This document shows positions 1 to 35,775 of a DNA stretch of 35,775 nt, one piece after another; position 1 is the first letter of the stretch, and every line of letters starts with the position of its first letter. The notes beneath the pieces are model-generated. The model was not told the DNA's origin and made no database searches. It saw nothing but the letters and a program-made list of their open reading frames with translations. The position numbers and the translations under genes were made by a program. The DNA comes from a virus: positions 1 through 35,775 of IMG/VR virus record IMGVR_UViG_3300048839_000322; one strand, written 5' to 3'.

Positions 1-93
1 AGATACTGAGCGACCAAGAGCAGTTTGTAGATCAGATAAGAAATCTGCTATCTTGAATCCAGTCATACCAATCAGTTTGACATGTGGTAGCAT
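1..93 (-). CDS. possible 5' part of an unknown gene running off the left edge
   Basis: Reading leftward from an ATG at 93, the frame stays open to the window edge and gives 31 residues beginning MLPHVKLIGMTGFK, with a natural hydrophobic/polar mix. A weak Shine-Dalgarno-like GAG lies about eight bases upstream. The same frame is also open further upstream through the hairpin at 114-147, with no ATG there. A competing reading is the end of a rightward gene in frame 3, stopping at TGA 54-56 after a plausible C-terminus (LSDQEQFVDQIRNLLS). Both cannot easily be true and the window is too short to decide. No function is assigned. Confidence 0.3.
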   Translation of the reverse strand, partial: MLPHVKLIGMTGFKIADFLSDLQTALGRSVS

Positions 94-113
94 TTCGTTA
101 CTCGATGAAAGAT

Positions 114-147
114 AGGGACGCCGGTCTAAACCCAGACCGGCGTCCCT
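114..147. terminator. GC-rich hairpin, probable terminator after the ParB-like operon
   Basis: A perfect 14-bp inverted repeat (AGGGACGCCGGTCT at 114-127 and its complement at 134-147) encloses a 6-base loop. It starts about 14 bases past the stop of the leftward gene ending at 162. The stem is far more GC-rich than its surroundings. The tract after the stem is only weakly T-rich in either direction (TATCTTTC leftward, TTTGG rightward), so termination may be partial or work in both directions. It could instead be an mRNA-stabilising structure. Confidence 0.6.
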
Positions 148-161
148 TTGGTACTCCTGAA

Positions 162-851
162 TCAGCGATCAACACCTTGTTGAGCTTGAACCTCGCTATC
201 AGCGGCAGCTTCCGCTGATGGTTTTGGCGGATTCTTGAATTGCTCAACCTTAGCCAGAAGCTCGTCTTGGTCAGGAATATTACTGAAAGGGGTTGAACAA
301 GTGGTAATGGTGGGGACGTGCCATGTACCTTTCTTGTTAGAAGCCAACCTAACTTTCAGTGTAGCAGCCTTACCAATCAAGCCTCGGAAATTCACTGCCT
401 CCCTTCGAGATGAAGGAGAATTGAGAAACAGTGTTACATAGCTGTCGACGCCGACAGGAGGGTTAGCCAAGTATAGAAGGAACTCAATACCATACACACT
501 TCCACTTACGCCACCTTCATCAGCAACGGCCTTGATCTTCTCAAACGTTGCGTCCTTCGGATTGTAACTAACAATTGGTGGCTCATCCCCATTGAATTGC
601 ATAGCTTTGAAAGACCAAGCTAACGGGATGCAATTCACGTCCTTACCCAAATCAATGATCTCATCAGCTGATTTGGGGAAACCGAAACGTCCCTGCGGGA
701 TCTGTTCTTTCTTGACAGCATTGCTGTTGCTGCCATAGAGTTGAATACGAGAAATGTAGTTACCTGTCTTAACTACAAGATCCCAAGATTCCTGCATCTC
801 AGCAGGCAATTGCTCAGTTTGCGGAAGCTGTACAATCAATTCGTCTGACAT
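162..851 (-). CDS. conserved-looking phage protein of unknown function, distal gene of the ParB-like operon
   Basis: A 229-residue soluble protein with no signal peptide or membrane segment. The N-terminus is short and polar. The middle (about 25-190) looks like one compact mixed alpha/beta domain, containing segments such as RIQLYGSNSNAVKK, GRFGFPKSADEI and AATLKVRLASNKKGTWHVP. The last 35 residues are rich in Pro, Ala, Glu and Gln, as in a flexible tail. The overall style (compact domain plus disordered tail, next to a ParB-like gene) resembles phage DNA-binding accessory proteins, but I see no diagnostic motif and assign no function. It is the second gene after the ParB-like CDS, 41 bases downstream, and is followed by the hairpin at 114-147. 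A weak AGAAAG ribosome site precedes the ATG. Confidence 0.8.
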   Translation of the reverse strand: MSDELIVQLPQTEQLPAEMQESWDLVVKTGNYISRIQLYGSNSNAVKKEQIPQGRFGFPKSADEIIDLGKDVNCIPLAWSFKAMQFNGDEPPIVSYNPKDATFEKIKAVADEGGVSGSVYGIEFLLYLANPPVGVDSYVTLFLNSPSSRREAVNFRGLIGKAATLKVRLASNKKGTWHVPTITTCSTPFSNIPDQDELLAKVEQFKNPPKPSAEAAADSEVQAQQGVDR

Positions 852-892
852 AATTTATCTTTCTAATTAGTTTTCGATCTGACTTTTGAAAT

Positions 893-1954
893 TTACTGAG
901 CTTCTTTAACCAAACCGTGCTCGGCATCGAAAGCCGCCAAAGTTTCCTTAACCTCAGCCTCAGTCTTACCAGCCTTAACGAGTTCGGTTTCCAACTTAAT
1001 CCGTGCCGAACGAACCTCAGCGTCCTTCGCACGTCGCTCAAGACGATCAGCCTTGGCCTTTTCCTTCTTCTCGTTGATCGCAGCTTGCTTCGATTCCCAC
1101 TGGCGACGACCCTCGGCCACGCTCATCGGGTCCAGGTGCAACGACCACTTAACACCCAGAGTAAAAGCCTCAACCGGATCAGTAATACCTTCCTGATTAA
1201 CCAGCAGCTGAGCGATAGCGGGCTTGTCAACTTCAGCCTTAGCTTCCGCCAACTTCTGGAACCGAGGAATCGGAACGAAATCAGCCGGAGAAGCCGCGCG
1301 ACCTTCACGGCGAGCCTTGTCCAATTCCTTCTTGCGTTCGCCCATCTTCGGAACGAACTCGCTAGGTGTCTCAGTCATAGCCTGGTCGATGAAGTTGGTC
1401 TGTTCTTCGACAGGCAGCTTAGCAAGAGCGTAAGCATTGCTGAGATTGATCTTGCCGTCGTCAACCAACTCGGCAACCTTCTTGTCCAGATTCAGCAAAC
1501 CGAGTCGCTGGCTAATCCAAGCAGACGACTTATTCAGTTGCGAAGCCAGAACAGATACAGTCAAGAGCGGGTCCAGAGCAAGAATCTTCTGGAGATGCTT
1601 TGAGTACTCAACCGGCTTCGTTTCAATCCGATGAATGTTACCGACAATCTGCTTACGCAGCAGAGCGGCTTCATTCTCATTGGAAATAACGTTAGCGGGG
1701 ATGGTCTCAAGGCCACAATCAAGTACGGCGTTAAAACGTTGAACGCCATCAACCAACTCGTAATACTGTTCGCCGGTGCCAGCGTCTGCTCGTACACAGA
1801 CAACAATCGGATTCATAAGACCATCAGTCTTAATCGAACCGACCAGCTCGACATATGCTTCTGATTCGCGTTGAGCACCACGAAGTGCTTGCTTCGATTC
1901 GCGGACCATAGATACGGCGATTTCCTGAACACCCTGAGCCAATACTTCGGACAT
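893..1954 (-). CDS. ParB/Srx-type DNA-binding protein
   Basis: 353 residues from ATG 1954, chosen over the GTG at 1966 because a GTGAGG ribosome site sits six bases before this ATG. The N-terminal half has the ParB layout. A 'question N, get answer' beta segment (SIKTDGLMNPIVV) is followed by the box resembling GERR (here DGVQRFNAV), then the arginine-containing NIHRIETKPVEY segment that corresponds to the ENIQR box. Next comes a helix-turn-helix region (LTVSVLASQLNKSSAWISQR, then INLSNAYALAKL). The C-terminal 130 residues are highly charged and helical, likely coiled coil. ParB proteins bind centromere-like parS sites and the family binds CTP. In phages such proteins serve partition or transcription control. 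No ParA partner is in the window. The nearest upstream DNA is the divergent control region, a possible target. Confidence 0.85.
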   Translation of the reverse strand: MSEVLAQGVQEIAVSMVRESKQALRGAQRESEAYVELVGSIKTDGLMNPIVVCVRADAGTGEQYYELVDGVQRFNAVLDCGLETIPANVISNENEAALLRKQIVGNIHRIETKPVEYSKHLQKILALDPLLTVSVLASQLNKSSAWISQRLGLLNLDKKVAELVDDGKINLSNAYALAKLPVEEQTNFIDQAMTETPSEFVPKMGERKKELDKARREGRAASPADFVPIPRFQKLAEAKAEVDKPAIAQLLVNQEGITDPVEAFTLGVKWSLHLDPMSVAEGRRQWESKQAAINEKKEKAKADRLERRAKDAEVRSARIKLETELVKAGKTEAEVKETLAAFDAEHGLVKEAQ

Positions 1955-1996
1955 ACGAAACCTCACATGTGAGTAAACAGAAACGAATCAACAATT

Positions 1997-2025
1997 TTAA
2001 TCGAATCAGTTTTCGATTCGATTAA
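1997..2025 (-). promoter_or_regulatory. palindromic leader/operator of the leftward ParB-like operon
   Basis: A perfect 11-bp inverted repeat (TTAATCGAATC at 1997-2007, complement at 2015-2025) with a 7-base spacer. It sits between the promoter-like box at 2046-2060 and the ParB-like start. The same palindrome occurs in mirrored position before the primase gene (2263-2292). It could be an operator for a dimeric repressor or an RNA hairpin in the leader. The symmetry is visible directly; the role is inferred. Confidence 0.6.
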
Positions 2026-2045
2026 TAACGGGATGCCCTTACACC

Positions 2046-2060
2046 ATACTATACACCAAA
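2046..2060 (-). promoter_or_regulatory. promoter-like box for the leftward ParB-like operon
   Basis: Read leftward, the sequence is TTTGGTGTATAGTAT, with TATAGT as a -10-like hexamer directly preceded by TG. Exactly the same 15 bases occur on the opposite strand at 2233-2247 before the primase gene. I see no good TTGACA-like -35; the upstream bases are A/T-rich repeats. The exact duplication and symmetric placement are the main evidence. Confidence 0.6.
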
Positions 2061-2232
2061 GCAAATAAAAATAAAAATAAACCGTGAAAATTTTTGCAAT
2101 ATATGAACGCGCGCGAGAGCTAACTGACAACGTGAAAATTCCCTATCCCCCTATACGCTCCCTTTTCTATTCTCCCCTTTTCGTCACATTAATTTTTTTA
2201 TTTGGTTGTTAGTTAGTTAGTAATTTTACCTA
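2061..2232. other. 172-bp spacer between divergent promoters, no gene; candidate origin or ParB site
   Basis: No ORF or RNA gene is visible. The stretch holds A-rich repeats (2064-2080), a 10-base direct repeat CGTGAAAATT at 2083-2092 and 2131-2140, a GC-alternating patch (ACGCGCGCGAGAGC, 2107-2120), a pyrimidine-rich stretch (about 2141-2180), and a GTTA tandem tract (2208-2221). An AT-rich, repeat-bearing gap between a ParB-like gene and a primase-helicase gene is a natural place for a replication origin or centromere site. Nothing here proves that. Confidence 0.35.
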
Positions 2233-2247
2233 TTTGGTGTATAGTAT
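2233..2247 (+). promoter_or_regulatory. promoter-like box for the rightward replication operon
   Basis: TTTGGTGTATAGTAT, identical to the box on the other strand at 2046-2060. The TATAGT hexamer at 2240-2245 lies 71 bases before the primase ATG. No convincing -35 is seen. Divergent placement with the ParB-like box suggests the two operons are switched together. Confidence 0.6.
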
Positions 2248-2262
2248 TATGGAGAGACATTT

Positions 2263-2292
2263 ATTAATCGAATCAAAACTGATTTGATTAAT
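2263..2292 (+). promoter_or_regulatory. palindromic leader/operator of the replication operon
   Basis: Inverted repeat ATTAATCGAATC (2263-2274) with GATTTGATTAAT (2281-2292), twelve positions with one G-T pair, spacer AAAACT. It begins 17 bases after the -10-like hexamer. It is the mirrored counterpart of the palindrome at 1997-2025, sharing TAATCGAATC and the AAAACTGATT core. It could act as a repressor site or leader hairpin. Confidence 0.6.
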
Positions 2293-2316
2293 TTTATTTG
2301 ATTTATGGGAGGGACA

Positions 2317-5300
2317 ATGAATCAACCGACTCGCACCCAGGCAATCAGTAGTTTCCTGCTTGCCAAGACGCACAAGGATCTTGCTACTTTGTACAATCCA
2401 AATATGGAGGTACAAGTGAATGTGGCTCAGGACGGAGGCGAACGTGTAGAATCCACTTTCCAGGGTAGACAGTGGCACGGCTGGTCTGATGGTTTGCAAA
2501 CGTGGAAATCTTTTCGTATACCTTATAAAGCTAATTCTAATCCGGAATACACCGATAAGCCGATGTCTTTCGATTTAACAGCCCATGTCGAAGGTATCGG
2601 CATGACTGGTTGGGACTGGGTTAATCGGTGCTCACGATGGGTAGCTTTCGATTTCGATGCTATCGTCGGTCATAGTGATCGACATGGTAAGAAACTATCA
2701 GATGTTGATTTGAAAACCGTTCAGCAAAAAGTTAAAGACATTCCGTGGGTGACAATCAGATACTCGACATCCGGTTCCGGACTTCATTTGTACGTGTTTC
2801 TCGATGCCGTACCCACCGCGAACCATAACGAACATGCAGCACTTGCACGCTCGATTATAGGCGTGCTTTCAGCAATCACATCATATGATTTGAAATCTAA
2901 AGTTGACATTTGCGGTGGCAACATGTGGGTCTGGCATCGTAAGATGCAAGGTACCTGCGGGCTTGAATTAGTTAAGCAAGGTGGTGTACTAACTGATTTA
3001 CCATTAAATTGGAAAGATCATGTTAAGGTAGTAACTGGTACGCGTAATAAGATACTGCCGAAGTTCGCTGCTGAGTCTGATGATATCGAAACAATGTTCG
3101 AGGAGCTTTCAAGCCAACGAACTAAGATTCCATTAGATGATGAGCATCGTAAGTTAATTGATTACCTTCAAGAAAAGGGGTTCGTTTGGTGGTGGGATGC
3201 TGACCATCACATGCTTGTTACACATTCGTTTGCCCTTAAGAAGGCTCATCAAGATTTAGGCTTACGCGGTATCTATGATACAATGTCTCAAGGTACTGAA
3301 CTACATGAGCAAAATTGTTTCAGTGGTGATACTGAAGTAATTACAAAGGACGGTGTTTTTACTTTAAAAGAGTTGGAAGGCACTGAGCCAGAATTGTATG
3401 TTAAAACAGATTCTGGCTTTGAATGGGTAAAAAGCAAAGTGTTATGCTTTGGGGAACAACACACTTTTCCAATTACTTTCGGTGACGGGCATACTGTAAG
3501 GACTACATATAATCACGAGTGGCTTGTAAATCAAAATAAAAAAATTGTTAGAAAATTTACTTATGAGTTAGTTGAAGGCAAAACAGAGTTGGTGTATGCA
3601 AATTATAACCTGCCTGAAATAGATTATGAGGGATATGCTCATGGTTTTGTATACGGCGATGGTTGGGATTATTTCGATAAAAAAGGCAATCATACTTGTC
3701 AAGTAGCGCTTTTTAAGCACGATAATGATTTATTAAATTTACTAACAAGGTATGGTGATTATGCCAATTGGAAATTAAATGGGAAGCAAACAAATTTTAT
3801 TGTTAAATTACCAAATCATTGGAAGACACTACCTAAGTCACCTTCAAAAGAATATGCTTTAGGTTTTATTCTTGGCTTAATCAGTGCTGATGGTCATGTA
3901 GCTAAGAAAAGTGCAGGTGTAAAAATATTTCAATCTGATTTTATTGCTTTAGACAAAATTAGAAAACTTGCTATTTTTGCTGGATTAAAATGTAATCCAA
4001 TCAGATTATACACTAACAGTGATAATTTTAATAGGGGGACTTTTGCAAATTCAAAAGATGGTTGGGCTTTTTCTATAAATACATCTAATTTAACATCGTC
4101 GTATTTTATAAGAAGTGATCAGAGAAAATCTTTTATCACAAGACGAACATCTAAATCAATTACTGTAGCTAAAATGGATCTTTTGAATCTAAAAAAAGAG
4201 AAGGTATATTGTGCAGTAGTACCTAAATACCATAATTTTACTTTGTCAAATTGGGTTGTCACTGGCAATTGTTTTTGTGCGCCACTGCGTCGTGGAGCAT
4301 GGTCAGTAAGACGCTTTACACCAGGCGTACAGGAAGCAAATACTTGGACAACTGATTCATCTGGTTGGACACAATGTTACTTCAATCAATCTCCTGATCT
4401 ACGGACAGTTGCGAGAGCATTTGGAGGCGTCGAGGATACCGACGGTGCCTATGTATTTAGGGAAGCTGAGGTTGCTAATCAGGCCACAAGTCTCTTAGGT
4501 GCTACATTGGAGTTACCTAACTGGCTGATGTCTGGTCGTGAAACTAAGCTCAAGCAACATAAAGATGGTAGGATCATCGTCGAAATCAAGCACGAAGCCA
4601 GTGATATCGCGACACCGATAATGTCACAGTGGTTGATTAAGAAAGGTGCTTGGTTACGCATTTACAATATCAAAAATAGTGACGTGGGCGAACCAGAAAC
4701 AGGTAACTATGATGATCTCGTTAGGCATCTCGTAACGGAATCTGGTGAAGATGCTGGTTGGGTAATTAAGAATGAAGGTAATTGGATTAGTGAACCTTAT
4801 GTCCATGTAAAAATATTTTTACAGGGACTGGGTATCGTTCAGAAAGAAACTACTCAGATACTTGGTTCATGTATTAATAAATGTTGGAGACTAGTTAATC
4901 GACCATTCCAAGATGAGTATATCGGTGATAGGCAGTGGAATCGAACTGCTGCTCAATTACGTTTCACTCCATCTGATCCAACTGGTCGTTTGTACTATCC
5001 GACATGGTTGTTAATTCTTAACCACGTTGGTCAAAGTCTCGATCCAATTATTAAACAGAATCCTTGGGCGAAAATGAATCATGTACTTACGGGTGCAGAC
5101 TATCTTAAGTGCTGGTTATCGTCGATGTTCAAGGAACCAACGGAGCCATTACCTTATTTGTTCTTGTACGGGCCACAAGCTAGTGGCAAGTCAATCTTCC
5201 ATGAGGCGATTGAGTTGCTAGTAACTGGTGGTGTCGTTCGTGCGGACGCGGCATTAATTAATCAATCTGGTTTCAATGCTGAGATTGAGAATGGTGTATT

Positions 5301-5964
5301 ATGCGTTGTTGAAGAAACCGATATGCAAAAGAACAAAGTTGCTTACAATCGTATTAAGGACTTTGTCACTAGCAGAAAAGTATCTATACATCGTAAGGGT
5401 CAGACACCGTATTCAATCACGAATACAAGTCACTGGCTTCAATGTAGTAATGATATGAATGCTTGTCCTGTGTTTCCAGGTGATAGCCGTATCACAATGT
5501 TATATGTACCTGAATTAAAGAATCATATTCCAAAGAAAGAATTGATTCCTCGTTTAGAAAAGGAGGCACCTGATTTCCTTAGTGTATTACTTAACCTCGA
5601 ATTACCATATTCTCACGACCGTTTGAATATCCCAGTAATCGAGACTGAGGATAAGAAATCTGCTCAGGCTGCGAATCGTTCGTTACTTGAAGAATGGCTT
5701 GATGATTGTTGTCACTATTCCCCAGGTTGCTGGATTAAGTATGCTGATCTTTACGCTGCTTTCAAAGAATGGGCAGATCCGAACTATCATTTTGAATGGT
5801 CGATGGTAAGATTTGGAAAGGAGTTACCGAAACATAAGTTTCCTAAAGGTAGGAATCCGAAGGATGCACAATGGTATATCGGTAATATATCTTTCGAGGC
5901 TGAACCCGATACTGGCAAGATTTATAAGTTAGATGGTGACAAGTTAGTCTTAACGGAGAAATAA
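2317..5964 (+). CDS. AEP-type primase/superfamily 3 helicase with an in-frame intein
   Basis: 1215 residues from ATG 2317, preferred over ATG 2305 because GGGAGGG lies just before it. An archaeo-eukaryotic-type primase domain occupies about 50-210, with metal-binding Asp112 and Asp114 (VAFDFDAI) and the Ser-x-His motif ending at His157 (SGSGLHLYV). An intein occupies 334-651. After it comes a linker domain, then a D5/P4-like helicase: Walker A GPQASGKS at 952-959 and Walker B with Glu999-Glu1000 (LCVVEET). The C-terminal 170 residues resemble the winged-helix tail of such helicases. Proteins of this class prime and unwind phage or plasmid DNA at the origin. The spliced product would be 897 residues, joining HEQN to CFCAPLRRG. 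It is the first gene of the rightward operon and is followed one base later by the next start. Confidence 0.9.
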   Translation: MNQPTRTQAISSFLLAKTHKDLATLYNPNMEVQVNVAQDGGERVESTFQGRQWHGWSDGLQTWKSFRIPYKANSNPEYTDKPMSFDLTAHVEGIGMTGWDWVNRCSRWVAFDFDAIVGHSDRHGKKLSDVDLKTVQQKVKDIPWVTIRYSTSGSGLHLYVFLDAVPTANHNEHAALARSIIGVLSAITSYDLKSKVDICGGNMWVWHRKMQGTCGLELVKQGGVLTDLPLNWKDHVKVVTGTRNKILPKFAAESDDIETMFEELSSQRTKIPLDDEHRKLIDYLQEKGFVWWWDADHHMLVTHSFALKKAHQDLGLRGIYDTMSQGTELHEQNCFSGDTEVITKDGVFTLKELEGTEPELYVKTDSGFEWVKSKVLCFGEQHTFPITFGDGHTVRTTYNHEWLVNQNKKIVRKFTYELVEGKTELVYANYNLPEIDYEGYAHGFVYGDGWDYFDKKGNHTCQVALFKHDNDLLNLLTRYGDYANWKLNGKQTNFIVKLPNHWKTLPKSPSKEYALGFILGLISADGHVAKKSAGVKIFQSDFIALDKIRKLAIFAGLKCNPIRLYTNSDNFNRGTFANSKDGWAFSINTSNLTSSYFIRSDQRKSFITRRTSKSITVAKMDLLNLKKEKVYCAVVPKYHNFTLSNWVVTGNCFCAPLRRGAWSVRRFTPGVQEANTWTTDSSGWTQCYFNQSPDLRTVARAFGGVEDTDGAYVFREAEVANQATSLLGATLELPNWLMSGRETKLKQHKDGRIIVEIKHEASDIATPIMSQWLIKKGAWLRIYNIKNSDVGEPETGNYDDLVRHLVTESGEDAGWVIKNEGNWISEPYVHVKIFLQGLGIVQKETTQILGSCINKCWRLVNRPFQDEYIGDRQWNRTAAQLRFTPSDPTGRLYYPTWLLILNHVGQSLDPIIKQNPWAKMNHVLTGADYLKCWLSSMFKEPTEPLPYLFLYGPQASGKSIFHEAIELLVTGGVVRADAALINQSGFNAEIENGVLCVVEETDMQKNKVAYNRIKDFVTSRKVSIHRKGQTPYSITNTSHWLQCSNDMNACPVFPGDSRITMLYVPELKNHIPKKELIPRLEKEAPDFLSVLLNLELPYSHDRLNIPVIETEDKKSAQAANRSLLEEWLDDCCHYSPGCWIKYADLYAAFKEWADPNYHFEWSMVRFGKELPKHKFPKGRNPKDAQWYIGNISFEAEPDTGKIYKLDGDKLVLTEK
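3316..4269 (+). mobile_element. intein with LAGLIDADG endonuclease domain, in the primase-helicase
   Basis: In-frame insertion of 318 residues between the primase and helicase domains. It starts with Cys1 (CFSGDTEVITKDG, block A), has a block B T-x-x-H (TTYNHEWL), and ends with block F/G (YHNFTLSNWVVTGN) before a Cys at the +1 position. Two LAGLIDADG-like helices are visible, GFVYGDGW and LGFILGLISADGHV, each with its acidic residue, so the homing endonuclease may be active. The penultimate residue is Gly rather than the usual His. The DNA looks more AT-rich than the flanking extein sequence, consistent with separate acquisition. Confidence 0.92.
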
Positions 5965-5965
5965 T

Positions 5966-6271
5966 ATGAAACTGTTTGAGAAATTAAAGATGCTTGCTAG
6001 TATTGCAAAAAAGCAAGATTGTAAAAAACTATATTTCAGATTTGACTCACTTGGTAATTGGTATGTTATACCGACAACAAAAGTCACAGTTGATGGACAA
6101 TCTGGTACAATTGAAATTGAAGCAGAGATTCCTTTTAACATAGTGAATATTACTAGAGTGTCACTTTATTACTGCGGAGAAGAACTGTATACTGGGATGA
6201 AATCATTTAGCCTTAATGTAGGTGATTTATTTCATTTAACTTTCTCATTTCCTATTAGAGGTTCAATATGA
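5966..6271 (+). CDS. small protein of unknown function
   Basis: 101 residues, starting one base after the primase-helicase stop, with a GGAG ribosome site inside the end of that gene. It has a basic helical N-terminus (KLFEKLKMLASIAKK) and then alternating hydrophobic residues suggesting a beta-rich domain (YFRFDSLGNWYVIP, TIEIEAEIPF, LFHLTFSFPI). No signal peptide and no known motif. Its stop overlaps the next start as ATGA, so it is translated with the replication genes. Function unknown. Confidence 0.7.
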   Translation: MKLFEKLKMLASIAKKQDCKKLYFRFDSLGNWYVIPTTKVTVDGQSGTIEIEAEIPFNIVNITRVSLYYCGEELYTGMKSFSLNVGDLFHLTFSFPIRGSI

Positions 6272-6498
6272 ACGAGTACTTTGATTACGAAAGCTGTGAA
6301 CAGATTTTCGACACTATCACGCAATTCTATGATTGCATCTTAAAGAAACCTATCGGGCATTATACAGTTGGTGCCCGCGTTAGTTCTATTACAATCGATT
6401 TCGAGAAATTAATTGCTGAGTTTTATGAAAGTGAATGTGCTGAACAACCAACTGTTGTGTTCGATTTCACGCTCAATTTTAAGGCTCAAAAATGTTAA
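6268..6498 (+). CDS. small protein of unknown function
   Basis: 76 residues, acidic, beginning at the ATGA overlap with the previous gene and overlapping the next start by seven bases. Its second half has the same kind of alternating pattern (SSITIDFEKLIAEF, VVFDFTLNF) as its neighbour, but I see no clear homology. Tight coupling on both sides supports it being real. Function unknown. Confidence 0.65.
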   Translation: MNEYFDYESCEQIFDTITQFYDCILKKPIGHYTVGARVSSITIDFEKLIAEFYESECAEQPTVVFDFTLNFKAQKC

Positions 6499-7040
6499 TT
6501 GCTTTAGGTCATCGGCGGTACGTTGGTAAGGATACAGCTGCTCGGTTCATTACAAACCATGTACGCTTGGAGCACCGTGGCTTACAGTGTCAGAAGATCA
6601 GTTTCGCAACAGAACTAAAGTCGATGTGTTATCATCTTTTTAAACAGTATGGTTTGCTACCTGCTGTTTACTATGAACAGCACCCAGCTGAAAAAGATGT
6701 TAAGATACCGACTATAGGGATGTCTCCGAGAGAGATTTGGATTAAAGTTGGTAACGATATTCGTGCTATCCAACCTAATACTTGGATTGATCTTACACTA
6801 AATAGTGCCACGGCTCCAGTGACAATTATCGCAGACTTGCGGTATCTAGATGAAGCTAAGACTATTAAGGAACGTGGCGGTATTTTAGTTAAGATCGAAC
6901 GACCTGATATACCGGAAAGCGATGATATCGCTGACAACAACCTTAAGGATTTCGATGGTTGGGATTACACCATTATCAATACTAGTATAGCTGAATTACA
7001 TAACCAGATTATAGCTATCGTCGATAAGGTGTTATCATGA
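6492..7040 (+). CDS. deoxynucleoside monophosphate kinase (T4 gp1-like)
   Basis: 182 residues with an N-terminal P-loop of the dNMP kinase kind (GHRRYVGKDTAA), a following helix, and the segment TIGMSPREIWIKVGNDIRA that matches the conserved SPR/R-x-x-W-x-x-x-G-x-D region of phage dNMP kinases. Later come a strand plus D-x-R-Y (VTIIADLRYLDEA) and the end segment WDYTIINTSI. These enzymes phosphorylate dNMPs to dNDPs for phage DNA synthesis, and in T4 also a modified dCMP. It overlaps the genes before and after by a few bases, within the replication operon. Confidence 0.85.
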   Translation: MLIALGHRRYVGKDTAARFITNHVRLEHRGLQCQKISFATELKSMCYHLFKQYGLLPAVYYEQHPAEKDVKIPTIGMSPREIWIKVGNDIRAIQPNTWIDLTLNSATAPVTIIADLRYLDEAKTIKERGGILVKIERPDIPESDDIADNNLKDFDGWDYTIINTSIAELHNQIIAIVDKVLS

Positions 7041-7894
7041 CCGAAGAATCCGAAAAATTATTGCGTCTATTTCAAGAGATGGATGATACACCAGTAGTTA
7101 GGGAAACTTATAAAAGAGGGCCTCTTAACTACACAGGCTCGAAAAGAGACACGCTGGATGAGATCATCAAGTTACTACCGTATCGTAATACTTGGGTTGA
7201 TGTTTTTGGCGGCTCTGGCATTGTTACTCTTGCTAGAAAACCAAGTAAGTTAGAGGTATTTAATGACAGGCATAGTAGCATATGTGATTTCTTTAGGGCC
7301 TGTCAATCTAGGCCAAACGAACTCATTGCTGCAATTGAACTCATGCCGCACTCAAGAGAACTGTTCATACGAGCTAAAACTGAAACCAGTGATGATGTCG
7401 TCACAAGAGGAGCCTATTGGTACTACCTCGTCCAAAGTTCCTTCGCAGGTCGAGGGCAATATTTCGGTAGAGTAGTGAAAGGCAAGAACACGATTCTTGC
7501 TAAGCTCTATAAGAACTTAGAACTACTTCCCTGGGTTCACCAGAGATTTAAGCAAGTTACAGTTGAAAATCTCGACTGGGAACAATGCTTTACTGATTAT
7601 GATTCTTACGATACTGTATTCTATTGTGATCCACCTTACATCGGAGGTAATGTATATGAGTTCAATATGTCGTTGGACGAACACAAAAGATTATGCGAAA
7701 AAATTTCTGAACTCAAGGGTTTTGTTGCCCTTAGTGGTTTCGATAATGATGTATATAATAGCTTTCATTGGGATGGTAAGCACGCATTTGATATTAAAAA
7801 TCGTGTCTCTACTGTAGCGTATAATTCTGATGAGCGTAACAGATCCAGGATTGAATGTCTTTGGATAAAGGAAGCTGGTCACCACTTAGATTAA
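7037..7894 (+). CDS. DNA adenine N6-methyltransferase (Dam/D12 class)
   Basis: 285 residues with the D12-class order of motifs: NYTGSKR (residues about 26-32), the SAM-binding motif DVFGGSGIV (about 55-63), and the catalytic DPPY in FYCDPPYIGG near 197. A region between them (about 95-180) fits the target recognition domain. Such enzymes transfer a methyl group from SAM to adenine N6, commonly in GATC; the target site here is not readable. Phage versions protect their DNA from host nucleases or alter transcription. It starts in an ATGA overlap with the dNMP kinase. No cognate restriction nuclease gene is nearby, so it is probably an orphan enzyme. Confidence 0.9.
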   Translation: MTEESEKLLRLFQEMDDTPVVRETYKRGPLNYTGSKRDTLDEIIKLLPYRNTWVDVFGGSGIVTLARKPSKLEVFNDRHSSICDFFRACQSRPNELIAAIELMPHSRELFIRAKTETSDDVVTRGAYWYYLVQSSFAGRGQYFGRVVKGKNTILAKLYKNLELLPWVHQRFKQVTVENLDWEQCFTDYDSYDTVFYCDPPYIGGNVYEFNMSLDEHKRLCEKISELKGFVALSGFDNDVYNSFHWDGKHAFDIKNRVSTVAYNSDERNRSRIECLWIKEAGHHLD

Positions 7895-7903
7895 GGTAAA
7901 TTA

Positions 7904-8629
7904 ATGGACCATTTAAATAGTAATTTGTTATGTGTCGTTGACGTGGAGACTACGGGACCTGTACCCAGGTTTCATGATATCATTGAAATCTGTGTACTAC
8001 CTTTAGATAACGACTTGAAGCCGCACAAGTTCATCCTACCATTTTGTATGAATCTCGTTCCTATGCGCAAAGAGAATATCGACCACGAAGCTCTGCGTAT
8101 ACAACGTAAGGATTTGGATTCATTACAGAAGCACAAAATTTGTTGGCAGCGTGACAGGTTAATCGATCTAACTCTTAAAGGTTGTGAGCCTGGTCGTGCA
8201 GCGGATTTATTTGTTGAATGGTTTGAAAAGCTAAAGCTACCGGCTTTTAAACGTATTATGCCGGTAGCTCACAATTGGGTTTTCGATCGTGATTTCATTA
8301 TCGACTGGCTAGGGCCACAGACTTTCGATATGTGTTTTGATCCTCGGTACCGAGACACTATGTGTATGAGTTTGTATGATAATGACATCGCTGGATGGCA
8401 TATTACAGACTATCCTTATCCGAAAAATAATCTAGCTTACGTTGCTCAGTGTCTGGGTGTGCCTCATGATCATGCACACACTGCACTTGATGACTGCGTT
8501 ACTACGGCTGAGGTTTTCAGATTAATGATTAAGAATGCTATTCGTATTGGTGGAGTTAATAAGCTGCCTGAACAGGTCGTAGAACCCACTACTACGGACT
8601 CTCCAACTCCAGGCCGAGATGCAATCTGA
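7904..8629 (+). CDS. DnaQ-like 3'-5' exonuclease
   Basis: 241 residues of the DEDDh exonuclease fold: Exo I VVDVETTG with Asp13 and Glu15, Exo II in VAHNWVFDRDFI, Exo III HTALDDCVTTAEVF with the His and Asp. This family trims 3' ends of DNA or RNA with two metal ions. In phages it serves proofreading or nucleotide recycling. The C-terminal 30 residues are Pro/Thr-rich and probably disordered. An AAGG site precedes the ATG. It is the last gene of the rightward operon, and its final 108 bp overlap the end of the leftward glycosyltransferase gene. Confidence 0.9.
   Translation: MDHLNSNLLCVVDVETTGPVPRFHDIIEICVLPLDNDLKPHKFILPFCMNLVPMRKENIDHEALRIQRKDLDSLQKHKICWQRDRLIDLTLKGCEPGRAADLFVEWFEKLKLPAFKRIMPVAHNWVFDRDFIIDWLGPQTFDMCFDPRYRDTMCMSLYDNDIAGWHITDYPYPKNNLAYVAQCLGVPHDHAHTALDDCVTTAEVFRLMIKNAIRIGGVNKLPEQVVEPTTTDSPTPGRDAI
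8235..8269 (-). terminator. candidate terminator of the late operon, inside the exonuclease gene
   Basis: A perfect 10-bp inverted repeat (AGCTACCGGC at 8235-8244, complement at 8260-8269) with a 15-base loop. Read leftward, the stem is followed by TTAGCTTTTC. It lies about 250 bases past the end of the GT4 gene, the last leftward late gene. The tail is only moderately T-rich, so this is tentative. Confidence 0.4.
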
Positions 8630-9403
8630 CATATTCTCTGACAGTGCTTCGTAGTTGTAGCAAGCATTCCAAATTAGATGCTCGAACAAGTCTGGGTGTC
8701 TACTACTCAATAAGTAGCCATTAAACCCATGCTCAATAAGTTCTGGCATATTACCTACAGGTGTGCTTATTACTACACAGCCACAGTGAGCAGCTTCGAG
8801 GGCCGGTGTTGGTGTGCCTTCATACTCGCTTAAGCAAATGTACACTTTATATTGGTTATACAGTTTCCTCATATCGGCGTAGTTAAGTTTCGGGCTAAAG
8901 GAATTTGCTACATGCGTAACTACTAACTTCGATTGCTGAGCAATCTCAACGCCCTTTAAAACTCGAAAATGCTCTGATGAGCACAACAAGGCCAGGTCTT
9001 TACGATCTGGCCTTTTTTCGTTGAAAAATAGTTCATCATCTATACCTTGTGGTAGATAAGCACAATTCGATGTGTCGTGATCTTTGCTCCAATACTTATA
9101 CGATAACCAGTTATTAAAGATAATATAGTCAGTGTACTTTGCAGCTTTAGTGAACTCATCAATACAATGCGGTAGCTGAATATAAGTTCCTAAGACTGCT
9201 TTAACGCCATATAATTTACATTGTGGTGCGAACCTCTCGGCTCTTGGGAAAGGTAAGATATATACTAAATCATACTCATGTATATTTGGAGGTAAGCGGT
9301 TACTGTGAGTGATCCTTATATCAGGTGGTGCATATTTGGCTAGTGCCATAGCGACACTATAATAGGCCCAACCTTTAACATCATATACTACGTGGATCTT
9401 CAT
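8522..9403 (-). CDS. family 4-type (GT-B) glycosyltransferase
   Basis: 293 residues, shorter than the usual 350-400 for the family. The N-terminal half has strands typical of a GT-B acceptor domain (KIHVVYDVKGWAYY, YIIFNNWLS). The C-terminal half has the nucleotide-sugar signature: YICLSEYEGTPTPALEAAHC with the E-x7-E arrangement, then VVISTPVGNMPELIEHGFNG. These enzymes transfer a sugar from a nucleotide donor with retention of configuration. The acceptor is unknown; a virion protein, a sugar polymer or DNA are options. It is the last gene of the leftward late operon. AGAGGA overlapping the previous stop is the ribosome site. The end overlaps the exonuclease gene, but the C-terminal segment SAWSWRVRSSGFYDLFRQL looks like a genuine family end. 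Confidence 0.88.
   Translation of the reverse strand: MKIHVVYDVKGWAYYSVAMALAKYAPPDIRITHSNRLPPNIHEYDLVYILPFPRAERFAPQCKLYGVKAVLGTYIQLPHCIDEFTKAAKYTDYIIFNNWLSYKYWSKDHDTSNCAYLPQGIDDELFFNEKRPDRKDLALLCSSEHFRVLKGVEIAQQSKLVVTHVANSFSPKLNYADMRKLYNQYKVYICLSEYEGTPTPALEAAHCGCVVISTPVGNMPELIEHGFNGYLLSSRHPDLFEHLIWNACYNYEALSENMSDCISAWSWRVRSSGFYDLFRQLINSTNTNSILNH
8988..9018 (+). terminator. strong intrinsic terminator of the replication operon, inside the GT4 gene
   Basis: AAGGCCAGGTC (8988-8998) pairs with GATCTGGCCTT (9004-9014), eleven pairs with one G-T, around a 5-base loop, followed directly by a run of T (9013-9018). It is in the right orientation to end transcripts of the rightward operon about 360 bases after the exonuclease stop, and lies within leftward coding sequence. 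Confidence 0.75.
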
Positions 9404-9415
9404 TTTATATTTCCT

Positions 9416-9823
9416 CTAAGACCGAGCCATCCAAGGTGAACCAGAATGCAATTTTCCAATAACTTCAATCGTTGCGTGATCTGGGCATAAACGATATAGT
9501 GAATAATGACCAATCTCTACAATATGCGATGTCCAACAACCGCAAATCTCACATTTTGATTGTGTATTACTTGAATCCCATTCTCTCCATGTATTATCGA
9601 TCTCATAAACTGCATAACAAGCCCATGCTTCTTCAGCAGTATCGTGCCCACAGGTATGGTACTTTACTCTATTGGCTTCACATTTTGCTACATATTCCTC
9701 CCAATCAGGAAGATTATATTTGTTATCTAGCGATGGAAAACCAGCACAGTAACCAGTAGCTATACCATTGCAAGTGAAATCCCATTTCCCATCTAAACGT
9801 TTTTTACTTTCAAAGTATCTCAT
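9416..9823 (-). CDS. small cysteine-containing protein of unknown function
   Basis: 135 residues from ATG 9823, chosen because GAGG lies six bases before it; in-frame ATGs at 9826 and 9853 are less well placed. The N-terminal part contains GKWDFTCNGIATGYCAGF and KYHTCGHDTAEEAWACY. The C-terminal part has CEICGCW and LCPDH, a likely zinc site. The two parts may each bind a metal. It sits between a zinc-ribbon protein gene, which it overlaps by 14 bases, and the GT4 gene, 12 bases further on. Function unknown; association with the sugar or nucleotide enzymes around it is inferred from position. Confidence 0.75.
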   Translation of the reverse strand: MRYFESKKRLDGKWDFTCNGIATGYCAGFPSLDNKYNLPDWEEYVAKCEANRVKYHTCGHDTAEEAWACYAVYEIDNTWREWDSSNTQSKCEICGCWTSHIVEIGHYSLYRLCPDHATIEVIGKLHSGSPWMARS

Positions 9824-9995
9824 CATTAACCTCAGAATCGAAATCAATATCAAGAGCTAGGTCGTGGTACACGGGTTTAATACACTCATGCCTTGGTTCC
9901 AATGTTGGTCGTACTATGAATCGCTTTCCACAGGACTTACACTCTTTTCCAACTTTTCCTGATACATCAGATTGGAACAGTATGTATTCGGCCAT
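9810..9995 (-). CDS. small zinc-ribbon protein
   Basis: 61 residues with one C-x2-C (ECKSCGKRF) and a later H-x-C (RHECI), a likely zinc knuckle, followed by an acidic tail (DLALDIDFDSEVNDEIL). AAGGGA lies eight bases before the ATG. The first 82 bases overlap, in another frame, the end of the GT2 gene, and the last 14 overlap the next gene. The clear ribbon motif and the ribosome site support it despite the overlap. It may be an adaptor or nucleic-acid-binding protein. Confidence 0.65.
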   Translation of the reverse strand: MAEYILFQSDVSGKVGKECKSCGKRFIVRPTLEPRHECIKPVYHDLALDIDFDSEVNDEIL

Positions 9996-10924
9996 TCAAA
10001 AGTTCCCTTCGTACCTATGAAAGACAAACCTAGTTTCTGCTCTGCCTTCTTAACGAAATCTCGTTTCCTAAATTGCTTATACTCTGGTGTAGGTCGTGGC
10101 CTCTCATGCCTAATACTTACGTTCTTCGCCACACCAACACGCCATTTACGAGATTTGCTTAGACTATAAAAGAAGTTAATATGTTCGTGAATTTCAAGAT
10201 CCTCGTCCCATTGATAATCAGCAAACACTTCTTTACGAAACATGCAAAAGTTATCGGTATAATCACATATAGCGTACTCTTGACCAAAACGATTTTTACG
10301 AATAATGTTAGCCGGTATCTGACCTAATGTGAAACGGTATTCATCGAAATTGTAAGCAGTGTGACAACCATTTACTGCCCCACCTATCATACCTAATTCT
10401 TTATCTTCCTGTAAGATTTGTAAAAGTATTCTTACATTCGTTTCTTCTGTGAAAACGAAGTCATCCTCAAGAATCATTAGATAAGGTGTAGTAACTTGTC
10501 TTATTGCATGGTTTCTACCCCAACTCAAATTACCTCTAGTATCTACAGTTACTACCCTTACATCTGGGTAGAAACGTTGTATGCTTCCAAGTAACTTGGC
10601 TAACGCATCAGGCCGTTTGAATGTCGTTACACAGAATGTTACTAAGCTCTTCAAAGGCGTTCCCCATTTGTCTTGTGGACAAGATTGATCCGCCCAAGCT
10701 AGTTTGTTCAAATAAATCATCTGGTCATTGATGTTGCAACCACATCGTTTATCTGCACAAGCAATACCAGTGAAGTAATCACATTTTTGGCAAATACTAA
10801 ACCGGTAATCAATCTCTTGTTGATTACAGGTAGGGTTGCCACGTAGTAGGTGACCAATAGCTGCTACTGTGAAGTTAGCGGCTTTAAGCAATACGTTTGG
10901 TCCATTAGTATTTTGATTTGCCAT
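9914..10924 (-). CDS. family 2-type glycosyltransferase with N-terminal zinc-finger-like module
   Basis: 336 residues from ATG 10924 (GGAG ribosome site; the upstream ATG 10939 lies inside the radical SAM gene). Residues about 12-87 form a cysteine module: Cys33, Cys45, Cys48, Cys56, Cys61, Cys63, Cys82, ending LNKLAWADQSCPQDKW. The enzymatic part begins near 95 (LVTFCVTTFKRPDALAKLL) and has the GT-A strand order, VVTVDTRGNLSWGRNHAI and the acidic metal site LMILEDDFVF. A later WDEDLEIHEHINFFY corresponds to the ED/H-rich catalytic region of GT2 enzymes. It probably transfers a sugar with inversion. The same cysteine module occurs in the phosphoribosyltransferase-HAD protein upstream, suggesting recruitment to a common site. 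It overlaps the previous gene by 20 bases. Confidence 0.85.
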   Translation of the reverse strand: MANQNTNGPNVLLKAANFTVAAIGHLLRGNPTCNQQEIDYRFSICQKCDYFTGIACADKRCGCNINDQMIYLNKLAWADQSCPQDKWGTPLKSLVTFCVTTFKRPDALAKLLGSIQRFYPDVRVVTVDTRGNLSWGRNHAIRQVTTPYLMILEDDFVFTEETNVRILLQILQEDKELGMIGGAVNGCHTAYNFDEYRFTLGQIPANIIRKNRFGQEYAICDYTDNFCMFRKEVFADYQWDEDLEIHEHINFFYSLSKSRKWRVGVAKNVSIRHERPRPTPEYKQFRKRDFVKKAEQKLGLSFIGTKGTFEWPNTYCSNLMYQEKLEKSVSPVESDS

Positions 10925-11897
10925 AACGAAACTCTCCAATAGTTGGATACAAAGTTATAGGATCTTCGAACTCATCACATTGCATTATATCAAGAAACTG
11001 TTTGTGTTCAGGGTGACGACTATCACAAATGTTCATACTATTATACATTTCATTAGTGTGCCATACCTGTATGATTCTAGCCATATGAGCAACGTCGAAA
11101 CCATAGTCTCTAGTCATTCTAATGAAACCGGGTATATCTTTGTAATTCGCTGCCTGAACGACGAAGTTCAATTGTACTCGATATACAATATTGTCTTCTC
11201 GTAATTTCTTAACAAATTCTAAAGCTTTCGTTACCTGTTCCCATTTACCAGGCCATCTAACTTTTTCATATGTCTCTTTACAACAAGCATCAATACTTAT
11301 ATTAAGTCTTTTTATATTTTGTAAAGTACCCCATTTGACAGGTATCAATAAGCCGTTAGTGAATAATTCAATATCTAACTGTGGATATTCTCCTGCCCAA
11401 CTAAGTATTTCTAATGATGATCTACTCATTAGTGGATCACCAGAGGACATTAGTGTTAGTTCAGTAGCTGTTGGGAGGAACTCTCTACATATTTCATATA
11501 TTTTCTGATCACGTTTATCCTGATAAGGTAAATGCCCATCGACTTTCGATCTGCAACTAGGGCACGCTAGTTGGCAATGTCTATCATGCTCGAGCCATAT
11601 ACGCTTTGGTGGTAACTCCATTACTGGCTTCATCCAAGGTTCAATAGTTCCCTCAAGATGACCAGCAATTATTTTGCTGCATGGAGCACAGTATGTCTTG
11701 AAATCACCATTCAATATGGCTTGCCTCAATCCTTGATAAATAGGGTGGTTCCATATCTCCCACGGCCCTAAATCCAATTCTGGAGTAAATGCATCCCACT
11801 TACCTATTACTCCAGCCGGTGTCAACCATGCCGGACAACAAGTTGTATAGACAGATACATTGGCTCTGAACTCTTGAAACGGATTCCAGCATGTCAT
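10905..11897 (-). CDS. radical SAM enzyme with N-terminal cysteine cluster
   Basis: 330 residues from ATG 11897, chosen because AAAGGTG precedes it and it clears the previous gene; GTG 11930 lacks a site. The iron-sulfur motif C-x3-C-x2-C is at Cys108, Cys112 and Cys115 (HCQLACPSC). It is followed by LTLMSSGDPLMS, the SAM-binding GE-like strand, then LFTNGLL and LNISIDACCKETYEKVR, typical of the TIM-barrel core. Before the core, residues 1-75 carry TCW, TTCCPAW and YCAPC, resembling the auxiliary cluster region of SPASM-type enzymes, but placed N-terminally. Such enzymes generate a 5'-deoxyadenosyl radical to modify peptides, sugars or nucleotides. Substrate unknown; the glycosyltransferase neighbours favour a sugar or a virion protein. 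Confidence 0.85.
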   Translation of the reverse strand: MTCWNPFQEFRANVSVYTTCCPAWLTPAGVIGKWDAFTPELDLGPWEIWNHPIYQGLRQAILNGDFKTYCAPCSKIIAGHLEGTIEPWMKPVMELPPKRIWLEHDRHCQLACPSCRSKVDGHLPYQDKRDQKIYEICREFLPTATELTLMSSGDPLMSRSSLEILSWAGEYPQLDIELFTNGLLIPVKWGTLQNIKRLNISIDACCKETYEKVRWPGKWEQVTKALEFVKKLREDNIVYRVQLNFVVQAANYKDIPGFIRMTRDYGFDVAHMARIIQVWHTNEMYNSMNICDSRHPEHKQFLDIMQCDEFEDPITLYPTIGEFRYGKSKY

Positions 11898-11913
11898 AAC
11901 ATGGCACCTTTCA

Positions 11914-13065
11914 TTAGAGCACTTCGCCACTAGTAGGACAAACTACCATTAGATCCGGTTTAAGAGCCTTAATATCTTTAGCTTGTTGTGGGCAACTCTC
12001 AACGAAGATTTTCGTTTTTATGTTTGCTGCTTTATATTTCGCTGGAAACAAGTATTCATTTCTTGTCTGTGACATCGTTAATGATTTGACTTGAACACCA
12101 TATCTTCGTAACCAAGCTAGTGTTCGCTCACGCAATCGTTCTGGTCTACCAGTTATAATCGGTATCGGTTTATTACGTGGTAAGTACTTCGGTTTAATAT
12201 TATCCATACCAGCTTCGAAAGCCTTCTCATCATTTAAGAAAGAATCTTGGCAGATAACACCATCCATATCATAAGATAAGTTATCATTATAATGACTGTT
12301 GAAGAAGTTCCATTCTAGGAAATGTGGCGTAGCTAACTGACTTACAAAATAGTTGACTCGGTCCTCGTTACCGGGTGTGACGTAAACAGCTGCCGTATAA
12401 TAACTAATATCTTGCTTATCGTAAATCTGTTTAACAGCAGCCATCGTCTGGTAAGTCGTTACTGTGTCATCAACAATTAGCGTCTTACCTTTTACCTCAA
12501 TATGATTTCTAAGTCTGAAGCCAGAGCCGCAACGAACAGTAGTCTCATCAAATATGTCAAGACTGTAAAGTGGCAAATGTAAGTAACTAGCTATCTGCGA
12601 TCCGACAACTAAACCGGAGCGTGCCACACCAGTTACAGAAGTGATATCTTCGGGGAGCAAAGAAACTAATGATAATATGTCTTTTGATAATTGAGCAGTT
12701 GTTACCCAACAAGGCTTGATGCGATCCCATTTGTATTCTGGACAATGTTGATCTGCCCAAGCCAATTTATTAAGGAACTTAACCTCGCCATTCACATTGC
12801 AACCACATGCTTCATGTGAACAGTGTGTACCAGTGAATAAGTTGCATTGCATACAAATATCTAATCTACTTTGTACTTGAGCATCAGTACAAGTAGGCAT
12901 ACCATTTATCCAGTGCTTATAGATTGCATGTGTGAAGTTCCAAAGTCTCTTTGGTAACGTCGGTAGACCAGGACAGTAACGCTCACCACAGACGCAAAGA
13001 ATCTTTCGTTCAGTACCTTTGATCTTATAACTTTTACGACACTTAGGGCACATCCAGATCTGCAT
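11914..13065 (-). CDS. zinc module-phosphoribosyltransferase-HAD phosphatase fusion
   Basis: 383 residues in four parts. Residues 1-31 are a zinc ribbon (CPKC, CVCG). Residues about 39-113 are the cysteine module shared with the GT2 protein (Cys59, 71, 74, 82, 87, 89, 108). Residues about 120-260 are a type I phosphoribosyltransferase with the PRPP loop LIVDDTVTTYQ and the earlier VTGVARSGLVVG loop. From about 265 there is a HAD-like domain with motif I YDMDGVICQD and a later IITGRPERLRERT. The first enzyme would act with PRPP or a ribosyl nucleotide, the second removes phosphate. Together they suggest nucleotide or sugar-phosphate processing. AAGG precedes the ATG. The first 23 bases overlap the adhesin-like gene. 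Confidence 0.85.
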   Translation of the reverse strand: MQIWMCPKCRKSYKIKGTERKILCVCGERYCPGLPTLPKRLWNFTHAIYKHWINGMPTCTDAQVQSRLDICMQCNLFTGTHCSHEACGCNVNGEVKFLNKLAWADQHCPEYKWDRIKPCWVTTAQLSKDILSLVSLLPEDITSVTGVARSGLVVGSQIASYLHLPLYSLDIFDETTVRCGSGFRLRNHIEVKGKTLIVDDTVTTYQTMAAVKQIYDKQDISYYTAAVYVTPGNEDRVNYFVSQLATPHFLEWNFFNSHYNDNLSYDMDGVICQDSFLNDEKAFEAGMDNIKPKYLPRNKPIPIITGRPERLRERTLAWLRRYGVQVKSLTMSQTRNEYLFPAKYKAANIKTKIFVESCPQQAKDIKALKPDLMVVCPTSGEVL

Positions 13066-14860
13066 AGCTAACCTTCAATGTTGGTGGGTCCGAGTGATCT
13101 GCACATAATCCAGATATTAAAGCCGGGTTATAAATGTGCATTGACGGTATATCTTCATTAATCCAATTAAAAATATTCGGTGGAGTTTGTCCGTACCACT
13201 TCTCCCACATATGGTAACCAAAAGGCCCATAATATAAGTATCTGGCATAAAGATAAGTAATGAAGTGCCATTCATTCTGGTCTGTCAACATATTATAATC
13301 ATAGTATAGCATACTTTGAAAATATAATACAATAGTCTGACTTGTTGGATTACATAATATGTTATTGAAATCCGCCGTTTCCCAGTAATTACCTAGCCAC
13401 GTTGCATAGTATATTCCGATCAAGTCTGAACAGGCTTGCGTATGTCCATAGGTACAATCTGTGAACATCTCTTTAAAATTAGCAACATCTAATTTTAAAT
13501 AGCATGGTACAGCAAATGTTGGACCTTGTATGGTTATAGCACAACCGTAATCGCATTCTGGACAATTGCTATCGCTGTCAATGTGCCTACTAAAATAAAA
13601 ATAGTAATAAGGGACATTAGTTATACCAGCTTGATTATTGTCTACAACTTCCATACCAGCATAGTAACCACCAGTATTGCCGCCAGCAGCGAAGTCCCAC
13701 ATTGTGTGTTTCAATGTTCCATATACAGATGGATTCAAAATATCCCAAGCCTGATATGTAACTTGAAGAACACCATCGCCATCGAGATCCAAACACATCT
13801 CAACAATAATTTGATCTGAGAAAGGATCTGGTGATACTGCTCTTAAATTAATGATTGGTAATATATCGTAATCTATAAGAGTACCATTATTATACAATCT
13901 GAAATTAACTGTATCATCACCATATAGTTCAGCGGTAGCTAGGTACCTATTCCCATTTGATTGATTATAATTTATGAAAGCACCAGCTTCAATATCAGTA
14001 TTTTTAATAGCAAACTTGACTTTTAGCATCTGCCTTTGAGAACCAGTTGGTTCAGGCATAATACATTGTAATAGACCGCCATCTGATTTGCATACTAAAT
14101 TGCGTTCATTATAGCCTGTGCTGTCTGAGGGATTCTCTACATTTTGAATCTCCCATACACCAGTTACTACATTGAATAAGCAGCCTGGATCTGTGCCTAC
14201 TGGATAATTATTGAACCATGTTTCCAGAATTTTACAAGCTGTTGGGTTACTTACTTCTGAACAATTAACACAATCTGGGTTGGTTGTTGATTTGTGCTTA
14301 TTCCATGTAGTATTATAAAACCTAACATTTGCCGCTACTGAACCAACACCATAACCAATTTTATACCCATCAGTAAATGGGACTGTATCAAAAGTATGTG
14401 AAACATTTACAGTGCCAACTTTAGCTGTAAATGTTTTCTCCTCAGCGGAGAAACATACTTGATAAGTTGTCTGTTGATTAGGTAACGGCCCAGCCGGTAT
14501 TTGTATTGCCAGTTGAGTATCTACACCAGCGACTTTTTGTCTTAGAGAAATATAACCACATTGCGTACTTGAATCATTGAATTCAACTACTGCATAAAAC
14601 ATATTATCTTCATCTTTATAACTTATAATAATAAATGCTATATCACCAGGTCCACCAAGTATTGACCCCGTTAATATATTCTCAGCTTCTGAATCTGGAT
14701 GGTCATTTGTACTTACAATATGGGAACTAACATTATTTGATTTCAAATAGAAATTTGTTACCCATGTTCCACTTATAACTGTCCAATCACCGCTTGGTAT
14801 TGTTGGAGGGAAAGTGTCGTTAAAAATAGTACAACCGCAGCAGCAGTTACCACCTAGCAT
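13043..14860 (-). CDS. cysteine-rich jellyroll protein, probable tail fibre or receptor-binding protein
   Basis: 605 residues from ATG 14860, chosen because GGGAG lies seven bases before it; the preceding gene ends one base upstream. It opens with MLGGNCCCGC. Two similar beta-sandwich regions follow (about 12-195 and 210-445), each beginning with the F-x-D/N-x-(F/Y) and W-x-I pattern of LamG/concanavalin-like folds (FNDTFPPTIPSGDW, ETWFNNYPVG). An aromatic-rich C-terminal domain (about 450-605) contains more Cys. Cysteine pairs separate the parts (PDCVNC, NCPECDYGC). Such domains in phage tails bind glycans or host surfaces. Its position after the tail tip genes and before the glycosyltransferase island supports an exposed virion role. 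It could instead be an enzyme-like hydrolase relative. Confidence 0.7.
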   Translation of the reverse strand: MLGGNCCCGCTIFNDTFPPTIPSGDWTVISGTWVTNFYLKSNNVSSHIVSTNDHPDSEAENILTGSILGGPGDIAFIIISYKDEDNMFYAVVEFNDSSTQCGYISLRQKVAGVDTQLAIQIPAGPLPNQQTTYQVCFSAEEKTFTAKVGTVNVSHTFDTVPFTDGYKIGYGVGSVAANVRFYNTTWNKHKSTTNPDCVNCSEVSNPTACKILETWFNNYPVGTDPGCLFNVVTGVWEIQNVENPSDSTGYNERNLVCKSDGGLLQCIMPEPTGSQRQMLKVKFAIKNTDIEAGAFINYNQSNGNRYLATAELYGDDTVNFRLYNNGTLIDYDILPIINLRAVSPDPFSDQIIVEMCLDLDGDGVLQVTYQAWDILNPSVYGTLKHTMWDFAAGGNTGGYYAGMEVVDNNQAGITNVPYYYFYFSRHIDSDSNCPECDYGCAITIQGPTFAVPCYLKLDVANFKEMFTDCTYGHTQACSDLIGIYYATWLGNYWETADFNNILCNPTSQTIVLYFQSMLYYDYNMLTDQNEWHFITYLYARYLYYGPFGYHMWEKWYGQTPPNIFNWINEDIPSMHIYNPALISGLCADHSDPPTLKVSYADLDVP

Positions 14861-14861
14861 A

Positions 14862-15671
14862 TTAGCACTCCCGTCCAATAATAATCCATCTTTCAAATTC
14901 AGTGAACCATCTTACGAGAACCTCTTTACCAGAAGTTACGTTTTGATTATTATGCATCCACGTTAGCCAAGCTTCAACAATAGCGTCTGGCACAGCACCA
15001 ACACTATCGTAAATTTGAACTAGTCCAGAAGCATCTTTAATAATGTTGCCAGAAGCTACACCTAACCTAATTAAGCCCGTGCTACCAACAGTACAAGCTG
15101 TCTGTGTACTGTAGTTATAGGTGTATGGCACAACCTCATCAATCAAACCATAATTAAGATAAAAACTGTCATATACAGTTACGTCCTCATCTGTTTCAGC
15201 CCAGCCAGCATCACCAAGTGATATCATTATTTTACCAAGTGCATGACCGCCAGGTACTAATACTTCTTTTAATCTAACATGTTCGACAGTTGGCTCAACT
15301 GAGAATTTCTGACCAACAATCTGGAAATCACCTTGGCGTTGTCCTGCTATAACAGTTACACTTTGTGCTTCGATGAAAGCATAACCAGGAACATCATATA
15401 AATCTATTCCAGTAACTTCTTTACCATTTTGTAATAATACACTATATTGATTGCTACCCAGGTATTCTAATATCGTTCCAGCCCAGACATGTCTAGTAGA
15501 TGGTAATTGCTCATTTATATCTACTCTCTCGTCGAAGCCGTAAGATGATGCAGCAAGGCGATCTGGTGTACCAACTCGCCTTGAGCTGCCTTCATTAAAA
15601 TTCGTAGTCGGTGATGCTGGTTTCACATCGCCAATATCACTAGGATTCGGGTCACCGTAATCTCTTGCCAT
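14862..15671 (-). CDS. tail tip or baseplate-associated protein of unknown function
   Basis: 269 residues. The polar N-terminus (about 1-60) looks unstructured. A beta-rich segment follows (VWAGTILEYLGSNQYSVLL, GIDLYDVPG), reminiscent of the small OB-like domain found in phage tail hub or spike proteins (ILEYLGSNQYSVLLQNG), then a second domain to the end. AAAGGTGA precedes the ATG. It lies between the large tail protein and the jellyroll protein and is translationally linked to both. The virion role is inferred from position and fold style. Confidence 0.65.
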   Translation of the reverse strand: MARDYGDPNPSDIGDVKPASPTTNFNEGSSRRVGTPDRLAASSYGFDERVDINEQLPSTRHVWAGTILEYLGSNQYSVLLQNGKEVTGIDLYDVPGYAFIEAQSVTVIAGQRQGDFQIVGQKFSVEPTVEHVRLKEVLVPGGHALGKIMISLGDAGWAETDEDVTVYDSFYLNYGLIDEVVPYTYNYSTQTACTVGSTGLIRLGVASGNIIKDASGLVQIYDSVGAVPDAIVEAWLTWMHNNQNVTSGKEVLVRWFTEFERWIIIGREC

Positions 15672-15685
15672 TTAATCACCTTTTA

Positions 15686-18628
15686 TTACTGACCCTGAAT
15701 AATTGTTACGATGCCTTTACCGATCCCGTTACCACCAGCATTACCTTGTATGATTTCAATATCAGTTGGGAAACCTGCATCTTCATCTGCTTCAGATGGC
15801 CAAGCAAAAATGTATTTAGACATTTCACCCATTTTAATCGGTAGCCAACAATCTAAAGTTATTGATCTACCATCTGGGGAATATGTTATATTCTCTACAA
15901 CAGCTTTAATATCGGTATTTGCCAAGTGTGTAGATGCTAAATCAAATGTTACTGTGTCATAAAGTTCTAATCTAATCTGCGGTAAGAAAGTACTTAACGA
16001 CACTCGCTTCCACAAATTAGCCCATCTAATTAACCAAAATGTTGCAGACTTCTTTACTAACGATTCAATATTATAGATAAAAATTGTAGTCTCTTTTTCT
16101 CTGAGACCGTATAAAGCAACATTATGTCGTAGAGTTAAATACTTTTTGGTATCTGGTAAATAGTTCGGTGCCCAACTAACTAATAGCTTGGTAACTAATT
16201 CGCTAGCATCACCGAAACTAACTTGCAAAGATTGTTCACCGTCGATATCAGCTTCAGTTAATGTAAGATTACTTGTCGGTTCTTTTGCTAAATACTTCAA
16301 ATAGTAAATGTCATTGTTGACATATGCTACACATCTAGCTTGCATAGCTATTTCATTAATAATACTGTAGACATCTGGTCTGTCGAATAATGCAAAACTA
16401 GATGGGTAGTTATCAATTAGACTTTTAACAGTATTAAATGAAGTTGAATCAATAGTCTTATTTGTATATGTATTAATGAAATATTCTATAATATCAACTG
16501 TGTTTGGTCCTACAGATGAATCCATTGTAACGTAGATTTCATCGTCCCATTTCTCACCTTGTATATGTGTCAATGGTACTTTTAATCTAATTGACGTTAC
16601 TGTTAATTTTAAATTACCATCTATATCGTAAAGAGGCTCTGCCTCATTTTTAGTATAATATGTACTCGGTACAATACTTAATAATTTTTTACCGTCTTCA
16701 TCTTTATAAGCATAGATAGCTTTTATAGTTGATGGTAATATATTAGCCACATAGATTTCATAATCATTCTCTGCATAACGTATTTCATCGCCTACATTAG
16801 CAGCCCATTTAATTTCACTTGGGAACTCTTCTAAAAATATATTACCATCAAACCAACTCGGTAATGGCACTGGCGATACTTCAAGAATCTCAATAATATC
16901 TTCACCGATTACAGTGAAAATATCTCTTGGTCTAGGGACAACAATTATCGGGTCCCAACCATTTTCTAAAGGCAACAATTTTTCTAATTGCCTTAAGTGT
17001 TTCGTTTCATCATCATTTGGTAGTGCAGGGTAAAGTGCCTGCAAAGTCTGTGGCTTCAGTTCTACCCAAGGTTCTATTTGCGGTGCTAAATCATTCCAAC
17101 CTTGCGGTAAATCATCCCAGCCACTGAAATTAATACTTGGCAGGCTCGTTACAGACTTTACTACATTTGCACCATACTGTCCTTGGAAATTGTATGTTCC
17201 AAAAGGTACTAACTCAAATCTGCATTTAGTATTATTTTGTTCAACAATTTTTAAAATATGATTTCTACCGTCATAACGGCTTCTTGCCAAAATATACATA
17301 TTAGTTAAATTGTATGACGCATCTTCTACCCAGAAAAGATCCGCACCTTTCATTTCATTTATATTGCCACAATCGTCAGCAACACTTCCTCTATTGGCTA
17401 TTCCAATATTATTGTAGCGAGGTAAAGCAATTGGGTGTAATGTCAATTGTCCACTAGAGAATATACCTCTCCATTTTAAATTATTAATCAATAATTCAAT
17501 TGGCTCATTTTGTGTGAACTGTTCACTATCTTCTACTTTAACTTGTAAAGTAGCACAATCTGATTGTCTACAAATCTCCATCATCGCAGCGACATAGGTT
17601 TGATAGATGGCCATCAAACCATTTACTGCACCAACTATATTAGCAGATGCAGCACGCTTTAAATCAATCTCATATGCCGCTAATTCAATCTGCCTTTCAA
17701 TCAGTTCCTTCTGCCCTTGGATAGCTTTTAAATCGGCTTTCCAACCTTTTATCTCATCTCTTAATTCGCCGATCTCCTCAATCCTGTGTTTCTCAGCATC
17801 ACTTTTATCGCGACGCTTGCGCCTTAATTTATTGGCCTCAGCTATATCTTCCTTATTACCTTTTACAAGAGTTTCATACTGATTCTCCATTTTTATAATT
17901 AATATATATTGTTGGTATAGTATAGAAGGTATAGCTCCAATATTACTAGCACCCTGTGAAACTAGTTTCCAGAATGATAGTATCATTTGTTGATCATACC
18001 ATGCTTTCTCTAACGCACTTAACTGCGCGTAAAGCATTTGGTCAATCACACAAAACGGTTCACTTAACTTTGCTATTGGGAACTGTACAATTTTGGTGGC
18101 TGGTACGTGTACAACATTACCAAAAGCTAACGGCCAATTTGGTGAATTATCATCTGGCTCAGTGTCGATTATATCGGTTTCTTCTAGAGACACACCAATT
18201 TCTGTGTCCTCAACTTCCGATATAATTTTTAAATCAATACTACGTTCACTTTCAGACCAATTAATTGGTGCATCAATTATACCTTTGAATAATACGAATT
18301 TATCGGTTGTTGTCAATCCTCTAAAGAATTGGTATATAATACATTTTTTATTATAGACATTTGCTGTATTTAAAATAGTTTTGATATCGCCAGATGTGTC
18401 ATCAAGACTTATACTAACATCACTTGCTTGACCGGTTTTACTAGATGGTGTTACGCTTATATCTGAGACTTTTAATATTGCTACATATGAATCTATACCA
18501 CTTACAGTTCTATCTGTATAGATATAATAATTACCAGTACCATACCAATCAATAGCTAATATTATTAAAGGCTCCGTTGCCAGTTTCTGTGTAACTTTGG
18601 CTAGAGCATTAGCTGTCAATGTTTTCAT
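15686..18628 (-). CDS. large tail tip/hub protein
   Basis: 980 residues. The first 150 residues resemble the start of phage tail hub-type proteins: VSDISVTPSSKTGQASDVSI, then LFKGIIDAPINWSESERSI, a beta-rich ring-like domain. A strongly charged coiled coil lies at about 245-330 (KLRRKRRDKSDAEKHRIEEI). The remainder is beta-rich with occasional Trp, and the end (GRSITLDCWLPI) also fits a hub or central tip protein. It starts in an ATGA overlap with the paralogous small tail proteins. Its size and position between the small tail proteins and the tip proteins fit a gpJ- or hub-like component. The exact family is uncertain. Confidence 0.7.
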   Translation of the reverse strand: MKTLTANALAKVTQKLATEPLIILAIDWYGTGNYYIYTDRTVSGIDSYVAILKVSDISVTPSSKTGQASDVSISLDDTSGDIKTILNTANVYNKKCIIYQFFRGLTTTDKFVLFKGIIDAPINWSESERSIDLKIISEVEDTEIGVSLEETDIIDTEPDDNSPNWPLAFGNVVHVPATKIVQFPIAKLSEPFCVIDQMLYAQLSALEKAWYDQQMILSFWKLVSQGASNIGAIPSILYQQYILIIKMENQYETLVKGNKEDIAEANKLRRKRRDKSDAEKHRIEEIGELRDEIKGWKADLKAIQGQKELIERQIELAAYEIDLKRAASANIVGAVNGLMAIYQTYVAAMMEICRQSDCATLQVKVEDSEQFTQNEPIELLINNLKWRGIFSSGQLTLHPIALPRYNNIGIANRGSVADDCGNINEMKGADLFWVEDASYNLTNMYILARSRYDGRNHILKIVEQNNTKCRFELVPFGTYNFQGQYGANVVKSVTSLPSINFSGWDDLPQGWNDLAPQIEPWVELKPQTLQALYPALPNDDETKHLRQLEKLLPLENGWDPIIVVPRPRDIFTVIGEDIIEILEVSPVPLPSWFDGNIFLEEFPSEIKWAANVGDEIRYAENDYEIYVANILPSTIKAIYAYKDEDGKKLLSIVPSTYYTKNEAEPLYDIDGNLKLTVTSIRLKVPLTHIQGEKWDDEIYVTMDSSVGPNTVDIIEYFINTYTNKTIDSTSFNTVKSLIDNYPSSFALFDRPDVYSIINEIAMQARCVAYVNNDIYYLKYLAKEPTSNLTLTEADIDGEQSLQVSFGDASELVTKLLVSWAPNYLPDTKKYLTLRHNVALYGLREKETTIFIYNIESLVKKSATFWLIRWANLWKRVSLSTFLPQIRLELYDTVTFDLASTHLANTDIKAVVENITYSPDGRSITLDCWLPIKMGEMSKYIFAWPSEADEDAGFPTDIEIIQGNAGGNGIGKGIVTIIQGQ

Positions 18629-19020
18629 AGTATATCACCTTCAAATTCAAGACTTATTGTAACAGCTTCTTCACTACCTAGTAGATCACTCGGATTATAC
18701 CAGGATTTCTTAAAGTTGCGTTTATCTAATTCAGAAATGAAAATAGCTAAGTATCTTATATCCTTATGATTCACTAATTCAATTTTATTACCGGCATTTA
18801 ATTTATAGAAATCTTCTAGCTCAAGACTTTTCTGTCTAGTCATTTGTATATTGAAAAGAAGCCTTACACTAGTAGTCGTTTTTAAATATGAATAAACGGT
18901 ACCATCAACTGCACGTTTTACATCTAATTCTCTGATAGGCGTATAGCTATCACCCAAATCTGGGTTAGGGAGTATAAGTGTTCTAGTGAAATTAGGGTAT
19001 GGTCCTTTCAGTATAATCAT
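18625..19020 (-). CDS. small tail protein, paralogue of its upstream neighbour
   Basis: 131 residues, beta-rich, ending TISLEFEGDIL. It is the same length and has the same C-terminal pattern as the preceding gene's product (YVIQFEFQGDLL). Both have a central helix followed by a strand, helix, strand order (KSLELEDFYKLNAGNKIEL here). Such pairs are typical of distal tail or tail-tip adaptor proteins. AAGGAG lies before the ATG, and the stop and start overlap with both neighbours as ATGA. Confidence 0.7.
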   Translation of the reverse strand: MIILKGPYPNFTRTLILPNPDLGDSYTPIRELDVKRAVDGTVYSYLKTTTSVRLLFNIQMTRQKSLELEDFYKLNAGNKIELVNHKDIRYLAIFISELDKRNFKKSWYNPSDLLGSEEAVTISLEFEGDIL

Positions 19021-19415
19021 GTTAACAAATCTCCTTGAAACTCAAACTGAATTACATACCCACAATTTTTATGTTGCTCAGTAATCTCGGCTGGTATCAA
19101 AATACCAGTCCATGTTCTACTCTCATAATCTAATAATTTTATTATATTACCATAAGATTGACTAACAAGTGATAAATAGTTTGCTCTCTGTGTTGATGTA
19201 CAAGCCTGGCAGATATAATATAATACAGTATAATCAGGCCAAAGTGTATCTCTAAAAACCTTGCTCGCTAATCCACTTGTACGTCTTACAATTCTTTTTA
19301 CTTCTGTCTTTTCAGAATTCTCGAAAAGAGGGGACGGCAATGTCACTGTAATAGTTGGCGAGGTAACAGGATAGCTTAACTCAATTGTCGATCTTCTAAC
19401 TAGCGTATAAGCCAT
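19017..19415 (-). CDS. small tail protein, paralogue of its downstream neighbour
   Basis: 132 residues, beta-rich, with LSYPVTSPTITVTLPSPLF near the start, a helix at TSTQRANYLSLVSQ and the shared ending FEFQGDLL. It is probably a tail adaptor that arose with its neighbour by duplication. GAGG and AAGGAA lie before the ATG. It overlaps the deoxyribosyltransferase-like gene by 16 bases. Confidence 0.7.
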   Translation of the reverse strand: MAYTLVRRSTIELSYPVTSPTITVTLPSPLFENSEKTEVKRIVRRTSGLASKVFRDTLWPDYTVLYYICQACTSTQRANYLSLVSQSYGNIIKLLDYESRTWTGILIPAEITEQHKNCGYVIQFEFQGDLLT

Positions 19416-19765
19416 TTCCTTACCTCATTAATTGATTTAAAAATCGGTTTACCTAATTCAAAAGCTAATGCTTCTTCCTTATCAGAACCAGTTGAGTAAC
19501 CAGATATTCTATAGAATAAATCACATTGGCTAACCCATTTGAAACAGAGTTCAAGCCAATCATTGTATGATCTTTTCTTTATTAAATCATAGTAATAGAA
19601 AAGGTGCGGGCAAAAGGGTGCCGCACCGATGTCAATTAGTTGACTACTGATTTCCAAAGCACGAAGCAAATTATCTTCTGGATTAGGGTGCGTAAACGGT
19701 CCAGCAACGTAGATCGTTACTTTGTAGACCGTTTCGGTAACTTTACTTTCGTTGCTTTGTTCCAT
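19400..19765 (-). CDS. nucleoside 2-deoxyribosyltransferase-like protein
   Basis: 121 residues. It begins the fold with VTIYVAGPFTHPNPEDNL, matching the I-Y-x-A-G-P strand and loop of nucleoside deoxyribosyltransferase/DUF4406 proteins, followed by the helix ALEISSQLIDIGAAPFCPHLF. The C-terminal signature STGSDKEEALAFELGKPIF fits the E-x3-A active-site region. Members move deoxyribose between bases or hydrolyse deoxynucleosides; many small phage versions are uncharacterised. It lacks an obvious ribosome site at ATG 19765 and overlaps the phosphoesterase gene by 49 bases, so it is probably made by translational coupling. Its presence amid tail genes is unusual. Confidence 0.8.
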   Translation of the reverse strand: MEQSNESKVTETVYKVTIYVAGPFTHPNPEDNLLRALEISSQLIDIGAAPFCPHLFYYYDLIKKRSYNDWLELCFKWVSQCDLFYRISGYSTGSDKEEALAFELGKPIFKSINEVRKWLIR

Positions 19766-21768
19766 CGGTTGTTATAGAAACCTCGCACTTGATAAGTAAA
19801 GAATTCAACTTGGCAAGCTGTAATCGAACCTGACTTAGGATCTTGTGTTAATTTACAGATGCCACCACCTACGTCAACATGTATACCTTTCTTGCGTAAG
19901 AAAGGTGTTTGATCTTGTGTGCAACCAACTTGTATACAGTGTACGTTTCGGAAGTGATTGTACGACAGTTTGTGGTAGTGCCCGATCATAAGTACAGCCG
20001 GTTTATCACCACCAGAAAATGACTCTACAATCTTTTGTGGTTTGTAGCTATTGCCACTCCAAAAACATTTGCCATTCATTCTAACATAAATTAGTTCGTT
20101 AGGTACTGAGCAACAATATACTGTTCCATTGTAATATTCTCGCTTTGGCTCATTATTAATAGTTGGATTAACTTTTTCAGTTTTTATTGAAATATAAAAA
20201 CAACTTTTGTTAATTCCACAACTACAACTAAATCCACATTTTTGCGCAACTTCGCAAATATCATCTGCTAATTTCTTACTGACTGTGTAATACGTATAAT
20301 GATTTTTATCAATACAGCCATCACCTTTCATCATAGTTGCTAATAGTAATTTTAAAATATTTTTAGGTTGCTCTTTTAACCAGATAGGTATTTGTTTTTC
20401 ATAAGAAGTTCTACCACAATTTTTAATTAACCAGTCTCCTAGCTCAACTGAACATATTACTATATTGTTACCATTTTTTTCTATTTTTGGATCAAAACCA
20501 CACTCCTGCAATACCTTTATAATTTCTTCAAAATTATCTGAATTAATTACTGGGCATTGTGTTATTACTATTTTTTGCTTATCTTTACTAACGCAGCCTT
20601 CTGTAATATACCATGCTAGTAATTTTGTTGCTTGCTGTATTTTTAATGAATTTATATGTCTAGCTTCTTTTCTTTTGGAAATGTATCTAGGTATTTTTAT
20701 TATATCAGTTTGTATACCAAACCAATTTTTAGAACCCAGACACAATCTGGTTTCCTGTCGTCTATAATTATTTAAAATATTTTCTGAATCAAGCAAGTAC
20801 CAACAATCTTTAAAAATACCACGCCCACTGGCTTGTAAGATTCTATGATTAGGCGTTACTGTAAAGTTAAAAGATTTTCCATAATAGTGATGAACATCAC
20901 CTTCGTATTGTTCTTTAATAATATCTGTCGGTTGCTGCCATTCAAATGTATGATTATCTTTTGTCATAGTTGCAACATCATCAGAATATTGCAATTCTGA
21001 GAAAGGTACCCAACCACGGGTTTTAGTTAGTATTTCAGCCCCCTCAACAAAGCAAGTGGCATATGATGAGCCTCCACCAGGGTGCATAACAGACAACTGT
21101 GTTTTCTTTTTGCTGTTGATGTTTTTTAGGCCTACAAACGATTCAATGTAGCCAAGGTCCGCCCAATCTGATCTACCATTCTCAATCATAACACTTTCCA
21201 TGTGTTTTCCAATATCAATACCTTCCCTTTGTGCGAACCAACCTTCATGGTCATCACCTGTAACAGCATAAGTAACAATACCAACATTTGGATAGAAATC
21301 AGCAAGAGCTTGACACTGAGCGTCTAATCCATATACATCAATATCATATTTGTTGAATCTAGCTTCACCCTCAATCCAGTTTCCAGCATGTAAAACTCTA
21401 TCAACTTCAGCATCAGCGAACTTATCATATAGATCATTTAGAACGTCGTATCTGCAGTATTTCGATCCTATATGTGTATCACCTATGAAACCAAATAAGT
21501 AAGTATTATCTTTACGACTTAGATACTCAGTTTCTTTCGCTCCAACTCTAGGCTCTTTATGCAAAGCCCAGCAATCACCCATATGTTGGATTAAATAGCC
21601 TTGATTAATTAATTCACTAAAACAGTATTCGATATCATCAATATTACAATTGTATTTGTCAATAAAAAATTGTAATGGACGCTTCTGTTTATGAAGCTCT
21701 TTTAGAACGTCTTGTGGCGTTAGTTCGACTCTTTGCTGTTCGTTTTTTATCGCCTTCTTCACGTTCAT
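19717..21768 (-). CDS. calcineurin-like metallophosphoesterase with intein and N-terminal winged-helix-like region
   Basis: 683 residues; the spliced form would be 348. Residues about 15-75 look like a small helical/winged-helix region (VLKELHKQKRPLQFFIDKY). The phosphoesterase motifs follow: GDTHIG (D-x-H), HAGNWIEGE where GD is usual, TGDDHEG as the GNH-like motif, MHPGGGSSYAT, and after the intein GHYHK (G-H-x-H). These enzymes hydrolyse phosphodiesters or phosphomonoesters using two metals. The intein occupies 239-573, joining SYAT to SYKPQ. AAAGG precedes the ATG. The 5' end overlaps the previous gene by 80 bases. A role in DNA processing or packaging is possible but not shown. Confidence 0.88.
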   Translation of the reverse strand: MNVKKAIKNEQQRVELTPQDVLKELHKQKRPLQFFIDKYNCNIDDIEYCFSELINQGYLIQHMGDCWALHKEPRVGAKETEYLSRKDNTYLFGFIGDTHIGSKYCRYDVLNDLYDKFADAEVDRVLHAGNWIEGEARFNKYDIDVYGLDAQCQALADFYPNVGIVTYAVTGDDHEGWFAQREGIDIGKHMESVMIENGRSDWADLGYIESFVGLKNINSKKKTQLSVMHPGGGSSYATCFVEGAEILTKTRGWVPFSELQYSDDVATMTKDNHTFEWQQPTDIIKEQYEGDVHHYYGKSFNFTVTPNHRILQASGRGIFKDCWYLLDSENILNNYRRQETRLCLGSKNWFGIQTDIIKIPRYISKRKEARHINSLKIQQATKLLAWYITEGCVSKDKQKIVITQCPVINSDNFEEIIKVLQECGFDPKIEKNGNNIVICSVELGDWLIKNCGRTSYEKQIPIWLKEQPKNILKLLLATMMKGDGCIDKNHYTYYTVSKKLADDICEVAQKCGFSCSCGINKSCFYISIKTEKVNPTINNEPKREYYNGTVYCCSVPNELIYVRMNGKCFWSGNSYKPQKIVESFSGGDKPAVLMIGHYHKLSYNHFRNVHCIQVGCTQDQTPFLRKKGIHVDVGGGICKLTQDPKSGSITACQVEFFTYQVRGFYNNRWNKATKVKLPKRSTK
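20050..21054 (-). mobile_element. intein with LAGLIDADG endonuclease domain, in the metallophosphoesterase
   Basis: In-frame insertion of 335 residues. It starts at Cys1 (CFVEGAEILTKTRGW), has block B VTPNHRIL, and ends VRMNGKCFWSGN before Ser +1. LAGLIDADG-like helices appear as LLAWYITEGCVS and LLLATMMKGDGCID, with Glu and Asp at the acidic positions, so an endonuclease is plausible. The penultimate residue is Gly, as in the primase intein. The insertion lies between two conserved active-site regions, which makes loss without exact removal costly. Confidence 0.93.
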
Positions 21769-22006
21769 TCTGTACCTTTCGGACTGAGTCTCGAATGCAC
21801 TCTTTAACGTAGTAGGTACAACATGTTAATGCGGTATTTTCTAATAACCATTCTACCGCAGCTGTCAAACTACTACGCAACATTAACTCGCCACTGGCAA
21901 ATGCTTCTACCCAAGAATCGTAAGCCTTTTTATCGTTGCCAACTAGATCCTTAGGAGTAACTTTTTGATTTGCTTTAGCTTTATTAATAGCATTTCTAAC
22001 ACCCAT
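21689..22006 (-). CDS. small helical protein of unknown function
   Basis: 105 residues, mostly helical, with a middle segment SLTAAVEWLLENTALTCC and a basic, Arg/Lys-rich tail (KKRTAKSRTNATRRSKRAS) that could bind nucleic acid. AGGA precedes the ATG. The last 80 bases overlap the start of the phosphoesterase gene in another frame, and the overlap encodes exactly the basic tail. Function unknown. Confidence 0.6.
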   Translation of the reverse strand: MGVRNAINKAKANQKVTPKDLVGNDKKAYDSWVEAFASGELMLRSSLTAAVEWLLENTALTCCTYYVKECIRDSVRKVQNEREEGDKKRTAKSRTNATRRSKRAS

Positions 22007-22008
22007 AA

Positions 22009-22281
22009 TTACTTCCTAATAATTGAGACATCGTGAACCATACCAATTGGTATGAAATGCTTGACTCTGTATTCGAAAATGTCTTTCTCTGTTAAAGGCA
22101 AATGCACATCAGTAACTAATGTGTAACCAGTTTTATCCTCTCTGTAAAGGAAGCCTACTGTTACCATCATTTCTGCTTGTTGTTCGTCATCAGCAATATT
22201 TGTTACAACATCTGTGTCTGTACTCGCATCTAACCATCTAACAATAGCTACTGGTAAAGGATTCTTTTTTCTTGGAAACAT
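22009..22281 (-). CDS. small protein of unknown function
   Basis: 90 residues with a beta-rich pattern (VTVGFLYREDKTGYTLVTDV) and no motif. The ribosome site GGGAG overlaps the stop of the preceding repeat protein gene, and its stop is two bases from the next start. Small size and position suggest a tail accessory protein; not proven. Confidence 0.65.
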   Translation of the reverse strand: MFPRKKNPLPVAIVRWLDASTDTDVVTNIADDEQQAEMMVTVGFLYREDKTGYTLVTDVHLPLTEKDIFEYRVKHFIPIGMVHDVSIIRK

Positions 22282-22282
22282 A

Positions 22283-22822
22283 CTAACTCCCTGCTAAAGC
22301 TACATTCTTAGCTACATATCTAGTTCCACTCGCTGTAACGTGTGATGGATCATAACCAATTATACCTTGTGTTGGTACTAATGTATTTGTAACTCTTTTC
22401 TTAAATGTTCCACCATCTCTTATACTTAATCCAATTGATATACTATGTCTACTTATTGCTGCATTTGATAGCGTAGATCCGCTAGTATTAATTACTTGAG
22501 TAGGTTCTAATATTGTTTCTACTGAATCACTTTTAGTACGTGGTAATAAAGTCTGTGAAGGAGCTAGTGTACTGGATACCGACCCAACCTTCGTACGTGG
22601 GCTTAAGGTTTGGGTCGGCTCCAGTGTACTAGTTATCTCTGGCAAGACACCTTTCAGTTCTTGCTCAGGCTCCAACAGCGTAGTCACATCAGGTATTACA
22701 CCCTTTGGACCGTGAACTGATTCTAAAGTAGTTGTAACACTTCTGGCAGCGAATACTTGGTTGCCTACACTTGTTAGTGAGCACCCAACTGGCAATGTTA
22801 CGGTCTCATTGTATGTAGGCAT
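22283..22822 (-). CDS. repeat protein, relative of the large repeat protein at the right edge
   Basis: 179 residues. The start MPTYNETVTLPVG resembles the repeated segment TYTETLTLPV of the large repeat protein at 34535-35775. The centre has imperfect repeats of about 19 residues: TLEPTQTLSPRTKVGSVSS, TLAPSQTLLPRTKSDSVET, then ILEPTQVI and looser copies before them. It is low in complexity and rich in Thr, Ser and Val, suggesting an extended or fibrous structural protein. GAGAG precedes the ATG. It follows the virion-type gene at 22832, an arrangement mirrored at the right edge. Confidence 0.7.
   Translation of the reverse strand: MPTYNETVTLPVGCSLTSVGNQVFAARSVTTTLESVHGPKGVIPDVTTLLEPEQELKGVLPEITSTLEPTQTLSPRTKVGSVSSTLAPSQTLLPRTKSDSVETILEPTQVINTSGSTLSNAAISRHSISIGLSIRDGGTFKKRVTNTLVPTQGIIGYDPSHVTASGTRYVAKNVALAGS
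22579..22618. repeat. strong inverted repeat inside the repeat-protein gene
   Basis: CCGACCCAACCTT (22579-22591) pairs with AAGGTTTGGGTCGG (22605-22618), thirteen pairs with one bulge. An imperfect outer stem continues (TAGTGTACTGG at 22565-22575 against CCAGTGTACTA at 22621-22631, nine of eleven). It may slow ribosomes or polymerase, or only be a by-product of repeat coding. Confidence 0.5.
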
Positions 22823-22831
22823 CGTTTACTC

Positions 22832-23380
22832 TCAGTAAGTAATCGTGTATCCAACCTTGAAACTATCACCATTCTGAACATTAATAGTTGCATCGAAAGC
22901 ACCAGTTGCCATCAGCGTACCAGATGTACCAGAAGCTGCACTAGCAAGCATGATACCATAAATAGTTTTCGTAGTTAGAATTGGGAATGTAGCATCAGAT
23001 GTTGAAGTCTTACTTCCACTTGCCGCCGCGCCTTCTACCCAAGCCTGTCTGTTACCAGTATAGTCTGTGCCTGGAATAAGCTCAGACCAACCAGTGTGAC
23101 TTGCCAAAGTATCAGCAGCTAGCAAAGCGCTGAAACCATCATTATTAATAAGACCAATGTACCATGTCGTTACAGCAGTACCACCACTGAATACAACATC
23201 AAGTAAATGGTTCTTACCAACAGTAGTAATATCGTTGTGACCATTTATTTCAAGAATAATTTGGCCACCACGAATCAACTGACCGTAAAAATTTCCTTTG
23301 TGCCGTAAAGTATTACTTCGTCTGCGTTTACTGATAACGTCGGCACCAATTATCATATCTGAAAGTAAATTATCGAACAT
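22832..23380 (-). CDS. beta-rich virion protein, paralogue of the 34036-34527 product
   Basis: 182 residues. The segments WYIGLINNDGFSALLAADTL and ASHTGWSEL, and later SGTSGTLMATGAFDATI, match the product of 34036-34527 (WYVGLVDNAGW, GDTLASHSGWTEF, SGTSGTLYGEGAF). It has no signal peptide. Such beta-rich repeats of phage origin often coat heads or tails or form fibre bases. The start overlaps the tape measure stop by 11 bases, with GGGAG upstream. Together with the gene at 22283 it forms a cassette that also exists at the right edge. Confidence 0.75.
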   Translation of the reverse strand: MFDNLLSDMIIGADVISKRRRSNTLRHKGNFYGQLIRGGQIILEINGHNDITTVGKNHLLDVVFSGGTAVTTWYIGLINNDGFSALLAADTLASHTGWSELIPGTDYTGNRQAWVEGAAASGSKTSTSDATFPILTTKTIYGIMLASAASGTSGTLMATGAFDATINVQNGDSFKVGYTITY

Positions 23381-26300
23381 TGAGTTTTATTCTCCCTAGA
23401 CGGATTTCTCGATTAATGCCTTGGGCAATCTCTTGAATAGTTTGTCCACTGGTGCTACCACCATTGACACTAACCTTAATGTCACCGACGTTAGTTACTG
23501 AACCACCTTGAGCAAAGTGCGGTATACGATTACTGTTGATAGCTTGTAAGAATGGCGCATAGGTTCTCGAAGCCTCAGCATTTACAATGAACTCTCTCGG
23601 GTCCATATATACTGCACGACGATCATTACCTCTGACACCACCAAGTGCTTGGTTAGTACCTGGTAAGCGGCCAGTAATTGCCTCGCCTTTTTGTCTTAAA
23701 AATTCTAATTGCTGTTTATAAGCCTCGATCATTTGACGTTGTACATTTAAATCTCGTTCATTGAGATTATTAAGATAGGTTTGAGATTTAACAAGTTCCA
23801 TTCTCAAATCTGCAAGTTCTTGATTTTGTTGAACAGCTAATTGATAAGGATCATTTGCCTCAGACAAAGTCTTAAAGGCTTGCTGCATATTAAAAATAGC
23901 TTGATTAATTTCGTCGCTACCAAAACCTTGCTGCTGCATTTTTTCTACAATTAATTGCATTTGATTAAATGCGTCTTGGATTTCTTGTGCTGAATTAATA
24001 CTACCTACTCTTAATTTTTCAATAAGATCATTCACTGGTTGCATAAATGCAGCAGCTTCTTCTCTTATTTTCTGATATTCGCCAGTATTTGAAGCATTCT
24101 CACCTAAGGCTTGCCATGCTGTTAAACCCTGGCCATATTGGTCTTTAATTCTTTGTGCCAATGTTGCCAAATCTGATGCTGCGCCTTTAACAGCATTCTT
24201 TTGCTTATCTTCAAGATCTTTAATCTTAGTTGAAGATGCTTCTATTTGTTGTTCAATAAAAGATATTTGTTGTTGTGATTGCTTAGCTAACTCTTGATTA
24301 GCTTCTAATCCAGATTGCTTAACTTGTGCATAATAATTTGTAATAAGATCACGCATTATAGTGAGTCGTCCTTCTGGATCGAACTCACCAAGAGCTAACA
24401 TTTCTTTTACTTTATTATAATAGCCAACAAATTCAGCTTCACTCTGTTTTCCATAATCAAAACTACCTATTTCTTTTAAAGCATTTTCAAGCTCACGTAA
24501 GGCATATTCCTTCTTAGCTTTCTTAGCTTCTTCCTTAGCTAAAGCATCCTCTGTGATCTTAATATAATTTTGTTGTGCAATAGCTTTCTGCTGTATTACT
24601 AATAGTTCTTGCTCTTGCATCTGAATCATACGATTCTGTGCAACTGATAAATCTGTTTCATATTTCTCAGTATATTGATCTAGAAGTTCATTGCGTTTAG
24701 CAAACATCTTCTCCGCTAATTCAATCTGCTTTTGTGCAGCTTCTTGCTGCTCTGGTGATGTAGCAGAACTAGATGCAGCTATACCAGCTTGGAAGAGTCT
24801 TTGTGCTTCTTGGTCTGCATAAGCAATTTGATTACTTAAAGTCTCTTTACCTACTTTATCAAGTTGCTTTAATTGTTGTTCATATGCTTTACTTTCTTGT
24901 TGTAAGGTTTGATATTCTTTGATAGCATCAGTAGCTATCTTATTACCTTTTTTACCATACAAGCCAGAATTAGCTTCGATAAACGTTTTGGTTAATTCTT
25001 CCATACGTTCTTTTATAGAATATAATCTATTATCAATAACTTTACCAGCATCATCGGCCCAGAAGCCAAGACGCTCAATAGTGTTTGAAAATAATGTTTC
25101 TGCTGATTCGAAAGTAGCATCTTGAATTAGATCATAAGCATCCTCAAGAGAATCCTTCATCTCATCAACAGATTTTTTGACCGCTTCTACAGATGCTGTT
25201 GCGGCGTCTTTCGTAGCATCAATTGCATATCCTGTAAAGCGTACAATATCTTTAAAGGCTTCTTGAGTTCTTTTGAGTTCTCTGTAAGATGCTTGTGCAA
25301 ACAGAGCAATATTTTGTCGTATCTTTTGAGTACCAGCAGTCTGTGCATCGGTGAAACTATCAATAGATGTTTTTAATTCAGTATATGCTGTACTGTTTTC
25401 TCTTGCAAGATCGGCTTCTTGCTGGAAAAGTCTTATCGTTTCTTCTAAACGTATACCAGCAGTTAAGTATCTAACTCCTACAAATGCAACTGCTGCTGCC
25501 AATAAAGACAAACCGCCAGTTGCCCAAGTTGCTGCCGTACCAAAAGCAGTAGTAGCTGCCGTTGCACCCCATAAAGCAGTTGAAGCTGCTTTAACTGCTG
25601 ATGCTATTGCAGTAAATGCCGCTACAGCCTGTGCTGTTTTAGTAAATACAAGCCAACCAGCTGTCAACCCAGCAATTGCTGCTGTCGCAACTGTTACAGC
25701 ATTTGCAAGACCACCAAAAGAATCAGCAATCTTAAGTAGCATTTTATTAAATTGTGAACCAATATCAATTGTGAACATATTTCTAAGAGCTTGCGTTTGT
25801 CTTTCCAAACGTGCTCCCATCGTATTATACATTTCTTCATAAGCTGCTTTAGCCTCCGAAGCACTTTGTGCCATTCTAGAAATAGCTACATTTAATTTAT
25901 CTTGTGATAAAGCAACTGAGCCTGTGGTAGCTCTAATACGCTGAAACAGTTCGCCCATTTCAGCCATCTCATCGCCAGAGTCCTTAGCAACATCGCCAAG
26001 GATCTCAACCATACCAGCTAGGCCAAAGGTTTTATAAGCTACTTCACCAGAACTAACACCTAATTCATCAAATACTTCCTTCATACGATCAGACGGCCTA
26101 ATCATCTTTTGGAAGATATTTGTTAAATAGGTTTCAGCAGTTGCGTGCTTAACACCCTGAATACTTAACGCAGCTAAGGCTGCTTGTTGCTCTTTAAACG
26201 ATACGCCTAAAGCATTTGATAAAATACTGACACGACCTAATGTGTTAGCCATTTCGCTAAGATGGACACGACCAATATCAACTGTAGCAAATAGCGTCTT

Positions 26301-28262
26301 AGAGATATCAGCAGTATCTGCTACTGACATTCCAAAAGCATTTATAACTGATGTCGTTGCATTAATAGCTTCATCGAAAGTAGCCACAGTAGTCTTGGCC
26401 AGTTTCATATTCTCTTGGAAAAATGAAACGTCATTAGCCGAACTAACTACTTGGTTTGATATAGCTTCATAAATACCACGAGCAGTTGTACCAAGATCCT
26501 CACCAAAAGCAGCTGACAAACGACGAATAGCTTCTGACCATTGTTCTGTGCTTGTAGTTGTCTTATCACTAATAGTTCGAATTTCACCAATTCGAATAGA
26601 GAACTCAGCAGCATCCTTGGCACCTTGCTTAACTGCACCAGCAAATCCCATGAACACTCTATGCAATAGAATGAACTGACCTACACGTGCAGCATTATCA
26701 AGATTAAGGAAGAACTTACTGTCATTAATTGCTTTTTGTTGTTTCTTAGCATTGGCTGTTGCTATCGCTGCTCTAGTATTTCTTATTTCGGCTTCGGCTT
26801 CTTGATGTAATAATGTAACGATCTGCCTTAGCTGTTGGATACGTTGCTTATCGTATGGTTGAGCAAACCTTGATTTCTCTAAAGCTGCTAACTGTCGTTC
26901 ATAAGTAGCTAATTGTTTCTTGGCTGCAAGCTCTTGAACTAAGTAATTCTTTTGATTATCGAGTCCAGTTGGTAATCCTTTAGGTCTTGCTGCTAAAGCT
27001 TGTTGACTACTATCAATGCCTGCATACTGGTCACGCAACTTTTGAATATTTGCTTTCGTTGATATTGCTCTTTGTTCTTCAGCAGCTTCCTTTTTAATTA
27101 ATTCTATCAAATCCTTTATATTATTTTTCTCATACTCAATACTTTTTATTCGTTGCTCTCTTGCAACTTTACCAGCTTTCGTTGTTATATCTAATTGTTC
27201 TAATGCTTTCTTTTCATCATTAAGTGCTTTAATATAATTTCTTTGTAACTGCAATTGGAGATTAGCTTGATTCGGCTTATAAGCAGCGCCTTGTGCTATA
27301 GGTACATTAGCTACTGCTAATTTTTCTTGATTGGCTCTTGCTTGTAATGCTGCTTGTTTTGTAGCTTTAGCATAATCTGATGCAGCCTTCTTTGCTTGCT
27401 GGCCAGTTAAAGCTAACTCCTCTTTAAGCAGCCTCATTCGCTCTTGCGTCAATCTGATCTGTTCTTGGAAATCGCGAATCCTATCACGACGAGCCTTCTT
27501 TCCTTCTGGCGTATCAAGATCAAGCTCACGCAGCTTTGTCATCCGTTCCCGTAACTTATCCATTCTTCTGGCTAAGTCGGTATATTCTTGCGCTGCTGAG
27601 GATTTTTGTCCAACGCCTTGTGCCATAGGTATACTACCTACAGCTAACGTTTCTTGACTGGCTTTAGCTTGTCTTGCTTGTTTTCTAGCTGCCTTCTCAG
27701 CTGCATCAGCCCCTCTAAGAAATTGCTGACCAGTTAGCTGGAGTTCTTCTTTTATTAATCTTATTTTTTCTTGTTGAAGTCTTATCTGTTCCTGGAAAGC
27801 TTTGATCTTGGTTTGACGATCTTGCTTACCTTGTGGAGTATCAACTTCAAGATCACGTAATTGCGTAAGTCTATTTTTAAGTTCTGTTAATCTTTTTGTC
27901 TGATTCTCGTAATCCTTTACCGTAGAACCAGTGGCAGCTTTATTAGCCACCATTTTAATTTTACTAATAGCTTCAAGTTCTTTTCTATATTTCGGTAATA
28001 TGTCACTTACATCTTTAATAGCAGTTGCAACGGCTTCTATGCCATCTTCTGTTTTCTCCATTGCAACGGCAAAATTTTTACCCTCTTTTGATATACCTTT
28101 TAAAGTCTGCGAAACAACTTCGCCATCTTTATTGAATTTCTTATATGCTTTTGTTACATCTTCGAGGGAAGCATTGTGCTTAGCTAGAGCCTTGTTAATT
28201 AGATCAATAGCATCTAGCCCGGTGACATCAAAATTGAATGTCGAGTTAAGATCATCAGACAT
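23370..28262 (-). CDS. tail tape measure protein
   Basis: 1630 residues. Residues 1-450 are charged coiled coil, including three copies of a repeat of about 110 residues. Residues about 520-860 are the conserved TP901-type tape measure domain (GIYEAISNQVVSSANDVSFF, TTSVINAFGMSVADTADISK, RVSILSNALGVSFKEQQAAL). Residues about 865-960 are hydrophobic, Ala-rich helices that can insert in a membrane, followed by long Gln-rich coiled coil and a Gly-rich end (REFIVNAEASRTYAPF, FAQGGSV). This protein sets tail length and is ejected ahead of the DNA. It begins at TAATG with the preceding gene. Near-complete protein, no frameshift. Confidence 0.95.
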   Translation of the reverse strand: MSDDLNSTFNFDVTGLDAIDLINKALAKHNASLEDVTKAYKKFNKDGEVVSQTLKGISKEGKNFAVAMEKTEDGIEAVATAIKDVSDILPKYRKELEAISKIKMVANKAATGSTVKDYENQTKRLTELKNRLTQLRDLEVDTPQGKQDRQTKIKAFQEQIRLQQEKIRLIKEELQLTGQQFLRGADAAEKAARKQARQAKASQETLAVGSIPMAQGVGQKSSAAQEYTDLARRMDKLRERMTKLRELDLDTPEGKKARRDRIRDFQEQIRLTQERMRLLKEELALTGQQAKKAASDYAKATKQAALQARANQEKLAVANVPIAQGAAYKPNQANLQLQLQRNYIKALNDEKKALEQLDITTKAGKVAREQRIKSIEYEKNNIKDLIELIKKEAAEEQRAISTKANIQKLRDQYAGIDSSQQALAARPKGLPTGLDNQKNYLVQELAAKKQLATYERQLAALEKSRFAQPYDKQRIQQLRQIVTLLHQEAEAEIRNTRAAIATANAKKQQKAINDSKFFLNLDNAARVGQFILLHRVFMGFAGAVKQGAKDAAEFSIRIGEIRTISDKTTTSTEQWSEAIRRLSAAFGEDLGTTARGIYEAISNQVVSSANDVSFFQENMKLAKTTVATFDEAINATTSVINAFGMSVADTADISKTLFATVDIGRVHLSEMANTLGRVSILSNALGVSFKEQQAALAALSIQGVKHATAETYLTNIFQKMIRPSDRMKEVFDELGVSSGEVAYKTFGLAGMVEILGDVAKDSGDEMAEMGELFQRIRATTGSVALSQDKLNVAISRMAQSASEAKAAYEEMYNTMGARLERQTQALRNMFTIDIGSQFNKMLLKIADSFGGLANAVTVATAAIAGLTAGWLVFTKTAQAVAAFTAIASAVKAASTALWGATAATTAFGTAATWATGGLSLLAAAVAFVGVRYLTAGIRLEETIRLFQQEADLARENSTAYTELKTSIDSFTDAQTAGTQKIRQNIALFAQASYRELKRTQEAFKDIVRFTGYAIDATKDAATASVEAVKKSVDEMKDSLEDAYDLIQDATFESAETLFSNTIERLGFWADDAGKVIDNRLYSIKERMEELTKTFIEANSGLYGKKGNKIATDAIKEYQTLQQESKAYEQQLKQLDKVGKETLSNQIAYADQEAQRLFQAGIAASSSATSPEQQEAAQKQIELAEKMFAKRNELLDQYTEKYETDLSVAQNRMIQMQEQELLVIQQKAIAQQNYIKITEDALAKEEAKKAKKEYALRELENALKEIGSFDYGKQSEAEFVGYYNKVKEMLALGEFDPEGRLTIMRDLITNYYAQVKQSGLEANQELAKQSQQQISFIEQQIEASSTKIKDLEDKQKNAVKGAASDLATLAQRIKDQYGQGLTAWQALGENASNTGEYQKIREEAAAFMQPVNDLIEKLRVGSINSAQEIQDAFNQMQLIVEKMQQQGFGSDEINQAIFNMQQAFKTLSEANDPYQLAVQQNQELADLRMELVKSQTYLNNLNERDLNVQRQMIEAYKQQLEFLRQKGEAITGRLPGTNQALGGVRGNDRRAVYMDPREFIVNAEASRTYAPFLQAINSNRIPHFAQGGSVTNVGDIKVSVNGGSTSGQTIQEIAQGINREIRLGRIKLNVR
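27080..27910 (-). repeat. three-copy coding repeat in the tape measure N-terminus (approximate limits)
   Basis: Copies carry LRDLEVDTPQGK, LRELDLDTPEGK and LEQLDITTKAGK, spaced about 109-111 residues apart, each followed by a Q/K-rich helix (FQEQIRLQQEKIRLIKEEL in the first). The first two are also followed by similar LAVGSIPMAQG and LAVANVPIAQG segments. Such repeats provide a way to change tail length by unequal exchange. Confidence 0.7.
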
Positions 28263-28834
28263 TATGTTATGGTCCTAGTGTAAGGGACTAGATGCTTATC
28301 CTTAAGGAGCCTAATCTGTTTCAATGCAGTTGGTAAGTAGGCTTGTGCAGCTGTATTAGCTTCTTCAATTATATTCCACGGTGTATCGTGTGCCAGATTA
28401 AATTCTTCTTTTGCTGTTAGACTAGTTTCATTAACTATAAAATGCTTTACATCAGTCCACCAATCAAAAATTAATTTGAATGGCCCATATTGATTCCTCA
28501 TCACAACAATAAAATTATCTTTTTTACTTTGTGCTACGCCTTGTGTTCTAGATTTAACACCTGGTATAACTTTTTCATATTGTACACCATCAATGCTGAA
28601 AGCAACTCTCTTACCTTCATCTTTCAAGAACTCATGAAGTCTAGTAAAGGATGCTTTTGCCATACCTGTCACAACCGGGAAACCATCATCTGGATTCATA
28701 GTTGGTTGTGTAGCTTTGCGAAACCATACAACAGCGGTCTTAACCATAGCATCATATAGATCGGCTTCGGCATCTGCTCTAGCCTCTTTTGGTTTGAACT
28801 TTAACCCTTTTAGACTACAAGATGCGTGCATCAT
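28262..28834 (-). CDS. tail-associated protein of unknown function
   Basis: 190 residues, possibly starting at the second Met. It has a mixed alpha/beta sequence with a basic start, a middle beta segment (KDNFIVVMRNQYGPFKLIFD) and a helical end. It sits between the tail chaperones and the tape measure gene, where phages often carry a further minor tail or assembly gene. GAGAGG precedes the ATG, and the stop and start overlap as TAATG with the tape measure gene. I do not recognise the family. Confidence 0.65.
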   Translation of the reverse strand: MMHASCSLKGLKFKPKEARADAEADLYDAMVKTAVVWFRKATQPTMNPDDGFPVVTGMAKASFTRLHEFLKDEGKRVAFSIDGVQYEKVIPGVKSRTQGVAQSKKDNFIVVMRNQYGPFKLIFDWWTDVKHFIVNETSLTAKEEFNLAHDTPWNIIEEANTAAQAYLPTALKQIRLLKDKHLVPYTRTIT

Positions 28835-28835
28835 G

Positions 28836-29072
28836 TTATTCGCCGCCTCTCACCATGAGTTCTTCAACTTCTTCCATTTGCCTAATTTGGTCATAAGCCA
28901 CAAGCAGCAAACGAGACCACCAGTTATTGTCATCAAATCGTGGTTCAATACCAGGTGGTAAAATGCGAAATCGCTCGCACGCTCGCCAATCAGCGTAGAC
29001 GTGCGAGCGACCTTTAGGCAAGAAAATTTTTCTTACGTTTGCTGCGTGAGTGCTAAAAACTCTTCCTTTGCC
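28836..29072 (-). CDS. C-terminal part of the frameshifted tail assembly chaperone (GT-type), shown from the earliest possible shift point
   Basis: A short reading frame in the -1 phase relative to the upstream chaperone, open from 29072 and ending at 28836. It has no ATG and no ribosome site near its only early start, TTG 29021, which follows an A/T run. It contains a helix-rich segment with the C-E-x-F-x-I-x-P-P-G pattern (ACERFRILPPGI) and WWSRLLLVAYDQIRQMEEV, as is common for the T part of siphovirus tail chaperones. The likely product is a fusion made by -1 shifting at GTTTTTA (29054-29060). The fusion recruits tail tube and tape measure proteins during assembly. Confidence 0.7.
   Translation of the reverse strand, partial: GKGRVFSTHAANVRKIFLPKGRSHVYADWRACERFRILPPGIEPRFDDNNWWSRLLLVAYDQIRQMEEVEELMVRGGE
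28971..29010. repeat. 11-bp perfect inverted repeat in the chaperone extension
   Basis: TCGCTCGCACG (28971-28981) pairs with CGTGCGAGCGA (29000-29010) around 18 bases. On the mRNA it starts about 44 bases after the slippery site. That is further than a standard frameshift stimulator, so its role is unclear. Confidence 0.5.
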
Positions 29073-29494
29073 TCATCGAAACGAGACTCATCAAGAGAAT
29101 TAGCCTTCATCACAGTACCGATAATAGCGTTGATTTCGCCAGTTGTAAAAATGGTTTCGAGTTCTGTTTTATAATTTTCCCAAGTCTCTGGATCACTTAA
29201 GCTAACAGTTTCCCATTGCAATCCTTCAGTTGCATTTAACGACTCAAGAATCAACCAAGAGGATCGCTTGTTAGCCCACTCGTCCCGTTTCTTAAGAAAC
29301 TCAGGATCGTCATAAGCAGTTTCTTCTCTACCATTTGGATACTTACGAACTGGCGGCTTCGGCTCAGGACATACTAGATTGAATTGAGTGTAATCTAATA
29401 CAGCTTGAGCTTTAAAAACCACATTTTGTCCCTCCCGAGGGATGACAATAATTTCGTCTTTCGGCCTAGAAATTGGTTGTCCACCGATTTTCAT
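29033..29494 (-). CDS. tail assembly chaperone (G-type)
   Basis: 153 residues. A beta-like N-terminal part (KIGGQPISRPKDEIIVIPRE), a Pro-rich middle, and a helical C-terminus (TGEINAIIGTVMKANSLDES) fit siphovirus G chaperones. It lies directly after the tail tube gene and before the -1 frame extension, the typical G/GT arrangement. AAAGGTGA precedes the ATG. The slippery GTTTTTA at the codons for Phe-Leu near the end would let a fraction of ribosomes continue into the extension. Confidence 0.8.
   Translation of the reverse strand: MKIGGQPISRPKDEIIVIPREGQNVVFKAQAVLDYTQFNLVCPEPKPPVRKYPNGREETAYDDPEFLKKRDEWANKRSSWLILESLNATEGLQWETVSLSDPETWENYKTELETIFTTGEINAIIGTVMKANSLDESRFDEAKEEFLALTQQT
29054..29060 (-). 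promoter_or_regulatory. candidate -1 ribosomal frameshift site
   Basis: On the mRNA, GTTTTTA with the zero frame reading TTT-TTA. The -1 frame is open only between its own stop (TGA, 29073-29075) and the zero-frame stop (TAA, 29033-29035), and this heptamer lies in that window. A weaker alternative, GGCAAAG at 29066-29072, resembles the lambda GGGAAAG site. Confidence 0.6.
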
Positions 29495-29508
29495 AACTCA
29501 CCTTTAAA

Positions 29509-30012
29509 TTAAGTAATATTAACACGGGTCGAGGTCGGACGGATCTCGTTGCAGCTACCAGATGCAGAGATTGTACCAGCCTTAATATCGAAGTCTAACT
29601 TCTCGTAACGGAACTCACTAAACGTGAGCGTTTCGTCCTTCGTTGTACCGCAGGTGATATTGTATTCCACAACAATATCAACTGCATAAGGTTCACAAGC
29701 ATCTGCTCCAGTTGTCGTCCAGCCAGCAGTTACTGCTGAACCTACACCTTGAATAGCTTCCGCTGGAGTTACTGGTTCACTAGCAGCAGAATCAGATGTG
29801 TAGAACTCATACACAAGATCGAAGTTAACAGAGCATGGTACTTGATCGCCTTCACGAACCAGATCCAAGTTACCACGATCTAAAATATACTCAATCGTTC
29901 GAGAGATTGAATAGGTGAGATTACCTTCACCAACGGTGACGGTAATCGACTTAGGAGTCGAGCTTCCGTCCTTAATTTTCAACAAACACTTTTTAAGATC
30001 AATAGCAGCCAT
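29509..30012 (-). CDS. major tail tube protein
   Basis: 167 residues, beta-rich. Features include an early strand IKDGSSTPKSITVTVGEGNLTYS, a central LVREGDQVPCSVNFDLVYEF, and the ending SGSCNEIRPTSTRVNIT. Length, strand pattern and position between tail terminator and chaperone genes fit a tail tube subunit that polymerises around the tape measure. GGAGG lies ten bases before the ATG, and the start overlaps the previous stop as TAATG. Confidence 0.8.
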   Translation of the reverse strand: MAAIDLKKCLLKIKDGSSTPKSITVTVGEGNLTYSISRTIEYILDRGNLDLVREGDQVPCSVNFDLVYEFYTSDSAASEPVTPAEAIQGVGSAVTAGWTTTGADACEPYAVDIVVEYNITCGTTKDETLTFSEFRYEKLDFDIKAGTISASGSCNEIRPTSTRVNIT

Positions 30013-30521
30013 TAGCTACTAGCCTCCAAAACAGTAATTACATCGAACGTTAGTGCTTCTTGGTAGATTGCAGTTTGCTCAGTCGGTTCAAATAAGTAAT
30101 ATGCATCAATCGCAACATGATATATTGTATCATTCTTATAACCGAAATCTCTTAAGTTAAGATCTGATTTCAGAGTTAAGCAACCAATTTGAGATTGGTC
30201 ATCATTAACATTATTACCGTACTTAAAAACAGCTATACTAGTTGTAAATGGTGATAAGCCAGTACCTTTCATTCTATCGAGTTTGTATATATCATTTTCA
30301 TTACTTGAAGAAACAATTAATAAATTAACCATTATACCTAAACGGTATTCATTGCGTGTTTTTATACTGACATCAGGACCATCAAACCGTAACTCGTATC
30401 TATCATTTGGTTGTGTACCTAAGCGTCTTTCACCATCTACTAAAAGATTTCTGTCTCCGAAATAAGGCAGGAAGTGTTTTATAATTGAAGCCTTAATCCA
30501 GCGAGGCCAATCTACATTCAT
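30012..30521 (-). CDS. tail terminator or neck protein
   Basis: 169 residues with WPRWIKASIIKHFLPYF at the start and the later pattern RRLGTQPNDRYELRFDGPDV, resembling tail terminator or completion proteins. It is in the usual place, immediately before the tail tube gene. AAGGGG precedes the ATG, and the ATGA overlap couples it to the connector gene. Confidence 0.65.
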   Translation of the reverse strand: MNVDWPRWIKASIIKHFLPYFGDRNLLVDGERRLGTQPNDRYELRFDGPDVSIKTRNEYRLGIMVNLLIVSSSNENDIYKLDRMKGTGLSPFTTSIAVFKYGNNVNDDQSQIGCLTLKSDLNLRDFGYKNDTIYHVAIDAYYLFEPTEQTAIYQEALTFDVITVLEASS

Positions 30522-30934
30522 AGTTCAGCCCCTTCTATTGCTTCGGCAGTTACTAAGTAACCGACACCACCTTCAAGTTCTTCAACAGTTTGTATATTAA
30601 ATCTTTTGTTATCAATCAAAATATAATTATTTTTTATATCTGGTACAATACCTCTTGGTAGATTCGCTGCATCGAAAATGAATTCCGTTACAGTATGGTC
30701 AGTGCCGCCGCCACGATTGAAAATACCTAATGCTGCTCTTAACGTACCGAGATTACTAGTCTTTCTCGGCAATTTAATCAGTTTTGAGATATTATAAGAA
30801 TTACTGGTTTGCGTCTGTTCACCAGTACCATAGTCTGTTGATATATTTGTTATTTGTATTAATGTGGCTTGTCTTCCGAAAGCCTGCCGCAATCTATATA
30901 AAGTCTTTTTCATAAAATTTAAATTGTTTCTCAT
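30518..30934 (-). CDS. head-tail connector (head closure-like) protein
   Basis: 138 residues if the ATG at 30934 is used; a second ATG at 30913 gives 131. Neither has a good ribosome site, and the first starts right after the terminator T-run. Basic helix first (MKKTLYRLRQAFGRQATLIQ), then beta segments (NYILIDNKRFNIQTVEEL, VGYLVTAEAIEGAEL), a pattern seen in head closure proteins. Its position between coat and tail terminator genes supports this. Confidence 0.65.
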   Translation of the reverse strand: MRNNLNFMKKTLYRLRQAFGRQATLIQITNISTDYGTGEQTQTSNSYNISKLIKLPRKTSNLGTLRAALGIFNRGGGTDHTVTEFIFDAANLPRGIVPDIKNNYILIDNKRFNIQTVEELEGGVGYLVTAEAIEGAEL

Positions 30935-30935
30935 A

Positions 30936-30979
30936 TTAAAAACTGGCGGGTAGTTGCATCAAAGCAACTACCCAGCCAG
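30936..30979 (-). terminator. intrinsic terminator after the coat gene
   Basis: Left arm CTGGCGGGTAGTTGC at 30943-30957 and right arm at 30964-30979 form 15 pairs with one bulge and a 6-base loop, and read leftward are followed by TTTTTAAT. It ends most transcripts just after the coat gene, 15 bases past its stop, so that coat is made in excess over the tail genes, which need readthrough or another promoter. Confidence 0.85.
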
Positions 30980-30993
30980 CCTCCCAAAATTGG

Positions 30994-32385
30994 TTAACCG
31001 AGCAACAAGCAACCGAGGTTACTATCGAGAACCTTTACACCCATTAACATGTCAAGCGTAACCAAGTGACCCTGCTTGGTACCATTGTACGTGATCGTAG
31101 CACGCATCGAGGCACCATTGTAGGTCACATTACTGGACAGAGCACCAACGCCCACACGCGGTGCGGCCAACGGACGGATAACCAGCGCCAACGCATTGCG
31201 GTGGAACGCAAAGTTATAATCACCAGCCGGACCAACGTTCAAAGCATCATCATTAGCGATAGCAGCTTCGAGCGGCCGATCCAAGAGCATCGTTGTCGAA
31301 GTAACATCAACGATCGTGTAAACGGCATTACTCGAAGAAGTACCGAAGGACACCATCTGGCCAACACACGGAGTGTTGGTGAAACCATCGTAAGTGATAT
31401 AACCATCGTAACCAGCATCGTAACCAGCAGACAGATTAACTGCACCTGGATCGATAACTGTCACAACAGCATCATTGGCAACAGCATGGGTCAAGCCAGG
31501 GGCCTTAACCGTAATGCTGGTCGGCGTAGCACCACCAACAGTGCTAACGACACGCAAAGGAGTACCATCGCCAGCGACAGTGATAAAGCTATTAGCACCA
31601 ATCGCTGCCGAGAAGCCATCCACGGTCATCGTAACTGTACCAGGCTGATAGCCAGCCGCCAGGTTGATCGCACCAGTTACGGTGTCAACATTACCAGCGG
31701 GCACGCTACCCATGTTCTGGCACATAAAGTGATTGAACTGCAACTTACGACCGAGGCTAGCCTCACGAAGTGCAGTACCGTCATCACCAACCTTCTCAGC
31801 GGACAAGAACATTTCCGTACCGAGAACATTGGCTTCCGCAGTCGGCGTCCAAATCAGGTTACGACCAGATTCAAACACCTTCTTAATATTCATCACTTTA
31901 CGGGCTTCAAGAATATAAGCCTGAGCAGTCGAGCTGCTCAAGCCACCAAGCTTACCAGCACAGTTCGCCAAGAACTGCGAATACTGGCCGAGAAGCACAC
32001 GATCAACGAAGCGAGCCTGAGCCAGCATAGCAGGCTGCAAGTACTCAACAACCAAGTCCTTAAAGGACTTGCTTTCTTCGCCGTCACGCAGCAAGAAAGA
32101 AACGTGCACCATTTGATTCAAAACCACCGGCACGTTAGTAGCCGACGCGTCTTGAACCGTAACGTCGTCGTTCACGCCCTTACGCTTGGCAGTGAACTCG
32201 GCGGGCTTACGGGTATTAACCGTATCGCCAAACGCCGCAATTTTTTCCTCGAAATCCCGGTGAACAAGGTTACCAATAACCATGTTTTCTTCGAGAATAG
32301 CCAAAGACTCTTGCGCCCACAGTTCGGGAACGAAAGCATCAAGGCTGTTAGAATAAAGCAAAACGAACTTCTTTCCGGTACCCAT
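30994..32385 (-). CDS. major capsid protein, P22-like coat fold
   Basis: 463 residues. Segments VPELWAQESLAILEENMVIG and GDTVNTRKPAEFTAKRK near the start fit P22 coat-type HK97-fold proteins, and the C-terminus (LVIRPLAAPRVGVGA, TYNGTKQGHLVTLDMLMGVK) is also typical. Between the two lies an insertion (about 237-385) containing two similar 75-residue units, each starting with GAINLAAGY or GAVNLSAGY. A GTGAGG site precedes the ATG. Codons look richer in G/C than the neighbours, as for a highly expressed gene. It assembles the icosahedral shell with the scaffold protein encoded just upstream. Confidence 0.85.
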   Translation of the reverse strand: MGTGKKFVLLYSNSLDAFVPELWAQESLAILEENMVIGNLVHRDFEEKIAAFGDTVNTRKPAEFTAKRKGVNDDVTVQDASATNVPVVLNQMVHVSFLLRDGEESKSFKDLVVEYLQPAMLAQARFVDRVLLGQYSQFLANCAGKLGGLSSSTAQAYILEARKVMNIKKVFESGRNLIWTPTAEANVLGTEMFLSAEKVGDDGTALREASLGRKLQFNHFMCQNMGSVPAGNVDTVTGAINLAAGYQPGTVTMTVDGFSAAIGANSFITVAGDGTPLRVVSTVGGATPTSITVKAPGLTHAVANDAVVTVIDPGAVNLSAGYDAGYDGYITYDGFTNTPCVGQMVSFGTSSSNAVYTIVDVTSTTMLLDRPLEAAIANDDALNVGPAGDYNFAFHRNALALVIRPLAAPRVGVGALSSNVTYNGASMRATITYNGTKQGHLVTLDMLMGVKVLDSNLGCLLLG

Positions 32386-32401
32386 CAGAAAACCTCACAA
32401 G

Positions 32402-33208
32402 TTATTTCAGATTCTTATTTCGCCACTTACGGTAAGCCGCAGCGTCTTTCAATGGTGGTGCGTCAGAATCGCTGCGTCCCGCTCCTGCACCTAAGCCTAA
32501 TCCACCATTGATTGTTGCCTTGAATAAATTAAAATTCTCAGGCCGTTCCTTCATACGTTTTACTGCCTCTGAAATTGTGAGGTCCAGAGTTACCTCAGCA
32601 CCTGTTTTCGAGTCCTTATCAAGGAGTTTTACTCGCGGTGTAAAAATGTCTTTAGGGGCACCGCTTTCATCCATCTCTTGAACAACTCGTGGTGACATCT
32701 GAGCTTGCACTAAACCGATAATTTGGCTAGTGTCATAAGCCTCATGTTCTTCTGAGGCTTTATGTATAGCGTTAATAATCAAAGCGCGTTCGAACCGGGC
32801 TTTCCACGTATCTCGTTCTGTAGTAACGTTTGTGAGTTTTGAATCATAATCCTTTTGTAACTTTTCTCGATCTTTCTTTGCAAGTTGCTCTTTTGTTAAA
32901 AGCTGATCATTGAGTTCTTCAATACGTTTTGAGAGAGCTGCTTGTTCTTGTTCTGTAAGATTTTTCGATTGCTTAATTGTTTCGAGTTCGGCGATAATCT
33001 TTTTAGCTTTTTCTTCGTTCTTACGACGATCGTTAGCTAAGATCTTGTTCAACTCGTCTTGAGTGAACGTTTTCTTATTAGGATCACCACCTTCCGGGTT
33101 TGAGTTTGGGTCTTGATTTTTATCATCAGCATTAGAATCGTCGTTCTGACTGTCATCATCACCCTCATACAAGAGGTAGAATTTCTTAAAAGCAAATGCT
33201 TTATACAT
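32402..33208 (-). CDS. capsid scaffold protein
   Basis: 268 residues. An acidic, disordered N-terminus (GDDDSQNDDSNADDKNQD) is followed by a long charged coiled coil (about 48-135, e.g. LTEQEQAALSKRIEELNDQL) and a C-terminal basic segment (AAAYRKWRNKNLK). This is the usual structure of phage scaffolds that direct coat assembly and then leave. GGGAG precedes the ATG. The gene lies directly before the coat gene, with 16 bases between. Confidence 0.85.
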   Translation of the reverse strand: MYKAFAFKKFYLLYEGDDDSQNDDSNADDKNQDPNSNPEGGDPNKKTFTQDELNKILANDRRKNEEKAKKIIAELETIKQSKNLTEQEQAALSKRIEELNDQLLTKEQLAKKDREKLQKDYDSKLTNVTTERDTWKARFERALIINAIHKASEEHEAYDTSQIIGLVQAQMSPRVVQEMDESGAPKDIFTPRVKLLDKDSKTGAEVTLDLTISEAVKRMKERPENFNLFKATINGGLGLGAGAGRSDSDAPPLKDAAAYRKWRNKNLK

Positions 33209-33211
33209 ACT

Positions 33212-34036
33212 TTAAGACTCCCGACTAATTGTCAAAATCCTAGGATCACGTAAATAGGGCTTAAGTAGCTGCCAAGCTCTTGCACTAACTATACCGGCAG
33301 CTATCCATTCAGGGAAAACACCGCGTTGATACGTTTCGCGTACACCACCATATTGTTCTGACTCAGATCGTAACATTTCCATTTCATAATCTGGATCACT
33401 ACCGTCTAATAGTTTCCAAGCCAATTCATAGGCTGCGAACTTTACGTTAGTTGGTACTAATGTATCGTCGTCGCGAGGAAATTCTAAATACTGATCTGAG
33501 TCTGCTTTTTCACCTTTGAAATTTAGATTATCAATTAAGCGTGTTGCTTCTGTTAAAGCTGCTATTCTATCTGAGTTTGTTGCATCTAACCAAGCTGTTG
33601 AATTTAATCTTGTTGAGAAGTAACTTGATGCATCCAAAATAGTTCCATAGATGGTGCCACCGACATCACCTATTTCACTAGTCTGTGTTACATCAAAGTA
33701 ATAAATCTCACTTGAGTACTTCGAAGTCCCCCAAGTCCACTCTAAAAGGACTTCATGACGTTCTATGGTTCCGGGAGACGAACTTTCATTTACTATAATA
33801 TTATCTTCTGGTTGTATATTCCAAGTTACATTACCCTGTGTGTCTAATGTTATATCATTTGCATTTAAAGCGTTTTGCTTGAAACGCCCATTAATAACTT
33901 CTCTAGTATTTAAGTCTGTTATAGTAATTGTAAATGTTGATATGTCTGCGGAACCCATAGGACTTCCAAGGTTATCTAACAAGACACCTGTGAAAGTCCC
34001 TGATTGTTCCTCATTGAAACTATATGAAGTTGGCAT
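33212..34036 (-). CDS. head-tail adaptor with N-terminal Ig-like domain
   Basis: 274 residues in two parts. Residues 1-135 are a beta-rich Ig-like or BppU-like domain (FTGVLLDNLGSPMGSADIST, YYFDVTQTSEIGDVGG). Residues about 136-274 resemble the helical adaptor family sometimes annotated as DnaT-like (YFSTRLNSTAWLDATNSDR, ALTEATRLIDNLNFKG), which is usually a stand-alone head-tail connector. The fused exposed domain may sit on the head surface. It starts at TAATG with the preceding gene without a clear ribosome site. Confidence 0.75.
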   Translation of the reverse strand: MPTSYSFNEEQSGTFTGVLLDNLGSPMGSADISTFTITITDLNTREVINGRFKQNALNANDITLDTQGNVTWNIQPEDNIIVNESSSPGTIERHEVLLEWTWGTSKYSSEIYYFDVTQTSEIGDVGGTIYGTILDASSYFSTRLNSTAWLDATNSDRIAALTEATRLIDNLNFKGEKADSDQYLEFPRDDDTLVPTNVKFAAYELAWKLLDGSDPDYEMEMLRSESEQYGGVRETYQRGVFPEWIAAGIVSARAWQLLKPYLRDPRILTISRES

Positions 34037-34527
34037 TAACCACTCGCGGAGGTCAAGGTTATCGTAACATTGAGAACATCGTCAATAGCAACTGTACGAG
34101 TTGCAGTGAAAGCACCCTCACCGTAAAGCGTTCCACTAGTACCACTGGTTACTGTCGCAACGAAAGCGCCTTTAAGAGTACCACCAGTAGTAATCGTGAA
34201 ACTAGCTTTGCTGGCACTATTGTCTACACTGCCAGCACTAACAGTCCCAAGCGTAAGAGCTTTACGCGTACCACTATAGGTTGTGAATTCAGTCCAACCA
34301 GAGTGGCTAGCGAGAGTATCACCAGCAGCGAAAGCTGTCCAGCCAGCATTATCAACTAGACCAACGTACCATGCTGCTGTGTAAGACGAACCTTTGAAAT
34401 ACTTATCAAGAATATCATTTAACCCAACGGTTACAATAATATTCTTAATGGTCTCTTCCCACAACAATTTACCTTTTCGAAAGCATTCGAAACGGTAATA
34501 ATTAGTAAGCACAAGATTACTTTGCAT
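34036..34527 (-). CDS. beta-rich virion protein, paralogue of the 22832-23380 product
   Basis: 163 residues. AWYVGLVDNAGWTAFAAGD, SGTSGTLYGEGAFTAT and the Ser/Thr-rich centre match the other copy at 22832. A TGAGG site overlapping the stop of the repeat protein gene precedes the ATG. Position among head genes suggests a decoration or head fibre component. It ends in the TAATG overlap with the adaptor gene. Confidence 0.75.
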   Translation of the reverse strand: MQSNLVLTNYYRFECFRKGKLLWEETIKNIIVTVGLNDILDKYFKGSSYTAAWYVGLVDNAGWTAFAAGDTLASHSGWTEFTTYSGTRKALTLGTVSAGSVDNSASKASFTITTGGTLKGAFVATVTSGTSGTLYGEGAFTATRTVAIDDVLNVTITLTSASG

Positions 34528-34534
34528 CTTTTCC

Positions 34535-35775
34535 TCACAGTTTTACAAGGATCTCGTTAGAAATCTGACTCTTAACTATACTGGCTCCAGTTAAAGTAAT
34601 TTGATCTGGGTCGCCACCAAAAGTGCTTAGTATATTGAATGTTGTACTGAAAGTTATAGCCGCTGCTAACGCACCATTACTTGCTTGTGTACTATTAAGT
34701 ACAGTTGCTAATGCTAAGTTATCCTGTGCATTAAGCTGAGTTGAAATCGACGTAGTAAAAGTATTTGCTAAATTTAAAGTATTATAAAAATTGATTTGTA
34801 CTGTTTGACCATTATTAATAATTGTAGCAAGTGTTAAATCAGCGTATACATTTCTTATAACAGCTTGAGAAGAATTTAAAGTGGTTCCTAAGGTAATACT
34901 ATCAGTGATAGTGTTACCCATATTTGTATTATAAGTTAGACTTGTTGCTAATACTGTACTAGATCCAAAGATACCAGTATTTGATTCTGTTATATTAGTT
35001 ATAAGATTTAATGGTAACTGGTTATAGGCTGTTAGTTGTGTACTATTCGTTATATTAAATGTGTTAGCTAATATTAAAGTATTTGCTGCTGTTAACTGAT
35101 TAGCTAGAGCTTGATTTAGAGTATTTGTAAAAGTTAATGGTTCGTTGAATATACTACCAGTACTTACGGCTAATCCAAAACTACCAGCTATTGCTAGAGT
35201 ATTAGCGGCTGTTAATTGATTACTTAAAGCAATATTAGCCGTAACTGGTAGAGTTAAAACACTATAAATAGTATTGTAATTTGCTTGAGACTGATTAGTT
35301 ATAACTGGTAAGGTTAGCGTTTCAGTGAACATAGCACCAGTAGATGTAGTATAAGTTAAAGTATTAGCTAAAGCCAAGCTATTATAAGCAGTTAATTGGT
35401 TGGCTTGAGTGCTGTTAAAAGTATTAGCTAGGGTTAAGTTATTATAGGCAGTTAACTGATTAGCTTGCGAATTATTAGTTATAACTGGTAAGGTTAGCGT
35501 TTCAGTGAACGTCGCACCAGTAGATGTAGCATAAGTTAAAGTATTAGCTAAAGCCAAGCTATTATAAGCAGTTAATTGAGCAGATGTAGCATAAGTTAAA
35601 GTATTAGCTAAAGCCAAGCTATTATAAGCAGTTAATTGACCAGCTTGTGAATTATTAGTTATAACTGGTAAGGTTAGCGTTTCAGTATACGTTGCACCAG
35701 TAGATACTACAAATGTCAATGTACTAGCTAAAGTTAGAGCATTATAACCAGTAAGTTGAGTTGGTTGTAACTGAT
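34535..35775 (-). CDS. large repeat protein, partial at its 5' end
   Basis: The reading frame is open to the right edge (TTG 35719 is not a credible start, since the repeat continues upstream of it), so the N-terminus is missing. The 413 visible residues are almost entirely repeats of about 20 residues (consensus QLTAYNSLALANTLTYATS), grouped into units of about 60 containing TETLTLPVITNNSQA. They become more divergent toward the C-terminus, which ends TGASIVKSQISNEILVKL. Composition is Thr, Asn, Ala and Leu; Cys is absent. It probably forms a beta-solenoid or fibre. It resembles the smaller repeat protein at 22283. Confidence 0.7.
   Translation of the reverse strand, partial: QLQPTQLTGYNALTLASTLTFVVSTGATYTETLTLPVITNNSQAGQLTAYNSLALANTLTYATSAQLTAYNSLALANTLTYATSTGATFTETLTLPVITNNSQANQLTAYNNLTLANTFNSTQANQLTAYNSLALANTLTYTTSTGAMFTETLTLPVITNQSQANYNTIYSVLTLPVTANIALSNQLTAANTLAIAGSFGLAVSTGSIFNEPLTFTNTLNQALANQLTAANTLILANTFNITNSTQLTAYNQLPLNLITNITESNTGIFGSSTVLATSLTYNTNMGNTITDSITLGTTLNSSQAVIRNVYADLTLATIINNGQTVQINFYNTLNLANTFTTSISTQLNAQDNLALATVLNSTQASNGALAAAITFSTTFNILSTFGGDPDQITLTGASIVKSQISNEILVKL
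35281..35720. repeat. 60-bp tandem repeats in a 180-bp higher-order period
   Basis: The units at 35522-35579 and 35582-35639 are identical over 58 bases. Segments starting ATTAGTTATAACTGG recur at 180-base spacing (about 35294, 35474, 35654). Further units occur to the left with increasing divergence. The period is a multiple of three, so the reading frame is kept. The near identity implies recent expansion or gene conversion. Confidence 0.9.

Follow-up and report, generated by a model that had tools for sequence, protein, structure and literature searches.

Putative divergent mirror-image promoters and leader operators in a tailed phage point to a genome-specific promoter class and a shared regulon

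A ParB-like operon and a replication operon are read outward from a common intergenic region in a 35,775-base IMG/VR virus record (hereafter the window, meaning this whole stretch of DNA), raising the question of whether the two are controlled by a single regulator or sigma factor, as a first-pass annotation had proposed from their mirror-image boxes, and of which protein would read those boxes. A second record, G001 (IMGVR_UViG_3300048838_000497), shares 17.85 kb with the window at 99.96% identity and continues beyond it. The leftward operon is led by the ParB-like gene and the rightward operon by a primase/helicase-type gene (Table 1), which likely starts at the ATG at 2317, following GGGAGG, in a reading frame that is open from 2305. 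The primase intein (~3322-4272) has tblastn matches mainly to phage ribonucleotide reductase genes, presumably to the inteins of those genes, and the primases of the relatives we examined are ~900 aa long and carry no intein. Elsewhere in the window, a big minus-strand gene block (8522-21768) encodes a glycosyltransferase, a radical SAM protein and several long proteins without a family, and the right-end gene contains tandem repeats with a period of ~60 nt (35279-35770, visible as off-diagonal matches).

The identical 15-base boxes described on opposite strands proved to be exact copies of TTTGGTGTATAGTAT; the window holds these two and no third, even at three mismatches, and their arms extend to 28 nt at 79% identity. 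When positions 1955-2316 were searched against their own reverse complement, a match with an E value of 4e-11 was obtained, and the left half aligned to the reverse complement of the right half with a mirror score of 69, compared with 18.1 ± 2.6 in dinucleotide shuffles (0 of 200 as high). Each box is followed by a near-identical palindrome, as had been noted, with its core better given as ATTAATCGAATC and with one right half-site deviating (GATTTGATT); the spacers of the two repeats differ by 1 nt, and the distance of about 20 bases claimed between box and palindrome holds on the left (20 nt) and not on the right (16 nt). GATTYGATT half-sites occur four times in the whole window, all within the divergent control region. 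Scanning 1900-2400 for a classical host sigma-70 promoter (TTGACA-17-TATAAT) yielded no match, with only the -10 fitting, and the -35 of the twin promoters averaged 3.0 of 6 matches to the host sigma-70 consensus. Upstream of the right box lie tandem GTTA repeats, which AGTY repeats in several relatives resemble.

Table 1. Genes and putative control elements at the divergent region, in window coordinates
Feature	Position	Strand	Basis and details
ParB-like gene (ParB_N + HTH_ParB), leads leftward operon	893..1966	-	Pfam PF02195 1.7e-12, PF17762 1e-8; PHROG ParB-like partition protein 3e-26
Putative leader operator, ParB gene	1997..2025	-	Inverted half-sites TTAATCGAATC / GATTCGATTAA, spacer 7
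Left twin promoter box TTTGGTGTATAGTAT (putative)	2046..2060	-	-10-like TATAGT at 2048-2053; promoter role suggested by conservation profile over 31 relatives and by position
Tandem GTTA repeats upstream of right promoter	2207..2222	+	Read directly
Right twin promoter box TTTGGTGTATAGTAT (putative)	2233..2247	+	-10-like TATAGT at 2240-2245; exact 14-mer third copy at G001:33371-33384 (-)
Putative leader operator, replication operon	2264..2291	+	Inverted half-sites TTAATCGAATC / GATTTGATTAA, spacer 6
Primase/helicase-type replication gene with intein	2317..5964	+	PHROG DNA primase 1.6e-30; DUF5906; weak intein-splicing match
Remaining rightward operon	5966..8629	+	Two small ORFs, dNMP kinase, D12 methyltransferase, DNA polymerase exonuclease-like

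Searching related phages for the box had been suggested as a check, with lack of conservation in relatives counting against the proposal. DNA similarity to the divergent region is nil in relatives, which we at first read as non-conservation, and the letters of the box are indeed not conserved: the TTTGGTGTATAGTAT 15-mer has at least 119 scattered matches in IMG/VR, many apparently within coding sequence, and the literal palindrome pattern was found at two IMG/VR loci. Taken as a refutation this is misleading, as the arrangement itself is conserved. Pattern scans with the C-terminal ends of ParB and primase, which require exact short peptides, returned no relatives; searching via the major capsid protein identified 24, 6 of which carry ParB and primase genes that are divergent and usually adjacent. 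Alignment of the primase N-domain yielded 293 relatives in IMG/VR, from which 80 loci were retained, and 72 of these 80 have a ParB homologue upstream on the opposite strand, typically ~400 bp away. The same domain gave no match among INPHARED phages at the threshold used, and matched 7 bacterial genome contigs, 4 of them from Planctomycetota-type bins; any host assignment is a guess. Many relatives have two ParB-like genes, such as G037, whose second ParB paralogue has GATTYGATT leader sites (62721-62809).

We then asked how widely the mirror symmetry is shared, with start codons and intergenic borders chosen by script and with many records being fragmentary. Of 73 intergenic regions, the window's among them, 51 had mirror scores above all 200 dinucleotide shuffles (median z 10.9), compared with 20 of 73 for direct-repeat scores (median z 2.3), and the remaining 22 loci showed no mirror at this strict threshold. 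The arms are near-identical inside one genome and unlike between genomes, such as a 40-nt GATTAGAGAAAAGTAGGAAATGAGCGTATTATATGATGG stretch occurring twice in L237 and ATGCAAGTTTTGCAAGTTTTGACCGTTATACA occurring twice in L256. Across 51 distinct loci (<97% primase identity, and phylogenetically non-independent), the median twin score was 46 within a genome vs. 19-21 between genomes, with twins outscoring every between-genome comparison in 27 loci; at ~70-75% primase identity, orthologous promoters were mostly at background while own twins scored up to 94. Anchored on the shared -10-like hexamer, most often TATAGT or TATAAT, twin identity was 0.91 at that hexamer, 0.58-0.62 to about -28 and at background (0.3-0.4) past about +25, a profile whose shape rather than height is the evidence, since anchoring lifts the peak. 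The conserved part is promoter-shaped, and we infer that the boxes are promoters. Retention of the divergent layout across a family whose lineages each rewrite the sequence suggests a control protein that is private and changes fast, possibly a phage-encoded sigma factor. In the spacers of L217, L218, L221 and L230, a palindrome, GTAAGTCACCTAATTAGGTGACTTAC, lies just upstream of the twin promoters; in G019 and G021 it is found again ahead of the sigma gene, and related forms occur in G002 and G014.

Copies of the promoter sequence were also found away from the divergent region. Each genome was searched with its own twin consensus, the choice of genomes being exploratory at this stage, and in G001 this revealed an exact copy, TTTGGTGTATAGTA, at 33371-33384 (-), with a 200-aa gene and the large terminase gene downstream of it; this site lies outside the window, and matches with at most 2 mismatches are expected 0.09 times by chance in the 15.3-kb G001 piece. 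Exactly three exact or near copies are present in G002, G010, G014, G023, G024, G033 and G034, as well as in the window and G001 together, and in most such genomes the third copy lies close to where the terminase operon begins (TerL PHROG 2.5e-78); no third copy was found in G018, G019, G021, G028, G029, G030 and G037, some of which are fragments. When the region upstream of the terminase operon was compared with the twins of all genomes, the best match was to the twins of the same genome in 7 of 16, within a 260-nt limit that missed the G001 box at ~300 nt. Control by a single sigma factor or activator would call for such a box copy at the late operon. Each of the three G014 copies is bipartite, TTCTGCGCAACA-N13-GGGCTATAATA with an unconserved 13-nt spacer, and such fixed spacing is the signature expected of a holoenzyme site, as these copies may be.

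The leaders downstream of the promoters share a second motif. GATTTGATT is the commonest 9-mer of the outward-facing halves (60 of 102, with its reverse complement in 33), and GATTYGATT is present in both leaders at 31 of 51 distinct loci. Genome-wide it is sparse, at about 2-12 sites that fall mainly in the primase, ParB and sigma leaders; seven genomes (G019, G021, G025, G029, G035, G037 and G038) have it immediately in front of the sigma gene, and in about five more, according to the gene tables, it heads a small cluster of genes that runs up to the sigma gene. In G018, the closest relative, the unrelated GGTCTGGTC replaces GATTYGATT, with 5 copies in 49.6 kb, a pair in each of the primase and ParB leaders and a single copy at the sigma start, and similar substitutions are seen in G002 and G030. 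The order and spacing of half-sites vary among relatives (0-84 nt in most), with many leaders holding a single half-site, which argues against both a reader of a rigid palindrome and a conserved RNA hairpin. We infer that the leader sites would act as operators and repress. A conserved RNA hairpin or intrinsic terminator was considered and set aside, there being no common stem-loop in the relatives. Other elements are more dispersed: across the 69 kb of G002 (IMGVR_UViG_3300005613_000050), the 13-bp palindrome RAGTTAnTAACTY is present at 58 sites, of which 34 fall within called genes and which may be stoperator-like or ParB/Noc-like. The 35.7 kb of G005 (IMGVR_UViG_3300020163_000009; e.g., L184) contain 28 GCACTGGC-type elements; several form inverted pairs in gaps preceding genes, the primase leader among them.

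The leading candidate for the reader of the promoters is a sigma-70-family protein (PHROG 351 RNA polymerase sigma factor, up to 3.8e-20; Pfam Sigma70_r2 or r4, weak). With the window and G001 set aside, a family HMM identified convincing members in 23 of 27 relatives, with the gene ~12 kb away on the ParB side in the best-placed relatives, and with G033 and G034 encoding a different sigma subfamily elsewhere. The gene is absent from the window and G001, which is uninformative because the window contig ends 892 bases left of ParB and the expected position lies beyond it; by synteny, the window phage probably has its own. Promoter similarity and sigma identity are uncorrelated (Spearman 0.04 over 210 genome pairs, most at background for both), so the proposed sigma-promoter link draws on function and gene content. 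Beyond the leader motif, the region upstream of the sigma gene has little in common with a genome's own twin promoters in most genomes, and a consensus host promoter before the sigma gene, which we expected everywhere, scored above shuffles in only 3 of 20. Adjoining the sigma gene in most relatives (L302, L304, L306, L307) are a conserved papain/C39-like protein gene, assigned by eye with no Pfam match, and a gene for an NYN-domain nuclease.

Taken together, these patterns support, at the level of a class, the proposal that the two divergent operons share one regulator or sigma factor, with a shared control code, a family-wide architecture and the third box copy at the late operon all agreeing with it. 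We consider it probable that the family uses a genome-specific promoter class read by a private factor, with a sigma factor as the leading candidate, together with a shared leader-operator regulon. On this model, a tailed phage would have its master divergent control region at 1967-2316, where two phage-specific promoter copies fire outward, the left toward the ParB-like operon and the right toward the replication operon, with the third copy heading the terminase/late operon outside the window. The promoters would be recognised by a lineage-private factor with core RNA polymerase, possibly the fast-evolving sigma-70-family protein whose gene lies to the left of ParB in most relatives and would sit past the contig end in the window phage. 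The GATTYGATT half-sites just after the start points, and those before the sigma gene in relatives, would be bound by another trans-acting regulator, a DNA-binding protein that is probably not the ParB-like one, which would draw ParB, replication and sigma into one regulon. More tentatively, and with somewhat less than even confidence, we suggest that the whole programme (sigma factor, ParB, replication and packaging) runs on a two-part private code of sigma-read promoter triad and leader-operator regulon, which each lineage would rewrite at all sites in concert with positions fixed, perhaps against cross-regulation or exclusion by related co-infecting phages.

The boxes might instead be read by a phage activator bound over the -35 in combination with host-sigma RNA polymerase, as with lambda CII or T4 MotA. 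Host-like -10 hexamers in many genomes, -35 regions without a common consensus and the lack of sigma-promoter correlation would all fit such an activator, as would the number of targets, about three promoters per phage, which is also the number served by a CII-like activator. We nevertheless judge it unlikely, as most relatives encode a sigma-like protein, often behind the same leader operator, and no similarly conserved activator gene is conspicuous in the family table. Recombination or template switching between the inverted repeats (quasi-palindrome correction) could maintain the mirror with no shared regulator at all, the arms being inverted, close (often 50-170 nt apart) and evolving in concert; this becomes improbable given a third copy tens of kb away, identity that is limited to the promoter and leader blocks while the sequence between them has diverged, and a leader motif that also tracks to the distant sigma gene. 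That the region is a replication origin with the repeats as iterons, as the adjoining primase and the repeated palindromes in the spacers of G002 and G014 might suggest, is distinctly improbable, for the conserved blocks are promoter-shaped and outward-facing, and the same elements recur at the late and sigma operons, though the region may serve as an origin in addition.

Two further possibilities concern the leader repeats. The ParB-like protein, named as a candidate regulator in the first-pass annotation, could bind the leader palindromes and autoregulate both operons, having an HTH_ParB domain, an adjacent gene and a precedent in KorB on RK2 (PMC11790492), and the dispersed 13-bp palindromes of G002 resemble ParB-type sites. 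However, the HTH of the window protein is 82% identical to that of L215 and yet their leader operators are unrelated, and HTH similarity is a poor predictor of operator class, assigning 32 of 51 loci correctly vs. 31 of 51 for the majority class and 36 of 51 for primase similarity. With half-site arrangements that are also unlike a fixed parS/OB palindrome, KorB-style control by ParB is disfavoured and, in our estimate, quite improbable. Hairpins in both mRNA leaders, serving translational control or attenuation, would be consistent with a right arm that still pairs as RNA via a G-U pair (read directly) and with a terminator-like call on the minus strand (2025-1997), but half-site order is often reversed between the two leaders of relatives, and the variable spacers and single half-sites described above make this very improbable. 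A private factor reading the promoters, with a separate leader-operator regulator, remains our preferred explanation.

What began as a local curiosity becomes a family-wide rule with a test set of tens of genomes, in each of which two or three putative promoters match, and the presence of a candidate cognate sigma factor in most of them makes sigma-promoter co-evolution and the drivers of code switching directly testable. Mirror symmetry between divergent operons additionally provides a search recipe for phage-specific promoters in uncultivated viruses, where just two or three copies give standard motif-discovery programs little to work with. New in the present family are how widely and how strictly the sites switch jointly, the pairing of divergent ParB and replication operons, and a further leader code by which the sigma gene would be tied to the same regulon.

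Several known systems resemble parts of this arrangement. Like lambda CII, one phage factor would serve about three promoters, although neither a CII-like gene nor a TTGC-type direct repeat was recognised here. In mycobacteriophage L5, a repressor acts on dispersed stoperators, and the 58 sites of G002 are comparable in serving one regulator from many places, whereas the window has only its four half-sites in the divergent region and no recognised repressor. KorB/OB of RK2 likewise places a ParB-family protein with an HTH near a replication control region, and the dispersed palindromes of G002 are similar in idea; site geometry is variable here, no link between ParB HTH and operator was found, and a fixed palindrome of ~13-16 bp, of the KorB/ParB kind, was seen only in phages other than the window type, such as G002 and G014. 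Closest among known systems, and probably similar in how it works, is that of phiEco32 and Salmonella phage 7-11, which have in common with most relatives in this family a phage sigma-like protein and have, as this family would, few phage-specific promoters. Both encode sigma factors and have phage-specific promoters that are dissimilar between the two phages at similar genome positions, those of 7-11 being bipartite (GTAAtg-16-aCTA; PMC8948821), and divergent promoters in a large intergenic region are also known from these systems (PMC4331800). As in that pair, a phage-specific promoter motif is repeated at middle/late operons, here at G001:33371 and in relatives. In those systems the documented switch separates two phages, with promoters of the middle/late class, whereas the present family shows concerted switching over dozens of uncultivated phages, a divergent pair that would drive ParB and replication, and a second leader operator that would join the sigma gene to the regulon.
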